From Pseudomonadota bacterium (lineage in GTDB: Bacteria; Pseudomonadota; Alphaproteobacteria; Rhizobiales; Hyphomicrobiaceae), in the NCBI GenBank assembly GCA_018242295.1, contig JAFECE010000009.1, positions 124,001-188,000 on the forward strand: a stretch of 64,000 nucleotides of DNA. The letters run 5' to 3'. The translations under genes and the position numbers were made by a program. Below, piece by piece: positions 1 to 64,000 of the stretch (positions within the stretch are counted from its first letter, which is position 1; each line of letters starts with the position of its first letter). Under the pieces are notes generated by a model. The model did not search any database, was not told the DNA's origin, and saw only the letters and a list, made by a program, of their open reading frames with translations.

Positions 1-78
1 CCAATATTGGTTGACGGCACCCAGTTCGAGCTTCAGTGCCTCGTTCAAACGGGTGATGATTTCGTCGTTACCCTTCAT
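1..78 (-). CDS. bfr: Bacterioferritin, N-terminal 26 codons only (runs off the window)
   Basis: Reading leftward from ATG 76-78 gives [20 protein letters not shown] followed by AVNQYW. This is the start of helix A of bacterioferritin, including the conserved LxxELxAxNQY pattern whose glutamate is a ferroxidase ligand. The remainder lies outside the window. Bacterioferritin is a 24-meric cytoplasmic haem-containing iron store. A GGAG-rich Shine-Dalgarno lies just upstream. The bacterioferritin-associated ferredoxin gene lies upstream on the same strand, which is the classical bfd-bfr pairing, and an Irr-like palindrome sits in the spacer. Identification rests on 26 residues plus context. Confidence 0.85.
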
Positions 79-120
79 GCGCCGCTCCAAATATCTGCTT
101 TGATGCTTCCGGCCTCGAAG

Positions 121-137
121 TCCAGAAACATTCTAAA
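121..137. promoter_or_regulatory. Candidate Irr (ICE-type) iron-control box upstream of bfr
   Basis: The 17-mer TCCAGAAACATTCTAAA matches the rhizobial ICE consensus TTTAGAA-N3-TTCTAAA at 5 of 7 positions in the left arm and 7 of 7 in the right. It lies 43 bases before the bfr start codon, in the bfd-bfr spacer. In rhizobia, Irr represses iron-storage genes when haem and iron are scarce. Assignment to Irr is inferred from the motif and the neighbouring genes. Confidence 0.5.
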
Positions 138-222
138 GTAGACACCTAGCGGATATGAGCGAGCTTAACCAGAGCCTACCGCCAACTTGACGGAAGGAAA
201 TGCATAAACTTTTCTACTAGTT

Positions 223-558
223 CTAAGCGATTGCGCGCTGAGGGCGCCGGCCACGACGGGCAATTTCGGCATTGATGCGCTGCTGGCGCTGCTGTCGCCG
301 CTCCTCGATGCGGATGAGCTTGGCGCGGGCTTCAGCGAGAACGAAGGGGCAAACGTGGGTCGTCTCGGCCAACCGGTCCATCGCAGCATAAATTGCTGCA
401 ACCGTTACGGGCGCACACGTGCAGCAGTTCATCTTTTTGTTGAGGTGCCGGAACACAACGCCCGGAGTCGGGAGGATGCCAGGTCCAGTGCTCATGATTT
501 CGGTGACGGCGACATCGATATCGCGGTCAGATATTACGGCGCACGAGCAGACGATCAC
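223..558 (-). CDS. bfd: Bacterioferritin-associated ferredoxin (BFD-type [2Fe-2S] protein)
   Basis: From GTG 556-558 the protein starts MIVCSCAVISDRDI, the canonical BFD opening, and four cysteines in a C-x-C ... C-C-x-C arrangement (VCSC, NCCTC) form the [2Fe-2S] site. Bfd docks on bacterioferritin and supplies electrons that release stored iron. I chose GTG 558 because a perfect GGAG lies six bases upstream; the in-frame TTG at 570 would place that GGAG inside the gene and directly follows a stop codon. The product is about 111 residues, longer than the usual 60-90 because of a basic Arg/Gln-rich C-terminal tail (ERRQQRQQRINAEIARRGRR) of unknown role. It is transcribed toward bfr. Confidence 0.85.
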   Translation of the reverse strand: MIVCSCAVISDRDIDVAVTEIMSTGPGILPTPGVVFRHLNKKMNCCTCAPVTVAAIYAAMDRLAETTHVCPFVLAEARAKLIRIEERRQQRQQRINAEIARRGRRPQRAIA

Positions 559-833
559 TTTCGGCTCCAATCAAACGAGGTTCAAGGCCCCGGCATCGGA
601 TACCCAGTAGGGTAACACGTGATAGTTGGTCAAAAAAGTATACTTCCGTCAAGCACCCTTTTTGCCACTTGGAAATAGTACGCCCGCGAAGAATAATCAA
701 AAGAATCTAAGCAACCGAAGCGATTGAAGGTAGATTTTGCCTGCGGCCCGGCGTCCCGGCCACACGCGGGGGTGCGGATTGGCGCGAGTTTTCGGCAGTA
801 ATCGTAGTTTACCATCGCTAATGCGGGTGCCCG
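559..833. other. Divergent intergenic region bfd / sugar transporter
   Basis: These 275 bases separate bfd (leftward) from the sugar transporter (rightward) and should hold both promoters. The only structured element I see is a perfect 10-base palindrome AAGTATACTT at 636-645, flanked by A and T runs, which could be an operator. No convincing -35/-10 pair and no RNA gene were recognised. Confidence 0.3.
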
Positions 834-2087
834 ATGAGCTCACCGAAGGTTCAGACGGCCCAGGACGAGGCGACCGGCATCGTCACAATCGCCATCCTCT
901 TCTTCATTTTTGGCTTCGTGGCGTGGCTCAACGGCCCCCTGATCAGCTTCGTCAAGCTCGCGTTCAATCTCGATGATGTGAACGCCTTTCTCGTGCCGAT
1001 GGCGTTTTACCTCTCTTACTTTTTCCTGGCCCTGCCTGCGTCTGCCGTTCTCCGCCGGACCGGCATGAAGCAGGGCATGGCGATTGGTCTATTCGTGATG
1101 GCGATCGGCTCCGTTGTGTTCGGTGAGTTCACAACGGCGCGCCAGTATTCCGGAACGCTTACGGGACTGTTCGTCATCGGAGCGGGCCTGTCGCTCCTGC
1201 AGACCGCTGCGAATCCCTATGTTTGCATCCTCGGCCCGCACGAGAGCGCGGCCCGCCGCATCGCCCTCATGGGCATCTGCCACAAGTTTGCAGGCGTCCT
1301 CGCGCCGTTCGTTTTCGCGGCGCTCGTGCTGAAGGGCCTCGACAGCTTCGATGCCGAAGTGGCGAGCGCGCCAACGCCTGAAGCCCGCGAAGCATTGCTC
1401 GACGCTTTCGCCGCGCGCGTCTACGGGCCGTACATGCTGATGGCGGCGTTGCTTGGAATGCTCGGACTATGGATTGCCCGCTCGGGGCTGCCCGATCTCA
1501 GAACCGCACCGGCCAAAGATCATTCGGGAAAGTCGAGCATTTTCGATTTTCCGCACCTCTGGCTCGGCGTGCTCTGTCTTTTCCTCTACGTCGGCGTCGA
1601 GGTGCTGGCGGGAGATGCGATCGGACTATACGGAACGGGTTTCGGCCTCTCGCTCGCAGCGACGCGGCTTTTCACGTCTTACACGCTCTTCGCGATGCTC
1701 ATCGGCTATGTCGCCGGCCTTCTCGTCGTGCCGAGCGTCTTCTCACAACAAACCTATCTCGCCCTGTCGGCAGCATTGGGCGTTGTGCTGACAGTCGGCG
1801 CCTATCTGACGACTGGCTACACGTCGGTTGCGTTCATCGCGGCGCTCGGTTTCGCCAACGCGATGATATGGCCCGCGATCTTTCCGCTCGCGATCCGTGG
1901 CCTTGGCGCCCACACCGAGACGGGCTCCGCGCTCCTCATCATGGCGATCTCGGGCGGCGCGCTAATGCCTTACGCGTTCGGCCTGCTGAAGGAACACGTC
2001 GACTTTCAGCTCGCCTACCTGCTGCTCGCGATCCCTAGCTATCTCTACATTTTCTATTTCGGTGCCCGCGGGTGGCGCGCCGGATAA
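834..2087 (+). CDS. FucP/GluP-family sugar:proton symporter (MFS)
   Basis: The 417-residue product has about twelve hydrophobic segments and the FucP/GluP hallmarks: an N-terminal FFIFGFVAWLNGPLI segment, QTAANPYVCILGP after the first bundle, and RIALMGICHKFAG. This family in the major facilitator superfamily imports fucose, glucose, galactose or similar hexoses with protons across the inner membrane. Length is normal. ATG 834 opens the recognisable N-terminus, although its Shine-Dalgarno is weak. It stands alone; the next gene has its own promoter beginning almost at this stop codon. The exact sugar cannot be read from the sequence. Confidence 0.85.
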   Translation: MSSPKVQTAQDEATGIVTIAILFFIFGFVAWLNGPLISFVKLAFNLDDVNAFLVPMAFYLSYFFLALPASAVLRRTGMKQGMAIGLFVMAIGSVVFGEFTTARQYSGTLTGLFVIGAGLSLLQTAANPYVCILGPHESAARRIALMGICHKFAGVLAPFVFAALVLKGLDSFDAEVASAPTPEAREALLDAFAARVYGPYMLMAALLGMLGLWIARSGLPDLRTAPAKDHSGKSSIFDFPHLWLGVLCLFLYVGVEVLAGDAIGLYGTGFGLSLAATRLFTSYTLFAMLIGYVAGLLVVPSVFSQQTYLALSAALGVVLTVGAYLTTGYTSVAFIAALGFANAMIWPAIFPLAIRGLGAHTETGSALLIMAISGGALMPYAFGLLKEHVDFQLAYLLLAIPSYLYIFYFGARGWRAG

Positions 2088-2131
2088 TTTTACCCGGGTA
2101 TATTGACGGGCAGTTTTACCCGGGTAATATT
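2088..2131 (+). promoter_or_regulatory. Promoter with two ACCCGGGT palindromic operators for the DUF2239 gene
   Basis: A 13-base direct repeat TTTTACCCGGGTA occurs at 2088-2100 and 2114-2126, exactly 26 bases apart; each contains the palindrome TACCCGGGTA, and the second extends to a perfect TTACCCGGGTAA at 2116-2127. Between and over them is a good sigma-70 promoter: TTGACG at 2103-2108, a 17-base spacer, AATATT at 2126-2131. The second palindrome fills the spacer and touches the -10 box, and the first ends just before the -35. A dimeric repressor bound there would block RNA polymerase. No cognate regulator gene is adjacent. Confidence 0.65.
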
Positions 2132-2160
2132 GCCTCCAGCTGGATGCTGGAGCACAAGAC

Positions 2161-2742
2161 ATGGACCAAAAATTCACCGCCTTCGACGGCCGCCGCCGCT
2201 TTGTCTCGGGTTCGCGCGCCGAGGTGATCGCTGCAATCCGAACGCGCTCGGTGAAGCAGCCGAACATGTCACTGCTGATCTTCGATGACAGCACCGGTGG
2301 CCAGATCGATTTCGATTTGCGGGAAACGGCAGATGTTCCTGCCGCGAAGTCTCCATCATCTCTTGCAGAAGAAGCGCGCAGCCCCGGACGGCCGAAACTC
2401 GGCGTGGTGCCTCGCGAGGTGACTCTGTTGCCGCGCCACTGGGAATGGCTGGCGGCGCAGCCGGGCGGCGCGTCGGTGACGCTACGCAAACTTGTCGACG
2501 ATGCGCGCCGCAAGAACGCGGACGCGGACATCATTCGCACGGCCAGGGAGCGGGCCTATCGCTTCATGTCGGCGATGGCGGGCAACCTCGCGGGCTTCGA
2601 AGAAGCGACGCGCGCACTCTTCGCCGGCGACCGAACGCGCTTCGAAAGTCTCACAGCGAAATGGGCGGGCGATGTCCGCGATTACACGTACAGTCTCGCC
2701 GACGGCGCTTTTGCACCCGATGCGGAAAATGCGGCTCGGTAA
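2161..2742 (+). CDS. DUF2239 family protein
   Basis: The 193-residue protein contains the signature of the uncharacterised DUF2239 family: RPKLGVVPREVTLLPRHWEW followed by LAAQPGGASVTLRKLVDDARR (about residues 79-119), then a helical C-terminal half with YRFMSAMAGNLAGFEEATRALFAGD. It has no signal peptide or membrane segment and is presumably cytoplasmic. The family has no established function; the AQPGGASVTLRKLVD stretch looks like a compact DNA-binding-type helical unit, but that is only an impression. Tight operator control (2088-2131) suggests a condition-specific role. It converges on rsmD. Confidence 0.8.
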   Translation: MDQKFTAFDGRRRFVSGSRAEVIAAIRTRSVKQPNMSLLIFDDSTGGQIDFDLRETADVPAAKSPSSLAEEARSPGRPKLGVVPREVTLLPRHWEWLAAQPGGASVTLRKLVDDARRKNADADIIRTARERAYRFMSAMAGNLAGFEEATRALFAGDRTRFESLTAKWAGDVRDYTYSLADGAFAPDAENAAR

Positions 2743-2751
2743 GGTGGCTTC

Positions 2752-3318
2752 TTAGCCCGCCACGCCGAACCGCAGAATCGTGATTTCGGTATCGCCGTAG
2801 GTTCGGGCATCGAGCACTGTGAAGCCGTCTGGGAACGTGAGCGTTACGCCCGCGCGTTCTTCGAGCACCGAGATCGCGCCCGGCCGCAGCCAGTTGCCCC
2901 GAGCGAGCGCATCGAGCGCTTTCTCGCCCAAACCCTTGCCATAGGGCGGATCGAGAAACGCTAGATCATAGGGCTCCATATTGCCGGCCGGACCGAGGTC
3001 CGTCGCATCGCGGCGGAAGATGCGTGTCTCGCCCGTGAGACCCAGATTTTCGACATTCGTGCGAATGAGCGCGCGCGCGTCCGGCGCTTCTTCGACGAAC
3101 AGACAGTACGCAGCACCGCGCGACACGGCTTCGATGCCGAGCGCCCCCGTCCCGGCGAAAAGATCAATCACGCGCGCACCGTCGAGCGAGAAATCCGCAA
3201 TGCCGTGCGCGAGGATATTGAAAAGGCTCTCCCGCACGCGATCGGAAGTGGGCCGTATCTTCATGTCGTCCGGCGCTTGCAGGGCGCGGCCGCGAAACCG
3301 TCCAGCTACCACCCGCAT
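2752..3318 (-). CDS. rsmD: 16S rRNA (guanine-966-N2)-methyltransferase
   Basis: The 188-residue product begins MRVVAGRFRGRALQAP, typical of RsmD, with the SAM-binding motif DLFAGTGALG at residues 52-61 and the N2-guanine methyltransferase motif DPPY at 123-126. RsmD methylates G966 of 16S rRNA in the assembling 30S subunit. Its ATG overlaps the stop codon of the upstream pseudouridine synthase gene by one base (TGATG), so the two are almost certainly translationally coupled in one rRNA-modification operon. Length is as usual for the family. Confidence 0.93.
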   Translation of the reverse strand: MRVVAGRFRGRALQAPDDMKIRPTSDRVRESLFNILAHGIADFSLDGARVIDLFAGTGALGIEAVSRGAAYCLFVEEAPDARALIRTNVENLGLTGETRIFRRDATDLGPAGNMEPYDLAFLDPPYGKGLGEKALDALARGNWLRPGAISVLEERAGVTLTFPDGFTVLDARTYGDTEITILRFGVAG

Positions 3319-4199
3319 CAGTCGTCCGCCTCGCTCGCCGCCTTCCCGCGTGCGTGCCGCGCCTTGCGCTCGGCCTGACTTTCCGAAAATCCGAGTGCCT
3401 CGGAAGCTCTGGGCCCGAGCTGCGCAACGAGGATTTTCCGCCGCACCGCTTCGACAGCACCGGGCGCGAGATCGAGAAGCTGGAACGGCCCGAATGAAAC
3501 GCGAATGAGGCGGTTCACCGTAAGCCCGAGGTGAGCGAGCACGTTCCTAACTTCGCGATTTTTGCCTTCGCGGATAGCGATCGAAAGCCAGGTATTCGCG
3601 CCTTGCACGCTATCGACCGTCGCTTCGATCGGTCCGTAAACGGTACCGTCGATCGTGATGCCGTCCTTGAGCTTCGCGAGATCGTCCGGCGAGACGCGGC
3701 CCTTCGCGCGCACCCGGTACCGCCTGACCCAACCGTTCGCGGGCAGCTCCAGATGCCGGGCCAGCGCGCCGTCATTGGTCAGCAGCAACAGGCCTTCGGT
3801 ATTGAAATCGAGCCGTCCGACCGAGATCACGCGCGGCATCTCGGGCGGCATCTTATCGAAAACCGTCGGCCGGCCTTCGGGATCGGAATGCGTAGTGACG
3901 ATGCCTTTCGGCTTATGATAACGCCAGAGCTGCGGCGGCTCCGCAGTTGGCAGCGGCTTGCCGTCGACGAACACTTTGTCGGCCGGAGCGACTTCCACGG
4001 CCGGAGTTCGGAGCAGCTTGCCGTTGACGCTGACGCGGCCATCGGCGATCCAGCGTTCGGCCTCGCGGCGCGAGCAGAGCCCGGCGCGGGCCATGGCTTT
4101 GGCGATGCGCATCGGCGCATCCCGCTTCTCAGGCGCGGGGGCGGCAGCGGCAGGTTCGGCGACTTTGGATTTTGGTGGTCTGCTTGGTAATTTGGCCAT
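3318..4199 (-). CDS. rluB: RsuA/RluB-family rRNA pseudouridine synthase
   Basis: Starting at ATG 4197-4199 the product has 293 residues: a Lys/Pro/Ala-rich N-terminal tail, an S4 RNA-binding domain (about residues 30-80), and a catalytic domain with GRLDFNTEGLLLLTNDG, in which Asp131 is the expected nucleophile. RluB converts U2605 of 23S rRNA to pseudouridine; RsuA acts on 16S rRNA, and the GRLDxNTxGLLLLTNDG form favours the RluB branch. The open frame extends to 4433, but that extension is antisense to tadA and lacks family features, so I rejected it. Only 34 bases separate this start from tadA, so the divergent promoters must overlap the genes. Confidence 0.88.
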   Translation of the reverse strand: MAKLPSRPPKSKVAEPAAAAPAPEKRDAPMRIAKAMARAGLCSRREAERWIADGRVSVNGKLLRTPAVEVAPADKVFVDGKPLPTAEPPQLWRYHKPKGIVTTHSDPEGRPTVFDKMPPEMPRVISVGRLDFNTEGLLLLTNDGALARHLELPANGWVRRYRVRAKGRVSPDDLAKLKDGITIDGTVYGPIEATVDSVQGANTWLSIAIREGKNREVRNVLAHLGLTVNRLIRVSFGPFQLLDLAPGAVEAVRRKILVAQLGPRASEALGFSESQAERKARHARGKAASEADD

Positions 4200-4233
4200 C
4201 GGTAACACTGGGCTTTCGGAGCGAAGCGAGCTT

Positions 4234-4695
4234 ATGACATTGAAGGACGCCGTAAGCCATATGTCCCTTGCGCTCGAAGAGGCGAAAGCGGCGGCGAGCC
4301 GCGGCGAGGTGCCGGTCGGCGCCGTCATCGTCTCCGCTGAGGGCAAGGTTCTGGCGGCTGCCGGAAATCGGACGCGCGAACTTTGCGATCCGACGGCCCA
4401 CGCCGAAATTCTCGCGATCCGGGCAGCTTGCACAGAGCTCGGGGACGAGCGTCTCGTCGGCTGCAGTCTCTATGTCACGCTCGAGCCGTGCCCGATGTGC
4501 GCGGCGGCGATCTCCTTCGCGCGGTTGAAGCGCCTTTACTACGCCGCGAGCGATCCGAAAGGCGGCGGCATCGAGCAAGGCGCCCGCGTCTTCAGCCAGC
4601 CGACCTGCCATCACGTCCCCGAAATCTATCCGGGCATCGGTGAAGCCGACGCCAGCACCCTGCTGAAGACCTTCTTCGAACTGCGTCGCGATTAA
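4234..4695 (+). CDS. tadA: tRNA-specific adenosine deaminase
   Basis: The 153-residue protein has the cytidine-deaminase-fold zinc site: HAE at residues 56-58 (His ligand, catalytic Glu) and PCPMC with Cys86 and Cys89. It also has the TadA-typical FARLKRLYYAASDPKGG and FSQPTCHH segments. TadA deaminates A34 to inosine in tRNA-Arg(ACG) and is normally essential. ATG 4234 is preceded by GGAG at a longish spacing; ATG 4261 (MSLALEEAK) is a possible alternative. It is divergent from rluB and converges, across a repeat cluster, on the patatin gene. Confidence 0.93.
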   Translation: MTLKDAVSHMSLALEEAKAAASRGEVPVGAVIVSAEGKVLAAAGNRTRELCDPTAHAEILAIRAACTELGDERLVGCSLYVTLEPCPMCAAAISFARLKRLYYAASDPKGGGIEQGARVFSQPTCHHVPEIYPGIGEADASTLLKTFFELRRD

Positions 4696-4699
4696 TCCA

Positions 4700-5152
4700 C
4701 GCTTGCGTCATCCTCGAACGGACGAGCCTGCGAGGCCGTTCGGGGATCCAGCATAAAGTGGGTCGAAGGCCCAATATTGTGTCTTCGACGAATCTCACGC
4801 TGGATCCCCGGGCTTCGATGCGCCGTCGGCGCACTCGCCCGAGGATGACGAAGAACTCTCCCTCTCCCCGCGTGCGGGGAGAGGGAGAACACTGATCTTC
4901 CCGCTGGCATCCCGGCCAAGCGCAGCGTGGAGCCGGGACCCAGGCCCGCGATGTAAGATGGGTCCCGGGTCTCGCAAGTGGGCTCGCCCGGGATGACAGC
5001 TGTGGATCGTCTCCGACGACCCGTCATCCCGGCGTAGGCCGGGATCCAGGCAACGGGCAACGCATTCGCGCTTGCGGCCCGCGCGGAGCAATCCGCGTCT
5101 GCCGTTCTGTTGACGCTTGTCTGTGTGCCGGCCTCCGCCGGCATGACGGAGT
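4700..5152. repeat. Cluster of REP-like palindromic repeats in the tadA/patatin convergent gap
   Basis: The roughly 480 bases between tadA and the patatin gene are packed with short palindromes built around GTCATCC ... GGGATCCAG, the typical proteobacterial REP-like consensus. Units lie near 4705-4752, 4800-4850 (inverted), 4903-4942, 4960-4999 (inverted), 5020-5050 and 5125-5150. Some carry the CCGGCGTAGGCCGGGATCCAG form whose accidental translation gives WIPAYAGMTG. A separate G/C hairpin lies at 4857-4888. Elements of this sort are non-autonomous and probably moved by a REP-associated transposase elsewhere; they commonly collect at convergent 3' ends. Confidence 0.85.
4857..4888. repeat. 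Perfect 15-bp inverted repeat (hairpin) inside the REP cluster
   Basis: TCTCCCTCTCCCCGC at 4857-4871 is exactly complementary to 4874-4888, leaving a two-base loop. It lies between two convergent genes and is symmetrical, so either transcript would form the hairpin. There is no flanking U tract, so it is not a standard intrinsic terminator; it may act as a 3' stabiliser or be a separate dispersed repeat family. Confidence 0.7.
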
Positions 5153-5175
5153 GTGTGTAAGGTACCGTCGCTTAC

Positions 5176-6165
5176 TCACGAATCAGGGCGTTTGCGCGGA
5201 CGCGGAAGCAGCCGGCGTTTCGGACGCCTGGGTGCCGCGATCATCTTTTGAATGGGCTCGGCATCTTCGAGCACCGGCAGCGTCTCGACAGAGAGCACGC
5301 GCTGAAGCTGCTGCTTCAGCCGTTCCTTCGCCGGCTGCGCCGCCGCGAGAATGTCGTCGCACTTCAGGAAATCGAGCACTTGAAAATTGCTGGTTCCGGC
5401 GCGGATGAAAATGTCCGGTTGCTTGGCCCTGAGCTTTTCCTTGACGATGGTATGCTCGAACAGAAATGCGCTCGAAAAGAGAGCCGCGAACGCGGTCGGT
5501 GCGACGCGCTTCCCGTCCGCGACAGGCGAGCCGGAGACGTCGATCGCAACGACGATGTCGGTCTCGGGAAGCAGCAGGTCGAACGGCAACGGGTTCGTTA
5601 AGCCGCCATCGATCAGCGCCCGGCCCTCAAGAACGACGGGCTGAAAGAGGACAGGCAGCGCCATGCTCGCCGCGACCGCCGTCCTGAGCGGGCCTTCGGT
5701 AAAAACTTTCGGTTCCTGATCGTAGAAATCGGACGCGACGACCTTCAGCGGAATTTTGCAATCGGCGAAGGTCTCCTTCACCTCTTTCGGCAGAATGACA
5801 TCGAGAACGGTGAACGGGTCGAGAATGGCGTTCCGCGCGCCAAAGACGCTGAGCAGCCGTTGAAAGGGCTGCGCCGTCCTCGTGAAGAGATCGCGGATCA
5901 GACCGAAGCGTTGCGATAGGATGAAGCGCGTGTGATCGCGCAAATCGCGGCCCGACATTCCTGATGCATAAGCGGCGCCGTAGACCGCGCCGATCGACGT
6001 TCCTGCAATCACGTCGGGCTTGATGCCGAGTTCATCAAAGGCCTCGATCATTGCGACATGCGCGAGCCCGCGTGCACCGCCGCCGCCGAGTGCGAGGCCG
6101 ATCGTCGGCTTTCGTGCCGGCTGGCTGCCGTTCGGCGACGATGCTTGGGGCTTCAGAACGGTCAT
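5176..6165 (-). CDS. Patatin-like phospholipase (RssA/YchK type)
   Basis: The 329-residue protein has the patatin anion hole GLALGGGGARGLAH (residues 23-36), the nucleophile elbow GTSIG with Ser57, and the catalytic DGG with Asp186. These define the Ser-Asp dyad of patatin-like phospholipases, which hydrolyse acyl esters of membrane lipids. No signal peptide is visible, so it is expected to act on the inner membrane from the cytoplasm. The C-terminal tail is strongly basic (RRPKRRLLPRPRKR), possibly for membrane contact. It follows purD by 41 bases on the same strand and is probably co-transcribed. The natural substrate is unknown. Confidence 0.88.
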   Translation of the reverse strand: MTVLKPQASSPNGSQPARKPTIGLALGGGGARGLAHVAMIEAFDELGIKPDVIAGTSIGAVYGAAYASGMSGRDLRDHTRFILSQRFGLIRDLFTRTAQPFQRLLSVFGARNAILDPFTVLDVILPKEVKETFADCKIPLKVVASDFYDQEPKVFTEGPLRTAVAASMALPVLFQPVVLEGRALIDGGLTNPLPFDLLLPETDIVVAIDVSGSPVADGKRVAPTAFAALFSSAFLFEHTIVKEKLRAKQPDIFIRAGTSNFQVLDFLKCDDILAAAQPAKERLKQQLQRVLSVETLPVLEDAEPIQKMIAAPRRPKRRLLPRPRKRPDS

Positions 6166-6206
6166 GCGATGCCGCTATCCCATTGTCCGCCGTTAACGCG
6201 ACTTGC

Positions 6207-7484
6207 CTACGTCTCGGTTCGCTGCAACGCCCGCCAGCCGATGTCCTTGCGGTAGAAGCCACCTGGCCAATCGAGTTTCGCAACCGCCGCATAGGCCGCG
6301 TTGCGCGCCTCGGCAATTGTCTTCCCGCGTCCGGTAACGTTTAGCACTCGGCCGCCGTCCGCAATAAGACGCTCGCCGTCGCGACGGGTGCCGGCGTGGA
6401 ATATTTCGACGTTCGGAACCGCGCGCGCTTGATCCAGGCCCTTGATCTCGGTGCCTTTTTGCGGCGTTCCAGGATAGCCGTTGGCGGCCATCACAACCGT
6501 CAGGGCAGCGTCATCGCTCCACCGGAGATCGAAGTTCGCAAGCACGCCGTCGGTTGTCGCGAGCAACGCCGCGAGCAGATCCGATTTGAGCCGCATCATC
6601 AAAACCTGCGTTTCGGGATCACCGAAACGTACGTTGTATTCGATGAGCTTCGGCCCGGTCGCCGTGATCATGAGCCCCGCGAAAAGCACGCCCTTGAACG
6701 GCATGCCCCGCGCCGCCATTTCCTTCACCGTCGGCTCGATGATCTCGCGCATCACGCGGTCGTGCATGGCGGGAGTGACGATCGGAGCCGGGGAATAGGC
6801 CCCCATTCCGCCGGTGTTCGGGCCGGTATCGCCGTCACCGACGCGCTTGTGATCTTGCGCCGTTGCGAGCGCCAGCGCTGTCGTTCCATCGCAGAGAGCA
6901 AAGAAGCTGGCTTCCTCGCCGTGCAGAAATTCCTCGATGACGAGTTCGGCTCCGGCCGAGCCGAAGCTGCCCGAGAAACACGCGTCGACAGCGGCTTCGG
7001 CTTCTTCGCGCGTCGCGGCGATGACGACGCCTTTGCCGGCGGCCAAGCCGTCCGCCTTGACGACGATCGGCAGGCTCTGGCTGGCGAGATATGTCTTCGC
7101 CGATTGCGCATCGGCGAAACGCCCATATGCCGCCGTCGGGATGCCCGCAGCGCGACAAAGATCTTTGGTGAAACCTTTGGAGCCTTCGAGCTGCGCTGCC
7201 CTCTTCGACGGGCCGAAATAGCGAATACCGGCCTCAGCCAGGGCATCACCCAGGCCCGCGACCAGTGGCGCTTCGGGCCCGATCACGACGAGTTCGATCC
7301 GCTCATCGCGGCAGAACTGAATGATGCGTGCTTGGTCGCCCGGATCGATGGGGATACATTGCGCCACTTCGGCGATCCCGGCGTTGCCGGGCGCGCAGAA
7401 GAGTTTTGTCAGAAGAGGACTCGCGCTCAGGGCCCACGCAAGCGCATGCTCGCGACCGCCCGAGCCGAGGAGAAGGACGTTCAT
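6207..7484 (-). CDS. purD: Phosphoribosylamine-glycine ligase (GARS)
   Basis: From ATG 7482-7484 the 425-residue protein begins [19 protein letters not shown], the invariant PurD start, and carries ATP-grasp motifs ([54 protein letters not shown]). It catalyses the second step of de novo purine synthesis: phosphoribosylamine plus glycine plus ATP to GAR. The frame is open for 21 codons further upstream, but that part overlaps the divergent xseA leader and has no family support. Length is normal. xseA lies divergently. Confidence 0.95.
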
Positions 7485-7511
7485 CAGGTCGCCTGTTGCA
7501 ATCCGGGCCTC

Positions 7512-7535
7512 GGTGTAGCATCGGGTGTAGCATCG
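7512..7535. repeat. Tandem 12-bp duplication between purD and xseA
   Basis: GGTGTAGCATCG occurs twice head to tail at 7512-7523 and 7524-7535 in the 92-base divergent spacer between purD and xseA. It could be a duplicated operator half-site or simple slippage; nothing in the sequence decides. Confidence 0.6.
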
Positions 7536-7576
7536 AACGTGAAACAAGCAAGACCGCGAAACAGAACAGTAAGCTA

Positions 7577-9043
7577 TTGAATTCCATTCCCAACACGAAC
7601 GAAGCCCGCCCAGGCGCCAACGCCCCGGAATTTTCGGTGTCCGAACTTTCCGGCGCGATCAAGCGCGCCCTCGAGGACGGCTTCGGCTATGTGCGCCTGA
7701 AGGGCGAAATTTCGGGCTACCGCGGGCCCCACGCCTCCGGCCACTGCTACTTCGCCCTGAAGGACGACAAGGCGAAGATCGAAGCCGTGATCTGGAAGGG
7801 CTCTTTCGGCCGGCTCCGCTTCAAGCCCGAAGAGGGCATGGAAGTCATCGCCCAAGGCAAGATAACGACGTTTCCCGGCTCGTCGAAGTACCAGATCGTC
7901 ATTGAGGCCCTGGAACCCGCAGGCGCCGGCGCGCTGATGGCGCTGCTCGAAGAGCGCAAGCGCAAATTCGCGGCTGAAGGCCTCTTCGACGAGGCCCGCA
8001 AGAAGCAGCGTCCCTTCCTGCCGAAGGTCGTGGGCATCGTCACGTCGCCGACGGGCGCCGTCATTCGCGACATGCTGCACGGTTTCAACGAGCGCTATCC
8101 GGCGCGCGTTCTGATTTGGCCGGTGCGCGTGCAGGGCGACGGAAGTGCCGCCGAGGTCGCCGCCGCGATCCGCGGTTTCAACGCGCTTGCAGCGGGCGGC
8201 AAAATTCCGCGTCCCGATGTGCTGATCGTCGCGCGCGGTGGCGGCAGCCTCGAAGATCTCTGGAGCTTCAACGAAGAGATCGTCGTCAGGGCCGCAGCCG
8301 AGAGCCTCATTCCGCTCATTTCCGCCGTCGGCCACGAAACCGACTGGACGCTCATCGATCTCGTCGCGGATGCCCGCGCTCCGACGCCGACGAAAGCCGC
8401 CGAATGGGCCGTGCCGAAGTATTCCGAGCTGATCGATGCGCTCGAAAAGCTCATGCTGCGCAAGCGAACTGCGGTTCGCCGCTCGCTCGACGGCGCCAAG
8501 ACGCACCTCAAGGCATCGTCGCGCGGTCTGCCGAAACTGCTGGATCTGGTGGCGCTGCCCCGGCAGCGGTTCGACGCAATCGATCGCCGGCTGTCGCGCG
8601 GCTTGCTAGCCAATACGCGTGCCCATGCAACGCGATTTGCCCGCGTCAGCGGACGGCTCTCGCCCGCTCCGATCCTTCAGAAGCACGCGCGCTGCGGCGA
8701 GCGGCTGGAGGCGCTGGAGAAGCGCGCCGGTCGCGCCTTGCTTAACCGCGTGGCGGTCAGCCGCAGAGTGCTTGATGGTAAAGCTGAATTGCTCAAGTCA
8801 CTGGGCTATCACAGCATCCTGTCGCGCGGCTTTGCGCTCGTCCGAAACGAGGCCGGACAGACGATCCGTCAGGCGGCCGCGGTGGCTGCTGGGACGATTC
8901 TAAATGTCGAGTTTTCGGACGGCAGCATTGCGGCGAGAGCCGAAGGTCCGGTACAATCCGAAGATCCTAAATCCGCTAAAGGTCCGGTTAAAACGCCGCG
9001 CCAAAAGCCCGGCGGGCGCGGCGGACAAGGCTCACTTTTTTGA
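7577..9043 (+). CDS. xseA: Exodeoxyribonuclease VII large subunit
   Basis: The protein has the XseA N-terminal OB-fold ([21 protein letters not shown], then [21 protein letters not shown]), the nuclease core ([62 protein letters not shown]) and the C-terminal helical region ending in a basic [15 protein letters not shown] tail. With XseB it degrades single-stranded DNA to oligonucleotides. There is no ATG in the right place: TTG 7577 gives [13 protein letters not shown] before the conserved region and 488 residues, the usual length; the open frame reaches further upstream into purD territory. Start confidence is moderate. Confidence 0.92.
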
Positions 9044-9151
9044 TACGCTTGGGATAAATTGGAAATTGGCGCGCTCCCGGAAATGCGGCATTCATATTGT
9101 CTGATGTCGGATGACGTCCGGTAGCGAGAGAACGGTACGGCTCAGAAGCTG

Positions 9152-9397
9152 ATGAATCGGATTGAGAAATTTTTTGGTCTGCGCAACGAAGCCAAGATTC
9201 GCTACCTGGATGGCGAATTCGAGGTCTTGGCTCCGGGCGACTTCGTGCGCTGCGCAGTAACCGGCCAGCAAATCGCGCTTCCTGATCTTCGCTACTGGAG
9301 CGTTGACGCGCAGGAAGCTTATGCGTCGGCTGAAATCTCAGTTAGGCGTTACCTGGAACTGTGCGCCAAAGAAAACGCGAACGCCTCCGCGCGTTAG
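9152..9397 (+). CDS. DUF2093 domain-containing protein
   Basis: This 81-residue protein contains KIRYLDGEFEVLAPGDFVRC, AVTGQQIALPDLRYWSVD and AQEAYAS, the full signature of DUF2093, a short alphaproteobacterial family without known function. It has no signal or membrane segment. The family is regularly found beside lpxK and waaA, as here, which hints at a link with envelope biogenesis, but no mechanism is known. Its TAG stop codon is the first three bases of the adjoining RIME-like repeat, and it converges on lpxK. Confidence 0.85.
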   Translation: MNRIEKFFGLRNEAKIRYLDGEFEVLAPGDFVRCAVTGQQIALPDLRYWSVDAQEAYASAEISVRRYLELCAKENANASAR

Positions 9398-9500
9398 AGC
9401 AATTCCAGCAAAAGTGTGCAACGGTTTTGCGTCCGGAATTGCGTCAAAACAAAAGGCTAGAGCGTTTTCGCGATTCAAAGAAAAGCGGAAACGCTCTAGC
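9395..9500. repeat. RIME-like intergenic mosaic element with two palindromes
   Basis: The gap between DUF2093 and lpxK is filled by one element with two long imperfect palindromes. In the first, GCAATTCC (9399-9406) pairs with 9435-9442, with an inner GCAAAA/TTTTGC pair. In the second, CTAGAGCGTTT (9457-9467) pairs with 9489-9499. Both ends read TAGAGC inward, and the TAG supplies the stop codon of DUF2093 on the plus strand and of lpxK on the minus strand. The sequence resembles the Rhizobium-specific intergenic mosaic elements (RIME); the name is from memory, the structure is directly visible. Confidence 0.75.
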
Positions 9501-10521
9501 GAACGATCGCGCCGCGGACCAGACGGCGCAAAATCTCGAGATCTCCATCTTCGATCGCCGTGCGAATGGCGATGCTTTCCGCCCGCTCTCCAAGCGTCGC
9601 ACGAACACCTGTCGCTCCGGCAAGCCGCGCGAGATCTTTCTCCGTTGTCACCAGAAGAGCCCCCGCACGCTCTGCGATATCCAACAGATCGCGGGCTTCG
9701 ACTTCGCTGAACATGTGATGATCGGCGAACGCCTTTCGCGCGACGATGTCGCCGCCAAGCGAACAAAGCGTCGTGAAAAATCGCTCGGGATTTGCGATGC
9801 CCGCAAAGGCAATTACCTTCTGGCCGCGATAGCGCGCGACGTCTCCCTGGGCACGCGTTTCGGCGGTGATGACCGGCGCACTCGATATCGCCTTCAGGGT
9901 TTGCAGGAGGGACGGGTCCGCCGGACCTTGTCCCGTCAGCACGATCAGGTGCGCAAGCTTACCCTGAATGTCGAGCGGCGCTCGCAAGGGTCCCGCCGGA
10001 ATGACGAGGCCGTTGCCGAAACCGCGTCGCTGATCGACAAGCGCGATGACGAGATCTTTCGCGAGCGCGGGATTCTGCAAGCCGTCGTCCATGATGATGA
10101 CGGCATTTTTCGACGCCATCGCCTCGATCGCCTCCGCGCCCTTGCGGCGATCGCGCGAAACGACAGCCGGTGCCGAGCGCGCAAGGAGCAGCGGTTCGTC
10201 TCCGACGTCGCGGGCCGTATGGCGCGTTGGGATGACGCGAACCGGACCTTCGAGCTTTCCGCCATAGCCGCGCGAGAGAAACCATGGCTCGCGGCCCTCG
10301 CCCGTAACGAGCTTCGCCAGGAACAATGCCAGCGGCGTCTTTCCGGAACCGCCCGCCGTGAAGTTACCGGCACAAATGACCGGCAGCGATGAACGGTATG
10401 GCTTTGCGTTTGCAATTCGCCGGCTCGCGATCCTGCCGACGAGTGTGCCGATTGGTGAAAGAAGCGACGTCCGCCACCCGCCGTCCGGCCCGTACCACCA
10501 GCTCGGTTCGGAGGCTGGCAC
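9496..10521 (-). CDS. lpxK: Tetraacyldisaccharide 4'-kinase
   Basis: The 341-residue protein starts MPASEPSWWYG, typical of LpxK, and has the unusual LpxK P-loop region VICAGNFTAGGSGKTPLALFLA plus LSRGYGG and MDDGLQNP. LpxK phosphorylates the 4' position of the lipid A disaccharide at the inner membrane; an N-terminal hydrophobic stretch (LLSPIGTLVGRIA) provides membrane contact. The start is GTG 10519-10521, three bases after the stop codon of the LPLAT-WaaA gene, so the two are coupled. The stop codon TAG is contributed by the RIME-like repeat. Confidence 0.93.
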   Translation of the reverse strand: MPASEPSWWYGPDGGWRTSLLSPIGTLVGRIASRRIANAKPYRSSLPVICAGNFTAGGSGKTPLALFLAKLVTGEGREPWFLSRGYGGKLEGPVRVIPTRHTARDVGDEPLLLARSAPAVVSRDRRKGAEAIEAMASKNAVIIMDDGLQNPALAKDLVIALVDQRRGFGNGLVIPAGPLRAPLDIQGKLAHLIVLTGQGPADPSLLQTLKAISSAPVITAETRAQGDVARYRGQKVIAFAGIANPERFFTTLCSLGGDIVARKAFADHHMFSEVEARDLLDIAERAGALLVTTEKDLARLAGATGVRATLGERAESIAIRTAIEDGDLEILRRLVRGAIVR

Positions 10522-10524
10522 GCG

Positions 10525-12528
10525 TCACGCTCTCTGTTTTTCAAGTAATGGCTGAATGGCGCCGAGCGTTTTTGCAAGCGCGCCGCCCATCGATTGCAGC
10601 GCGAGGTCCGCGCCGTGGCGCATCCGCTTGGCGGCGGCCTGATCCGCGAGCAGCAGAGTGACCTGCCGGGCGATATCGTCGGATGACCGGACTTCTACGG
10701 CGCCGCCTTCGCGGAAAAGCGCGGTATAGGCGTCGCGGAAATTGTGCGTGAACGGACCTGTCAAAACGCACGAGCCGAGACGAACCGCTTCGATCGGATT
10801 TTGGCCGCCATGCTCGACGAGCGAACCGCCAACGAGCGCAACGGGCGAGATCGAATAGAAGGTTCCAAGCTCGCCGATCGTGTCGGCGACGTAGATCTCG
10901 GTATTGCTGTCGGGCGTGTCTGAACGTGTCCGCAATTGCGTCCGAAGTCCGAGCCCGCCGAGCGACGCGGCAAGCCCACCGCCGCGCTCGGGATGACGCG
11001 GCACGATGATCGTCAGCAGTCCTTCGATATCGCGGCGCATCAGCGAGTGCGCGGCCGCGATCATCGTGTCTTCGCCGGGATGCGTGCTCGCGGCAAGAAA
11101 GAGAGGCCGCTGCCCGACAGCGTTTCTTAACGCCGCCAAGGCGTCGACGTTGACGGGAGGCGGCGGAGAATCGATTTTCAGATTGCCGGCTGTAATGACG
11201 TTCGGCGCACCGAGACGCTTCATGGCGCGCGTTATTTGCGGGTTCTGCGACAGCACGGCGGCGAAGCGTGAAAAGAGTGGCCGGCCGACGCCCGCATATT
11301 TGCGCCAGCGGTTGATGCTGCGCGGCGACATTCGCGCGTTGACGAGGACGAGTGGAATCCCACGCTCCGCCGTGCCGAGAACAAGATTTGGCCAGATGTC
11401 GGATTCCGTGAAGATCGAAATCGACGGCTTCCAGTGATCGAGAAAGCGGTTGACGTAGTGCGGCACATCGAGCGGCACGTATTGATGCAGCGCCCGCTTC
11501 GGCAGGCGGCGGCCCGCAACTTCCGCCGACGTTTTCGTGCCCGTCGTCAGCAGAACGTGAATGTGCGGATTGGCGTCAAGCAGACTGTCGATGAGCGGCA
11601 GGATCGCGTTCGTCTCGCCGACGCTGGCCGCGTGGATCCACACCACCTGTCCCTCGGGACGCGGCTGACCGGCAAAGCCCAAGCGTTCTCCGCGGCGGCT
11701 GGGATCTTCCTTCCCCTGCTGTCCGCGCATGTTGAGAAGCAGTGGCACTGCCGGGCGAAGAGCGGCCGTTCCGGCACGATATGTTTTGAGAATGAGACCG
11801 GGCGCCGGCGCTGAATTCGCAGCGAGCACATCGAGCGGCGTTGCCCTCTTGATGTCGGCGCCGGCGAGTTCGTATGCCCGAAGCGTCGCGGAATTGAGAG
11901 CGGTCTCGAGCTCGACGCGCTTTTGTTCCATCAGAGCGGAATCCGCCGTGCTCGGAACTTCGATCGGATCGCCCGCAACCGCCGCGAGTGTCGAGTACGG
12001 AAGGTTGATCGTCAGCCGGCTCCACGTGTCGAAAGAAGCGAAACGCTTCGTCGCGAGCGCCACCGGAACGATGGGCCGGCCCGACATGCGGGCGATCGTG
12101 ATAATGCCGGCGCCGGCGACGCGTGCTGGCCCCGGGGGGACGTCAGCCGTCATCACGAGCGAATGGCCTTCGGAGAGTGCCTGCAGCGACGACCTGAGTG
12201 CCGCTGCGCCGCCACGGTCGCGCTTGCGCCAGCCGGCACCGGCGCCGCGAATGAGGTCAACGTCGATGGCCTTTAATGTTTCACTGATGATTTCGGCATC
12301 GCCGTGCCGCGCGACCATCGCGGAAATCTTGACGTTCTCCGGACGAAGCGTCGCGATCATCATGAACTGGCCGTGCCAGCATGCGACGATGCACGGGTGC
12401 GTATCGCTGAGCCGCTCCAGAAGATCCGGCGGCTCGTGAATGATCTTCGATGAGTTGGCAACGTGCCGGATAAGGCGTGCAAGTGTTTGGCCGCCAAGTC
12501 GCAGAAGCGTCTTCTTAGTCTCTGCCAT
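10525..12528 (-). CDS. waaA: Fused LPLAT (DUF374) acyltransferase and Kdo transferase WaaA
   Basis: One uninterrupted 667-residue reading frame joins two enzymes normally encoded separately. Residues about 1-225 are a DUF374/LPLAT acyltransferase-like domain (CWHGQFMMIATLRP, LIRGAGAGW, MTADVPPGPARVAGAGIITIA, GRPIVPVALA). After a linker of roughly 20 residues, residues 245-667 form a complete GT30 Kdo transferase: RGKEDPxRxGERLG-like start, HAASVGET with catalytic Glu305, TESDIWPN, AASTHPGED, GGSLVEHGGQNPIEA. WaaA adds Kdo from CMP-Kdo to the lipid A precursor at the inner membrane; the LPLAT partner may acylate lipid A or a related lipid. No in-frame ATG exists at the junction (near 11840); a GTG is present but without Shine-Dalgarno. 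Next comes lpxK. Confidence 0.9.
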   Translation of the reverse strand: MAETKKTLLRLGGQTLARLIRHVANSSKIIHEPPDLLERLSDTHPCIVACWHGQFMMIATLRPENVKISAMVARHGDAEIISETLKAIDVDLIRGAGAGWRKRDRGGAAALRSSLQALSEGHSLVMTADVPPGPARVAGAGIITIARMSGRPIVPVALATKRFASFDTWSRLTINLPYSTLAAVAGDPIEVPSTADSALMEQKRVELETALNSATLRAYELAGADIKRATPLDVLAANSAPAPGLILKTYRAGTAALRPAVPLLLNMRGQQGKEDPSRRGERLGFAGQPRPEGQVVWIHAASVGETNAILPLIDSLLDANPHIHVLLTTGTKTSAEVAGRRLPKRALHQYVPLDVPHYVNRFLDHWKPSISIFTESDIWPNLVLGTAERGIPLVLVNARMSPRSINRWRKYAGVGRPLFSRFAAVLSQNPQITRAMKRLGAPNVITAGNLKIDSPPPPVNVDALAALRNAVGQRPLFLAASTHPGEDTMIAAAHSLMRRDIEGLLTIIVPRHPERGGGLAASLGGLGLRTQLRTRSDTPDSNTEIYVADTIGELGTFYSISPVALVGGSLVEHGGQNPIEAVRLGSCVLTGPFTHNFRDAYTALFREGGAVEVRSSDDIARQVTLLLADQAAAKRMRHGADLALQSMGGALAKTLGAIQPLLEKQRA

Positions 12529-12616
12529 GCGGCAACGGCTGCCTTTTCGTTGTAATTGCGAGAATGTGACAGATGAAGCGTGTGTGCGCTCAAGCCCCTT
12601 GCAGGTCGTTGCTATA

Positions 12617-12629
12617 GCTAATAATTAGC
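12617..12629. promoter_or_regulatory. AT-rich palindrome in the waaA/phosphatase divergent gap
   Basis: GCTAATAATTAGC is a perfect 13-base palindrome centred in the 208-base spacer between the LPLAT-WaaA gene and the phosphatase-like gene, flanked by overlapping TTGCTA and TAGCAA. Its position suits an operator shared by the two divergent transcripts. The binding protein is unknown. Confidence 0.35.
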
Positions 12630-12736
12630 AAGTTCAATCACGTTGGACCGCGGCTTCTTGTGAACAACGAGAGGGACTGAAGGCTGGCACTTTCGGCAAG
12701 GCTGCCCGCGAATCGGGAGCATCGAGACAACTCCTG

Positions 12737-13477
12737 ATGGCAACAAGCCCCTTTAAAGAAGCTAAGCGTGGATTGCGCCGCACCAGCGGTGCATTTTTGC
12801 ACAATGCGGTGCACTCACCGCCATCCTGGCTCGGCAAGCGATTAGCGTCAGCACTTTGCTATGTCGAGATGCTGCTGATCGACTACGGCATCGTACGGAT
12901 GGTTTACAACAATCGCCATCGTGTCGGACCGGACGCGTGGCGATCGGCGCAGCCCGCTCCCCATCATATCGCCTGGGCCGGAAGGCGCGGAGTACGGACG
13001 GTCATTAATCTTCGCGGCGAGCAGTCCTACGGCACGCGCTGGCTCGAGCAGCAGGCATGCGCTCGCCAGGGCATTAAACTTGTCGACCTGACGCTGAAGT
13101 CGCGCGCCGCGCCGACGCGCGCCGAGTTTGCGACGATGAAAGAGGTATTGGGTAAGGTCGAGTACCCAATCCTCGTCCACTGCAAATCGGGCGCCGACCG
13201 CGCCGGTTTGATGAGCGTGATGATCAGCCATCTTCACTATGGGCTGCCCATTCGAAAGGCGCTGAACCAGCTGTCCTTGCGCTACGGACACGTCCGCAGC
13301 GCCGATACCGGCGTGCTCGATGACGTCTTCCACCGCTACCTCGCCGACGAGGCACGGACCGGCATCGCGTTTTGGGATTGGATCGAAACGGTTTACGACG
13401 CCCGCGAGGTGAACAGCACCTTCAAAGCCCGCGGCTGGGCAAACCGGCTCGTCAACAACATCCTCCACCGCGAATAG
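12737..13477 (+). CDS. Dual-specificity/tyrosine phosphatase-like protein
   Basis: The 246-residue product carries the PTP signature loop HCKSGADRAG with nucleophilic Cys149 and Arg155, preceded by a general region RRGVRTVINLRGE typical of bacterial DSP/PTP-like phosphatases. There is no cleavable signal peptide, though residues 36-52 (LASALCYVEMLLIDYGI) are fairly hydrophobic and might associate with the membrane. It sits between msbA and waaA inside a lipid A block but is transcribed the opposite way. A phospholipid, lipid A or inositol-phosphate substrate is possible; protein phosphotyrosine is the alternative. It converges on msbA. Confidence 0.75.
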   Translation: MATSPFKEAKRGLRRTSGAFLHNAVHSPPSWLGKRLASALCYVEMLLIDYGIVRMVYNNRHRVGPDAWRSAQPAPHHIAWAGRRGVRTVINLRGEQSYGTRWLEQQACARQGIKLVDLTLKSRAAPTRAEFATMKEVLGKVEYPILVHCKSGADRAGLMSVMISHLHYGLPIRKALNQLSLRYGHVRSADTGVLDDVFHRYLADEARTGIAFWDWIETVYDAREVNSTFKARGWANRLVNNILHRE

Positions 13478-13525
13478 CCGAAGCCGCTGGATTGGTCCGG
13501 CTGCATGGCCCGGTTGCTTGGCTTG

Positions 13526-15340
13526 TCATAGGTCGGCGATCATCGCCTGCGGCCCGTGTGCCGAGCGGCTGAGGCGCGCATAGGCACCGTTGCACGCAAG
13601 AAGCTCGGAATGCGTCCCGCGCTCCACGATCTGGCCGCCATCCATGACGCAAATCATGTCCGCATTCTGGATCGTCGAAAGCCGGTGCGCGATGACGAGC
13701 GTGGTGCGGGTGCGGGTGAACTTGCCGAGCGCTTCCTGGACGAGTTGCTCGCTCTCGTTGTCGAGCGCGCTCGTCGCCTCGTCGAGGAGCAGGATCGGTG
13801 CATCTTTCAGGATCGCCCTCGCCAAAGCGACGCGCTGCCGTTGCCCGCCGGAGAGCCGGCTGCCGCGATCGCCGATTATCGTCTTATAGCCGTCGGGCAA
13901 CGCCATGATGAAGTCATGCGCTGCAGCCGCTTTCGCAGCCTCTGCGATTTCCTCCGGGCTCGCGCCAAGGCGGCCGAGCGCGATGTTGGCCTCGATCGTG
14001 TCGTCGAACAGTGTGATGTCCTGACTGACGATGGCGATGTGATTGCGCAGCGACGCGAGCGTTACGTCGCGCACGTCCTGGCCGTCAATGAGGATCTGGC
14101 CCTCGGTGACGTCGAAGAGACGGGGAACGAGATTGATGATTGTCGATTTGCCCGCGCCGGAGCGGCCGACGAGCGCGACAGTAGATCCGCCCGGGACGTC
14201 GAGCATGATATCCTGCACCGCGCGTTCGTCCGACGCTGAATCGTAGGCGAATCCGACGCCGCGAAATACGATCCGGCCTTCCGAGACATTGAGCACTTTC
14301 GCATTCGGCTTGTCGCCGATCTTCGGCATCTCGTCGATCAGACCATAGAAACTTTCAGCCGCCGCCAGGCCCTCCTGAAGTCGGCCGGCAAGATTGCCGA
14401 GCGCACGAATAGGTTGCGCGGCCATCAGCAACGCCGTGACGAATCCCATGAAATCGCCGACGGTCGAAATGCCGTTCGAAATGCGGAGATAGGCGAAGGC
14501 AACGACGCCCGCGATCGCAAGACCGCCGAGCGCCTCAAGGATCGGATCCATTCGCGCGCGCGTTTTGACCGACTTCATTTTCAGCGAGTAGATCTGCTCG
14601 AAGCTCGTATCCAAACGATCCGCCGCATAGCCCTCGAGCTGGAACGACTTGATCAGCCGCGCACCGCCGAGCTTTTCGGATAGAAGTGACGTCATATCGC
14701 CGAGGCCGCTCTGCGTCTGCTTGGCGACGCGGCGAAGCCGCTGGCTGATGGCGGCGACCGGCAGCGCCGCGAGCGGATAGACGCTCAGCACGACGAGCGT
14801 CATCGCCCAGTCGAGATAGAGCATCGCGATAACGAGCGCGATCACCGAGAACGTGTCGCGAAAGATCGAGTTTAACGACGCCATCATCGCGGCTTGAATG
14901 AACCCGATGTCGTTCGTCAGCCGCGACATCAGCCGTCCCGGCGTCTCGCGCGACAGCCGCGCGAAATCGGCGCCGATGAGATGCCGGAATGCGAGCTTCT
15001 GCATATCGGACGTGATGCGCAGGATGAAACGGTTGGTCGCGATGGACTGCAGATAAAGCAGGCTCGCTCGCGCGAGCGTGATGCCGACGATCGCCGCAAG
15101 GACGTACGGCAAGGCGTTGCGCTCGCCGCCCATCAGCATGTCGAAGGATTTTTTGATGACGCCTGGATAGCCGCCGGTCACCGCGGCAAGGCACGTCGTC
15201 AAGAAGAGCGTCCACCCAAGCTGCCAGCGCCGCGGCCAAACCCAGTCGCGGACGAAACGCCGGAAAAGTTCGCGCGACTGAGCGTCGAGACGAAGGCGGG
15301 GCCGCTGCTTCTTCTCAGGTTTGAGCAGATTTGCCGTCAC
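13526..15340 (-). CDS. msbA: MsbA-type lipid A/LPS flippase (ABC half-transporter)
   Basis: The 604-residue half-transporter has an N-terminal six-helix exporter domain (WQLGWTLFLTTCLAAVTGG onward, including the EKLGGARLIKSFQLE coupling region) and a C-terminal ATPase: Walker A GRSGAGKST, Q-loop VSQD, signature LSGGQRQR, Walker B ILLLDEATSALD, switch His in VIAHRLSTI. Placement with lpxK and waaA makes core-lipid A the likely cargo; a general multidrug exporter is the alternative. The start is GTG 15338-15340, overlapping the TGA stop of DUF4170 as GTGA, which is clear evidence of translational coupling. The open frame extends further upstream only as a shadow of DUF4170. Confidence 0.88.
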   Translation of the reverse strand: MTANLLKPEKKQRPRLRLDAQSRELFRRFVRDWVWPRRWQLGWTLFLTTCLAAVTGGYPGVIKKSFDMLMGGERNALPYVLAAIVGITLARASLLYLQSIATNRFILRITSDMQKLAFRHLIGADFARLSRETPGRLMSRLTNDIGFIQAAMMASLNSIFRDTFSVIALVIAMLYLDWAMTLVVLSVYPLAALPVAAISQRLRRVAKQTQSGLGDMTSLLSEKLGGARLIKSFQLEGYAADRLDTSFEQIYSLKMKSVKTRARMDPILEALGGLAIAGVVAFAYLRISNGISTVGDFMGFVTALLMAAQPIRALGNLAGRLQEGLAAAESFYGLIDEMPKIGDKPNAKVLNVSEGRIVFRGVGFAYDSASDERAVQDIMLDVPGGSTVALVGRSGAGKSTIINLVPRLFDVTEGQILIDGQDVRDVTLASLRNHIAIVSQDITLFDDTIEANIALGRLGASPEEIAEAAKAAAAHDFIMALPDGYKTIIGDRGSRLSGGQRQRVALARAILKDAPILLLDEATSALDNESEQLVQEALGKFTRTRTTLVIAHRLSTIQNADMICVMDGGQIVERGTHSELLACNGAYARLSRSAHGPQAMIADL

Positions 15341-15615
15341 GTCGCGGACGTTGCCGGCTGCGCGGGCTTCATGCCGTTCGGCTCGAGCAGCCGATGCAGA
15401 TGCACGATGAAATACCGCACCATCGCATTGTCGACCGAGCGCTGGGCAGCGTTCTTCCACGCCGCATATGCCGACTGGTAGTCCGGATAGATGCCGACGA
15501 TATCGAGCCCCTCGAGATCGCGAAATTCGTGGCCTTCAAGCGTTTCGAGTTCGCCCCCGAAAACGAGATGCAGGAGCTGCGGTTTTGAAGTCGATGAAGA
15601 TGGGGTCTGGGACAT
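15337..15615 (-). CDS. DUF4170 domain-containing protein
   Basis: From ATG 15613-15615 the 92-residue protein contains LLHLVFGGELETLEGHEFRD, LDIVGIYPDYQSAYAAWK and VRYFIVHLHRLLEP, the complete DUF4170 signature. The family is small, soluble and of unknown function, and is commonly found upstream of the waaA-lpxK genes in Rhizobiales. Here it overlaps msbA by four bases, so it is produced with the lipid A flippase. An upstream extension to 15660 is open but lacks conserved residues. Confidence 0.85.
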   Translation of the reverse strand: MSQTPSSSTSKPQLLHLVFGGELETLEGHEFRDLEGLDIVGIYPDYQSAYAAWKNAAQRSVDNAMVRYFIVHLHRLLEPNGMKPAQPATSAT

Positions 15616-15729
15616 GGACGACAGTTCGTCTCCTGAACAAATGCTCCGGCGATGTTCCAAAAACCGCCTGGTCTGACGGCCGTCAACGGCGCAAAGCGTC
15701 CGTAGGCAATCAGGAATGTGATTACATTG

Positions 15730-15751
15730 AGCGTAAGCTTTTGTTTACGCT
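15730..15751. promoter_or_regulatory. Small inverted repeat in the DUF4170/ubiA gap
   Basis: AGCGTAA at 15730-15736 pairs with TTACGCT at 15745-15751 around an eight-base loop. It lies in the 276 bases upstream of DUF4170-msbA and downstream of ubiA. It could be an operator for the msbA operon; no T run follows it, so it is not an obvious ubiA terminator. I see nothing else in this gap. Confidence 0.3.
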
Positions 15752-15891
15752 ATTTCTTAAGCCGATCGGAAGAGAATTCTGACAAGCTTGCCTGCAAAGC
15801 CAAGTTAAGTGGCTCGAAACGTCAACAGTGAGACCGAACAGCGCGGCGCGGGACCTCTCGGGCCGCGTTCCTGTATCCGGCTGAAGGAACT

Positions 15892-16854
15892 TCAGCTGAG
15901 GCCGGCGAACCACGAAAGCGCCATATCCGCGACGAGTCCCGCAAAAACCGCGAGACCGACATCGCGGTTCGACTTGAAGCGCCAGAGGCAGTTCATCGGA
16001 TTGTGGATATCGAGCGTCGCGACCTGCCACGACATCTGCAGAAACACCAGCACGACGGCCAGGAAGTAGACGAGGTGTGCGCCCGCCAGCGCGCCCGCCG
16101 TGAGCCATAGAATTCCGGCCAATCCATACATCGCGCCGACAAACGAAACCGTGTCTTCGCCGAAGCGCAGCGCCGTCGAGCCGAGACCGAGCAGCGCATC
16201 GTCCTCTTTGTCCTGATGCGCGTAGATCGTGTCGTAACCGACGGTCCAGAACACGCAGCCCGCGTAGAGCGCGAGCGCGGGAAGGCCAATCGATCCTTTG
16301 ATCGCCGCCCAGCCCGAAAGCGCTCCCCAATTGAAGGCGAGCCCCAGCACCAGCTGCGGGTAGGACGTGACGCGCTTCGCGAACGGATAGGCAGCGACGA
16401 TCAAAAGCGAAGCGATCGTGAGCCAGATCGTGAAGCTGTTGAAGCAGAGCAGCACGACGAGCCCGGCCAGCGCCGTCAGAGCGACAAAAGCGAGCGCGGC
16501 ATCCGGCGACACTTGCCCCGACGGCAGTGGACGATTGACCGTCCGCTCGACCCGGCCGTCGATGTCGCGATCGACGAAGTCGTTATAGGCGCAACCTGAG
16601 GCGCGCATCGCAATGGCGCCGATTGCGAAAAGCAGGAGGTACCAGAAATTCGGCAGGTGATCGCCGGAATTGACCTGCGCCAATGTTTGCGACCACCAGC
16701 AGGGAAAGAGCAGCAGCCACGTGCCGATGGGTCGGTCGAGCCGGCCAAGCCGAAGATAGGGCAGCCACGAAGCCGGGGCCCATCGGTCCACCCAGTTCGA
16801 CGGCGGTGCATCCGCAACACGCAAGTTGGGTTTGGGCGAAATCTCGGCACCCAT
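15892..16854 (-). CDS. ubiA: 4-hydroxybenzoate octaprenyltransferase
   Basis: The 320-residue membrane protein has the two aspartate-rich prenyltransferase motifs: NDFVDRDIDGRVERT and YDTIYAHQDKEDD, with about eight or nine hydrophobic helices and an opening LPYLRLGRLDRPIGTWLLL typical of UbiA. It prenylates 4-hydroxybenzoate in ubiquinone synthesis at the inner membrane. ATG 16854 gives the conventional length; a TTG at 16878 is an in-frame alternative. rsmE is divergent, 126 bases away. Confidence 0.93.
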   Translation of the reverse strand: MGAEISPKPNLRVADAPPSNWVDRWAPASWLPYLRLGRLDRPIGTWLLLFPCWWSQTLAQVNSGDHLPNFWYLLLFAIGAIAMRASGCAYNDFVDRDIDGRVERTVNRPLPSGQVSPDAALAFVALTALAGLVVLLCFNSFTIWLTIASLLIVAAYPFAKRVTSYPQLVLGLAFNWGALSGWAAIKGSIGLPALALYAGCVFWTVGYDTIYAHQDKEDDALLGLGSTALRFGEDTVSFVGAMYGLAGILWLTAGALAGAHLVYFLAVVLVFLQMSWQVATLDIHNPMNCLWRFKSNRDVGLAVFAGLVADMALSWFAGLS

Positions 16855-16980
16855 CGTCAATTGATATTTCTCCGGCAACTTTGAAAAGAGACCTATCCGG
16901 CCCGTCGCGGCGACGCAATACGGGGCAGCGGCGCGATGACATACCTTTGCCTGCGAGCGAGGCTTCGATAAGACCGCACC

Positions 16981-17727
16981 ATGGCTATCCGCGATTTGAC
17001 CTCAGAGCGTCTTTTTGTCGAGGACGACCTTGCCGCCGCCAGGCTCTTGGAGCTTGCCCCGCCGCAAGCGCATTATCTGACCGCAGTCCTGCGCCTTCGG
17101 CCGGGGGCGCAGCTATTGGTCTTCAACGGCCGGGATGGCGAATGGGTTGCGACCCTCGCCGAGACGAAAAAACGGGGTGCGACACTCACCGTCGAGCGCC
17201 AGACGCGGCCTCAGGAGGTGAGCCCCGACATCGATTATCTCTTTGCGCCGCTGAAGCGGTCGCGGCTCGACTATATGGTCCAGAAGGCGACGGAAATGGG
17301 AGCCGCGCGCCTCCGGCCAGTGATTACGGAAAGAACGGTCGCCGAAAGAGTTAATAGCGACCGCATGCGCGCCAACGTCATCGAGGCGGCAGAACAGTGC
17401 GGTGTCCTGCAAGTGCCTGTTGTCGAGCCGCCGGCCAAGCTCGATGATGTTCTCGACGATTGGGACGAAGCACGCCGCCTTATCTACTGCGACGAGCATG
17501 AGCAACTTTCCGACCCGATCGAGACCTTGGGGAAGCTCGCCCCTGGGCCGCTCGCTGTGCTGATAGGACCGGAAGGCGGTTTCTCTCTTCGTGAACGCAA
17601 CCGGCTCGTCGGCAAGCCCTACGTGGTGCCGCTTTCGCTCGGTCCGCGAATCATGCGCGCCGATACCGCAGCCGTCGCCGCGCTCGCCCTTGTAGGTGCA
17701 GTCCTGGGTGATTGGCGCCGCCGCTAA
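16981..17727 (+). CDS. rsmE: 16S rRNA (uracil-1498-N3)-methyltransferase
   Basis: The 248-residue protein shows RsmE features: an N-terminal PUA-like domain (RLFVEDDLAAARLLELAPPQ ... HYLTAVLRLRPG) and the SPOUT knot motifs KATEMGAARLRPVITERT, VLIGPEGGFSLRER and PLSLGPRIMRADTAAVAAL. RsmE methylates U1498 in 16S rRNA. It is followed by gshA after about 100 bases on the same strand, a pairing seen in related bacteria, so co-transcription is plausible. Confidence 0.93.
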   Translation: MAIRDLTSERLFVEDDLAAARLLELAPPQAHYLTAVLRLRPGAQLLVFNGRDGEWVATLAETKKRGATLTVERQTRPQEVSPDIDYLFAPLKRSRLDYMVQKATEMGAARLRPVITERTVAERVNSDRMRANVIEAAEQCGVLQVPVVEPPAKLDDVLDDWDEARRLIYCDEHEQLSDPIETLGKLAPGPLAVLIGPEGGFSLRERNRLVGKPYVVPLSLGPRIMRADTAAVAALALVGAVLGDWRRR

Positions 17728-17829
17728 CCGCGCTTCCGGGGACGCTTGCTGTTCCCGCCGGTCACCGCCATAAGGCTCTGGCTGCGGAGCCTGCTCCGCA
17801 CCGGATCAGCAAGGCTAGGTCGCTCGGGA

Positions 17830-19212
17830 ATGTCGACGCGAGAACAAGGCGCTGCAAGCAAGGCGATCGAGAGCCACGAGGATCTCGTGCGCTGGATCGC
17901 GGCTGGCGAAAAGCCGAAAACCGATTGGCGCATCGGCACCGAGCACGAGAAATTCGTGTTTCGCACTGTGACGTTGGACCCGGTGCCCTACGGCGGCAAC
18001 GACGGCATCCGCGCGCTTATGGAAGAGCTGATCCGCCGCTACGGCTGGCTCCCGATCAAAGAGGGCGAGAACATCATCGCCCTGAAGCGTCCGGACGGCG
18101 AGAAGGGCGGCACGATCAGCCTCGAGCCCGGCGGCCAGTTCGAGCTCTCCGGGGCGCCGCTCGAAACGCTTCATGAAACCGCGTCGGAAACCGACGAGCA
18201 TCTGCGCGAGGTGCTCGACGTCGGCGAAGATCTGGCGATCGGATTTTTGGGCGTCGGCTTTTCGCCGAAGTGGCGGCTCGACCAGATCCCGCATATGCCG
18301 AAAAAGCGCTATGCTGTGATGACGCGCTACATGCCGACTGTCGGCAGCCGCGGTCTCGACATGATGTACCGGACCGCGACGGTTCAGGTGAACCTCGACT
18401 TTTCATCCGAAGCCGACATGGTGAAAAAGCTGCGAGTGTCGCTGGCGCTGCAGCCGATTGCGACCGCGCTGTTTGCTTCGTCTCCGTTCACCGAAGGCCG
18501 CCCCAACGGCTTCCAGTCGATGCGCAGTCAAGTCTGGCTCGACACCGATAAGCGCCGCACCGGCATGCTGCCGTTCGTGTTCGAAGACGGTATGGGTTAT
18601 GAGCGCTACGTCGATTACGCGCTCGATGTCCCGATGTACTTCGTCTATCGCGACGGCAATTACATCGATGTCGCCGGCTCGTCGTTTCGCGATTTTCTGG
18701 CTGGGCGCCTACCGGGGCTTCCGGGCCAGCTGCCGACCGTCGATGATTGGTCGGACCACCTCACCACGCTTTTTCCCGAAGTCCGCCTTAAGCGTTTTCT
18801 CGAAATGCGCGGCGCCGACGGTGGGCGCTGGGGAACAATCACGGCGCTCTCGGCCTTCTGGGCAGGCATTCTTTACGATGAAGCCGCGCTGGATCAGGCC
18901 TGGACGCTCGTTCGCGACTGGACCGAAGAAGAGCGCGAAAGGCTCAGGGCGGACGTACCGAAAATGGCACTCGCGGCTCCATTTCGAAACACGACCGTCG
19001 GAAACATTGCCCGCCAGGCGTTGCGCATTTCGCGGACCGGTCTCAAAAACCGGGCCCGCATCAACGCGAAAAACCAGGACGAGACAGTCTACCTTACTCC
19101 GCTCGACAAGATCGCAGGCAGCGGCCAGACCGTATCGGACGAGTTGCTTCGTCGCTATTCCGGGGATTGGCACGGTAACATTGATCGGATTTTCGAAGAA
19201 TTCGCCTTCTGA
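17830..19212 (+). CDS. gshA: Glutamate-cysteine ligase (plant/alphaproteobacterial GCS2 type)
   Basis: From ATG 17830 the 460-residue protein begins with ESHEDLVRWIAAGEKPKTDW and contains RIGTEHEKFVF, PGGQFELSGAPLETLHET, LGVGFSPKW, MPTVGSRGLDMMYRTATVQVN and FEDGMGYERYVDYALDVPMY. These are the marks of the plant and alphaproteobacterial clade of gamma-glutamylcysteine synthetase rather than the E. coli clade. It makes gamma-glutamylcysteine, the rate-limiting step to glutathione, in the cytoplasm. A 28-codon upstream extension is open but lacks family residues. It lies downstream of rsmE. Confidence 0.93.
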   Translation: MSTREQGAASKAIESHEDLVRWIAAGEKPKTDWRIGTEHEKFVFRTVTLDPVPYGGNDGIRALMEELIRRYGWLPIKEGENIIALKRPDGEKGGTISLEPGGQFELSGAPLETLHETASETDEHLREVLDVGEDLAIGFLGVGFSPKWRLDQIPHMPKKRYAVMTRYMPTVGSRGLDMMYRTATVQVNLDFSSEADMVKKLRVSLALQPIATALFASSPFTEGRPNGFQSMRSQVWLDTDKRRTGMLPFVFEDGMGYERYVDYALDVPMYFVYRDGNYIDVAGSSFRDFLAGRLPGLPGQLPTVDDWSDHLTTLFPEVRLKRFLEMRGADGGRWGTITALSAFWAGILYDEAALDQAWTLVRDWTEEERERLRADVPKMALAAPFRNTTVGNIARQALRISRTGLKNRARINAKNQDETVYLTPLDKIAGSGQTVSDELLRRYSGDWHGNIDRIFEEFAF

Positions 19213-19339
19213 TGGTGCCGCCGGGCAGGGGCGCCTGCTCCCTCCGGTTCAGGCCATGTTCATGGACCTGGCCCTAGCTTCCACGGCTTGCCTAGGCTCA
19301 GCCGCCCAGCACGGCCCGGGGATGATGAGGAGGCGGTAG

Positions 19340-19753
19340 GTGTTTCAGGCTGCGGTAAAGTCGATAAAATCGGTCGGGAGAGCCTTGCTGGCTGTCCTGG
19401 CGATGTCGGCTTTTGCTGCCGGCAGCGCCAACGCCGATCCGTGCGCCGAGGCTTGCCGGTCGCAGCACAACTCTTGCCGGATGGCCGCAAAACTTCTGTT
19501 TTCATCGCATTGCGACGCCCAGTTGCAGTCCTGCATCACCCAGTGCTTCTCAGGCGCCCGCATGCGGGAGGGGCGCGATGCCCGCAATCCGCGCGAGGGC
19601 CGTCCTCCGGATATGCGCGACCGCGAACCCCGCGGCATGGGCGGCGACGCGCGGCAGGGAGAACCACGCGATATGCGCGGACCGCCGCGCGAATTTCACG
19701 ATCCTCGTGACCAGGGCGGCCAGCGCTGGCTCGGATCGGGCGATCGCCGCTGA
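19340..19753 (+). CDS. Small secreted Cys-rich protein with Arg/Asp/Gly/Pro-rich tail (unknown)
   Basis: This 137-residue gene starts at GTG 19340, six bases after a perfect AGGAGG (19328-19333), good evidence that it is expressed. A Sec signal peptide (RALLAVLAMSAFAAGSANA) is followed by a compact module with six cysteines (DPCAEACRSQHNSCR ... HCDAQLQSCITQC) that could form three disulfides or a metal site. Residues about 75-137 are low complexity, rich in R, D, G, P and E with repeats such as PRDMRGPPRE. I do not recognise a family. It lies alone between gshA and glcD and is probably periplasmic. Confidence 0.65.
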   Translation: MFQAAVKSIKSVGRALLAVLAMSAFAAGSANADPCAEACRSQHNSCRMAAKLLFSSHCDAQLQSCITQCFSGARMREGRDARNPREGRPPDMRDREPRGMGGDARQGEPRDMRGPPREFHDPRDQGGQRWLGSGDRR

Positions 19754-19942
19754 GTGACGCGTTTCTTCCCATGGGGAAACCGAGGCCCATATTGCCGCTT
19801 AGGGGCGCACTGTGCGAGGATGATTAACGTCCGCGGCCACGCGTCCAGGTTGCCACGGGCGCGAATTCGGGGCGCCTCGTTTTGAGCTGTCGCCCCGAGA
19901 GCGAAACAGCCGGCATGACTATTGGCTTGGAGACTGAAGACG

Positions 19943-21415
19943 ATGCCGCATATCGAGCTGCCTGAGCCCGATGTTGGCGTCCTGCGGCGGCTGCCAATTC
20001 TGATCGAGGGCCTGAAGAGCCGGGTCGGCAACGATCTTCTGATCGTCGACGAGGATGGGCGACGCGCCTACGAGACGGATGCGTTCACGGCTTACCGCCG
20101 TGTGCCGATGCTCGTCGTGCTGCCGCGCACGACCGAAGAAGTCTCGAAGATCTTGAAGTACTGCCACGAGAACGACGTCAAGGTCGTTCCCCGCGGCGCC
20201 GGCACCTCTCTGTGCGGCGGTTCGCTGCCGACGGAGGATTCTATCGTCCTCTGCATTTCGAAGATGAACCGCGTGCTCGAGATCGATTACGCCAATCGTT
20301 TGGCGCGTCTCGAAGCCGGAATAACAAATCTTCAGATCACGGCGAATGTCGCGGCCGAAGGCTTTTTCTACGCCCCCGATCCCTCATCGCAGTTGGCCTG
20401 CACGCTGGCGGGCAATCTCGCGATGAATTCCGGCGGCGCGCATTGCCTCAAATACGGTGTGACGACACACAACGTCCTCGGCGTGAAAATGGTGCTGATC
20501 GATGGCACCGTCGTCGAGATTGGCGGCTCCGCGATCGAACGCAACGGCTATGATCTGTTGAGCTTGGTGATCGGCTCGGAAGGCCAGCTCGGCGTCATCA
20601 CCGAAGCCACCGTCAAGCTCGTTCCAGCACCAGAAGGCGCGCGGCCGATGATGATCGGGTTCCGCTCGCCGGAAGCCGCGGGCAGTTGCGTCTCCGCGAT
20701 CATCGCCGCCGGCATCATTCCGGTCGCGATCGAATACATGGATCATGCGGCGATCGAAGTATGCGAAGCCTTCGCCGGGGCAGGTTATCCGCTCGACGTC
20801 GAAGCCTTGCTGATTGTCGAGGTCGAAGGCTCGGAAGCGGAGATCGGCATCCTGCTCGGCCGCATCGCTGAAATCGCCGCCCGCTTCGACCCGAAGACCG
20901 TTCAGATCAGCGCCGATGCCGACCAGAGCGCGCGCATCTGGGCAGGCCGCAAGGCTGCGTTCGGAGCGATCGGACGCATTTCCGATTACCTCTGCATGGA
21001 CGGCACGATCCCGCTCGCGCAGCTGCCGCACGCTCTAACGCGGATCAGCCAGATCTGTGCCGAGTACGGTCTGAAGGTCGCAAACATCTTCCATGCCGGC
21101 GACGGCAATCTGCATCCGCTGATCCTCTACGACGCCAACGACCCCGAGCAGGCCGGCAACGCCGAAATGGCCGGCGAAGCGATCCTGAAGCTTTGCGTCG
21201 AGCTTGGCGGCTGTCTCACGGGCGAGCACGGCGTCGGCATCGAAAAGCGCGAGTTGATGACAACCCAGTTCTCCGCGACTGACCTCGCCGTGCAGATGCG
21301 GATAAAGACGGTATTCGATCCGACGTGGCGGCTGAACCCGGCGAAGGTCTTCCCGCTCGCCATTACGGACGTCATGCGTGCAGGCAACGCGGCCAGCACG
21401 CCGGAGGCAGCCTGA
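19943..21415 (+). CDS. glcD: Glycolate oxidase, FAD-linked subunit GlcD
   Basis: The 490-residue flavoprotein has the VAO/FAD_binding_4 motifs VVPRGAGTSLCGGSLPTEDS, FAPDPSSQ-like FYAPDPSSQLACTLAGNLAMNSGG, HCLKYGVTTHNVLG and the C-terminal NIFHAGDGNLHPLILYD ... LGGCLTGEHGVGIEKRE. With GlcE and GlcF it oxidises glycolate (or D-lactate-like 2-hydroxyacids) to glyoxylate, feeding electrons to the respiratory chain. I chose ATG 19943 (MPHIELPEP); a TTG at 19922 is in frame. It begins the operon glcDEF-cobTS. Confidence 0.93.
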   Translation: MPHIELPEPDVGVLRRLPILIEGLKSRVGNDLLIVDEDGRRAYETDAFTAYRRVPMLVVLPRTTEEVSKILKYCHENDVKVVPRGAGTSLCGGSLPTEDSIVLCISKMNRVLEIDYANRLARLEAGITNLQITANVAAEGFFYAPDPSSQLACTLAGNLAMNSGGAHCLKYGVTTHNVLGVKMVLIDGTVVEIGGSAIERNGYDLLSLVIGSEGQLGVITEATVKLVPAPEGARPMMIGFRSPEAAGSCVSAIIAAGIIPVAIEYMDHAAIEVCEAFAGAGYPLDVEALLIVEVEGSEAEIGILLGRIAEIAARFDPKTVQISADADQSARIWAGRKAAFGAIGRISDYLCMDGTIPLAQLPHALTRISQICAEYGLKVANIFHAGDGNLHPLILYDANDPEQAGNAEMAGEAILKLCVELGGCLTGEHGVGIEKRELMTTQFSATDLAVQMRIKTVFDPTWRLNPAKVFPLAITDVMRAGNAASTPEAA

Positions 21416-21417
21416 TC

Positions 21418-22641
21418 GTGAGTGAACTTTTTCGTCCCGCCGCCGAGTGGGAATTGCAGTCCATGATCGCAAGGCTCGCGCGCGAGAAGCGCGGCATCGA
21501 GGTCGTGGGCCACGGCGCGCTGCGCAACACCGGCCGCGTCGCAAGCTCGGACGTCGTGCTGACGACGTCGGGCCTCAAAGGCGTGACGCTTTATGAACCG
21601 ACAGAGCTTGTGATGTCGGCGCGATCGGGCACGCCTGTCTTTGAAATCGAGCAGATCCTCGCCGCACGCGGACAAATGCTCGCCTTCGAGCCCGTCGATC
21701 TCGGCCCGGCGACCGGCGCACCCGGCGGCGCCCTGTCGATTGGCGGCGTCTTCGCAACGAACTTTTCCGGCTCCCGGCGCATCGCGGTTGGAAGCGCGCG
21801 CGATAACCTGCTCGGCGTCCGCGCCGTCAACGGCCGCGGCGAGCTTTTTAAATCCGGCGGCCGCGTGATGAAGAATGTCGCCGGCATCGACGTCGCGCGC
21901 GGATTGACTGGCAGCTGGGGAACGCTCGCCGTCATGACAGAGGTGACGTTCAAAGTCGCGCCGCTTCCGCAAACCATGCAGACGCTGGCTTACATCGGCC
22001 TGCCCGACGATCTGGCGATCGAGGCGTTGGGCATTGCGATGGCAACACCGCTCGAAGTTACAGGCGCCGTCCATTTGCCGAAGAATTGTGCCGAACGGCT
22101 CAAGGTGCCGAAGCTCAAAGGCGTCAGGCAGTCGCTGACGCTTCTGCGCCTCGAGACGTTTTCGACGTCGATCGACGAGCGCAAGGAAAAGCTGAAGACC
22201 GCGCTCAAGGTCTACGGCAACCCAATCGAGCTCGATCCGGAAGAGACGTTCGGCTTGTGGAGCGAATTCCGCACGCTCTCGGTCATGCCGTTCTCGACCG
22301 ACACGAGCCTGTGGCGGATTTCGACGCTGCCGACAAAAGCCCCCGAAATCGTCGCTGCGATACAAAAGTTCATGCATGCGGTGGCTTTCTACGACTGGTC
22401 GGGAGCGCTCGTCTGGCTGGAAGTTCCGGCCGCCGCCGATGCCGGTGCAGCCGATGTTCGCCGCGCCGTCGCGGTGCGCGGGGGCCACGCGACATTGATC
22501 CGTGCAGAACCCGAAATTCGCTCGACGGTGGATGTTTTCGAACCCCTGAAGCCCGAGATCGAAAGATTGACTCGCGGTATCAAATCCGCGTTCGATCCGA
22601 ACGGATTGCTCAATCGCGGGCGGATGTACGCTAATTTCTAG
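21418..22641 (+). CDS. glcE: Glycolate oxidase subunit GlcE
   Basis: GTG 21418 lies two bases after the glcD stop and starts the 407-residue protein MSELFRPAAEWELQSMIARL. It has an FAD-binding fold related to but divergent from GlcD: VVGHGALRN, LTTSGLKGVTLYEP, MLAFEPVDLGPATGAPGGALSIGGV, GRVMKNVAGIDVARGLTGSWGTLAVMTEVT. GlcE is required for glycolate oxidase activity. The gene is coupled to glcD; the frame is open upstream only as overlap with glcD. Confidence 0.92.
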   Translation: MSELFRPAAEWELQSMIARLAREKRGIEVVGHGALRNTGRVASSDVVLTTSGLKGVTLYEPTELVMSARSGTPVFEIEQILAARGQMLAFEPVDLGPATGAPGGALSIGGVFATNFSGSRRIAVGSARDNLLGVRAVNGRGELFKSGGRVMKNVAGIDVARGLTGSWGTLAVMTEVTFKVAPLPQTMQTLAYIGLPDDLAIEALGIAMATPLEVTGAVHLPKNCAERLKVPKLKGVRQSLTLLRLETFSTSIDERKEKLKTALKVYGNPIELDPEETFGLWSEFRTLSVMPFSTDTSLWRISTLPTKAPEIVAAIQKFMHAVAFYDWSGALVWLEVPAAADAGAADVRRAVAVRGGHATLIRAEPEIRSTVDVFEPLKPEIERLTRGIKSAFDPNGLLNRGRMYANF

Positions 22642-22667
22642 ACACGTCCTTTCGACAACAAGGCGCA

Positions 22668-24032
22668 ATGCAAACCAATTTTTCGAAATCGCAGCTTGAA
22701 GATCCGGAAGTTCGGGAAGCAGACCGCATCCTTCGGCGCTGCGTGCACTGCGGGTTCTGCACCGCGACATGCCCGACCTACGTCGCGCTTGGCGATGAGC
22801 GCGACAGTCCGCGCGGCCGCATCTACGCGATCAAGGACATGCTGGAGAAAGGGCTCGACGCGAAGCCCGAGGTTTCAGTTCACATTGACCGCTGCCTCTC
22901 CTGCTTCTCGTGCATGACGACCTGCCCCTCGGGTGTCGACTACATGCATCTCGTCGAGATCGCGCGGAAACATATCGAGAAGACAGGGAAGCGCAGCCTG
23001 AAGGACCGGCTGATCCGCCGCGCGCTGACGCAGATCGTGCCCTATCCGAGGAGGTTCAGGTGGGCGATGAAGGCCGCGCCTCTGGGCCGGCGCATGTCCC
23101 GCACATTGCGCGCACTGAACCTTCCAGAACTCGCCGCGATGGTGAACCTTGCGCCGGCAGACGCGCCGCGCTCCGCCCGATTCCGCGGCCCGGGAAGGGC
23201 GTCGCCGACGGGTGTTAGAACCGGCCGTGTCATCATGCTCGCGGGCTGCGCCCAGCAGGTGCTGAGGCCGGAGATCAACGACGCGACGATCAGGCTTTTC
23301 GCACGCGGCGGCATCGACGTGATCGTTTCTGCGGGCGCCGCCTGTTGCGGAGCCTTGAGCCAGCACATCGGCCACGAGGAGCAGGCGATCAAAGCCGCCA
23401 AGATCAACGTCGATGCCTGGAGCAAGGAAATCGCCAAGGGCGGCGTCGATGCCATCATCATCAACACGTCCGGCTGCGGCACCACGGTCAAGGATTACGG
23501 CCACCTGCTGAAGCACGAGACCGAATACGCCAAGCGCGCCAAGGACATCGCCGCGATGGCCAAGGACGTCAGCGAATTTCTCGATGCCTACGATATCGGC
23601 GCGCCGAAGCGCTGGTCGAGCCTGAAGGTCGCCTATCATTCCGCCTGCTCGCTGCAGCACGGACAGCGCGTGACGACCCAGCCGAAGTCGCTGCTGAAGA
23701 AAGCGGGCTACACCGTTTTGGATGTGCCCGAAGGTCATCTCTGCTGCGGCTCGGCAGGCGTGTACAACATTCTCCAGCCCGAAATTTCAGGCGCGCTGCG
23801 GGATCGCAAGGTGACGAACATCAAATCGTTGCGGCCGGACATCGTTGCCGCCGGCAATATCGGCTGCATGACGCAGCTCGCACCCGCACTCGATGTGCCG
23901 GTAGTGCATACGGTCGAATTGCTCGACTGGGCGCATGGGGGCCCAATTCCGCCGGGCATCGAACATCTTGCCCGCTATTCGACCGACGTACCGCAACCCA
24001 AACGCAGTGTTGAGGACTACATAGGCGCATGA
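22668..24032 (+). CDS. glcF: Glycolate oxidase iron-sulfur subunit GlcF
   Basis: The 454-residue protein carries two [4Fe-4S] ferredoxin motifs, CVHCGFCTATCP (about residues 25-36) and CLSCFSCMTTCP, followed by two CCG domains (AACCGALSQH and HLCCGSAGVYN) and HSACSLQHGQ. It transfers electrons from the GlcDE flavins to the quinone pool. Its stop overlaps the cobT start by four bases (ATGA), an unexpectedly tight link between glycolate oxidation and cobalamin synthesis. Confidence 0.94.
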   Translation: MQTNFSKSQLEDPEVREADRILRRCVHCGFCTATCPTYVALGDERDSPRGRIYAIKDMLEKGLDAKPEVSVHIDRCLSCFSCMTTCPSGVDYMHLVEIARKHIEKTGKRSLKDRLIRRALTQIVPYPRRFRWAMKAAPLGRRMSRTLRALNLPELAAMVNLAPADAPRSARFRGPGRASPTGVRTGRVIMLAGCAQQVLRPEINDATIRLFARGGIDVIVSAGAACCGALSQHIGHEEQAIKAAKINVDAWSKEIAKGGVDAIIINTSGCGTTVKDYGHLLKHETEYAKRAKDIAAMAKDVSEFLDAYDIGAPKRWSSLKVAYHSACSLQHGQRVTTQPKSLLKKAGYTVLDVPEGHLCCGSAGVYNILQPEISGALRDRKVTNIKSLRPDIVAAGNIGCMTQLAPALDVPVVHTVELLDWAHGGPIPPGIEHLARYSTDVPQPKRSVEDYIGA

Positions 24033-25075
24033 CAGTCAAGGCCGGCGTAAAGCAATCCCAAACTCTGCTCGCCGACGAGCTTCGCGCTCGTCTTCGCGGC
24101 AAGGCGAAGCCGGTCGGCTCGCTCGGGCGCCTCGAGGACCTCGCAGTTCAGATCGGCCTGATCGCGGGTTCGACACATCCGGATCTCGGTGTCGCGAAAA
24201 TCCTCGTGTTCGCGGGCGATCACGGCATCACCGCCGAAGGCGTGACCGCCTATCCGTCGGTCGTGACGCGCGAGATCGCCAAATTCGTCCTGGCGGGCAC
24301 CGCGGGCGTTAACGTGCTGGCGCGCGCCGCAGGCGTCGGCGTCGAGCTCGTCGATACGGGAATGCTCGAACCATTGCCGCCGCACGATCGTCTTCTCGAC
24401 CGGCGGATCGCAAACGGAACGCAAAACGCGCGCCGCGAACCGGCGATGTCCGCCGAGGAATGTACGGCTGCACTCGAAGTCGGGCGCGCCCTCGACGCCC
24501 ACTTGGGCGCGGAAAATGCCGGGATCGTCGGCTTTGGCGAAATCGGCATCGGCAACACATCCTCTGCCGCATTGATCGCGCACGCCCTGACGGGCCTCGA
24601 TCTGAAGTCGCTCGTCGGACCGGGAGCCGGCGCACCGACACTCGGTCTTGATCACAAATACCGCGTGCTGAGCGAGACCGTCGCCCGCGCCGCGATCGAA
24701 CCGTCGACTTCGGCAGGACGCACATTCGAAGTTCTTCGCCAGTTCGGTGGCTTTGAAATCGTGATGATGGCCGGCGCGATGACGGCTGCCGCTGTCTCGG
24801 GACGCGTGATCGTCGTCGATGGCTTCATTTCGACAGCCGGCGCGATCGCCGCCGAAGCCCTGAGCCCCGGAACGATCGACAACTGCATTTTCGCGCATTG
24901 CTCGGCCGAGCCCGGCCACGCCGCGCTCCTGAAGCATCTGAGCGTCAAGCCGCTGCTCGAACTTGAGATGCGGCTCGGCGAAGGCACAGGCTCCGCGCTT
25001 GCCATTCCGATCATCAGGGCTGCCGAGCTGCTGCTCCGCGAGATGGCGGATCTGCCAGGCGAACACCCCGTATGA
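24029..25075 (+). CDS. cobT: Nicotinate-nucleotide-dimethylbenzimidazole phosphoribosyltransferase
   Basis: The 348-residue protein has CobT hallmarks: KPVGSLGRLEDLAVQIG, VFAGDHGITAEGVTAYPSVVT, FGEIGIGNTSSAALIAHALTG, VGPGAGAPT and VVDGFISTAGAIAAEAL, with the catalytic glutamate in the C-terminal LELEMRLGEGTGSALAIPI. It makes alpha-ribazole phosphate, the lower ligand of cobalamin. It overlaps glcF upstream and cobS downstream, each by four bases (ATGA). No cobalamin riboswitch precedes it. Confidence 0.94.
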   Translation: MTVKAGVKQSQTLLADELRARLRGKAKPVGSLGRLEDLAVQIGLIAGSTHPDLGVAKILVFAGDHGITAEGVTAYPSVVTREIAKFVLAGTAGVNVLARAAGVGVELVDTGMLEPLPPHDRLLDRRIANGTQNARREPAMSAEECTAALEVGRALDAHLGAENAGIVGFGEIGIGNTSSAALIAHALTGLDLKSLVGPGAGAPTLGLDHKYRVLSETVARAAIEPSTSAGRTFEVLRQFGGFEIVMMAGAMTAAAVSGRVIVVDGFISTAGAIAAEALSPGTIDNCIFAHCSAEPGHAALLKHLSVKPLLELEMRLGEGTGSALAIPIIRAAELLLREMADLPGEHPV

Positions 25076-25839
25076 CCTCGCTCGAAGGCATGCGGTTTTT
25101 CATCGCTCTGCAATTCCTCACGCGGCTTCCGCTGAAGCACATTGATCCGCTGCCAAGAGATTGGCTCGTGCGGGCGGCGAAATATTTGCCTGTGGTCGGC
25201 GGCCTGATCGGCATCGCCACGGGCGGCGTCATCCTGCTGGCGTCGCACGTCTTCCCGTCGCCCCTGCCGGTGATCTTGGGTCTAGCATTCGCGATCCTGC
25301 TGACAGGCGCTCTCCACGAGGACGGACTGGCGGACACCGCCGACGCATTCGGCGGCGGACATACCCGCGAGCGCTGTCTCGAAATCATGAAGGACAGCCG
25401 CATCGGGACGTACGGAACGCTCGCCCTGATCGTAACATTCGCGCTCAAGGCGTCGGCGCTCGCCCACGTCGATCCGCTTAACGCCGCGAAAATTGTCATT
25501 GCCGGATTTGCAGGCGCACGCCTGGCAGCCGTTCTCGCGCTGGCGACCCTCCCCTACGCCGGGGGCGAAGCCGCCAAGGTCAGCCGAACGACGTCCGATA
25601 TGACCGCAAACGAAATCTGGGCGGCGCTCGCGGGCGGTCTGATATTCGGATTTATCTGTCTCAGTCCGCTCGCCTTCTTGCTCTCGACCCTGTTCGCCGG
25701 AGTGGCCGCAGCCGTTGTAGCATTGATTGCGCACCAGAAAATCGGCGGCTACACGGGCGACGTCCTGGGGGCGATAGAGCAGGTTTACGAGACGGCCTTC
25801 GTAATATTCACCGTGACTGTAATCGCCGGTCCCGGCTAA
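25072..25839 (+). CDS. cobS: Adenosylcobinamide-GDP ribazoletransferase (cobalamin synthase)
   Basis: The 255-residue integral membrane protein begins with FFIALQFLTRLPLKHIDP and contains HEDGLADTADAFGGGHTRERCLEIMKDSRIGTYG, the defining metal- and substrate-binding stretch of CobS, plus several hydrophobic helices. It joins adenosylcobinamide-GDP with alpha-ribazole(-P) in the last assembly step of B12. Translation is coupled to cobT by an ATGA overlap. The product would serve the B12-dependent diol dehydratase at 53-55 kb, among other enzymes. Confidence 0.94.
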   Translation: MTSLEGMRFFIALQFLTRLPLKHIDPLPRDWLVRAAKYLPVVGGLIGIATGGVILLASHVFPSPLPVILGLAFAILLTGALHEDGLADTADAFGGGHTRERCLEIMKDSRIGTYGTLALIVTFALKASALAHVDPLNAAKIVIAGFAGARLAAVLALATLPYAGGEAAKVSRTTSDMTANEIWAALAGGLIFGFICLSPLAFLLSTLFAGVAAAVVALIAHQKIGGYTGDVLGAIEQVYETAFVIFTVTVIAGPG

Positions 25840-25879
25840 TATCCTCCAAAAGAGTTCGACGCCTCAGAGTGTATTGCGT

Positions 25880-27052
25880 ATGGCGACGATAGAAACGGGG
25901 GGTGGCGCATTCTTGCGCGCCGGGGGTGGTTGGTCGCGAGTGTTCGACTCGCGCAGCGGCCGTTTCATTGCCGAAATTTTCGATGGTGCCGACGATGCGC
26001 TCGCCGCATTTGAAGCGGTCGAACCGGACCTCATTTCGAACGGTTTCCAGACACTCGACTGGTTGACGGTCCTCTACGAAGAATTGGCGCCGTCGCGGAA
26101 AGCCATGCCGCGTCTCGTTGTCGTGACGGAACGTGATAGCGGCGATGTCGCGCTCGTTCTTCCGCTGGTCGTAACAAGAGAGCGCACGCTGAGTGTCGCG
26201 AGCTTCGCAGACCTCGGCGTGTCGGATTACGGCGGACCCATTCTAGGCCCCGCGCAATTGACCGATAAAAGCGCGATCAGCCGCCTGTGGCGCGAAGTGC
26301 GCCGCGCCATGCGCGATATCGATCTCATCCGCTTCGAACGGATGCCCGCAGACATCGGTGGCCGTACCAATCCGCTGCTGACGCGCCGCGGGGTCTCGCC
26401 AGCAAGACATTCCGGCAGCGCCCTGACTGTGCCCGTCAGGGTGGAAACGTACCTTGCGGGCATCGACAATAAATGCCGCAAGGAAATCGAACGCTGCCAG
26501 CGGCGATGGCAGGAGGAAAAGGCGTCGCGCTTCTACCGCGCCACCACGGCCGAAGAAATCGCGCACGTCTATCTCGCGCTCGAAGAACAGCAGGCGCGCC
26601 GCCACGCCGCGCTGCATACGAAAAACATCCTCGACGAGCCGAGCTACCGCTCCTTCTACGAACGCTTGGCAATCGATGGCTCCAACGCCGGCCTGAGCGC
26701 GCTCTTCGCGCTCGAAGTGAACGGCGAGATCATCGCAACCCTCTTCGGCATCGTCCGCGGCGGCACCTTCACCCGGCTCTTCCTTTCGACGGCCGGAGAA
26801 CAGTGGGGCCATCTCTCGCCCGGTAGGCTCGCCCTTATCGAAGCCATGAAATATCTCACCGCCTCGGGCGTCCACCGCTTCGATATGGGCATCAGCGAGC
26901 ACCCCCTGGCCCGCGGCTTCGGAGCCGAGCCGGTGCCGCTTTACGATCTGGTGGTAGCGAGGAACGGGTTTGCCATCCCGAGGGCTCTCTTTCACGCCCT
27001 GAAAGGACGCCTCCGCGCCAAATGGGCATCTCAGGGGGCCAGAGCCGACTAA
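25880..27052 (+). CDS. GNAT/BioF2-like acetyltransferase (CelD-type)
   Basis: The 390-residue protein resembles the BioF2-like (Acetyltransf_6) group of GNAT proteins: an N-terminal ISNGFQTLDWLTVLYEELAP segment, VLPLVVTRERTL, a central CRKEIERCQRRWQEE and a C-terminal LSPGRLALIEAMKYLTASGVHRFDMGISEH that resembles the acyl-CoA-binding half. Members of the group are annotated as cellulose biosynthesis CelD or FemAB-like proteins and often act on envelope polysaccharides or peptides; the substrate here is unknown. ATG 25880 is preferred over TTG 25874. It follows cobS by 40 bases but has no obvious link with it. Confidence 0.7.
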   Translation: MATIETGGGAFLRAGGGWSRVFDSRSGRFIAEIFDGADDALAAFEAVEPDLISNGFQTLDWLTVLYEELAPSRKAMPRLVVVTERDSGDVALVLPLVVTRERTLSVASFADLGVSDYGGPILGPAQLTDKSAISRLWREVRRAMRDIDLIRFERMPADIGGRTNPLLTRRGVSPARHSGSALTVPVRVETYLAGIDNKCRKEIERCQRRWQEEKASRFYRATTAEEIAHVYLALEEQQARRHAALHTKNILDEPSYRSFYERLAIDGSNAGLSALFALEVNGEIIATLFGIVRGGTFTRLFLSTAGEQWGHLSPGRLALIEAMKYLTASGVHRFDMGISEHPLARGFGAEPVPLYDLVVARNGFAIPRALFHALKGRLRAKWASQGARAD

Positions 27053-27195
27053 CTAGCTGGCCTGCGTGGATTTTAAGGATTCCGGGGGCGACTTTCCTCG
27101 TGCCTGTCCATCCGATATAAGGCGGGCTCACGCGCCGGACGCCCGTAAGGTGTCACGGCAACTTCTTTATTTGCGGTCTGGTCCCCAACATCCTC

Positions 27196-28650
27196 ATGTC
27201 AAAAGTGAATACAAGCACGCGCCCTGAAGCGCGCCTCGCAAAAGGCTTCCGCGATATCGAGGCGGCAGAGCTTCGGGGCCTGAACGACATGACGGGTAAG
27301 ATCCGCGAAGTCTACGAGCGCTACGGCTTCGAGGCGCTGGAGACGCCAGCGATCGAGTACACCGACGCCCTCGGCAAATTCCTTCCTGATCAAGACCGCC
27401 CGAACGCTGGCGTCTTCTCGTTCCAGGACGAGGACGAGCAGTGGATGAGCCTGCGCTATGATCTAACCGCGCCGCTCGCCCGCTACGTTGCGCAGAATTT
27501 TCAAAATTTGCCGAAGCCGTTCCGCCGTTACGCGTTCGGCAACGTCTATCGGAACGAGAAGCCGGGCCCAGGCCGCTTCCGTCAGTTCATGCAGTTCGAC
27601 GCCGATACGGTCGGCGCTGAGGGCATCGCCGCCGATGCCGAGCTGTGCATGCTCGCCGCCGATACGCTCGAAGCGCTCGGCGTGAAGCGCGGCGATTACG
27701 TGATCAAGGTCTCAAGCCGGAAGCTTCTCGATGGCTTGCTGAACGCTGCCGGCCTCGAAGGTGACGACAATGCCGCGCGCCGTCTCACCGTGCTGCGCGC
27801 GGTCGATAAACTTGATCGGCTGGGGCTCGAAGGCGTTGCCGCTCTGTTGGGCAAGGGCCGCAAGGACGAAAGCGGCGACTTCACGAAGGGCGCTGAGCTT
27901 TCTCCTGCTCAGACGATGGAAGTCATCGGATTTCTCGAACGGCCGATAGCTGAGAATGGCGCCAATCCGGTGTTCAAAGGTGGCGTCGATGACCTCCTGC
28001 AGATTCAAAACATCTGCAAGGTTGCAGGATACGAGGAAAATCGCATTCGCCTCGATCAGACGGTCGTCCGCGGCCTCGAGTACTACACCGGACCTGTCTT
28101 CGAAGCCGAGCTGACCTTCGAAGTTAAAGACGACGAGGGCAAGCCCGTGCGCTTCGGCTCGGTCGGCGGCGGCGGCCGTTACGATGATCTCGTCGCCCGC
28201 TTCACCGGCGAGAAGGTTCCGGCGACAGGCTTCTCGATCGGCGTGTCGCGCCTGCAGGCCGCGCTGTCGCTGATCGGTGACAAGAAAGAAAAAGCCCTCG
28301 GCCCCGTCGTCGTCCTCGTGATGGACAAGGCCGAAATCGCGACCTACCAGAGAATGACGCAAGCGCTGCGCAACGCCGGTATCCGTGCCGAGATGTACCT
28401 CGGCTCGTCCGGCATGAAGGCGCAGATGAAATACGCGGACAAGCGCAACAGCCCGTGCGTCATCATTCAAGGCTCCGACGAGCGCGCGAAGGGTGAGGTG
28501 ACGATCAAGGACCTGATCGAAGGCGCGAAAGCCGCAGCCGCGATCAAGGACAACAAGGAATGGAAGGAAGCACGCCCGGCGCAGTTCTCTGTCTCCGAGG
28601 CGAACCTGATCCAGGAAGTCCACAAGCTCATCAAGCTTCACCAGGAATAG
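27196..28650 (+). CDS. hisS: Histidyl-tRNA synthetase
   Basis: The 484-residue class II synthetase has motif 1 around [35 protein letters not shown] (noted in parts), motif 2 [23 protein letters not shown], the HisRS-specific [18 protein letters not shown], and motif 3 GGGGRYDDL followed by [13 protein letters not shown]-terminal anticodon-binding domain follows ([15 protein letters not shown] onward). It charges tRNA-His. It lies immediately upstream of its paralogue hisZ, four bases apart. The alphaproteobacterial form is somewhat longer than the E. coli enzyme because of insertions and a C-terminal tail. Confidence 0.94.
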
Positions 28651-28653
28651 ATC

Positions 28654-29835
28654 ATGCCCGCGGAGACGGCGCAAAATATCGAAGCGCTGGCATCGCAAGC
28701 GCAGACGTTGATGTCGGTCTTCACGAAGGCCGGCTACGACGCCGTTGCACCGTCGATCATTCAGCCGGCGGACGTCTTCCTCGACGTCATCGGCGAGAGC
28801 CTGCGCGCACGCACGTACGTCTTTACCGATCAGGACGGCGCCGAGCTGTGCCTCCGGCCGGATATCACCGTCCCGACATGCCGCCTCCATTTGGAGCGCT
28901 ACGCCGATTTTCCCGCGACGCCCGCGCGCTATTGCTACAACGGCCCGGCTTTCCGCTATCAGCCGCAAGGCGCGACCGCCTCCCACCCGCGCGAATTCCG
29001 CCAGGCGGGCATCGAGCGGTTCGGCGATCACGCGCGCGAAGCCGCGGAAGCCGAGACCGTGTCCATCGTCGTCAAGGCAATCGAAAAAGTCGGCCTCAAG
29101 GAATGGACGGTGAGGCTCGGCGACCTCGGACTGTTTTCGAGCGTTCTCGACGCGGCCGGTGTCTCGCCGAACTGGAAAAAGCGGCTGGACGATGCGTTCC
29201 TGAAGCCGCTGTCGTTTCGCGATGCCCTGAAGGCCTTCGCCTCGGGCGCTCGCGTCGCGTCTACAGGCATACCGGAGGAGCTGCTGGCGTCACTCCAGCG
29301 CGATGATTGGGAAAAGAGCGAAGCAGCCGTTGCCGTCTATCTCGAGGAAAATGCCATCGAGCTTCTCGGCACCCGCACGCTGTCGGATATCACCGAACAC
29401 CTCATCGTCATCGCCGAGGACCGTCAAGAAAAGCCGCTCGACGCCCGTGCTATCGAGTTGATCGCGCGTTATGTCGAAGTCTCAGGCCCCGCGACGACCG
29501 CCGGCGATAGGATCGCGTCGCTTCTCAAGGGCGCGGCCAACGGCGCCGGCATCGCCTTGGAGACCTATGACCGGCGTCTCGCGCTTCTTGCCAACGCGGG
29601 CGTCGATCTCGAACGCGTGACGTTCTCGGCCGAATTCGGCCGGACGCTCGCTTATTACTCAGGGCTGGTGTTCGAAGTGAATTCGGCGTGTCTTGACGCG
29701 AAAAGCCCGATCGCCAATGGCGGCCGATACGATGGGCTGATGCGCGCGGCCGGAGCGAACATCGAAGTTCCGGCAGTCGGCGCAGCCATTCATTCCGAGC
29801 GTCTTCTCGCAGCGACGCTCAAGGGGGCGCAATGA
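28654..29835 (+). CDS. hisZ: ATP phosphoribosyltransferase regulatory subunit HisZ
   Basis: The 393-residue protein is a catalytically inactive relative of HisRS: it retains [18 protein letters not shown] and [18 protein letters not shown] but lacks the anticodon-binding domain and the intact HisRS-specific motifs. HisZ forms a hetero-octamer with short-form HisG and provides histidine feedback inhibition. It sits between hisS and hisG, overlapping hisG by four bases (ATGA), consistent with fixed stoichiometry. Confidence 0.9.
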
Positions 29836-30557
29836 GCAAGCTGACGCTCGCGATCCCCTCGAAGGGCCGCCTGATGGAGCAGACGACCGACATGTTCGCG
29901 CGCGCCGGATTGGTCGTGCGCAAAGTCGGACATGTTCGCGGCTATCGTGGCGAGATTGATGGCCTTCCAGGCGTCGATGTCGCCTACGTTTCGTCCGGAG
30001 AGATCGCAGCCGCCTTGAAGGCCGGAAGCGTCCATCTCGGCATCACGGGTGAGGATCTCATCCGCGAAAGCATCTCCGACGCCACAACCCGGATACGGTT
30101 CCTGCAGAAACTCGGCTTCGGCTTCGCCGATGTGATCGTGGCAGTGCCGACATGCTGGGTCGACGTGGCGACGGTCCAGGACCTCGAAGAAATCGCGCTT
30201 CCGTTTCGTCAGCTGCACGGACGTTGGCCGCGCGTCGCAACAAAATACGGGAACCTGACGCGGCGCTTCTTTGCGAACAAAGGCTTCGGCGACTACCGCA
30301 TCATCGAGAGCGCCGGAGCGACCGAAGGCGCACCGGCCGCCGGCACGGCCGAGCTGATCGTCGACATCACGACGACCGGCGAAACGCTGCGCGCCAACGG
30401 TCTTAAAATTCTCGACGACGGCGTAATTCTGAAATCGCAAGCGAACCTTTGCGCCTCGAACGCCGCGGCCTGGACGCCGGAGCTTGAGAAGATTTGCTCA
30501 GAGCTCGCGGCAAAGCTGTCTCAGTCCGTTCCGGAAAAAAAGCCGTCGCGCTCGTAG
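29832..30557 (+). CDS. hisG: ATP phosphoribosyltransferase, short form
   Basis: The 241-residue protein has HisG motifs: [55 protein letters not shown] and the PRPP-binding [19 protein letters not shown]. It lacks the C-terminal ACT-like regulatory domain of the long form, so it depends on HisZ. It catalyses the first committed step of histidine synthesis. Its end is one base from the end of the convergent recQ. Confidence 0.94.
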
Positions 30558-30558
30558 C

Positions 30559-32742
30559 TCAGACGCTATCGGCGAGATGGCATTTCAAGATGCCGTAATC
30601 GTATTGGCCGCCGAGCGCGGAAAAGGCCGGACCGAGCTTGCCCGTCTCGCGCGTCTGGCATCGCTCGAACGCCTCTTCGATCTCGTCGATCTCGGCGGCA
30701 TCGAGCTTCAATGCGTCCGCCGCCGTGATGAGCCCGGCTTCGATCGCCTCGGCGAGATGACCATAGACCGTCGATATTTCAATCTTTCGCTCGGCTGCGA
30801 TCGCCTCCGCATCGAGACCACGTAGGTGCGCCGCGAGCGTGGCGTTCACGGTCGCCGATAAGCGGTTGTTGAGCACCGGATGCTTCTTGAATTGCGTAAT
30901 GACCTCGAGGAAGGCCGCGCCGTAACGCGCGATCTTGCTGGCGCCAAGCCCAAGGATGTCGTGCAGCGCGCTCTCCGTCGCAGGCTGCTTCTCGGCGAGT
31001 TCGATCAGCGTCTTGTCCTGCGCGACGACATAGGGCGGAAGCTTGGCCGAGGCGGCGAGCTTCTGGCGAAGCGCCCGCAGCGCGTCGAACAGCGGTTGAT
31101 TTTCTCGCGCCACCCGCGACGCCGCCGATGCAGCGCGCTTCGAGCCCTTTGCAACCTGCCGCGTCACGCGGAGGAGAAAGCGTTCTTCGCCCCGCAAGAG
31201 CGGCCGCGCCCGCTCTGTCAGCACGAGCGAGCCCATGCCCTCGTCGTCGATCGTCAGATAGCCTTGCGCGGTGAGCTGCCGGAAAAGCCCCTTCCACGTC
31301 GTCTGCGGAACGTCTTTGCCGATGCCGTAAACGGTCAGCCGGTCGTGACCGTTGCGGATGATTCGCTCATCCGCGGCGCCGGTAAGAACCTCGGTGAGAT
31401 ACGTGACACCGAAACGCTGCTCGGTGCGATAGACGGCGGACAGTGCCTTCTGCGCGAGAACAGTGCCGTCTTCGGTATGCGGCGGGTTGAGGCAATTATC
31501 ACAGTTCCCGCATGGCTCGGGCCGCGTTTCGCCGAAATAGGCGAGCAGCGCTTGCCGCCGGCACCCCGGCATTTCGGCGAGCCCGATGAGCGCATCGAGC
31601 TTCTGGCGCTGAACTTTCTTGAAGGCTTCCGAGCCTTCGGATTGCGAGATCCACTGTCGAAGTTGAACGATATCCTGAAAGCCATACGCCATCCACGCGT
31701 CGGCAGCTTCGCCGTCGCGCCCAGCACGGCCGGTTTCCTGATAGTACGACTCGATGGATTTCGGCAGGTTCAAGTGCGCGACGAAGCGCACGTCGGGTTT
31801 GTCGATGCCCATGCCGAAGGCAATCGTCGCGACGATGATGAGACCGTCTTCCGTCAGGAACTTCGACTGCGCCCCGGCGCGAATGTGGGCTTCGAGACCG
31901 GCGTGATAGGCGAGCGCCTTTCGCCCCTTGGACGAAAGCCACGCAGCCGTTTCCTCGACCGACTTCCGCGAGAGGCAATAGACGATCCCCGCATCGGTCG
32001 GATGCTCAGTTTCGATGAATTGCCAAAGGCGCTCTTTGGCGCTCGCGCTTCCGAGTTCCGCGATCGTGTAGCGAATGTTCGGCCGGTCGAAGCTCGCGAC
32101 GAAGCACGCGGCATCTTCGAGGGAGAGTTCCGAGATGATGTCCTGGCGTGTGCGTTCGTCCGCCGTGGCCGTCAACGCGACGCGCGGCACGTTCGGGAAG
32201 CGTTTGGCGAGAACCTTGAGCTGGCGATACTCGGGGCGGAAGTCATGGCCCCACTGCGAGACGCAGTGCGCTTCATCGATGGCAAAGATCGCGATATCGC
32301 TACGCTCGAAAAGATTGAGCGTGCGCTCCTGCACAAGGCGTTCCGGCGCAACATAGAGAAGATCGAGCGCGCCGGCCGCGAACTCACGCTCGATTTTGTC
32401 CTGCGTCGCGCGATCCTGCGTTGAATTGAGGAAAGCCGCCTTGACGCCGAGGTCGAGCAGCGCGTCCACTTGATCCTGCATCAGGGCGATGAGCGGCGAG
32501 ACCACGATGCCCGTGCCGGGCCGGATCAGAGCCGGTATCTGATAGCAGAGCGACTTGCCGCCGCCCGTCGGCATCAGCGCCAGGCAATCGCCGCCCGCAA
32601 GCAGAGTGCCGATGATATCGCTCTGCAGCGGCCGGAAGCCCTTGTAACCGAAAACCTCTTCGAGCGTCGCGCGCGCCGTCGCCATGGTGTTATCTGCAAC
32701 CGGCGAAAACGGGAGGGAAAGCGGCACGGCAGTGGCCGGCAT
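30559..32742 (-). CDS. recQ: ATP-dependent DNA helicase RecQ
   Basis: The 727-residue helicase has motif 0/I ([25 protein letters not shown]), DEAH box plus aromatic loop ([18 protein letters not shown]), motif [12 protein letters not shown] and the zinc-binding cysteines of the RQC domain (CRRQALL ... CGNCDNC). These are followed by winged-helix and HRDC domains (about residues 535-610). A further C-terminal segment of about 100 residues ([25 protein letters not shown]) looks like an extra helix-turn-helix and makes the protein longer than the approximately 610-residue E. coli form. RecQ acts in recombination and fork repair. ATG 32742 is used; ATG 32685 is possible. Confidence 0.93.
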
Positions 32743-33105
32743 CGGAAAAACCTATGCTCACAACGTCGATGCCGGAACGTTAATATGATTCGACCTGGGC
32801 AATCGCGGCTTCCGCCCCTGCAACCCGAAAAACCCGTTGATTTCCTGAGAGCTTTTGAGTCGGCCGAATGTTGCGACTTTTTAACCCGGCGTTCAGAATG
32901 AGTTCATCTTTGTCGGTCTAGTGTGTCTCTCAAGCTGGTGATGTCACTTCCCCCCGTGCACACCAGATGCTGCTGAGCCCGGTCAAGCCCTGAGACATCC
33001 CCCCGTCTTCCCCGCTTGGCCGGGCCAGCCCCAACAACCCCTAAAATGTCCGGTTCGGAATGTTCGGCTAGACCGAACGCGCGGATTTTGAGCGCACTGC
33101 GCCCG
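32743..33105. other. Gap between pcp and recQ (363 bases), no gene recognised
   Basis: Both flanking genes run leftward, so this is the recQ promoter region. It contains two copies of CCCCCCGT about 58 bases apart (near 32951 and 33000) in a C-rich stretch. I looked for 4.5S and 6S RNA features on both strands and did not find the conserved cores. A small RNA cannot be excluded; no ORF here has coding character. Confidence 0.3.
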
Positions 33106-33753
33106 TCAGCCGGCGATATTGCCCGACGTCTCCGCGGGTGCCGTTTCGAGCGCAATTTTGATGATTTCGAGCGCGGCCGCCGTAACATCTTCGACCCGAA
33201 GGCTTGGCTCCGCGAGATCGCAAGGAATATGCACGAATCCGACTTGGCAACCGCCGCGCGCTTCCGCGAGCGCCAATGAGTGATAGAGGACGGCATTACA
33301 GAGATAGCCGCCCGCGTCCTCCGAAATGGCGAAGGGATAACCTTTCGCCGCCAACGCAGCGGCAATTCTCGGGACCGCGATCGATGACAGGCGGGCGGGT
33401 GGTCCGTCAGCCGATAGTCTTTCGTCGCCAGGCAGTGCCCCGGCGGCATCCACGCTACCCCGGCAGAAATTTCGCGCTGCGGTCTCGAGCCGAATGCACT
33501 TGCTTCCCGAGGCGACACCGAAGTGCAAGGCGAGGGCGGGCCGGTGCCGCTCATGAAGTTTGGCGATGAGGCGAGGAACTCGCTCCCATTCGGTCGGCAG
33601 GATCGCGGCCGTGGCACGTACGTTCGGGAAGGCGGCGCGCGCCTTCCGCGCAACCCGGCGGACGAGACCCGCCGATGCGTTGACCGGCACGCCCGGAAAA
33701 GGTCCGAAGCCGGTCAGCAGCACGGTGGAACGTCGCTCAGGGCCAATTAGCAT
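33106..33753 (-). CDS. pcp: Pyroglutamyl-peptidase I-like cysteine peptidase (family C15)
   Basis: The 215-residue protein has the C15 framework: VLLTGFGPFPGVPVNASAGLV at the start, LHFGVASGSKCIRLETAARN, the catalytic-cysteine block SEDAGGYLCNAVLYHSL and VGFVHIPCDL with the catalytic His. Members cleave N-terminal pyroglutamate from peptides. The usual E-C-H triad appears present, but the Glu region (SGSKCIRLE) is less conserved than in classical enzymes, so specificity may differ. It is cytoplasmic. It precedes recQ and follows DUF983 on the same strand. Confidence 0.8.
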   Translation of the reverse strand: MLIGPERRSTVLLTGFGPFPGVPVNASAGLVRRVARKARAAFPNVRATAAILPTEWERVPRLIAKLHERHRPALALHFGVASGSKCIRLETAARNFCRGSVDAAGALPGDERLSADGPPARLSSIAVPRIAAALAAKGYPFAISEDAGGYLCNAVLYHSLALAEARGGCQVGFVHIPCDLAEPSLRVEDVTAAALEIIKIALETAPAETSGNIAG

Positions 33754-33801
33754 GGCCTCAATATAGGGGGTCCCAGCGGGCGCGGCACCGCCGCGGCTCG
33801 C

Positions 33802-34191
33802 TTAGACCTTCTGATCGAAGACCAGGCGGCCCTCTTCGGCTTTGTGGAAGAATTGGCTGTTCACCAGCCAGCCCTTCAAAGGGCGAAGCGGCGGGATGCA
33901 CGTCAGCAGGATGATGGGCAGGCTGGTCAGCAAATGCATCCAAAATGGCGGTCCGTAAATGACTTCGAACCAGCAGGCAAAAGCCGCACTCGGAATGCAC
34001 GCGAAGCAAATCACGAAGAACGCCGGGCCGTCTGCCGGGTCGGCAAAGGAAAGATTTAGGCCGCAGGCGGGACATTCTTTCTTGAGCGTGAGAAAGCCGT
34101 CGAAAATCTTGCCCTTGCCGCATCGCGGGCAAAGCCCTCTAATTCCCGTCTGGAGGGGAGACAGCTTCGGCCACTGATGTTCACTGCACAT
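33802..34191 (-). CDS. DUF983 family membrane protein with Cys4 zinc-ribbon-like motif
   Basis: From ATG 34189-34191, preceded by AAAGGA, the 129-residue protein has an N-terminal CPRCGKGKIFDGFLTLKKECPACG (four Cys in CxxC pairs, a zinc ribbon) and two hydrophobic helices (AFFVICFACIPSAAFACWFEVIY, LLTSLPIILLTCIPPL). This is DUF983, widespread in alphaproteobacteria, sometimes found near cytochrome oxidase assembly genes, function unknown. Repeated ATGTATGG half-sites lie just upstream, shared with the divergent MocR regulator, suggesting common control. Confidence 0.83.
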   Translation of the reverse strand: MCSEHQWPKLSPLQTGIRGLCPRCGKGKIFDGFLTLKKECPACGLNLSFADPADGPAFFVICFACIPSAAFACWFEVIYGPPFWMHLLTSLPIILLTCIPPLRPLKGWLVNSQFFHKAEEGRLVFDQKV

Positions 34192-34215
34192 GGGGCTATC
34201 CTTTCCTACATCTCG

Positions 34216-34274
34216 ATGTATGGACGCTGAGTCATTGTATGGCAAATGTAGGGGCATGAAAAGTCAATGTATGC
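34216..34274. promoter_or_regulatory. Array of ATGTATGG-like half-sites upstream of DUF983
   Basis: ATGTATGG at 34216-34223, TTGTATGG at 34235-34242, ATGTAGGG at 34246-34253 and ATGTATGC at 34267-34274 all point the same way in the spacer between DUF983 and the MocR gene. They match the arm of the palindrome at 34383-34410, so the same regulator probably binds both places. Confidence 0.5.
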
Positions 34275-34382
34275 ACCCTGCGCCACAATGCCGGTTTTTC
34301 AGAAATGTTTGATATTTTTCAGTTGATTGGGATGGTGTTACGGGGCGGATCTTGGATTTTTATCGCCCGTCTATACGAACAA

Positions 34383-34410
34383 ATCCATACATGTTAGGAA
34401 ATGTATGGAT
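34383..34410. promoter_or_regulatory. Perfect inverted-repeat operator at the MocR gene start
   Basis: ATCCATACAT (34383-34392) and ATGTATGGAT (34401-34410) form a perfect 10-base inverted repeat around an eight-base spacer GTTAGGAA. It lies immediately upstream of the likely MocR start codon and would support autoregulation, as is usual for MocR/GabR/PdxR-type proteins. Confidence 0.65.
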
Positions 34411-34433
34411 CAATGAAGGAGATGGCCGACGCT

Positions 34434-35822
34434 ATGTCTTCCTGGGTGCCTTGGCTGGCAGAAGGTGAGCAGCTCAAATACCGTGGCATCGTAGAAGCCA
34501 TCGAGCTCGACTTGCGGGCTGGACGGATCCAGCCCGGTGACCGCCTGCCGCCCCAGCGAATGATTGCGGAACTCCTCGGCGTCGATCTGACGACGGTGAC
34601 CCGGGCGTTCAACGAAGCAAGGCGGCGGGGCCTCGTCGAGGCCAATGCCGGGCGTGGCACCTTCGTTCGCCGGCGCACGGATGACGGCCGCTTCCTTGGC
34701 GCCCCGGCGGCACCGGCCGTTGATCTCAGCATGAACATTCCGCCGCAACCGGCGGCCGCCAACCTGAAGCGCCTCATCCCCGAAACCATCGCCACGCTCC
34801 TCGCTGAGGAGAACGGCATGCTGAACCTTCATTATCAGGAGAGCACGGGGAGCGAGTCCGATCGTGCCGCCGCAGCGGTATGGCTTGAGCGGCGCATCGC
34901 CGACGTCAAGCCGGCATCGATCGTTTTGGCCAACGGTGCGCAAAGCGCGCTCTTTGCGATCTGCGAATGCCTCGCCGCTCCCGGCGACACCATCGCCGCC
35001 GGTTTCGTCACCTATCCCGGCCTGAAGGCGGTCGCGCAGCAGCGCGAATTGAAGCTTCGGCCACTGGCGATGGATGCGCAGGGCATCATCCCGGAAGCGT
35101 TCGAAGCCTGCTGCGTGACGGACGCCCCAAAGCTTCTCTATGTCATACCCGCGATCGACAATCCGACGACGGCGACGCTATCCGAAGACCGCCGGCATGA
35201 AATCGCGGCGATCGCGCAGAAGTACGATGTCGCGATTATAGAAGATGATCCTTATTCGGTTCTGCAAACCGATCCGCTCCTCGCCATTGCGGCTATGGCT
35301 CCAGAGATCACGTGGCACATCGCAACGTTGTCGAAATGCGCAACGCCCGCCCTGCGGATCGCCTATGTCGTCGCGCCGGATTCGGCACGGGCAGCACGGC
35401 TCGCGGCCGTCATCAGGGCCATCAATCTCATGGTGCCTCCAATCAATGCAGCTTTGGCTTCGCGCTGGATCGCGACGGGTATCCTCGATGATATTGCGAT
35501 CGCCATCCGTGATGAGAATATCGCGCGCCAGAAGATCGCGAAGGCGGCGCTGGGCGACGCTCAGATCGCGGCGGATAAATGTGGTTCGCACCTCTGGATG
35601 CGCATGCCTCCGCATTGGCGCGCGACAGATTTTGTACAGCACGCAGGCCGCTCGGGCATCTCGGTCGTCCCGGCATCCGTGTTTGCCATTGGCACGGCCG
35701 AGCCCGAAGCACTGAGGCTCTCGCTCGGGGTCGCGCCTGACCGGGACGCGCTTGTCGGTGCATTAAAGCAGCTTGCGTATCTGCTTTCGCAGCCCTCCGG
35801 CGCCGCGAAGGCCATCGTCTGA
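34434..35822 (+). CDS. MocR/PdxR-type GntR regulator with aminotransferase-like domain
   Basis: An N-terminal GntR winged helix (YRGIVEAIELDLRAGRIQPG, LPPQRMIAELLGVDLTTVTRAFNEARRRGLVEANAGRGTFV in parts) is linked to a fold-type I aminotransferase-like domain. That domain has the PLP-lysine segment TLSKCATPALRIAYVV and the IEDDPYSVL aspartate. MocR regulators sense PLP or PLP-amino-acid adducts and control vitamin B6, GABA, taurine or other amine metabolism. Starts at 34401, 34413, 34422 and 34434 are possible; 34434 gives the family-like MSSWVPWLAEGEQLKYR and follows AAGGAG (34416-34421) by 12 bases. The palindrome at 34383-34410 suggests self-control. Its other target, judging by sites, is DUF983; mod genes downstream have their own promoter. 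Confidence 0.88.
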   Translation: MSSWVPWLAEGEQLKYRGIVEAIELDLRAGRIQPGDRLPPQRMIAELLGVDLTTVTRAFNEARRRGLVEANAGRGTFVRRRTDDGRFLGAPAAPAVDLSMNIPPQPAAANLKRLIPETIATLLAEENGMLNLHYQESTGSESDRAAAAVWLERRIADVKPASIVLANGAQSALFAICECLAAPGDTIAAGFVTYPGLKAVAQQRELKLRPLAMDAQGIIPEAFEACCVTDAPKLLYVIPAIDNPTTATLSEDRRHEIAAIAQKYDVAIIEDDPYSVLQTDPLLAIAAMAPEITWHIATLSKCATPALRIAYVVAPDSARAARLAAVIRAINLMVPPINAALASRWIATGILDDIAIAIRDENIARQKIAKAALGDAQIAADKCGSHLWMRMPPHWRATDFVQHAGRSGISVVPASVFAIGTAEPEALRLSLGVAPDRDALVGALKQLAYLLSQPSGAAKAIV

Positions 35823-35906
35823 CCACCGCCTCTTGCGGCCGGTTCACGCATCCCGTTGGCAATCCCATATGGCCGGCCAATGGCCGGTTTGCAATCGCCC
35901 GGAAGC

Positions 35907-35930
35907 CAGATATCTTTGCAGCTATATCGC
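35907..35930. promoter_or_regulatory. Candidate Mo-box (ModE site) upstream of modA
   Basis: GATAT at 35909-35913 and ATATC at 35924-35928 form an interrupted palindrome with CGATATAG on the reverse strand, close to ModE half-sites of the CGnTATAT type. It lies about 25 bases before the modA start, where a ModE-molybdate repressor would act, and modE itself closes the operon. The left arm is a poorer match. Confidence 0.5.
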
Positions 35931-35954
35931 AACTGGCAAAGGGAACTGTCCGCA

Positions 35955-36761
35955 ATGCAGGCAGCGTTCAATTTTTCGCGTCTATCGCTCAAGATCGCTC
36001 TGGCCGGCATGATGCTGGTCTCGGCACTTTTCGTCGAGGCTCAAGCCCAAAAGACGGACACGACCACGCTCACCATCTTTGCGGCGGCGAGCCTCAAGAA
36101 CGCATTGGATGGTGCTGCGGCGGCATACGAGAAGAGCACCGGCAGCAAGGTCGTCATCTCCTACGCCGGATCGTCAGCGCTCGCGAAACAGATCGAGCAG
36201 GCCGCACCGGCCGATATATTTGTCTCCGCTGACCTCGATTGGATGGATTACGTTCAGAAGGCGAAGCTCATCAAGGATGACTCGCGCTTCAATCTGCTGG
36301 GCAACCGCCTCGTTCTGATCGCGCCCAAGGCGAGCACCGTTTCGCTCAAGATCGGTACGGATTTTCCGCTAGCGGCGGCGCTCGGCGATGGCCATCTTGC
36401 GATGGCGAACGTAAAGTCGGTTCCGGCAGGAAAGTATGGCTCGGCAGCCTTGGAGAAGCTCGGCGTTTGGAAAGCCGTCGAGCCAAAGGTCGCTCAAGCG
36501 GACAACGTCCGTGCCGCGCTCGCGCTTGTCGCGCAGGGCGAAGCGCCGCTCGGAATTGTTTACGAAACAGATGCGGCGGCGGAGCCCAAAGTTAAGATTG
36601 TCGACGTCTTCCCAGAAGACACGCACCCGCCGATCATCTATCCAATCGCGATTATCGACGCGACCAAGAATGGTGACGCCGCCAAAGCTTTCATCGGCTA
36701 TTTGAAATCACCCGAGGCCCAGTCGTTCTTTACGAAGCAAGGGTTCACGATCCTCAAATAG
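35955..36761 (+). CDS. modA: Molybdate ABC transporter, periplasmic binding protein
   Basis: From ATG 35955 the 268-residue protein has a Sec signal peptide (LKIALAGMMLVSALFVEAQA) and ModA features: TLTIFAAASLKNALDGAAAAYE, YAGSSALAKQIEQAAPADIFVSAD, VPAGKYGSAALEKLG and a C-terminal YLKSPEAQSFFTKQGF. It binds molybdate or tungstate in the periplasm. The N-terminus I chose excludes an open upstream stretch that overlaps the Mo-box. It leads the modABC operon. Confidence 0.93.
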   Translation: MQAAFNFSRLSLKIALAGMMLVSALFVEAQAQKTDTTTLTIFAAASLKNALDGAAAAYEKSTGSKVVISYAGSSALAKQIEQAAPADIFVSADLDWMDYVQKAKLIKDDSRFNLLGNRLVLIAPKASTVSLKIGTDFPLAAALGDGHLAMANVKSVPAGKYGSAALEKLGVWKAVEPKVAQADNVRAALALVAQGEAPLGIVYETDAAAEPKVKIVDVFPEDTHPPIIYPIAIIDATKNGDAAKAFIGYLKSPEAQSFFTKQGFTILK

Positions 36762-36804
36762 CAAACGGTTCGAGCGACGGAGCGGCGAACGGAAAGGCAC
36801 ACCC

Positions 36805-37503
36805 GTGTTTGGATTTTCACCTGACGAGTGGAAGGCGATTGAGCTGAGTATGCGGGTCGCCACCGTCGGGACGCTGGTCGGCCTGCCGGTCGCGCTTCTC
36901 GCCGCCTATGCGCTGGCGCGCTGGCGCTTTCCGGGCAAGATCATCGTCGACGGCTTCCTGCATCTGCCACTCGTTCTGCCGCCCGTCGTGACGGGGTACT
37001 TTCTGTTGCTGACATTCGGGCGGCAGGGCTTCCTCGGAAAGGAAATCTACGATCTCTTCGGCATCACGTTTGCCTTCCGATGGACGGGCGCCGCGCTCGC
37101 TTGCGGCGTCATGGGCTTTCCATTGATGCTGCGCGCCATCCGTCTCTCGTTCGAAGCCATAGACCGCAGGCTCGAGAAGGCCGCGGGTACTCTCGGCGCC
37201 AACCCCTACTGGACATTCTTTCTGGTGACGTTGCCGCTGGCGCTTCCTGGTATCCTCGTCGGCGTCATCCTATGCTTTGCCAAGGCGCTCGGCGAGTTCG
37301 GCGCAACGATCACGTTCGTTTCGAATATCCCGGGTGAAACTCAGACCATTCCTTCGGCGATCTATACCTTCACACAAGTTCCGGGCGGCGAATCTCAGGC
37401 GCTTCGGCTATCGTTGATATCGATCGCCATCGCAATGGTGGCGCTCATCGTGTCGGAAGTATTGAACCGCCGCATCCAAAAGCGGATCGCCGTATTCGAA
37501 TGA
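36805..37503 (+). CDS. modB: Molybdate ABC transporter, permease
   Basis: GTG 36805 preceded by GGAAAGG starts a 232-residue membrane protein with five or six helices and the inner-membrane-component motif EKAAGTLGANPYWTFFLVTLPLALPGI (EAA loop). FGATITFVSNIPGETQTIPSAIY is the ModB signature. It forms the homodimeric channel energised by ModC. Its stop overlaps the modC ATG by four bases (ATGA). Confidence 0.93.
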   Translation: MFGFSPDEWKAIELSMRVATVGTLVGLPVALLAAYALARWRFPGKIIVDGFLHLPLVLPPVVTGYFLLLTFGRQGFLGKEIYDLFGITFAFRWTGAALACGVMGFPLMLRAIRLSFEAIDRRLEKAAGTLGANPYWTFFLVTLPLALPGILVGVILCFAKALGEFGATITFVSNIPGETQTIPSAIYTFTQVPGGESQALRLSLISIAIAMVALIVSEVLNRRIQKRIAVFE

Positions 37504-38186
37504 AAGGCTTGAAACCACTTCTGAGCGTCCGGACTTTGCAGAAGCGTCCGGACTTCACGCTCGATGTTGCCTTCGAAAGCGATAGCGCGCTCACGGCTTT
37601 GTTCGGTCCGTCAGGATCGGGGAAGTCGACCATCCTCAACATGATTGCAGGCATTCTGCGCCCCGATAGCGGCCGTATCGTCGTCGCTGGTAACGTGCTG
37701 ACCGACACGGACGCGCGGATCTTCATCCCCCCGCATAAACGCCGCGTCGGCTTCGTCTTTCAGGACGCGCAACTCTTTCCGCATCTGACCGTGCAGCAGA
37801 ACATCAAGTTTGGGCAATGGTTCAATCGCGGCGAAAAACATGCGTTGCCGCTGGATGCGATCGTCGACGTTCTCGGCATCGGAGCACTGCTGAAGCGGCG
37901 CCCCGCCACACTCTCGGGCGGCGAAAGGCATCGCGTTGCCCTGGCGCGGGCGCTCCTGTCCTCGCCGCACATTCTGTTGATGGACGAGCCGCTCGCAGCC
38001 CTCGATGACGCGCGCCGTAGCGAGATCATGGGTTTGATCGAGCGAGTCCGGGACGAGTTTTCCGTCCCGATCGTCTACGTCACCCATCGCGTCGATGAAG
38101 TGCGCCGCCTTGCATCGCGCGTCGTACGGATCAACGCCGGGCACGTCGTCGCCGTCGGAGACACCACCGAAGTGCTGAGCCCATAG
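37500..38186 (+). CDS. modC: Molybdate ABC transporter, ATPase without the C-terminal TOBE domain
   Basis: The 228-residue ATPase has Walker A GPSGSGKST, Q-loop FVFQDAQLFPHLTV (typical of ModC), signature LSGGERHR, Walker B ILLMDEPLAALD and switch VTHRVDEV. It stops right after the nucleotide-binding domain at GDTTEVLSP, whereas most ModC proteins are about 350 residues and end in a TOBE/Mop domain that binds molybdate and trans-inhibits transport. The stop lies seven bases from the convergent modE, so truncation by a sequencing error is possible but nothing downstream encodes the missing domain. Confidence 0.9.
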   Translation: MKGLKPLLSVRTLQKRPDFTLDVAFESDSALTALFGPSGSGKSTILNMIAGILRPDSGRIVVAGNVLTDTDARIFIPPHKRRVGFVFQDAQLFPHLTVQQNIKFGQWFNRGEKHALPLDAIVDVLGIGALLKRRPATLSGGERHRVALARALLSSPHILLMDEPLAALDDARRSEIMGLIERVRDEFSVPIVYVTHRVDEVRRLASRVVRINAGHVVAVGDTTEVLSP

Positions 38187-38193
38187 CCCGCGT

Positions 38194-38586
38194 TCATGCG
38201 CGCGCCGATTGCGGCGGCTTCTTCGCAGGCTTCGGACTGTTCTTCTCGTCCTGCGCAAGGTGCTTTTCGATCGACGCCAGCGGCTTGGCGAAGGTGCTGA
38301 GTGCCTTCGCCTCCATGTCGCGATACTGCCGGACGAGATCGGCACCGAACGGCGTCAGCTTTGCAGCGCCTCCACCGCGGCCTCCATGCTGGCGTTCGAT
38401 GAGCGGATCGACGAACAGTGCGCTGAACTCATCCATCAAATACCAGGCGCGCTTGTACGACATGCCCATGGCCTTTGCCGCCTGCGCAATCGAACCGTGC
38501 TGACCGATCAACTCGAGAAGTTGAATGCGACCGTGTCCGATGTAGCGATCGCCATCAAAGTCGATGCGGATCTTTATGACAGTCAT
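38194..38586 (-). CDS. modE: ModE-type molybdate regulator, DNA-binding domain only
   Basis: The 130-residue protein is the winged-helix half of ModE: IRIDFDGDRYIGHGRIQLLE, then IGQHGSIAQAAKAMGMSYKRAWYLMDEF and the RGGGGAKLTPFG-like wing (QHGGRGGGAAKLTPFGADLV). It ends in a Lys/Pro tail (KNSPKPAKKPPQSARA) and has no TOBE molybdate-binding domains. Such single-domain ModE proteins are known, and either sense molybdate through another protein or act constitutively. It is convergent with modC and probably binds the box at 35907-35930. Confidence 0.87.
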   Translation of the reverse strand: MTVIKIRIDFDGDRYIGHGRIQLLELIGQHGSIAQAAKAMGMSYKRAWYLMDEFSALFVDPLIERQHGGRGGGAAKLTPFGADLVRQYRDMEAKALSTFAKPLASIEKHLAQDEKNSPKPAKKPPQSARA

Positions 38587-38938
38587 TTGCTTCCGCTCCG
38601 CCTTTCAAAAGCCCATCCCGGCGGCCACCCGCAGGACTCCGCCACCGGCAAGTCCCATTGGTTCATCGCCATACTGGGCAAGTCCTAAACCAAAACCAAT
38701 CGTGACCGCCAACCAATATGCTGAGTCCCTTCGCAAATTGCGGCCGAAAATATGGCGCTTGAGGTCTGCGCTGCCGAAACCCCAAGCAATCGACTCCTCA
38801 GGCGAACAGATCGATGAGGCGTCCCTGGCGCAAGGTCAACTCCTGAACTAACATCAACAACGTATACGCGGTGATGGGGCGCGAGGGGTGAAACTCATGG
38901 CCTCAGCCTTGGCGTGGCAATCGGAGGAGTGAGCACAC
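38587..38938. other. Promoter region between modE and ydcS (352 bases)
   Basis: This divergent gap separates modE (leftward) from ydcS (rightward). It must hold both promoters. I see no palindrome of note, no sigma-54 -24/-12 pair, no riboswitch-like element and no gene. A strong GGAGGAG Shine-Dalgarno for ydcS sits at about 38922-38928. Confidence 0.35.
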
Positions 38939-40093
38939 ATGATGCCCAGCCGGAAGATACTTGCTATATCCGGAGCGTTTCTTTTGCTTGGCGGTTTTGC
39001 CGTTTCTGGCGATCCGCTCAAATCCGTCGGCGAAGGAGAAGGTCAGCTCGATATCGTCGCTTGGCCCGGCTACGTCGAAAGGGGCGAGTCCGACAAGAAT
39101 TACGACTGGGTGACTGGCTTCGAAAAGGAAACGGGCTGCAAGGTCACCGTCAAGACGGCGGCTACCTCGGACGAAATGGTAACGCTGATGAATCAGGGCG
39201 GCTTCGACCTAGTTACGGCGTCGGGTGATGCCTCCTTGCGCCTCGTCGCGGGCAAGAAAGTCCAGCCGATCAACATCGACCTGGTGCCGAGCTGGAAGAC
39301 GCTCGATCCGCGGCTTCAGAACGCGCCATGGCACACCGTCGATGGCGTTCATTACGGCGTTCCCTATCAGTGGGGACCGAACGTGCTTGCCTACAACACC
39401 AACGTTTTCAAGGAAGCGCCGAAGAGCTGGGCCGTGGTATTCGAGGAGCAAAGCCTTCCCGACGGCAAGAGCAACAAAGGCCGTGTGCAGGCCTATGACG
39501 GTCCGATCTATATCGCTGACGCTGCGCTTTACCTCAGCAAGAAGAAGCCCGAGCTCGGCATCAAGAATCCTTACGAGCTGAACAAGGCGCAGTACGATGC
39601 GGCCATCGCGCTGCTTCAGGCGCAGCGCGCCCTGATCGGCCGCTACTGGCATGATGCAACGGTGCAGGTCGATGACTTCAAGAACGAAGGCGTCGTTGCT
39701 TCGTCGTCGTGGCCCTATCAGGTGAACCTGTTGCAGGGTGACAAAAAGCCGGTCGGATCGACGATCCCGGAAGAGGGTGCGACGGGCTGGGCCGATACGA
39801 CGATGATGCACGTCGACGCCAAGCATCCGAACTGCGCGTACAAGTGGCTCGAGCATTCCTTGAACCCAAAGCTTCAGGGCGATCTGGCCTCGTGGTTCGG
39901 TTCGGTGCCGACGGTCCCCGCCGCCTGTAAGGGCAACGCGCTATTGACGGACAGCGGCTGCGCCACGAACGGCTCGGAAAACTTCGACAAGATCTGGTTC
40001 TGGCGCACGCCGACGGCGAAGTGCGAGAAGGAAAGCTCTTGCGTGCCCTACTCGCAATGGGCGAAAGATTATATCGCCATTCTCGGTAAGTAA
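38939..40093 (+). CDS. ydcS: Polyamine-type ABC transporter binding protein (YdcS orthologue)
   Basis: The 384-residue protein has a Sec signal peptide (ILAISGAFLLLGGFAVSG) and matches E. coli YdcS over its whole length: DIVAWPGYVERGESDKNYDW, FEKETGCKVTVKTAATSDEM, FDLVTASGDASLRL, VPYQWGPNVLAYNT, KGRVQAYDGPIYIADAALYL, GWADTTMMHVDAKHPNCAYKW. YdcS belongs to the spermidine/putrescine-binding family. It is followed by ydcTUV and patD, the same order as in E. coli, where the cluster serves putrescine and GABA metabolism. The actual ligand here may be another amine. Confidence 0.9.
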   Translation: MMPSRKILAISGAFLLLGGFAVSGDPLKSVGEGEGQLDIVAWPGYVERGESDKNYDWVTGFEKETGCKVTVKTAATSDEMVTLMNQGGFDLVTASGDASLRLVAGKKVQPINIDLVPSWKTLDPRLQNAPWHTVDGVHYGVPYQWGPNVLAYNTNVFKEAPKSWAVVFEEQSLPDGKSNKGRVQAYDGPIYIADAALYLSKKKPELGIKNPYELNKAQYDAAIALLQAQRALIGRYWHDATVQVDDFKNEGVVASSSWPYQVNLLQGDKKPVGSTIPEEGATGWADTTMMHVDAKHPNCAYKWLEHSLNPKLQGDLASWFGSVPTVPAACKGNALLTDSGCATNGSENFDKIWFWRTPTAKCEKESSCVPYSQWAKDYIAILGK

Positions 40094-40102
40094 TCGACTT
40101 TC

Positions 40103-40132
40103 CCTGCGGTCGGTCATCCGGCCGGCCGCAGG
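40103..40132 (+). other. Intercistronic stem-loop between ydcS and ydcT
   Basis: CCTGCGGTCGG at 40103-40113 pairs with 40122-40132 (one G-U pair), with an eight-base loop. It has no U tract. Placed just after the binding-protein gene, it would stabilise the ydcS transcript or partly terminate before the membrane-component genes, as in other binding-protein operons. The second importer in the window has a similar hairpin in the same position. Confidence 0.6.
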
Positions 40133-40138
40133 CATCCG

Positions 40139-41158
40139 ATGAGTTTCATGTCTCCAGCAGTTCGCTTTCAAAACGTATCGCGTCGCTTCGGTTCCGTGCG
40201 CGCCGTCGACGGCGTGTCTCTCGACATTGAGCCGGGAGAATTCTTCGCCCTTCTCGGCCCATCCGGCTCAGGCAAGACGACTTGCCTTCGTCTCATCGCC
40301 GGCTTCGAGCAGCCCGATGAGGGCCACATCGAAATTTTCGGCGAACGCGCCGACGGCGTCCCGCCCTATAGACGCAACGTCAACACCGTATTTCAGGACT
40401 ATGCGCTCTTCCCGCACATGACGGTCGGCGAAAACGTCGCCTACGGTCTGATGATCAAGGGCGTCGGAAGGGCGGAACGGGAAGCGAAGGCGAAAGACGC
40501 CCTCGCGATGGTCAAGCTCGCGGGCTACGAGGTCCGCCGCACCGCGCAACTTTCGGGCGGCCAGCGCCAGCGCGTGGCGCTTGCCCGCGCGTTGGTCAAC
40601 GGACCGAAAGTCCTCCTCCTCGACGAGCCGCTTGGCGCGCTCGACTTAAAGCTGCGCGAACAGATGCAGGAGGAATTGAAGACGCTTCAAACCAGCCTCG
40701 GCATCACCTTTGTCTTCGTGACGCACGATCAGGGCGAAGCGCTGTCGATGGCCAACCGCGTCGCGATTTTTAACGAAGGAAAAATCGTTCAGGTCGGCAC
40801 ACCTTCCAGCGTTTACGAACGCCCAACCTCGCGCTTCGTCGCTGATTTCGTCGGCTCGTCGAACGTGCTGCCGCCGGAGTTCGCGGCCGCCCACGGCGGC
40901 CACGCCATGTGGACGAGCCTGCGGCCCGAAAAAATCCAGGTCTCGTCCAAGAACAACCTGGTCCCGGCTGCATGCGCCCACGCGACCGGAACAGTTACAG
41001 CAATCAGCTATCAAGGCGCCGTGACACGCATCACGGTTGCGACTGGAAAGCAGGCGTTGATAGCGTCAACGCCGGCAGGAACGGACGTGCGCAAGGGTGA
41101 CAGCGTCACTCTCATCTGGCCGAAATTCGCGATGGTGGCGATGGGAGAGGACGCGTGA
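40139..41158 (+). CDS. ydcT: Polyamine-type ABC transporter ATPase (YdcT orthologue)
   Basis: The 339-residue ATPase has Walker A GPSGSGKTT, Q-loop VFQDYALFPHMTV, signature LSGGQRQR, Walker B LLLLDEPLGALD and switch VTHDQGEAL, followed by a TOBE-type C-terminal domain (SLRPEKIQV ... VTRITVATG). It is PotA-like. Its TGA overlaps the GTG start of ydcU (GTGA). Confidence 0.92.
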   Translation: MSFMSPAVRFQNVSRRFGSVRAVDGVSLDIEPGEFFALLGPSGSGKTTCLRLIAGFEQPDEGHIEIFGERADGVPPYRRNVNTVFQDYALFPHMTVGENVAYGLMIKGVGRAEREAKAKDALAMVKLAGYEVRRTAQLSGGQRQRVALARALVNGPKVLLLDEPLGALDLKLREQMQEELKTLQTSLGITFVFVTHDQGEALSMANRVAIFNEGKIVQVGTPSSVYERPTSRFVADFVGSSNVLPPEFAAAHGGHAMWTSLRPEKIQVSSKNNLVPAACAHATGTVTAISYQGAVTRITVATGKQALIASTPAGTDVRKGDSVTLIWPKFAMVAMGEDA

Positions 41159-42093
41159 CCACCGTCGTTGCAGAAAGACAGAGAGGGATAGGCAACGCGA
41201 TCTCGGACGTCTTCTTCGTGCGCCCGCAACTTCTGACATTCCTCTTGTTGACGCCGCCGCTGCTCTGGATCGGCGTCGTCTATATCGGCTCGCTCTTCGC
41301 ACTGTTGCTGCAAAGCTTTTACTCGCTCGACGACTTCTCAGGCCTGGTCGTCCACGAATTCACGCTGTCGACGTACAAGCAGCTGCTCGAAGCGTCGAAT
41401 GCACAAATCATCCTGCGCACCGTCACCATGGCGGCGCTCGTCACCGTCACAAGCGCGATCATCGCGTTCCCGATCGCCTACTACGCGGCGCGATACGCAC
41501 GCGGCTGGAGCAAGGCGCTTTTCTATCTCGCGGTGATGATGCCGCTCTGGTCGAGCTATCTGGTGAAAGTTTATGCCTGGAAGCTGATCCTCGCCAAGGA
41601 GGGGATCATCACCTGGTTCGCAAACGTGCTGCATCTCCGGTGGCTGCTCGACGGCATTCTGGCGTTGCCCGTTGTCGGCGGCCCGTCGCTTTCGTTCAGC
41701 TATCTCGGCACCTTCCTCGTCTTCGTCTACATCTGGCTGCCGTACATGATCCTGCCGACGCAGGCGGCACTCGAGCGCGTTCCCGTAAACTTCATCGAGG
41801 CGTCCGCCGATCTAGGCGCCGATCCTCGCCAGACCTTCCGGACCGTAATTTTCCCGCTCGCGCTTCCCGGCATCGTTGCCGGATCGATCTTCACGTTTTC
41901 ATTGACGCTCGGCGACTACATCATCCCGCAGATCGTCGGCAATTCCCGCCTCATGATCGGGCAGGCCGTCTACACGCTGCAGGGGACCGCCGGCAACATT
42001 CCGCTCGCGGCGGCCTTCACAGTCGTCCCGATGCTGATCATGGCAGCTTATCTCTGGATGGCGAAACGCATGGGGGCTTTTGATGTCCTCTAA
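41155..42093 (+). CDS. ydcU: Polyamine-type ABC transporter permease (YdcU orthologue)
   Basis: The 312-residue membrane protein has six predicted helices, a first helix after [20 protein letters not shown] and the EAA-type loop [26 protein letters not shown]. It is PotB-like and pairs with YdcV to form the channel. The start GTG 41155 is coupled to ydcT; its end overlaps ydcV by 11 bases. Confidence 0.92.
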
Positions 42094-42901
42094 CGCCAAC
42101 CGCTCGACGCCGCTTGGGCTTCGGATCGCCGCGACCGCCGGATTGCTATTCCTTCATCTGCCGCTGGCGCTGATCTTTCTTTACGCATTCACGACGGAGG
42201 AAAAGAGCTTCGAGTTTCCGCCGCCTGGGCTCACAACAAAGTGGTTCGAAACCGCGTGGACAGCGCGGCCGGATATCTGGCCGCCGCTCTATCTGTCTCT
42301 GCAGGTCGCGGCCATTGCGACGGTGCTTGCTCTGATATTCGGAACGCTGGCGGCCGCCGCCCTTTCGCGAACGCGCTTCTTCGGCCGGGAATCGATCTCG
42401 CTGCTTTTCGTTCTCCCGATTGCGCTACCCGGCATCATCACCGGCATCGCGCTCCGCTCCGCCTTCGACATCATGAGCATACCGTTCTCGGTCTGGACGA
42501 TTATCCTCGGCCACGCCACGTTCTGTATCGTCGTCGTCTATAACAACGCGGTGGCGCGATTTCGCCGGCTGAACGGCAATCTCGTCGAGGCGTCTATGGA
42601 CCTTGGCGCCAACGCCTTTCAGACGTTCCGTCACGTCATCCTTCCGCAAATCGGTACGGCGCTTCTCGCGGGCGGCATGCTGGCGTTCGCGCTCTCATTC
42701 GACGAGGTGATCGTCACGACGTTTACAGCCGGACAACAAACGACGCTGCCGATCTGGATGCTGGGCGAACTCATCCGGCCGCGGCAGAGGCCGGTGACGA
42801 ACGTCGTCGCCGTCTTCGTATTCGTCGTAACGCTTTTGCCGATACTCGCAGCCTACTACCTGACGCGAGAAGGCGAACAGACGGGTGGCTCTTCGAAATA
42901 A
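42083..42901 (+). CDS. ydcV: Polyamine-type ABC transporter permease (YdcV orthologue)
   Basis: The 272-residue PotC-like protein has six helices, [19 protein letters not shown] near the start and the EAA loop [26 protein letters not shown] 42083 lies inside the end of ydcU. It is the second half of the permease heterodimer, followed 23 bases later by patD. Confidence 0.92.
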
Positions 42902-42924
42902 CGGACTTGAGACTGGAGGATAAG

Positions 42925-44352
42925 ATGCTCGACACCAATATGCTGATCGGCTCAGACTTCGTCGCCGGAACGGACGCGCCGGAACCCATCGTCAATCCGA
43001 AGACGGAAGACGTCATCACCAATCTGCCGGATGCTTCTGCTGCGCAGGTCGATGCGGCAGTCAACGCGGCGGCAAAGGCCTTCAAAACCTGGTCGCAGAC
43101 GACGCCGGTCGAACGTTCGACCCTGCTTTTGAAGCTCGCCGACGCCATAGAACGCGACGCTGAAAGCTTCGCGGCGCTCGAAGCGCTGAACACCGGCAAG
43201 CCGCGCATCCGCGTCTTGCAGGACGAGATGCCGGCGATCGCCGACTGCTTCCGTTTCTTCGCGGCAGCCGTTCGCAACATGCACGGACCCGTCGCCGGCG
43301 AATATCTGGCTGGTCACACGTCGATGATCCGCCGCGATCCCGTGGGTGTCGTCGGATCCATCGCGCCCTGGAACTACCCGCTGATGATGGCGGCCTGGAA
43401 GCTCGGCCCGGCGCTCGCCGGCGGCAACACGATTGTTCTGAAGCCTTCCGAGCAGACGCCGCTGACGCTTCTGAAGCTCGGCAAGATCATCGCCGACATT
43501 TTCCCCGAAGGCGTCGTCAACATCGTCGTCGGCAAGGGGGCAACGACCGGCTCGGCGCTGATCAATCATCCGAAAGTCTCGATGGTGTCGCTGACCGGCA
43601 GCATCGGCACCGGCCAGAAGGTGCTGCAAGCCGCGGCATCCAACATCAAGCGCACGCATCTGGAACTCGGCGGCAAGGCGCCTGTCATCGTCTTCGACGA
43701 TGCCGACATCTCGGCCGTCGTCGAGGGCGTGAAAATTTTCGGCTACTACAACGCCGGGCAGGACTGCACCGCGGCGTGCCGCATCTACGCGGGCAAGAAA
43801 GTCTACGACAATCTCGTTGCCGATCTCTCGAGCGCGGTGAACGGTCTGAAGTACAATCTGGCGAACGACGACGAGAACGACATCGGCCCGCTGATCTCGT
43901 CCGCTCAGAAAGCGCGCGTGCATGGCTTCGTCGAACGGGCGAGCCAGCAGAGCCACATCACGGCAGCGGCAGGCGGCAAGCCCGCAGCCGGTAAAGGCTT
44001 CTTCTTCGAGCCGACGGTTCTCGCGGGCGCCACGCAGAACGACGAGATCGTGCGCAAGGAAGTGTTCGGCCCCGTCGTCTCGATCACGCCGTTCGACGAT
44101 GCCGACGAAGCGATCGCCTGGGCCAACGATAGCGATTATGGATTGGCGTCTTCGGTTTGGACGCAGGACATCGCGAAGGGCATGAAGGTTGCGTCTCAGC
44201 TGCAATACGGCTGCACCTGGGTCAACACCCATTTCATGCTGATCAGCGAGATGCCGCACGGCGGCCTGAAAATGTCGGGCTACGGCAAGGATCTCTCGAT
44301 GTACGCGCTTGAAGACTACACCGTACCGCGTCACGTCATGGTGAAGCTGTAG
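42925..44352 (+). CDS. patD: Gamma-aminobutyraldehyde dehydrogenase (PatD/YdcW type)
   Basis: The 475-residue NAD-dependent aldehyde dehydrogenase has the oxyanion Asn150 in [15 protein letters not shown], the general base Glu247 in [11 protein letters not shown] and the catalytic Cys281 in [12 protein letters not shown]. Its length and position after ydcSTUV match E. coli PatD, which oxidises 4-aminobutanal to GABA. Related enzymes take other omega-aminoaldehydes or betaine aldehyde. A clear GGAGG lies six bases before ATG 42925. In this locus it could oxidise the aldehyde made by the phospho-lyase or by the B12 dehydratase. Confidence 0.88.
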
Positions 44353-44513
44353 TTCCCTTTCGCAGAGCGGCACCGGATGCCCGTCCGGCCTGTCAACTGG
44401 CGTGGCGGCGAGGTCAAGTTCGCTTTTCCGCCGCCCCGTAGTGTTTTCAAAAACGGCAAGGATGCGGTCGAAAGGCCGCTTCTCAATGAAGCGCTTGGGA
44501 TTGAAGGCCAGGA

Positions 44514-45578
44514 ATGACGGGCACGGATGAGCTGACACACGAAGAGCTTCTGCAGCGGTTGCAGGTCTTGGCCGAGCGCGCCGCGAAGCGCTACGGCCTT
44601 TCCAATGACTGCACCCTGAAGCTGATCAACGTCTCCGAGAATGCAACCTACCGTGTCGAAAGCAGCTCGGGACAAAAGTGGGCGCTACGCGTTCATCGCG
44701 AACGCTATCATTCGCGCACGGGCATTGCCTCGGAACTCGCGTGGCTTTCGGCACTTCGCGAAAATGTAGGCGTAACGACTCCGACAGCGGTGAGGGGTCT
44801 CGACGGCGAATACATCCAAACGGTTGCGGTCACAGGGCTGGCCAATCCGCGAAACGTCGTGCTGTTCCAATGGGAGGATGGCGCGGAGCCGGCACAGACC
44901 GACGTCGCTGGTTTCGAGCTGCTTGGCGAGACCGCGGCCCGCATGCACGCGCACGTCCGCAAGTGGCGGCGGCCGCCCTGGTTCGAGCGCTTCTCCTGGG
45001 ACTTCGAGACCAGCCTCGGCAGTCGTCCCCATTGGGGCGACTGGAAGAACGGGATGGGCATGACGCCGGAGGCGTTGGCGGCCATCACTGAAACCGTTGC
45101 GCTGATCAAGCAGAGACTCGAGAATTTCGGTCAATCGCCCGATCGCTTCAATCTCGTCCACGGCGATATGCGCCTCGCCAATCTGCTGATGGATGGATCG
45201 ACCGTGAAGGTCATCGATTTCGACGACTGCGGCTTTTCCTGGCTTCTTTACGACTGCGCGACGACTGTTTCGTTTTTCGAACACACGCCCGAGGTGCCGG
45301 AGCTTCTGAAGGCCTGGGTGCGCGGCTATCGCCGGATCGGCGCGCTGAGCGAGGCGGAAGAAAACGAGATCGCGACGTTCGTCATGCTGCGCCGGCTTCT
45401 GCTTGTCGCCTGGATCGGCTCGCATTCGGAAACGGAGCTCGCCAAATCCATGGGTGTTGAGTACACGGCGAGTTCGATTCCGCTCTGCGAACAGTATCTT
45501 TCTCGCTATGGCAAGGTCGCCAAGAGCGAAGCTGCTGCACCGCAAAAAAAGGGCATCTTGAGCCGTATTTTCAGCTGA
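44514..45578 (+). CDS. APH-fold kinase (hydroxylysine/amino-alcohol kinase-like)
   Basis: The 354-residue protein has the aminoglycoside-phosphotransferase fold: nucleotide-binding Lys in QKWALRVHRE, catalytic loop HGDMRLANLL with Asp218 and Asn223, and the metal-binding Asp235 in VIDFDDCG. It resembles the branch that includes hydroxylysine kinase and homoserine- or choline-kinase-like proteins more than resistance enzymes. In that pathway the kinase works with an AGXT2L-type phospho-lyase, and such an enzyme is encoded at 55591. I therefore infer that it phosphorylates an imported amino-alcohol. It follows patD by 161 bases on the same strand. Confidence 0.75.
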   Translation: MTGTDELTHEELLQRLQVLAERAAKRYGLSNDCTLKLINVSENATYRVESSSGQKWALRVHRERYHSRTGIASELAWLSALRENVGVTTPTAVRGLDGEYIQTVAVTGLANPRNVVLFQWEDGAEPAQTDVAGFELLGETAARMHAHVRKWRRPPWFERFSWDFETSLGSRPHWGDWKNGMGMTPEALAAITETVALIKQRLENFGQSPDRFNLVHGDMRLANLLMDGSTVKVIDFDDCGFSWLLYDCATTVSFFEHTPEVPELLKAWVRGYRRIGALSEAEENEIATFVMLRRLLLVAWIGSHSETELAKSMGVEYTASSIPLCEQYLSRYGKVAKSEAAAPQKKGILSRIFS

Positions 45579-45641
45579 ATGCTGCACCGCAAATAAGCAA
45601 TCGGCGTGCATTGATGCCGAATAATTCATCGCGCTTGATAG

Positions 45642-45669
45642 TTGACCCGCGAGCCGCTTCTGCTAGCTT
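45642..45669 (+). promoter_or_regulatory. Promoter of the AraC-type regulator gene
   Basis: TTGACC (45642-45647), a 16-base spacer and TAGCTT (45664-45669) form a good promoter about 40 bases before ATG 45708. The -35 TTG is in frame with the regulator and could be mistaken for its start codon. Confidence 0.5.
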
Positions 45670-45707
45670 TTTTCTCCGTGATATTCGCAGCTGCGCACCA
45701 GGAAACG

Positions 45708-46787
45708 ATGGGACTGGGGATTATCGACTTTGCAGCGACTGGCGCCGCGACCTCGATGGGGAAGGCGGCGGATCCGTCTGTTCTCGCTTCGGCCGCGACC
45801 GGTATCGTGAAGTTCATCGAGCGGCAGCGCGGCGACGTCGATCGCATTTTCGGCAGCGCCGGTATTTCACCTGAGATGGCCGGCTCGCCAACGCTGCAAT
45901 TGAGCCTCAATGCCTACTGTCGCCTGTTCGAGGAAAGCGCTCGGCTCACGCGTAATGATAACTTTGGCCTGTGGTTCGGTAACGCGTTTGACCCGCGAGA
46001 TCTCGGCCTATGGGGGTACGCATCGCTTTCCGCTCCCTCGCTCGGCGTTGCCCTCGAAACCCTCGTCGAACTCTTTCCGCTGCACCAGCAATCGTCATCG
46101 ATGGCGCTCAATACGTCACCTGAGGGATTGGTGAGACTCGAATATCGTGTCGACGCACCGCAGATCGTCGAACGCCGCCAGGACGCGGAATTGTCACTCG
46201 GCATGTTCCTCAATCTCATTCGCGAAGCAATGGGGCAGAGCTGGGCACCGGAGGAAGTTCACTTCGAACATCCAAAACCTGAAGGTTGGCGTGAGCACGA
46301 ACGCGCCTTCGCTGCACCCGCCTTTTTCTCGCAACCGACGAATGCCATCGTCTTCCGCCCGCAGATCCTGAAGCAGGTCATGCCGGCAGCTGATCCGCGG
46401 CTCATGTGCGCAATGAAACTGTGCCTCGAAAGGCTTTCAGAGCGTCGCGATGTGCGTTTCAGTATTACCGATCGCGTACGCAGCGCCGTGCGCGCCCGAT
46501 TGCCGGAAGGCTTCCCGCAAATCGAATGTGTCGCCGCCGAGCTGCGCCTCCCGCTCTCGACCATTCAACGCGAGCTTCATTACGACGGACTGAGCTACAG
46601 CAGCCTCGTCGAAAACACGCGGCGGGACCTAGCGCTGTCCTATGTACGCCAGCGCCAGCTCTCCTTCTCCGAAATTGCCTTCCTCGTCGGCTATTCCGAG
46701 CTTTCGGCGTTCAGCCGTGCCGTCCGCCGGTGGACGGGCCTCTCTCCGCGCGCGCTACGCGCGGAGGTTCTACGCAACCAAATCTGA
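45708..46787 (+). CDS. AraC-family transcriptional regulator (OruR/QhpR-like)
   Basis: The 359-residue protein has an Arabinose_bd-type sensor domain (about residues 20-220; LWGYASLSAPSLGVALETLVELFPLH) and a C-terminal pair of helix-turn-helix units (FPQIECVAAELRLPLSTIQRELHY, LSFSEIAFLVGYSELSAFSRAVRRWTG in parts). It resembles OruR and QhpR, which regulate ornithine and amine catabolism. AGGA lies five bases before ATG 45708. Lying between the two convergent amine-type operons, it is the best candidate for their inducer-responsive activator. Confidence 0.85.
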   Translation: MGLGIIDFAATGAATSMGKAADPSVLASAATGIVKFIERQRGDVDRIFGSAGISPEMAGSPTLQLSLNAYCRLFEESARLTRNDNFGLWFGNAFDPRDLGLWGYASLSAPSLGVALETLVELFPLHQQSSSMALNTSPEGLVRLEYRVDAPQIVERRQDAELSLGMFLNLIREAMGQSWAPEEVHFEHPKPEGWREHERAFAAPAFFSQPTNAIVFRPQILKQVMPAADPRLMCAMKLCLERLSERRDVRFSITDRVRSAVRARLPEGFPQIECVAAELRLPLSTIQRELHYDGLSYSSLVENTRRDLALSYVRQRQLSFSEIAFLVGYSELSAFSRAVRRWTGLSPRALRAEVLRNQI

Positions 46788-46816
46788 TCGACTGGTCAAA
46801 GGCCCTGCGCAATGCG

Positions 46817-47596
46817 CTAAGCCTGCGCGATCGCATCCATGCTCTCGGGCAGGATCTGACCGCCGTCGACGATGATCGTTTGCCCCGTGATGTAGGCGGC
46901 TTCCTTGGATGCGAAGAAGAGGGCCGCGTAGCCGATGTCTTCGACCTTTCCGAGCTTCTGCAGCGGAATGGAAGCTGCCGCTGACTTCTCATACTCAGGT
47001 CCGAGCGCGGCGAGACCTTCCGTTGCGATATTGCCCGGCAGCACCGCATTGACGGTAATGCCGTACTTCGCGAACTCCATGCAGGCCGTACGCATGAAGC
47101 CGAGCTGTCCGGCCTTCGTCGCACCGTAGTGAGCCCAACCGGGAAAGGCGGTGACAGGGCCGGTAATCGACGACGTGATGACGATGCGTCCCTGATCGGA
47201 CTTCTTCAGATACGGCAGGCAGGCTTTGACCGACAGGAACGTTCCCTTGAGGTTCGTATCGGAAACGAAGTCCCAATCTTCCGGCGACAGCTCCTCGATC
47301 TTGGTCTGAGGGAAAATGCCGGCGTTTGCGCACAGGATATCGATGCCGCCGTAAGTCCGCGCGGTGGCCTCAGCGAGCATCTGCATGTCGCCCATGCTCG
47401 TGATGTCGGCCGCGAAACCCATAGCCGTGCCGCCGTCGGCACGAAACTGCTCCGCTGCGGCCTCGGCTTCGGCGAGATTGCGCGAGACGACGACGACCTT
47501 GGCGCCGCTCTTCGCAAAGACGCGAGCGATACCCTTGCCGATGCCCTTGCTTCCACCCGTGACGATGACGGATCGGCCTGCGATAGACGTGAGCAT
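46817..47596 (-). CDS. Short-chain dehydrogenase/reductase (FabG/UcpA-like)
   Basis: The 259-residue SDR has the cofactor motif TGGSKGIGKGIA, NAG at CANAGIF, the catalytic Ser in ITSSITGP, and YGATK with active Tyr and Lys. The GWAHYGATKAGQLGFMRTA and TVNAVLPGNI segments mark the FabG/UcpA-like group. It is the last gene of the leftward operon beginning with the diol dehydratase, so it could reduce or oxidise the aldehyde or alcohol product. An Arg following the dinucleotide site (VVVSRNLAEA) suggests NADP preference. Confidence 0.8.
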   Translation of the reverse strand: MLTSIAGRSVIVTGGSKGIGKGIARVFAKSGAKVVVVSRNLAEAEAAAEQFRADGGTAMGFAADITSMGDMQMLAEATARTYGGIDILCANAGIFPQTKIEELSPEDWDFVSDTNLKGTFLSVKACLPYLKKSDQGRIVITSSITGPVTAFPGWAHYGATKAGQLGFMRTACMEFAKYGITVNAVLPGNIATEGLAALGPEYEKSAAASIPLQKLGKVEDIGYAALFFASKEAAYITGQTIIVDGGQILPESMDAIAQA

Positions 47597-47660
47597 GAAT
47601 AAAATCTCCTAAGCGACGTGTTGTTGGTCTTGTTGAAGTCTCAGCTATTGCGGATTTTCT

Positions 47661-48470
47661 CTAAAGAGCGGCTTTGCGGTTGCGCGTGAGGAGCAGCATC
47701 GCCACGTAGCCGCCGAAGAGGACGATTGCAGCGGCTGCCGTCGAGATCGTTCCTAGGACGGGAACACCCGGCGTGTAGCCGGCCACCATCTTTGCATAGA
47801 GATACTTGGGCAGCGTGTTGTCGGCGCCCGTCGTGAAGAGAGACAGCGGGAAGTTGCCCCAGGACAGCAGGAAGGCGAACAGGCTTCCCGAGAAAATTCC
47901 GGGCATGAGAACGGGCAGCGTCACCTCGCGGAACGTCTGCCATCGCGATGCCCCGAGATCCGTGGCCGCTTCTTCGAGAGAGGGATCGAACGAATAGACC
48001 TGGATCGCCATGACCAGCGTCACAACGGGCGCGATCCAGACGAGATGCGCCAGCACCGCCGTCTTCCACGACAATGTGAAGCCCAAGGCGTTGAACCAGA
48101 GAAGCAGCGCGAGGCCGAGAACGGATTGCGGAAAGAAGATCGGTAGCAGAATGAACTTCTGATAGAGCTTCCGGCCGCGCCAATCGTAGCGGGCAAAGGC
48201 GAGCGCGCCGAAGAACCCGAGAACGACCGCGATCACCGTCACGACCGCCGCGATCGATAGCGACGTGTAGGCCAACGACCTCACTTCGAGTGAGTTGATC
48301 GTCTTGGACCACCAGTCGAAGCCGAAAGCCGTGATCGGAAATGTGAAGTAGCGGCTGGCCGTCATCGAAGCGATCAGGATCGTCGCGCTCGGAAGAAACA
48401 CGAACATCAGGACCGCGGCAGTCCAGACTCCGATGAGAATGTGACGAACGCTATAATTGCTGTCGGACAT
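47661..48470 (-). CDS. ABC transporter permease, PotC-like (second importer)
   Basis: The 269-residue protein has six helices (ILIGVWTAAVLMFVFLPSATILIAS at the start) and the EAA loop EEAATDLGASRWQTFREVTLPVLMPGI. It is PotC-like. ATG 48470 is preferred; the TTG at 48488 would overlap the upstream permease. It belongs to the operon carrying the diol dehydratase. Confidence 0.88.
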   Translation of the reverse strand: MSDSNYSVRHILIGVWTAAVLMFVFLPSATILIASMTASRYFTFPITAFGFDWWSKTINSLEVRSLAYTSLSIAAVVTVIAVVLGFFGALAFARYDWRGRKLYQKFILLPIFFPQSVLGLALLLWFNALGFTLSWKTAVLAHLVWIAPVVTLVMAIQVYSFDPSLEEAATDLGASRWQTFREVTLPVLMPGIFSGSLFAFLLSWGNFPLSLFTTGADNTLPKYLYAKMVAGYTPGVPVLGTISTAAAAIVLFGGYVAMLLLTRNRKAAL

Positions 48471-48474
48471 CGCG

Positions 48475-49335
48475 TTACCGCTTTCCAAGAATTTGATCGA
48501 GATCGAAACGCTTCAGCACCGTCAACACCAGCACGCTGACGACCAGCATCAGCAGCACCGCCAGCGCCGCGCCGAGAGGCCAGTTCTGGGCATACGTGAA
48601 GGCAATCTCGATATCGTGCGTGATGGGGATGATGCGTTGGCCGCCGAGGACCTTGGCTTCCGCGATCGCGCCGACCGCGAGTACGAAGGTCAGGAGCGAG
48701 CCGATCATCAAGCCCGGCGTGGAGAGCGGCAGTTCGACTTCGCGGAAAACCTGCCACCGCGTGGCGCCGAGATCGCGTGCAGCTTCCCGCATCTGGTTCG
48801 GAACCATCGCGATCCCGAGCGTCATCGGAAACAGCATGAACGGCAGATAGACGTAGACCATACCGAACAGGACTGCCGCTGGCGTGAAGAGAAAGTCGCC
48901 CATCTCCACGCCGAACAGGGCTTTCAATGTGCCCGGAAGCACGCCGCCCTTGATGAAGAACAACACCCATCCATAGAGTCGAATGTTCTCCGAAACGATG
49001 AGAGGGATCGTGAAGAGCAGCGTCAAGGCCGTCGACCAGCGGCCGAACACGCGAACAAGACCGTAAGCGACGGGGTAACAGATGAGCGCGAGCAGAACGA
49101 CGGTCAACGATGCGAGGCCGAGCGACCAAAGCAACGAAACGTAGGTGTTGTCACTGAAGATCCTCTCGTAATTTTCGAGAGAAGGTTCATGCCAGAGCCC
49201 GAACGTCCGCGGCGGCATGAAACTGAAGCCGACGACAGCGAGCAGCGGCGCTACGAAGCCGAGCAGCAGCAATACCATGATCGGTATTGCGGCTCGGCGC
49301 CCAGGCTGGGCGAGAAACGAACTATCTCCGCTCAT
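48475..49335 (-). CDS. ABC transporter permease, PotB-like (second importer)
   Basis: The 286-residue permease has six helices, starts MSGDSSFLAQPGRRAAIPIM and contains the EAA loop REAARDLGATRWQVFREVELPLSTPGL. ATG 49333-49335 overlaps the stop of the ATPase gene by four bases (ATGA). With the 47661 gene it forms the membrane part of the importer. Confidence 0.88.
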   Translation of the reverse strand: MSGDSSFLAQPGRRAAIPIMVLLLLGFVAPLLAVVGFSFMPPRTFGLWHEPSLENYERIFSDNTYVSLLWSLGLASLTVVLLALICYPVAYGLVRVFGRWSTALTLLFTIPLIVSENIRLYGWVLFFIKGGVLPGTLKALFGVEMGDFLFTPAAVLFGMVYVYLPFMLFPMTLGIAMVPNQMREAARDLGATRWQVFREVELPLSTPGLMIGSLLTFVLAVGAIAEAKVLGGQRIIPITHDIEIAFTYAQNWPLGAALAVLLMLVVSVLVLTVLKRFDLDQILGKR

Positions 49336-50396
49336 TCGTCGGCCACCAGAATAGCGTTTTCCGGGTCCCATCCGATCAGCACTTCGTCGTCGAGCTTGCC
49401 CTTGAAGGGCTGTTGGCGCAGCTTCTCGACGAGGAATACTTTTTCGCCGACGCGCACCTGATACTGGATGCGCGAGCCGAGCGCGTATTCGTTATAGAGT
49501 ATCCCCTTGAGGCTATTCTGCGCCTCGGCCGGAGTATCGAGGAAACGCAGAAACTCTGGACGAACGACAAGGCATTGTGCTTTGGCTTCGACGGAATTCG
49601 CCGGAACCTTGAAGCTCGCGCCGAGCGACTGCGACCGCACGGAGCCCGCGCCGTTCGCCTCGACGGGTATGACGTTGACGTCACCCATGAACTCGGAGAC
49701 GAAGCGCGAGCGCGGCGTCGAATAGATTTCGTTGGGCGAGCCGACTTGAATGAGTTTGCCGCGGCGCATGACACCGATCCGATCGCTCATCACCATTGCC
49801 TCTTCGAGGCTGTGCGTGATGTAGACGAATGTCTTGCCGGTTTCGCGATGGATATCCTTGAGTTCCTTTTCAAGTGTCTTGCGAAGCTTGTAGTCGATCG
49901 CGGATAGCGGCTCGTCGAAGAACAGGATTTGCGGGTCAAACGCGAGCGCCCGGGCAAGCGCCACGCGCTGGCGTTCGCCGCCCGAGCACAGCGTGACGTT
50001 TTTGGAGTAATAGTCGGCGGGAAGATGCAGCTGCTGCATCAGTTCGCGCGCGCGCTTCTCGCGGACTGCCGGATCGACGTTTCGGATCTTCAGCGCGAAC
50101 TCAATGTTTTGCCCGACCGTCCTGTGCGGGAAGAGAGCGAGCGATTGAAACACCATGCACGTCGGCCTCTCGTTGGCCGGGGTGTCGTTGATACGCTTGT
50201 CGTGGAGCAGAATGTCGCCCGATGTCGGCTTCTCCATTCCCGCGAGCATGCGGATCAAGGTGGTCTTGCCGCTGCCGGAGGGGCCGACGATCGTGAAGAA
50301 TTCACCTTCGCCGATGGAGAGATTGACGTCATCGACGGCGGCGAGGGTGCCGAACGCTTTGCGGACGTTCTTCAATTGCAGGATGGGCTTTGACAT
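49332..50396 (-). CDS. ABC transporter ATPase, PotA-like (second importer)
   Basis: The 354-residue ATPase has Walker A GPSGSGKTT, Q-loop VFQSLALFPHRTV, signature CSGGERQR (Cys in place of the usual first Leu), Walker B ILFFDEPLSAID and switch ITHSLEEAM, then a TOBE-type C-terminal domain. It is PotA-like. ATG 50394-50396 fits; a 43-codon upstream extension runs through the intercistronic hairpin and is rejected. Confidence 0.88.
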   Translation of the reverse strand: MSKPILQLKNVRKAFGTLAAVDDVNLSIGEGEFFTIVGPSGSGKTTLIRMLAGMEKPTSGDILLHDKRINDTPANERPTCMVFQSLALFPHRTVGQNIEFALKIRNVDPAVREKRARELMQQLHLPADYYSKNVTLCSGGERQRVALARALAFDPQILFFDEPLSAIDYKLRKTLEKELKDIHRETGKTFVYITHSLEEAMVMSDRIGVMRRGKLIQVGSPNEIYSTPRSRFVSEFMGDVNVIPVEANGAGSVRSQSLGASFKVPANSVEAKAQCLVVRPEFLRFLDTPAEAQNSLKGILYNEYALGSRIQYQVRVGEKVFLVEKLRQQPFKGKLDDEVLIGWDPENAILVADE

Positions 50397-50449
50397 TGCG
50401 GTCAACGGTGGAGTTCCAACTTTATCGGAAAACTGATGAGAAATGCTTT

Positions 50450-50480
50450 GGGCCTTCCGCTTATCAACGGCGGAAGGCCC
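50450..50480 (-). other. Intercistronic stem-loop after the second binding-protein gene
   Basis: GGGCCTTCCGC at 50450-50460 pairs perfectly with 50470-50480 around a nine-base loop. On the transcribed strand it follows the binding-protein stop codon by about 50 bases and is not followed by a U run. It probably blocks 3' exonucleases and so raises binding-protein expression relative to the ATPase and permeases. Confidence 0.7.
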
Positions 50481-50530
50481 ATGCGTTGTGTGTTGCGCCG
50501 CATTTTTAGTCACGGCGCAGCGCATTAGCC

Positions 50531-51685
50531 TCAGGTCTTTTTCGCTGCGTTCCAGATGTCGAGCAACTTGTCGTAATCGGGAACGATATCGTACTCGACG
50601 GAGCGCGCCATCTCCTCATCAAGGCTGTCCCACTGGATAGCTTCAAGCTGCTCCTTCGAGAAGAGCTTGAAGCACTCGGGATTGCCCATTTGAGCGACCG
50701 GGTTGAACGTGCCCTCGGCAAACGCGACCGTGTGCGCGACGGCGGGATCCTGCACGTATTCGAGGAATTGCTCGGCGAGCGGTGAGCTCACGGGGTTATT
50801 GACGACCGACGTAATTTCAATCCACGCGATGCCGCCCTTGCCGCCTGCGAAGGGACCCTTATTCGGCGTGATGGCACGAAGGTTCAGGTGACCGTCCGCG
50901 CGGGCGGGCGAGACCGAGTACGATCCGCCCGTGAGGTGGCAATCGATTTCGCCGGAAACCAGCGCCTGGTTCATCGTCGCGATATCGCCGACAACCTTCT
51001 TGTTCTTGAGGACGCGCTTCGCGGTCTCCTCGAACTTGGCCACTTCCTCTGCTGAATGCGGCTTGTACGGATCAAATCCCGCGATCGCGCAGATGCCGAA
51101 GACGTTCCAGTCATCGGATTCAAGAATGCCGAAGCGGCCCGCCAATTTCGGATCGTTGAAAAGATCCCAACCCTGATCCTCGGCTGTTTTCCGGCTGATC
51201 TTGTCGGTGTTGACCACGAACGAGTATGGCCCGAAGCGCTGAGCCATGCCGAGCAATTCTTTGCCGGAGTCATCCATTGCCCATTTGTAGGGCGGCTTGA
51301 ACTGCGGCAGCATCTTGTCGAAGTATGGCTCGAACTTCGCGCGGTCCAACGGTTTGATCAGCTTCTCGGGCATCATGATTTTGCGTGCCCAGGGATTGTT
51401 GACGTTGATGAGATCCCAGACGTTGATCTCGCCGGCGCGCAGACGGTTGATCATCGTCGGATCGTTGGTCAGGCTTTCGGCCTTGACGTTCGCGCTCTTG
51501 GATGAGCGGAACGGGTCGAGCACCTGGGCCGAGTTGTAACCTTCCCAACAAAGAATATTGAGTTCCTTGTCACGGGCCGCGTATGCGGGGCGTGAGAATG
51601 GACCCATCTGACTGGCGGCGAACGTCGCCGCGACAGACGCTGACGTTTTCATGAAGTTGCGGCGCGTGAGGTGGCTGTCAAACAT
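50531..51685 (-). CDS. Tat-exported PotD/PotF-like substrate-binding protein
   Basis: From ATG 51683-51685, with AGGAG upstream, the 384-residue protein has a twin-arginine signal (TRRNFMKTSASVAATFAASQ) with cleavage near AYA-ARD, then a PotD-type binding fold (LNILCWEGYNSAQVLDPF, INVWDLINVNNPWARK, EIDCHLTGGSYSVSP, GGIAWIEITSVVNN). Tat export means it is folded in the cytoplasm before export, unlike YdcS. The ligand is probably an amine or amino-diol, given the gene neighbours. It heads the transporter part of the dehydratase operon. Confidence 0.88.
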   Translation of the reverse strand: MFDSHLTRRNFMKTSASVAATFAASQMGPFSRPAYAARDKELNILCWEGYNSAQVLDPFRSSKSANVKAESLTNDPTMINRLRAGEINVWDLINVNNPWARKIMMPEKLIKPLDRAKFEPYFDKMLPQFKPPYKWAMDDSGKELLGMAQRFGPYSFVVNTDKISRKTAEDQGWDLFNDPKLAGRFGILESDDWNVFGICAIAGFDPYKPHSAEEVAKFEETAKRVLKNKKVVGDIATMNQALVSGEIDCHLTGGSYSVSPARADGHLNLRAITPNKGPFAGGKGGIAWIEITSVVNNPVSSPLAEQFLEYVQDPAVAHTVAFAEGTFNPVAQMGNPECFKLFSKEQLEAIQWDSLDEEMARSVEYDIVPDYDKLLDIWNAAKKT

Positions 51686-51918
51686 GTCTGTCACTCCTGG
51701 TGGGCGAAAGATGATGTTGTTGCCCAAAAACTGGGCCCGAACGAAAGCGATCGAAGGGGGCGCGCCGGCGGGCGAGCACGAGTCGGAAGGAGCGCTTCAA
51801 CAGTCGATCACGTCATATTCAAAGTCCCCCTATGACAAAATCACTGTAGGCGTGCGGGTGCCAAGTTGATTTGACTTTCTCCTACGGAAACTTGACCCTC
51901 TAGGCCGAGTCAAGCCGT

Positions 51919-52614
51919 TTACGTTAGCCCCATCAGAGCCTTGAGTTCCGCGCTCGACATGACGTGACCATAGATCATGTTCATGATCTCGAGTTCCTTG
52001 TGATGAAGCTCGTCGGAGCCGGCCGCGCAGCAATCCTCCACCACGACGACCGCGAAGCTCTCGTCGGCAAGACTGCGGACGGTCGAGGAAACGCACTGGT
52101 CCGTAAAAATCCCGCAGCACACGACGGTTTTGATGCCGAGGTTGGTTAGGATCAGCCGCAGGTTGGTTCCGGTCAGTGCACTGTCCGTCGTCTTCGTAAC
52201 CACGATCTCCTCGCCGACAGGGAGAAGCTCCGGAACGATCTGCGACGGTGACTCATCTTTGGGCAACAGCAGGTTGTTCCAGCCCGGCATCTTTTGCGAC
52301 AGCGACCGGTCGCGGCCATCCTTCGTCTGGCAGGCGATGCGGGCGAACAGGCATTCGATGCCGTTTTTCCGGAATGTCTGCAGCAGATCCTTCGTTCGCG
52401 GCAGAACGATATTGTGCATGCGGTCGTGAAACGGTGTCCACGCGTCGAACCGGCGTTGCTCTTCCGCCGAGAGCGAGGCCCGGTCCAGCCGGGCGAGGTA
52501 GGTGTTTTGAACGTCGATAACGAGGAGGGCCGTGGTTTGCTTGGAAAGATCCGGATCGTCTGGCTCCGGAGCGCCGTCGTAGTAGATGGATCGATAGGCC
52601 GTCTTCCAGCTCAT
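51919..52614 (-). CDS. Isochorismatase-like cysteine hydrolase
   Basis: The 231-residue protein has the triad of the family: Asp34 in LLVIDVQNTYL, Lys141 in VVTKTTDSAL, and Cys174 in GIFTDQCVSSTVRS. The wider family includes nicotinamidase, N-carbamoylsarcosine amidase and ureidoacrylate amidase as well as isochorismatase, so an amide or carbamoyl substrate is as likely as a vinyl ether. It starts 10 bases after the dehydratase small-subunit stop, so it belongs to the same operon and presumably the same pathway, but its step cannot be assigned. A 233-base gap separates it from the binding protein. Confidence 0.83.
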   Translation of the reverse strand: MSWKTAYRSIYYDGAPEPDDPDLSKQTTALLVIDVQNTYLARLDRASLSAEEQRRFDAWTPFHDRMHNIVLPRTKDLLQTFRKNGIECLFARIACQTKDGRDRSLSQKMPGWNNLLLPKDESPSQIVPELLPVGEEIVVTKTTDSALTGTNLRLILTNLGIKTVVCCGIFTDQCVSSTVRSLADESFAVVVVEDCCAAGSDELHHKELEIMNMIYGHVMSSAELKALMGLT

Positions 52615-52624
52615 GCCCGTCCTT

Positions 52625-53053
52625 TCAGAAACGTTTTTTGTAGAGAGAGCGGCGCTCGTAGACGTCCGCGGCCTCTTCGATAAAGGCCGCGACGCCCTCG
52701 GCGCCGTAGGTTTCGCGGAGATCTCTGGCGACCGCGATCAGCTCGTCCTTGGAGTTCGCGCGGCCCGGACGCAACAGCTCATAGACCCGCATGATCACGT
52801 CCTGAGGCACATCCACGAGTTCGGCGCCTCGCTCGAAATTGGCGGCGAGTGTCGGCCGTCCGGCCGCCGTCGCAATCTCCGCTTGCTGACGAAGCGCCCG
52901 GCCCGTGATCCGAAGATCCTCGAGGGTCACGCGGTCGGAGAGCACGCCCTCGAGCGTGATGTCGTCAAGCGTCTTGCCGGCCTTCGTCTCGACGACATCG
53001 GGCCGGTTTTCGGCGAGCGGATAGTCGGCAACCGTCAGAAGCTTCTGAGTCAT
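52625..53053 (-). CDS. B12-dependent diol/glycerol dehydratase, small subunit
   Basis: The 142-residue protein matches PduE/DhaE-type gamma subunits: YPLAENRPDVVETKAGKTLDD, ITLEGVLSDRVTLEDLRIT, ALRQQAEIATAAGRPTLAANFERGAEL in parts and DVIMRVYELLRPGR. It completes the alpha-beta-gamma enzyme. ATG 53051-53053 overlaps the stop codon of the large/medium fusion gene by four bases (ATGA), ensuring equal synthesis. Confidence 0.9.
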   Translation of the reverse strand: MTQKLLTVADYPLAENRPDVVETKAGKTLDDITLEGVLSDRVTLEDLRITGRALRQQAEIATAAGRPTLAANFERGAELVDVPQDVIMRVYELLRPGRANSKDELIAVARDLRETYGAEGVAAFIEEAADVYERRSLYKKRF

Positions 53054-55332
53054 GCGGCCGCTCCGATGAACGTCACGTCGATCTCTTCGGGCTCGGCGCC
53101 TTCGGAGGTCATTTCGGTCTCGATCGCGTAGATGAGCGAAACTTTTGCATGATAACGCGAGCCCATCGCTTCGCCCCGCGTCGGCACGATGACGGGTTCC
53201 GGCATTTCGCCGAGTGCGTAAGCGGCCGCGTTGAGCCCCATACGCTTGTAATGTTCGAGCTTGGTGATCGGCGAGTTCGAAAACAGTTCGAGATTGTTGT
53301 GCGGCAGCCGGTCTTTCTGGTGGATGACGGCAGTCCCCTTCGCCTGGATCCCAATCCCGATACCGGAGCCCGCAAGCCGCGCCGCGCTGAGCCCCAGGAA
53401 CGACGTATCGGCCGTATGACGCATGCGAACGACACGAGCCGCGCACCCGCCTTCCGTAATGCCCGCGATCAGCACGCGCAGAATGGCCGAGAGCGGATGC
53501 CCCGCAACCGTTTGGAAGAGCTTCAATCCGAAGGCGGGGCTGATGCCGATGACCACCTCCCGCTCGTTGCGCGTCGCGGCAGCGGGGCCGATTGTCCTGT
53601 AGGCGATCCGCGCGACTTCGGCCGGACGGTAGGCAGCTTCGACCCTCAACACCTCTTGCCGAGTCAGCACATCGCGGATGGCGGCGATTTCCTCGCGCCG
53701 ATCTTCGCTGAGACGATAGCCCGTGCCCGGCCCCTGGTAATCGTTCGGATTATTGACGGCGCTGACGATCCGCCCATCCCGGACGACTGCCGAGGTTTGC
53801 AGGTAGTCGCCGGAAACGCGAAGCCGCACGAGCTTCAAAAGATTTTCCGCTTCTTCGCCGAATCCCCGCGCCGCAAGCGCCTTGATGACGTCGATCACCG
53901 TAATCGACCGCGCATAAATGGCTTCGCTGATCATGGCGACGTCCCGGCCCGAGAACGTGCGCGTTTCGTCGGAGCCGGACGCCGCGACGACACTCAGCTT
54001 CATATCGTTGGTCGGTTTCGCAAGCCCGAGCTCTTCGAGAACGGCGCTGATGGCGTCGACGGCGCGTGCCCGGAGTTCCATGACGCGCGTCTCACCGACA
54101 GGAGTGAGCCCGCCGTCGGCCTCGAAGTCGCGCTGGAGAACCAGATAATCCTCTAGTTCCTCGCCGTTGAGCAGTGAGGCATTGAACGAATTGTCGTACT
54201 TCAGGATCGAGCCGAAACCGGAACAGATGAGGTCGGACCCCGCAACGAGATACGGCAGGATTTTCGCACCGACGCGGATCTCTGATTCCGTCGCGCGTGC
54301 ATCGTTTCCGGATGCACATTCGAGATCGAGCCAGACGGCGATTAGGTTTTCCGCCATCAATTCGCGCATGCCGCCGGGAACCGTGCACGTCACCGGAGCC
54401 CCATCGATGCCGCCGTTCTGCGTGCCCTGGGCGCCCATGGCGCGCTGCAGGCAAAGGCAACGCGCTTCGAGATAGAGCAATGATTTGCGATCGTGAAATC
54501 CCATCAGCAACTCTGACCCCGCGCCGGATGTGCACCGCATCTTGATGCCGCGCGAGGCGTAGGCCGCCGCCAGAAACGCCTTGGACCAGGGTGTGTCGTC
54601 CCCGTCGACGAAACTCTTCTCGGTTCCATAGACCGATACGGTCTCGGCGTACGAGGTGAATCCCGCCATGCCGATCTTGAGTTCTTCCGCTTCTTCGCTG
54701 GAACACTGAAAGAGCGTGCCCCAACGTCCGACAGCGGCCCCAACCGCACAGGCAACGGCATTTGACCAGGAGTTGCGGGCAACCCGCATCGTCGTCTCGA
54801 TTTCGTCGAATCCGAACGCCACGGCGGTGGCGGCATCGGCCGCCATCTGCAATGGGTCATCCTTGGCGTTCGTCACGTGCGCCTGGTTGCCCGGCGTCTG
54901 GCGCGCCCGCATCTTGCTGTAGGCAAACGCGATCTCGAGCGACGATAGATGACTGACGACCTCGGCCAGTTTGGCGGGTGTCATGCCGTGAGCCAGACGC
55001 ACGAGCTCCGTTCGCGGCACGTTCATATCGACGAGCATGCGCGCCACTTCGAGGGATGGCATCGCCATGGCTTCCGGCGCGATTTCCGGATCGAGATGGT
55101 ACCGCGCGATGAAAAAGTCGATCATGTCGAAATCTTGGGACCCGATCCCGTCCATCGATTCGACGACGCCTGCGCCAAGCGAAAATCCCGGCTTCGGATC
55201 GAAGGGGCTCTTAAACGCCGAAAAGCCGTTTGCCGCATCCTCGGCCGCGAACTTGTCAAGCCGGAGCGGCCGCTCGTCCCAATCGGAAAACCGCTTCCAG
55301 CGATTTGGCCGTGCGTGCGAGTCTTCCGTCAT
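53050..55332 (-). CDS. B12-dependent diol dehydratase, fused large and medium subunits
   Basis: The 760-residue protein joins a PduC-like large subunit (about residues 1-560) to a PduD-like medium subunit (about 590-760; VVIGISPAFGLKLFQTVAGH, GSGIGIGIQAKGTAVIHQKDRLP). Matching it by eye to remembered K. oxytoca PduC needs a constant offset of 9 residues and no gaps across the active site. Gln150, His152, Glu179, Glu230, Gln305, Asp344 and Ser371 correspond to the catalytic and ion-binding Q141, H143, E170, E221, Q296, D335 and S362. Two pocket residues differ: Ser301 is Asp310 and Gln336 is Ala345. The enzyme converts 1,2-diols to aldehydes through adenosylcobalamin radicals. It is the first gene of the leftward operon; no reactivase or shell gene accompanies it. 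Confidence 0.9.
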   Translation of the reverse strand: MTEDSHARPNRWKRFSDWDERPLRLDKFAAEDAANGFSAFKSPFDPKPGFSLGAGVVESMDGIGSQDFDMIDFFIARYHLDPEIAPEAMAMPSLEVARMLVDMNVPRTELVRLAHGMTPAKLAEVVSHLSSLEIAFAYSKMRARQTPGNQAHVTNAKDDPLQMAADAATAVAFGFDEIETTMRVARNSWSNAVACAVGAAVGRWGTLFQCSSEEAEELKIGMAGFTSYAETVSVYGTEKSFVDGDDTPWSKAFLAAAYASRGIKMRCTSGAGSELLMGFHDRKSLLYLEARCLCLQRAMGAQGTQNGGIDGAPVTCTVPGGMRELMAENLIAVWLDLECASGNDARATESEIRVGAKILPYLVAGSDLICSGFGSILKYDNSFNASLLNGEELEDYLVLQRDFEADGGLTPVGETRVMELRARAVDAISAVLEELGLAKPTNDMKLSVVAASGSDETRTFSGRDVAMISEAIYARSITVIDVIKALAARGFGEEAENLLKLVRLRVSGDYLQTSAVVRDGRIVSAVNNPNDYQGPGTGYRLSEDRREEIAAIRDVLTRQEVLRVEAAYRPAEVARIAYRTIGPAAATRNEREVVIGISPAFGLKLFQTVAGHPLSAILRVLIAGITEGGCAARVVRMRHTADTSFLGLSAARLAGSGIGIGIQAKGTAVIHQKDRLPHNNLELFSNSPITKLEHYKRMGLNAAAYALGEMPEPVIVPTRGEAMGSRYHAKVSLIYAIETEMTSEGAEPEEIDVTFIGAAA

Positions 55333-55590
55333 GGGTTGCGCTCTCGACGATGCGTGGTGCGATTGCAGGCGGATGTAACGATAGCCCGAGCGCTGTCAGG
55401 GAGTTTGACCAGAGCCGCCTCGAAGTTGACGGGTCCTTGGGCTCAAGTCCACGTTCGGCATCGTCACTTGAGCGTAAACTGAACAGACCCGGCCACGAAG
55501 GGTCAAGCCGTTGCCAGCGGCCTATCCTATACTAGACGAAACCGAAGCGAAAAGTCGTGCATTTGCCAGGGAGCTTGCCCGAGGGGCGTT
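55333..55590. promoter_or_regulatory. Divergent control region, dehydratase operon / PLP enzyme
   Basis: This 258-base spacer must hold the promoters of both the dehydratase operon and the PLP enzyme, so it is where an amine-responsive activator would act. A TATACT box at 55528-55533 lies about 60 bases before the PLP-enzyme start, but its -35 partner is weak. I looked for a cobalamin riboswitch (B12 box) on both strands and did not find one. Confidence 0.35.
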
Positions 55591-56928
55591 ATGGAAGCTA
55601 CACGAAAAATTCTTGATCTCAACGCCTTCGACATGAACGCAGCCGACACGCTTGCGCCCGCGGTGACGAACCTCGTCAAACGCAGGAAAAAGACCTTCGG
55701 CCCAACCTCGATGCTCTTTTACGAGCGCCCGTTGAATCTCGTCAAAGGCGAGGGGGTCTGGCTCTACGACGCCGACGGCACACGCTATCTCGATGCCTAC
55801 AACAACGTCCCGTCGGTGGGTCACTGCCATCCGCGCGTCGTCGAAGCCATCTCGCGCCAGCTCGGCACGCTCAACACGCACACGCGATACCTTTACGACA
55901 ATATCTACACGTATGCCGAACGGCTGCTCGGCACCATGCCGAAGGCTGTCTCGAACATCGTATTCACCTGCACCGGGAGCGAAAGCGGCGATCTTGCCCT
56001 GCGCATCGCTCGCGCAGTCACCGGAGGCACTGGCTTCATCGTCACCGACAACGCCTATCATGGCAACACAACGACCATGACGGAGATTTCACCGTCATCC
56101 GCCAGCGCCGAGCCGAGACCGCCCTACGTATTCCTCGTGCCGGCGCCGGACACCTATCGCTATGGCAGCGAGGCCATCGGACACCGCTTTGCCGAGGACG
56201 TCCGCTCAGCAATTGCGGCTATGAAGGCCGCAGGCATTCGCCTCGCCGGGTTCAACGCCGACAGCATCTTTTCAAGCGACGGCGTTTTCCCGGGCGAGCC
56301 GGGATTCCTGGCCGAAGCCGTCAAGGCGGTTCGCGACGCCGGCGGCGTTTACATCGCCGACGAGGTGCAGCCCGGATTCGGCCGCACGGGCGAAAAAATG
56401 TGGGGGTTCGAACGCCACGGCCTGGTACCCGACATGATCGTCATGGGCAAGCCGATGGGTAACGGCTACCCGATGGGCGGCGTCGCTGTGAAGCCGGCGA
56501 TGCTCAAGGCATTCGGCGCGAAGTCGGGCTACTTCAACACATTCGGCGGCAATCCGGTCGCGGCCGCTGCCGGACTGGCCGTCCTGGATGTCCTCAAGGA
56601 CGAAGGGCTGCAGCGGAATAGCCTCGAAACTGGAGCCTATCTGCGCTCGGAGCTTCGTAATGCCGGAGCCGAAGGCGATCGCATCGGCGATGTCCGCGGC
56701 GCTGGACTTTATATCGGCGTCGAGGTCGTCAAGGATAAGGCGTCACGCGAGCCCGATCGCAAGCTTGCCGAGAAAATCGTCAACGGTATGCGCGCGCGCA
56801 ACGTTCTCATCGGGACGGCCGGGGGCCATGGCAACGTACTGAAAATCCGTCCGCCGCTCTGCTTCAATCGCGAGCACGTCGGGATCTTTGTCGAGGCGTT
56901 TAAAGGCGCGCTAGCCGCAGCGACCTGA
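55591..56928 (+). CDS. Class III PLP enzyme, AGXT2L / amino-alcohol-phosphate phospho-lyase type
   Basis: The 445-residue fold-type I enzyme has the PLP aspartate Asp257 in VYIADEVQPGFGRTG and the Schiff-base Lys287 in MGKPMGNGYP. The segments NNVPSVGHCHPRVVEA, NTHTRYLYDNI, PAPDTYR, YFNTFGGNPV and NVLKIRPPLCF follow the animal AGXT2L1/2 pattern (ethanolamine-phosphate and phosphohydroxylysine phospho-lyases) rather than ordinary omega-aminotransferases. Such lyases remove ammonia and phosphate from a 1-amino-2-phospho-alkane to leave an aldehyde. The kinase that would make the substrate is at 44514. An omega-aminotransferase role remains possible. It is divergent from the dehydratase operon. 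Confidence 0.82.
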   Translation: MEATRKILDLNAFDMNAADTLAPAVTNLVKRRKKTFGPTSMLFYERPLNLVKGEGVWLYDADGTRYLDAYNNVPSVGHCHPRVVEAISRQLGTLNTHTRYLYDNIYTYAERLLGTMPKAVSNIVFTCTGSESGDLALRIARAVTGGTGFIVTDNAYHGNTTTMTEISPSSASAEPRPPYVFLVPAPDTYRYGSEAIGHRFAEDVRSAIAAMKAAGIRLAGFNADSIFSSDGVFPGEPGFLAEAVKAVRDAGGVYIADEVQPGFGRTGEKMWGFERHGLVPDMIVMGKPMGNGYPMGGVAVKPAMLKAFGAKSGYFNTFGGNPVAAAAGLAVLDVLKDEGLQRNSLETGAYLRSELRNAGAEGDRIGDVRGAGLYIGVEVVKDKASREPDRKLAEKIVNGMRARNVLIGTAGGHGNVLKIRPPLCFNREHVGIFVEAFKGALAAAT

Positions 56929-56979
56929 AGCGGCCGCGCGCACATTCAACCAGAACCGCGATGCAATCGAGTCCTCTCG

Positions 56980-57741
56980 TCAGGCCTTGAGGCGGTAACC
57001 CGTTTTGAAGATCCACCAGGCGACCGCCATGCAGACCGCAAGAAACACGGTGGTCATCAGAAGGCTCACGCCGACATTCACGTCGGAAATCTCAAAGAAG
57101 CTCCAGCGAAACCCGCTGATCAAATAGACGACAGGATTGAAGAGCGTCACCGTTTGCCAAAAGGGCGGTAACATCTTCACCGAATAGAAGGTGCCGCCGA
57201 GAAACGTCAGCGGCGTGATGACGAGAAGCGGTATGATCTGCAGCTTTTCGAACCCATCAGCCCAAATGCCAATGATGAAACCGAGCATGCTGAACGTTAG
57301 CGCCGTAAGCACCAGAAACAGCATCATCCAGAAGGGATGTGCGATACGAAGGTCCACGAAGAGGCTGGCCGTGACCAAGACGAGTAGCCCAAGAATGACC
57401 GATTTCGTCGCCGCGGCACCGACATATCCGAGAACGATCTCGAAGGCCGAGATCGGAGCGGAAAGATGCTCGTAAATGGTCCCCGTGAAGCGCGGGAAGT
57501 AGATGCCGAACGAGGCGTTGAGCGTGCTCTGCGTCAAGAGCAGCATCATCACGAGGCCGGGCACAATGAAGGCTCCGTAGTTGACCCCATCGACCTGAGA
57601 AATGCGCGAACCGATCGCTGAGCCGAAGACGATAAAATAAAGACACGTCGACAGCACAGGCGAGACGATGCTCTGCATCAAGGTGCGTCCCCAACGGGAC
57701 ATCTCGAAACCGTATATGGCCCGGACGGCTTCAATATTCAT
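56980..57741 (-). CDS. ABC-2 type exporter permease (YadH/DrrB-like)
   Basis: The 253-residue protein has six hydrophobic helices and the ABC-2 pattern: [20 protein letters not shown] before the first helix, [39 protein letters not shown] and the [20 protein letters not shown] motif near the C-terminus. It is coupled to the ATPase gene by an ATGA overlap. The exported substrate is not predictable; related pairs export drugs, polysaccharides or lipids. Confidence 0.88.
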
Positions 57742-58664
57742 CGCTTTTCCCTCACGAGATCGACGAAAATGTCTTCAAGCGAGCTTTGCATCGTGGAGAG
57801 ATCTTTGAACGCCACTCCGGCGGTACGCATGTCGTTCAGAAGCGCGGTGATGCCTGTTCGCTCGGCGCGTGTGTCGTAGGTATAGGTCAATTCGCTGCCG
57901 TCGGCGCCGACATGCAGATTGTAGGCGGCAAGTGCCGCGGGAATTTCCGTCAGCGGCGATGCCAGCTGAAGCACGAGCTGCTTCTTACCGAGCTTGCGCA
58001 TCAGCTCGTTTTTTTCTTCGACGAGGATGATTTCACCCTTGGCGATGACGCCGACGCGGTCGGCCATCTCTTCCGCCTCTTCGATATAGTGTGTCGTCAG
58101 AATGATCGTCACACCTTCCGCGCGCAGATCCCTGACGACGCCCCACATCTCCCGGCGAAGCTCGACATCGACGCCCGCAGTCGGCTCGTCGAGGAACAGA
58201 ATGCGCGGCTCGTGCGCAAGAGCTTTGGCGATCAAGAGCCGCCGCTTCATGCCGCCTGAAAGCGTCATGATGCGGCTGTCCTTCTTGTCCCAGAGGGAAA
58301 GTGCGCGCAGCACCTTCTCGACGTAGGCGTGATTCCGCGGCTTGCCGAACAAGCCGCGGCTGAAGTTGACCGTCGCCCACGGCGTTTCGAACATATCCGT
58401 CGAAAGTTCCTGCGGCACGAGACCTATCATCGCGCGCACGGTGCGATAATCGGCGGCGATGTCCATGCCTTCGACGCTGATTGTGCCCGCGGTGGGATTG
58501 ACGATCCCGCAGATGGCACTGATCAACGTCGTCTTACCTGCGCCGTTAGGGCCGAGAAGAGCAAAAATCTCGCCTCGATTGACTTCGAGATTGATGTCTT
58601 TGAGAGCTGAAAATCCCGAAGCATAAGTCTTGAAAAGGTGTTCGACACGGATAACTGCTGGCAT
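57738..58664 (-). CDS. ABC-2 type exporter ATPase (YadG/DrrA-like)
   Basis: From ATG 58662-58664 the 308-residue ATPase has Walker [11 protein letters not shown]-loop VPQE, signature LSGGMKRR, Walker [13 protein letters not shown] and switch [10 protein letters not shown], followed by a C-terminal domain typical of DrrA-like ATPases ([19 protein letters not shown]). The 22-codon upstream extension lacks support. It forms a two-gene exporter with the permease. Confidence 0.88.
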
Positions 58665-58726
58665 CAATTGGCCCTGTGCGATGGCGTGCCTCGACCCGGC
58701 ACGCATCGCAGCGTCTGCTATTGTTG

Positions 58727-59476
58727 TCAACGGGAACCGCCAGCAACCACCACGCGTTCGCCGGTGACCCAGCCAGACTGGTCGGACGCCAGGAAAACGG
58801 CGACCTTGGCGACGTCGTCCGGCTGACCCACGCGTCCCAGTGGCGTGTCTTGGACAACCTGCTTTTCGAAATCGGAGCCGATTATTCCCATCGAATGAAT
58901 GCCCTCGGTCTCGATAAGACCGGGAGCAATCGTGTTCACGCGAATTTTCTTCGGCCCAAGCTCTGCGGCCAAGACGCGCGTCACAGCATCGATGGCCCCC
59001 TTTGTCGCCGAGTAGACGGCCGAGCCTGGTATCGCCGCCATGCTGACGACGGAACCGACATTGATGATGCTGCCGCCTTCGGGACCGAAATACTTCGCTG
59101 CTTCCTGTGCGGCGAGAATGGTTCCGAGAACGTTTGTATCGAACTGCCTACGGAACTCCGCCTCTGTGACGGATTCGAGAGGCTGAAATAAATACACGCC
59201 GGCATTGTTCACGAGGATGTCGACCGAGCCAAACGCTTTCTTCGTCTCTGCAAAGATGTTTTTGATGTCGTTGGCATTCGCGACGCTGCCTTTGACTGAA
59301 ATGGCTTTGCCGCCTTTGCCCTTGATATCGGCGACGACTTTATCTGCCCCGTCCTTGCTCGAAGCATAGTTCACGGCGACGGCCGCGCCCGCCGCGGCGA
59401 GGGCTCTCGCGATCTCAGCTCCAATGCCTTTCGAAGCGCCCGTAACGACTGCGACTTTACCATTGAGATCAGCCAT
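58727..59476 (-). CDS. Short-chain dehydrogenase/reductase (glucose-1-dehydrogenase/FabG-like)
   Basis: From ATG 59474-59476, with GGAG upstream, the 249-residue SDR has [26 protein letters not shown], the catalytic Ser-Tyr-Lys in [20 protein letters not shown] and a C-terminal [17 protein letters not shown]. The substrate is unknown. It lies between the ABC-2 pair and the RND pump on the same strand; such SDRs often accompany stress or xenobiotic efflux genes. Confidence 0.83.
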
Positions 59477-59525
59477 TGCTCTTTCTCCAGTTGGTCTTGG
59501 GGGAACTGCTAAGTTTCGTGTCGTG

Positions 59526-62500
59526 TCACTCCGCAGGTGCCGGCGCCGCGTGGCCATGTGAGCCCGTGGCCGAAGCCGTAGGCGCAATAATCTCGCCCGT
59601 ATGCTTCAAGGGTTTGTTGCCGGTGAGCTTTCGCAAGATCACGTAGAAGACCGGCGTCAGGAAAATGCCAAAGATCGTTACGCCGATCATGCCGGAGAAG
59701 ACGGCGATGCCCATCGCACGCCGCATCTCGGCGCCGGCTCCAATCGAGGTCACGAGCGGAACGACACCCATGATGAACGCCATCGACGTCATGAGGATGG
59801 GCCGCAGCCGTAGCCGGCTTGCTTCGATCGCCGCCTGCACGGGATTTCGCCCGGCGAGTTCAAGCTCACGCGCAAACTCGACGATCAGAATGGCGTTCTT
59901 CGCCGACAGACCGACGAGAACGATCAGGCCGATTTGCGTGAAGACGTTGTTGTCGCCATGCGAGAGATAGACGCCCGTGATTGCCGCGAGCAGTCCCATC
60001 GGCACTATCATGATGATCGACAGCGGCAGGACGAGGCTTTCGTACTGTGCGGCGAGCACCAGGAAGACGAGAAAGATCGACAGCGGGAAAACCCAAACCC
60101 CGGAATTGCCCGCAAGGATCTCCTGATACGTCAATTCCGTCCATTCGAAGCCGATACCTTTCGGCAAAACCTCGGCCGCGATCCGTTCGACGGCGGCCTT
60201 CGCCTGGCCCGATGAGTAGCCCGGCGCGGCGCCGCCGTTTACATCGGCCGTGAGAAAGCCGTTGTAACGCATGGCGCGCTCCGGCCCTGCGACTTGCTTC
60301 ACGTTGAGGAGCGCCGAAAGCTGGATCATTGCACCCGTGTTCGAGCGAACCTTCAGCCGTCCGATGTCCTCAGGCCGCGCGCGATACGTGGCATCGGCCT
60401 GAACACGGACCGAATACGTGCGGCCGAATTTGTTGAAGTCATTCACGTAGAGCGACCCGAGATAGATTTGCATCGTCTCGAACACGTCGGTCACGGCGAC
60501 GCCAAGCTGGCGCGCTTTCGTCCGATCGATCGCGGCGTAAAGCTGCGGTACGTTCACCTGATACGACGTAAAGATGCCAGCAAGCTCGGGCGCTTTGTAG
60601 AGCGCCCCAGTGAAATTCTGCATCGCATCGCTCAAGGCGTCATAGCCAATACCCGCTCGGTCTTCGACTTGCAGCTTGAATCCGCCGATGGTTCCAAGAC
60701 CCTGAACGGGCGGCGGCGGAAACATCACGATGAACGCGTCTTTGATGCCCGCGAATTGCTGATTGAGCTTCATCGCGATTGCCGGACCGCTGAGTTCCGG
60801 CGAGCGGCGCTCGTCGAAGGACTTCAGACCGGCGAAAACAATTCCGGAATTGGAGCTGTTAGTGAAACCGTTGATCGACAAGCCCGGAAACTGCACCGCG
60901 TCCTTGACGCCAGGAGTCTTCAGCATGATGTCGCCCATTTGCCGAATGACTTCTTCGGTGCGGTCGAGCGTGGCGCCGTCGGGAAGCTGCGCAAAGCCAA
61001 CCAAATACTGCTTGTCCTGACCCGGCACGAAGCCGCCCGGAACCGCCTTGAACATTGCGCCGGCAGCTCCGATCAGAACCAGATAGATGAGAAACGCCGC
61101 CGCCTTGTGCGACAGGATACGCTTGACACCGCCGCTGTAGGCATTCGATCCGCTAGTGAAGGCGCGGTTGAAGCCCCGGAAGAACCAGCCGAACGCGAAG
61201 TCCATCGCCCGCGTCAGCCAATCCTTCGGCGCATCGTGGCCTTTCAGCAGAAGCGCGGCGAGCGCGGGCGAAAGCGTCAGCGAGTTGATGGCCGAGATCA
61301 CCGTCGAAATCGCGATCGTAAGCGCGAACTGCTTGTAGAATTGACCCGTCAATCCGGTGATGAGGGCAAGCGGCACGAAAACGGCGACCAGCACCAGCGC
61401 GATTGCGATGATGGGGCCGGAAACCTCGCGCATCGCCTGTATGGTCGCATCGCGCGGTGTCAAACCATTCTCGATGTTTCGCTCCACGTTCTCGACGACG
61501 ACAATAGCATCGTCGACGACGATGCCGATCGCGAGGACAAGTCCAAAGAGTGTCAGCGCGTTTATCGAGAAGCCGAAGACATGCATCACCGCGAACGTGC
61601 CGATGATCGACACGGGAACCGCGATCAGCGGAATGATCGATGCGCGCCAGGTTTGAAGAAAGAGAATGACGACGAGAACGACGAGCGCCACGGCTTCGAG
61701 GAGCGTGTGAATGACCGCCTCGATCGAAGCGCGCACGAACTGCGTCGGATCGTAGACGATGCTGTAGTCGACGCCCTCGGGCATGTATTGTTTCAGCTCA
61801 GCCATCGTCGCGCGGACGTTGTCCGAGATCTCGATCGCGTTCGATCCGGGAGCCTGGAAGATCGGGATCGCGACGGCCTGCTTGTTGTTCAGGAGAGAAC
61901 GCAGCGAATAGTCGGCAGCGCCAAGTTCGATACGTGCGACATCGCGCAGGCGCGTCACCTGATTGTTCGCACCGGCTTTGACGACGATATCGCCAAACTC
62001 TTCTTCGTTCGCGAGACGGCCTTGCGCGTTGACCGAAAGCTGGAAATCGAGGTTCGGAAGCGAAGGCGACGATCCGACGACGCCGACAGCGGCCTGCAGG
62101 TTTTCGGCGCGAACCGCGTTGACGATATCGCCTGCTGAAAGACCAAGCTCGGCCGCCTTCGCCGGATCGACCCAGACCCGCATCGAATAATCGCCCGAGC
62201 CGAAGAGCTGCACGTCGCCGACGCCGTTGATGCGTGCAAGCCGGTCCTTGACGTTGATAACCGCGTAATTGCGCAGGTACGTCATGTCGTAGCGGTTGTT
62301 CGGCGACAGCAAGTGCACGACCATTGTGAGGTCGGGCGAACTCTTGACGGTCGTGATGCCGAGCGCGCGCACGTCAGCCGGAAGACGCGGCTCTGCCTGC
62401 GAGACGCGGTTTTGAACGAGCTGCTGCGCCTTGTCGGGATCGGTGCCGAGCCGGAACGTGACGGTCAGCGTCATCAATCCATCGGTCGTCGCCTGGCTGC

Positions 62501-62741
62501 TCATATAGAGCATGCCTTCGACGCCGTTGATCTGCTCTTCGATCGGCGTCGCGACCGTTTCTGCGATGACTTTCGGATTGGCGCCCGGGTAGTTGGCGCG
62601 AACCACGACCTGGGGCGGGACGACTTCCGGATACTCGGAAATCGGCATCGCCGGCAAAGCCAAGAGGCCACCGAGGAAAATCAGCGTGGAAAGCACGCCT
62701 GCAAAGATCGGGCGATCGATGAAGAACTTCGAGATGTTCAT
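59526..62741 (-). CDS. RND efflux pump inner-membrane transporter (AcrB/MexB type)
   Basis: The 1071-residue protein begins MNISKFFIDRPIFAGVLSTLI, the standard HAE1-RND start, has twelve predicted helices with two large periplasmic loops, and the proton-relay aspartates in GIVVDDAIVVVENVERNI (TM4). A C-terminal GLSAKNAILIVEFA gives the TM10 lysine. It drives drug/proton antiport through an AcrA-type adaptor and a TolC-type channel; the outer-membrane gene is not in the window. It lies 33 bases after the adaptor gene. Confidence 0.94.
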   Translation of the reverse strand: MNISKFFIDRPIFAGVLSTLIFLGGLLALPAMPISEYPEVVPPQVVVRANYPGANPKVIAETVATPIEEQINGVEGMLYMSSQATTDGLMTLTVTFRLGTDPDKAQQLVQNRVSQAEPRLPADVRALGITTVKSSPDLTMVVHLLSPNNRYDMTYLRNYAVINVKDRLARINGVGDVQLFGSGDYSMRVWVDPAKAAELGLSAGDIVNAVRAENLQAAVGVVGSSPSLPNLDFQLSVNAQGRLANEEEFGDIVVKAGANNQVTRLRDVARIELGAADYSLRSLLNNKQAVAIPIFQAPGSNAIEISDNVRATMAELKQYMPEGVDYSIVYDPTQFVRASIEAVIHTLLEAVALVVLVVILFLQTWRASIIPLIAVPVSIIGTFAVMHVFGFSINALTLFGLVLAIGIVVDDAIVVVENVERNIENGLTPRDATIQAMREVSGPIIAIALVLVAVFVPLALITGLTGQFYKQFALTIAISTVISAINSLTLSPALAALLLKGHDAPKDWLTRAMDFAFGWFFRGFNRAFTSGSNAYSGGVKRILSHKAAAFLIYLVLIGAAGAMFKAVPGGFVPGQDKQYLVGFAQLPDGATLDRTEEVIRQMGDIMLKTPGVKDAVQFPGLSINGFTNSSNSGIVFAGLKSFDERRSPELSGPAIAMKLNQQFAGIKDAFIVMFPPPPVQGLGTIGGFKLQVEDRAGIGYDALSDAMQNFTGALYKAPELAGIFTSYQVNVPQLYAAIDRTKARQLGVAVTDVFETMQIYLGSLYVNDFNKFGRTYSVRVQADATYRARPEDIGRLKVRSNTGAMIQLSALLNVKQVAGPERAMRYNGFLTADVNGGAAPGYSSGQAKAAVERIAAEVLPKGIGFEWTELTYQEILAGNSGVWVFPLSIFLVFLVLAAQYESLVLPLSIIMIVPMGLLAAITGVYLSHGDNNVFTQIGLIVLVGLSAKNAILIVEFARELELAGRNPVQAAIEASRLRLRPILMTSMAFIMGVVPLVTSIGAGAEMRRAMGIAVFSGMIGVTIFGIFLTPVFYVILRKLTGNKPLKHTGEIIAPTASATGSHGHAAPAPAE

Positions 62742-62774
62742 GGCTGGCGCGCCTTGCTGGCTTTGCGTGAGGGT

Positions 62775-63983
62775 TTACTGCTGCGCAGTCGCCGAAGGTT
62801 TGTCGGCAGCCGCATGTTCTTCCGCCAATGGACGGCCATCCATGGCGACAGGTTCCGGCGCGACTTCATCGCCCGGCTTCACGCGTTGCAAACCTGCGAC
62901 GACGATCCGGTCACCCGCGTTGAGGCCGCTCGTGATGATGCGAAGGTCGTCGGCCATCGTCCCGAGCTTCACTTCGCGATAGGCAGTCTTGTTGTCCTTG
63001 CCGACGACGATGACGTACTTCTTGTCCTGGTCGGTTCCGATGGCGCGCTCGGTGATCGCAATGATCGGAGCGCTGCGGGGTTTTGCCATCCTCACGCGGA
63101 CGAACTGACCGGCGATGAGGCGCCCGTCTGTGTTGTCGAGTGTCGCGCGGAGCCGCACGGTGCCGCTCGCAACGTCGACCTTGTTGTCGATCAGCTGCAG
63201 AGTGCCGCGGCGCCATTGGTCCGCTGTCGCGGGCGTCGAAATCGCGACTGGTATCTGCTCGACGCGCGCGGTGGCGTTAGCCTCGGGCGAAAGCGTTGCA
63301 AGTGCCTGCGCCACGACGTTCTCGTCGGCGTTGAAGCTCGCGTAGATCGGGTTGACCGACACGATCGTCGTCAGAACCGGAGCGTTCGGACCCGACTCGA
63401 CGAGGTTGCCGACAGTGACTTCGCGGCGTCCGGCGCGGCCCGATACTGGCGCGCGCACTTCGGTCCAGGCGAGATTGAGCTTGGCGGTTTGCAACGCTGC
63501 CTGTGCGCTTTTGAGGTTCGCGACGGCTGCATCGTAAGCGTTCGCGCGCGTATCGAGTTCGCGTTCCGAAAGGGCATTCCCGATGATCTTGCGGGCCCGT
63601 TCAACGTCAGCCTTCGTGAAAACGACCTGTGCTTCCGCCGCACCGACGAGGCCTTTCAAACGATCGACCTCTGCCGCATAAGGCGCGGGATCGATCGTCA
63701 CAAGTGAATCGCCCGCTTTGACCAGCGCGCCTTCGCGGAAATGAATATTGAGGATCTGACCGGCGACGCGAGGACGAAGCTCGACACGCTCGACCGCTTC
63801 GAGCCGGCCTGAGAACTCATCCCACGTATCGATCTCGCGGGCTTCGACTGTCGCGACGGAGACGGGTACTGCGGAATGGACCTGGGCAAGCGCCGTGTGA
63901 GCTTGGGCTGCCATAAGAAGGGATGCGACGGCGACCGGACCGGTCAGTCTCGTCAGAGATTTGGAGGAAAGGCGAAGTCTCAT
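62775..63983 (-). CDS. RND efflux periplasmic adaptor (AcrA/MexA family)
   Basis: The 402-residue adaptor has an N-terminal signal peptide (LTGPVAVASLLMAAQAHTALA) without a lipobox cysteine, the biotinyl-lipoyl half-motifs (VELRPRVAGQILNIHF, AWTEVRAPVSGRAG), an alpha-helical hairpin between them and a beta-barrel/MP domain (GQFVRVRM). ATG 63983 follows AAGGAG by five bases; a GTG six bases upstream is in frame. It is the first gene of the RND operon, running from near the right edge of the window. No local regulator is visible. Confidence 0.93.
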   Translation of the reverse strand: MRLRLSSKSLTRLTGPVAVASLLMAAQAHTALAQVHSAVPVSVATVEAREIDTWDEFSGRLEAVERVELRPRVAGQILNIHFREGALVKAGDSLVTIDPAPYAAEVDRLKGLVGAAEAQVVFTKADVERARKIIGNALSERELDTRANAYDAAVANLKSAQAALQTAKLNLAWTEVRAPVSGRAGRREVTVGNLVESGPNAPVLTTIVSVNPIYASFNADENVVAQALATLSPEANATARVEQIPVAISTPATADQWRRGTLQLIDNKVDVASGTVRLRATLDNTDGRLIAGQFVRVRMAKPRSAPIIAITERAIGTDQDKKYVIVVGKDNKTAYREVKLGTMADDLRIITSGLNAGDRIVVAGLQRVKPGDEVAPEPVAMDGRPLAEEHAAADKPSATAQQ

Positions 63984-64000
63984 GATCACTCCTTCGAATG

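Follow-up and report, generated by a model that had tools for sequence, protein, structure and literature searches.

A proposed shell-free relative of the RMM2 gene set in a Hyphomicrobium-like bacterium, with a fused B12 dehydratase as a candidate accessory entry to amino-alcohol catabolism

What does a B12-dependent diol dehydratase do beside genes for the import and breakdown of amines, and is the rest of such a locus organised around it? The question is raised by a contig of a Pseudomonadota bacterium (GTDB Alphaproteobacteria; Rhizobiales; Hyphomicrobiaceae; Hyphomicrobium-like), of which we analysed 64,000 nucleotides (the window; GCA_018242295.1, contig JAFECE010000009.1, forward-strand positions 124,001-188,000; all coordinates below are window positions). 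The genes listed in a preliminary description of this DNA were all recovered from open reading frames and profile matches, at or near the positions and in the families given there. A leftward run extends from a short-chain dehydrogenase (SDR) gene to the dehydratase gene, and its intergenic spacings, in that order, are 64, -14, -40, 5, 191, 10 and -7 bases. Because of these spacings the run is likely one operon. Its continuity is least sure at the 191-base gap between the binding protein and the hydrolase, a position at which relatives carry either this polyamine-type importer or an APC permease. At gathering thresholds, the window has no match to a cobalamin riboswitch or any other Rfam element.

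The dehydratase is an AdoCbl-dependent enzyme of 760 aa (53050..55332, minus strand) in which one open reading frame holds both the large (PF02286, 707.8 bits) and the medium subunit (PF02288, 97.3 bits); the small subunit is encoded separately (52625..53056, minus strand; PF02287, 169 bits). All three subunit domains and the catalytic residues of B12 diol and glycerol dehydratases are present. Residue numbers follow the Klebsiella enzyme and were anchored by what we take to be H143 in the HVTN motif. The dehydratase search gave 134 loci; 13 were set aside as short matches and, of the remaining 121, 20 as near-duplicates. The residue at the Ser301 position is Asp in 92/92 distinct sequences of what we call the D301 type, the window's own included; the dehydratase matches listed include no actinobacterial sequence. 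Ser301 is present in 9/9 of the other dehydratases, and a single tree branch with support of 100 divides the two groups. In the window the exchanged residue is Asp310 (codon 54403..54405, minus strand), and Ala345 (codon 54298..54300, minus strand) aligns with Gln336. Across the D301 type Gln336 occurs in 0/92 sequences, being replaced by Ala, Thr, Cys or Val, and Met373 is replaced by Ser, so that the Ser301/Gln336 substrate pocket of characterised dehydratases is not matched. The alignment shows Q141, H143, E170, E221, Q296, D335 and S362 kept in 92/92. The numbering used here reproduces Q141, E170, Q296, S301, D335, Q336 and S362 as named in the available portion of PMC7674605. An Asp301 dehydratase is undescribed in the open-licence literature searched, and the replacement is, as far as that literature shows, a new observation.

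Ser301 of diol dehydratase contacts the substrate at C3, and residue 301 sits near C3, away from the two reacting oxygens, according to excerpts of PMC9850924 and PMC7674605. Since Asp replaces this C3-contacting residue, the pocket would fit a C3-cationic diol as substrate. A cationic amino-diol, as in the preliminary description, is a good candidate substrate, supported by the invariant Ser301 to Asp exchange. We regard 3-amino-1,2-propanediol as the first candidate, with glycerol and 1,2-propanediol as real rivals. Asp301 could equally bind the 3-OH of glycerol through a hydrogen bond, and the retained catalytic residues are also consistent with a conventional dehydratase of 1,2-propanediol or glycerol. 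Such an enzyme, together with an aminopropanol kinase/lyase branch, would yield propanal or 3-hydroxypropanal in a bifunctional C3 island with shared downstream steps. A bifunctional role is considered for RMM2 (Rhodococcus and Mycobacterium microcompartment type 2) in the excerpts of PMC4207490, and the window's genome has 3 methylmalonyl-CoA mutase family matches that could in principle take propionyl-CoA. Paracoccus yeei TT13, an RMM2 holder, grows on propylene glycol (PMC8156839, as excerpted), but its genome authors explain this growth by a route to pyruvate, pointing to lactate dehydrogenases and the lack of a pdu operon (PMC5773746). Against an ordinary enzyme, both C3-pocket residues, Ser301 and Gln336, are replaced throughout the D301 type, and in a table of the partly available PMC7674605 the S301A and Q336A variants of a Klebsiella-type enzyme have lower kcat/Km for 1,2-propanediol. 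Overall we consider an ordinary dehydratase doubtful, though a serious contender. It is very unlikely, in our judgement, that the enzyme is a B12-dependent amine lyase, taking N-substituted ethanolamines or 1-amino-2-propanol itself in place of the kinase/lyase route. The acidic residue gained in the pocket would suit such a lyase, and so would the amino-alcohol genes found with the dehydratase in the majority of the 61 long-flanked relatives, but the diol-binding residues, Q141 to S362, are intact in every D301-type sequence and residue 301 does not lie near the reacting oxygens.

Reactivase (DDR, PF08841) was found in 0/17 genomes with a D301-type dehydratase, one of which (G114) is only 71% complete, and in 0/1 genome with a fused S301-type dehydratase (G256); it is present in 4/4 genomes with split PduC-type genes. 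Its absence also speaks against an ordinary glycerol enzyme, as glycerol dehydratases require it. The window type therefore shares its domains and catalytic residues with the pdu/dha dehydratases, such as that of Klebsiella, but differs in its fused large and medium subunits, its exchanges at 301, 336 and 373 and its lack of reactivase in 17/17 genomes. Identity with a pdu/dha system was rejected on the changed pocket and on a genome without reactivase or shell. A more far-reaching proposal is that the D301 enzymes form a new specificity class, an amino-diol dehydratase converting 3-amino-1,2-propanediol, or another cationic diol like it, to an amino-aldehyde, and that fusion of the medium to the large subunit, together with a substrate that causes no suicide inactivation, lets them work without a reactivase. 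We hold this only tentatively, as a possibility short of an even chance.

Is the dehydratase the core of the locus? For 61 of the 92 distinct D301-type sequences at least 15 kb of flanking DNA was available, and these flanks contain an SDR in 50 loci, a kinase in 43, a class-III PLP enzyme in 42 and a hydrolase in 39; seven of the 61 lack all three of SDR, kinase and PLP enzyme in the flanking DNA examined. Most of these sequences come from a search keeping the best 80 of 139 relatives, so the counts are weighted towards near kin. Four loci (L083, L085, L088 and L090) have the importer and the PLP gene with no kinase or SDR detected. Because these genes recur near D301 dehydratases, the neighbourhood is not a product of chance. 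At the level of genomes, the kinase (E up to 1e-40) occurs in 15/17 with a D301-type dehydratase versus 60/280 others (p 3e-8), with none found in G038 and G114, and the hydrolase (E up to 1e-50) in 11/17 versus 19/280 (p 1.4e-8). The binding protein also occurs in dehydratase-free genomes, with 74-79% identity in L123, L124 and L127, whose genomes gave no dehydratase match. Similarly, L122 carries a kinase, SDR, hydrolase and PLP enzyme that are 69-80% identical to those of the window, without a dehydratase. In all, seven loci from dehydratase-free genomes, one of them in the window's family, bring together a kinase, an SDR, a class-III PLP enzyme, a transporter and a hydrolase. The importer is therefore not tied to the dehydratase, and the earlier view of a system built around the dehydratase is not supported. 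The dehydratase looks like an accessory entry route.

These distributions also bear on a strict form of the proposal, in which importer, dehydratase and kinase/lyase pair all handle one imported amino-diol, with a PatD-type enzyme and a second importer included. A single run does exist in Shinella and Agrobacterium, where the dehydratase genes lie among those for an importer, an SDR, a phosphotransferase and a class-III PLP enzyme; the importer there is of carbohydrate type, and the Shinella PLP enzyme is 58% identical to the window's. Asp301 would suit an amino-diol, and a PatD-type enzyme could oxidise 3-aminopropanal. The strict form is nonetheless unlikely, given the dehydratase-free relatives of the binding protein and of the L122 genes and the restricted conservation of its last two members. 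The PatD-like aminobutyraldehyde-type aldehyde dehydrogenase (42907..44352, plus strand; NF010000, 786 bits, above cut-off) adjoins the kinase in L030-L032, L037 and L093, and genes of the second binding-protein ABC importer (38939..42901, plus strand; PF13416, PF00005 and PF00528 twice), namely permeases and ATPase, do so in L031, L032 and L093. All of these are close Hyphomicrobium relatives, and the inclusion of both in the system by the preliminary description is not upheld. The PatD-type enzyme is a possible aldehyde sink. In L031 an aldehyde dehydrogenase comes after the PLP gene, and the window's genome lacks a close copy of it (best 42%); the aldehyde dehydrogenase preceding the dehydratase in L081 is similar to several general or betaine-aldehyde types.

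The amino-alcohol genes were assigned by their solved relatives. The predicted APH-fold amino-alcohol kinase (44514..45578, plus strand; PF01636) is closest to 6ef6 (292 bits; next 56), which we take to be the M. smegmatis RMM aminopropanol kinase (listed as aminoglycoside phosphotransferase). Its motifs H216-x-D218, N223 and D235-F-D237 are near-invariant in 56 sequences, and motifs and closest relative agree with a 1-amino-2-propanol kinase role. The predicted PLP amino-alcohol-phosphate phospho-lyase (55591..56928, plus strand; class III, AGXT2L/ETNPPL type) best matches the 5g4i phospholyase (385 bits) and the 6tor ethanolamine-phosphate phospho-lyase (354 bits; next 179). The SDR (46817..47596, minus strand), of 1-amino-2-propanol dehydrogenase/aminoacetone reductase type, matches 6ci8, 6ci9, 3pk0 and 3rih about equally (290-281 bits; next 179), and 6ci8/6ci9 are presumably the M. 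smegmatis RMM aminopropanol dehydrogenase (listed as 3-oxoacyl-ACP reductase). By homology, the kinase and PLP matches, with their wide margins, support the amino-alcohol catabolism via APH kinase and AGXT2L-type phospho-lyase that had been suggested. With the AGXT2L/ETNPPL phospho-lyases (5g4i, 6tor) the window's PLP enzyme shares its sequence type and its pairing with an APH kinase, but it is also tied to an importer and, in some relatives, to a B12 dehydratase. Among the 42 class-III PLP enzymes near D301 dehydratases, 16 belong to the type of either the window or Shinella and 26 to a type termed AT_b. The phospho-lyase reading would be weaker for the latter, since AT_b is 24% identical to the window's enzyme and its nearest solved relatives are putrescine aminotransferases (one AT_b tested). 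The RMM PLP enzyme has likewise been read as an aminotransferase (PMC6620236, in the part available).

The importer of the leftward run appears to be of polyamine type, with PotABC-like ATPase and permeases and a PotD/F-like binding protein. The PotC-type (47661..48488) and PotB-type permeases (48475..49371) and the PotA-type ATPase (49332..50525), all on the minus strand, match their family profiles, with Pot proteins as best NCBIfam matches, yet below cut-offs. The PotD/PotF-type solute-binding protein (50531..51727, minus strand; PF13416) carries a TAT_signal_seq match above its cut-off and has no Pot family match in NCBIfam; the only solved relative found is a putrescine-binding protein (33 bits). 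The amidase-like isochorismatase-fold cysteine hydrolase (51919..52614, minus strand; PF00857) keeps D34/K141/C174, near-invariant in 63 sequences and presumably the catalytic triad of this fold. As a specific dehydratase partner it was rejected, with the kinase present in 14/19 genomes of the order that have the hydrolase and no D301 dehydratase; it would belong to the amino-alcohol part. The AraC-family regulator (45642..46787, plus strand; PF12625 and PF12833) again adjoins the SDR or kinase in relatives and is a probable local regulator.

The preliminary description was aware of no published pathway that has these genes, but RMM2 loci already combine such genes. Besides the diol dehydratase, the RMM2 loci published in 2014 (excerpts of PMC4207490) encode a phosphotransferase, an SDR, an enzyme of aminotransferase fold and an amino acid permease, and Axen et al. 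favoured a compartment not using the dehydratase, with a bifunctional RMM2 as second option; RMM was later renamed Aaum (MCPdb, PMC8007038, as excerpted). The window likewise groups a dehydratase with an SDR, an APH kinase, a class-III PLP enzyme and a predicted amine transporter, and by its gene families it is apparently a shell-free version of an RMM2-like locus. BMC shell proteins gave 0 PF00936 matches in the window's genome (the control was positive in E. coli and Synechococcus) versus 13/17 genomes with a D301-type dehydratase. In many relatives these genes are accompanied by a BMC shell and by an enzyme related to the CoA-acylating aldehyde dehydrogenases, but a single query with such an enzyme, that of L088, gave 2 partial matches in the window's genome (24 bits, 24-28% identity). 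The window also differs from RMM2 in its polyamine-type ABC importer, AGXT2L-type lyase and isochorismatase-fold hydrolase, hydrolases of the RMM1 kind being absent from RMM2 per the portion of PMC4207490 available. RMM1 (Aut/Aaum, 1-amino-2-propanol or aminoacetone utilisation) shares the dehydrogenase, phosphotransferase, class-III PLP enzyme and hydrolases but lacks a dehydratase and comes with a shell and an aldehyde dehydrogenase (excerpts of PMC4207490 and PMC6620236). RMM1 is described with a GntR regulator, the window with AraC. A shell-less gene set of this kind is undescribed in the open-licence literature searched.

Our preferred reading, to which we give an even chance, is a shell-less relative of the RMM2 pathway, in which amino-alcohol import feeds SDR, kinase and phospho-lyase and the B12 dehydratase is an accessory entry. 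The dedicated importer would take up small amino-alcohols, with the hydrolase probably freeing amine from an amide. By homology, the SDR would interconvert amino-ketone and amino-alcohol, the kinase would phosphorylate the amino-alcohol hydroxyl, the phospho-lyase would remove ammonia and phosphate to give an aldehyde, and a separate dehydrogenase would oxidise it. Because its C3 pocket carries aspartate, the D301 dehydratase would most likely act on a vicinal diol whose C3 group is cationic or forms strong hydrogen bonds, such as 3-amino-1,2-propanediol, giving an amino-aldehyde.

The dehydratase and the kinase/lyase pair are alternative routes to an aldehyde, and this counts against our preferred reading.

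If correct, these assignments would extend the few known B12 dehydratases to a further class of substrate and would supply a natural reactivase-free dehydratase, which is wanted for engineered 1,3-propanediol and 3-hydroxypropionate routes. Many Alphaproteobacteria have an RMM2-like gene set, some with a shell and some without. As the dehydratase is optional in such sets, the role of the RMM2 dehydratase becomes directly testable.

Gene calls and domain searches placed all of the island genes named in the preliminary description at the locus. The leftward run on the minus strand comprises a B12 diol dehydratase with fused large and medium subunits (53050-55332, identified by domain search), its small subunit (52625-53056), an isochorismatase-fold hydrolase (51919-52614), a Tat-type binding protein (50531-51727), an importer ATPase (49332-50525), two importer permeases (48475-49371 and 47661-48488) and an SDR (46817-47596). 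Intergenic gaps in this run are at most 64 bases, except for 191 between hydrolase and binding protein, and 258 bases separate the run from the divergent PLP enzyme gene (55591-56928). Left of the SDR lie, in turn, an AraC regulator (45642-46787), an APH-fold kinase (44514-45578), a PatD-type aldehyde dehydrogenase (42907-44352) and a second importer (38939-42901). An ABC-2 type exporter pair (56980-58730; PF01061 permease and PF00005 ATPase) adjoins the PLP gene and is syntenic in the Hyphomicrobium relatives L029-L032, L037 and L093. Left of the second importer are genes resembling a molybdate importer (ModABC) and, divergently oriented, one for a ModE-like regulator (35856-38586), the first being PF13531 by domain search and the others judged by eye from the gene list.

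The window proteins were compared with solved structures by phmmer. The kinase matched 6ef6 at 292 bits (next 56), which we take to be the (S)-1-amino-2-propanol kinase from the Mycobacterium smegmatis RMM compartment. The SDR has four near-equal solved relatives, 6ci8 (290 bits), 6ci9 (289), 3pk0 (285) and 3rih (281), with the next at 179; 6ci8 and 6ci9 presumably represent that compartment's aminopropanol dehydrogenase. The database names of the solved SDR and kinase relatives are generic throughout. For the PLP enzyme the matches were 5g4i, named a phospholyase (385 bits), and 6tor, an ethanolamine-phosphate phospho-lyase (354), followed by one at 179. The kinase motifs H216-x-D218, N223 and D235-F-D237 are present and near-invariant across 56 sequences, as are hydrolase residues D34, K141 and C174 across 63. 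The predicted handling of an amino-alcohol by kinase and phospho-lyase is thus well supported by homology (6ef6, 5g4i and 6tor).

The earlier view that the system is built around the dehydratase is not supported, as L122-L128, loci chosen for closely spaced hydrolase and kinase matches, carry hydrolase, transporter, SDR, kinase and PLP enzyme in dehydratase-free genomes. L122, from a genome of the same family in which a genome search gave no dehydratase match (G001), encodes in order kinase (69% identical to the window protein), AraC (66%), SDR (80%), an APC permease (63% identical to a Mesorhizobium permease), hydrolase (79%), PLP enzyme (70%) and an aldehyde dehydrogenase (38% identical to PatD); it is the window island without the dehydratase and with a different transporter. 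The six loci L123-L128, in genomes without a dehydratase match, combine hydrolase, SDR, kinase and class-III PLP enzyme with an ABC importer whose binding protein is 74-79% (L123, L124, L127) or 55-57% (L125, L126, L128) identical to the window's; L128 also carries microcompartment shell (BMC) genes. Across 297 Rhizobiales genomes, counting the kinase at E up to 1e-40 and the hydrolase at E up to 1e-50, the kinase occurred in 15 of 17 genomes with a D301-type dehydratase (Asp at Klebsiella position 301) versus 60 of the other 280 genomes (Fisher p 3e-8), being absent at this threshold from D301-type genomes G038 and G114. The hydrolase was commoner with the D301 dehydratase (11/17 versus 19/280, p 1.4e-8), but hydrolase and importer also occur dehydratase-free (L123-L128). 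The kinase was present in 14 of the 19 hydrolase genomes lacking a D301 dehydratase and, given also the dehydratase-free loci, hydrolase and importer therefore go with the kinase module. The dehydratase is optional to the amino-alcohol island. Near the hydrolase's usual place, L048, L051, L056 and L060 carry a class-I glutamine amidotransferase (PF00117, checked in L048); L064 and L070 have both proteins.

Dehydratase residues were counted in 101 distinct sequences (Klebsiella numbering), most from a search with patterns from the window protein, limited to the best 80 of 139 relatives, that may miss distant members. Position 301 is Asp in 92 of this sample, the window's own included, and Ser in nine. 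All 92 D301-type sequences retain Q141, H143, E170, E221, T222, Q296, D335, S362 and F374, and N178, W180, T295, G299, D301, G302, A303 and S373 are likewise invariant; P304 occurs in 91, and position 336 varies (A in 80, T in 9, C in 2, V in 1). The nine S301-type sequences have S301, C302, I303 and P180, with Q336 and M373 in seven and A336 and L373 in two. The window equivalents of 301, 336 and 373 are Asp310, Ala345 and Ser382. In the available text of PMC9850924 and PMC7674605, Ser301 and Asp335 lie at the substrate C3-OH with Gln336 in the adjacent hydrogen-bond network, and S301A/Q336A gives space for longer diols. The invariant Asp301 points to a cation or hydrogen-bond donor at C3 of the substrate, and a cationic diol gains support from it as a candidate. 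A single branch (support 100) separates the two types in a quick tree that carries a long-branch warning. A further fused dehydratase type, 44-45% identical and with Ser301, Ala336 and Leu373, is present in L018 (G256) and L146 (G443).

Sixty-one of the 92 D301-type sequences have at least 15 kb of flanking DNA, and 42 of these loci have a class-III PLP gene nearby: 10 of window type, six of Shinella type (58% identical to the window's) and 26 of AT_b type (24%), whose nearest solved proteins are putrescine aminotransferases (168 bits, one member compared). Judged by these matches, the PLP enzymes near D301 dehydratases are of two kinds.

Transport also varies. In relatives the hydrolase-SDR interval is occupied either by an APC permease (PF13520) or by an importer of polyamine type; even L031 and L030, close Hyphomicrobium relatives with dehydratases 91% and 94% identical to that of the window, differ from each other in transporter type. 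On Shinella and Agrobacterium plasmids the dehydratase genes are enclosed by a carbohydrate-type importer, after which come an SDR, a phosphotransferase, a class-III enzyme and GntR. An amino-alcohol or amino-polyol would be common ground of the amine-type and polyol-type importers. Against solved structures, the window binding protein gave a weak match to a putrescine-binding protein (33 bits). Its residues W61, W302 and E304, which do not vary among 26 sequences, align in this 33-bit comparison with the ligand-site tryptophans and amine-binding aspartate of PotD. These residues would fit an amine ligand, without naming which.

The dehydratase was found in 22 of the 297 order genomes (17 D301-type, four split S301-type and one fused S301-type); residue 301 was read directly in 16 of the 17, and G038, with two fragments outside the 301 stretch, was typed by 69-77% identity. 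Among 337 genomes of the class sample, eight had a match, the window genome included. The order search found none in the four other same-genus genomes (G053, G152, G177, G289) or the eight same-family genomes sampled. Several MAGs labelled Hyphomicrobium do carry it, a patchy distribution. In L080, L081, L084 and L086, from MAGs with Halieaceae, Paracoccaceae and Sphingomonadales labels, the D301 operon is minimal and an aldehyde dehydrogenase gene immediately precedes the dehydratase. In Roseovarius spongiae (L066:6637-9986) the SDR and dehydratase are preceded by one protein of the glutamine synthetase family (PF00120) and one iron alcohol dehydrogenase (PF00465). Reactivase PF08841 was found in all four genomes with split dehydratase genes, in none of the 17 D301-type genomes and not in the fused S301-type genome (G256). 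Reactivases are thought to work by replacing the medium subunit with a similar one of their own (available text of PMC7674605). A fused medium subunit would not be exchangeable in that way.

Domain search found no BMC domain in the window genome, and one query found no close CoA-acylating aldehyde dehydrogenase there. The BMC domain occurs in 13 of the 17 D301-type genomes, and BMC-H, within the available flanking DNA, in at least 13 of the 61 loci. In L129-L132, L134 and L137-L139, BMC-H, BMC-T and a CoA-acylating aldehyde dehydrogenase relative lie alongside the amino-alcohol genes, the dehydratase of L132 being on a separate contig of the same genome. BMC labels, themselves limited by flanking DNA, changed 11 times on the dehydratase tree versus 12.5 when shuffled (47 of 500 shuffles as low). 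This suggests that the shell comes and goes among dehydratase lineages. The window genome has three matches to the methylmalonyl-CoA-mutase family and a CobA/CobO-type adenosyltransferase. It has no close copy of the L031 aldehyde dehydrogenase encoded downstream of the PLP gene (best 42%), and PatD may take its place for the aldehyde step.

The preliminary description knew of no described pathway with this gene set; RMM2, an RMM with an extra diol dehydratase published in 2014, is the precedent (available text of PMC4207490). As put there, the diol dehydratase was thought unused by the compartment, or else the compartment bifunctional. RMM has since been renamed Aaum, for aminoacetone utilisation (in part of PMC8007038), with propionyl-CoA as its proposed product (in part of PMC8156839); the available text of PMC6620236 differs, making the RMM PLP enzyme an aminotransferase yielding lactaldehyde. 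Unlike RMM2, the window genome is without shell proteins. Because a shell was looked for and not found, we class the island not as an RMM2 microcompartment but as a new version of the RMM2 gene set that lacks the shell.
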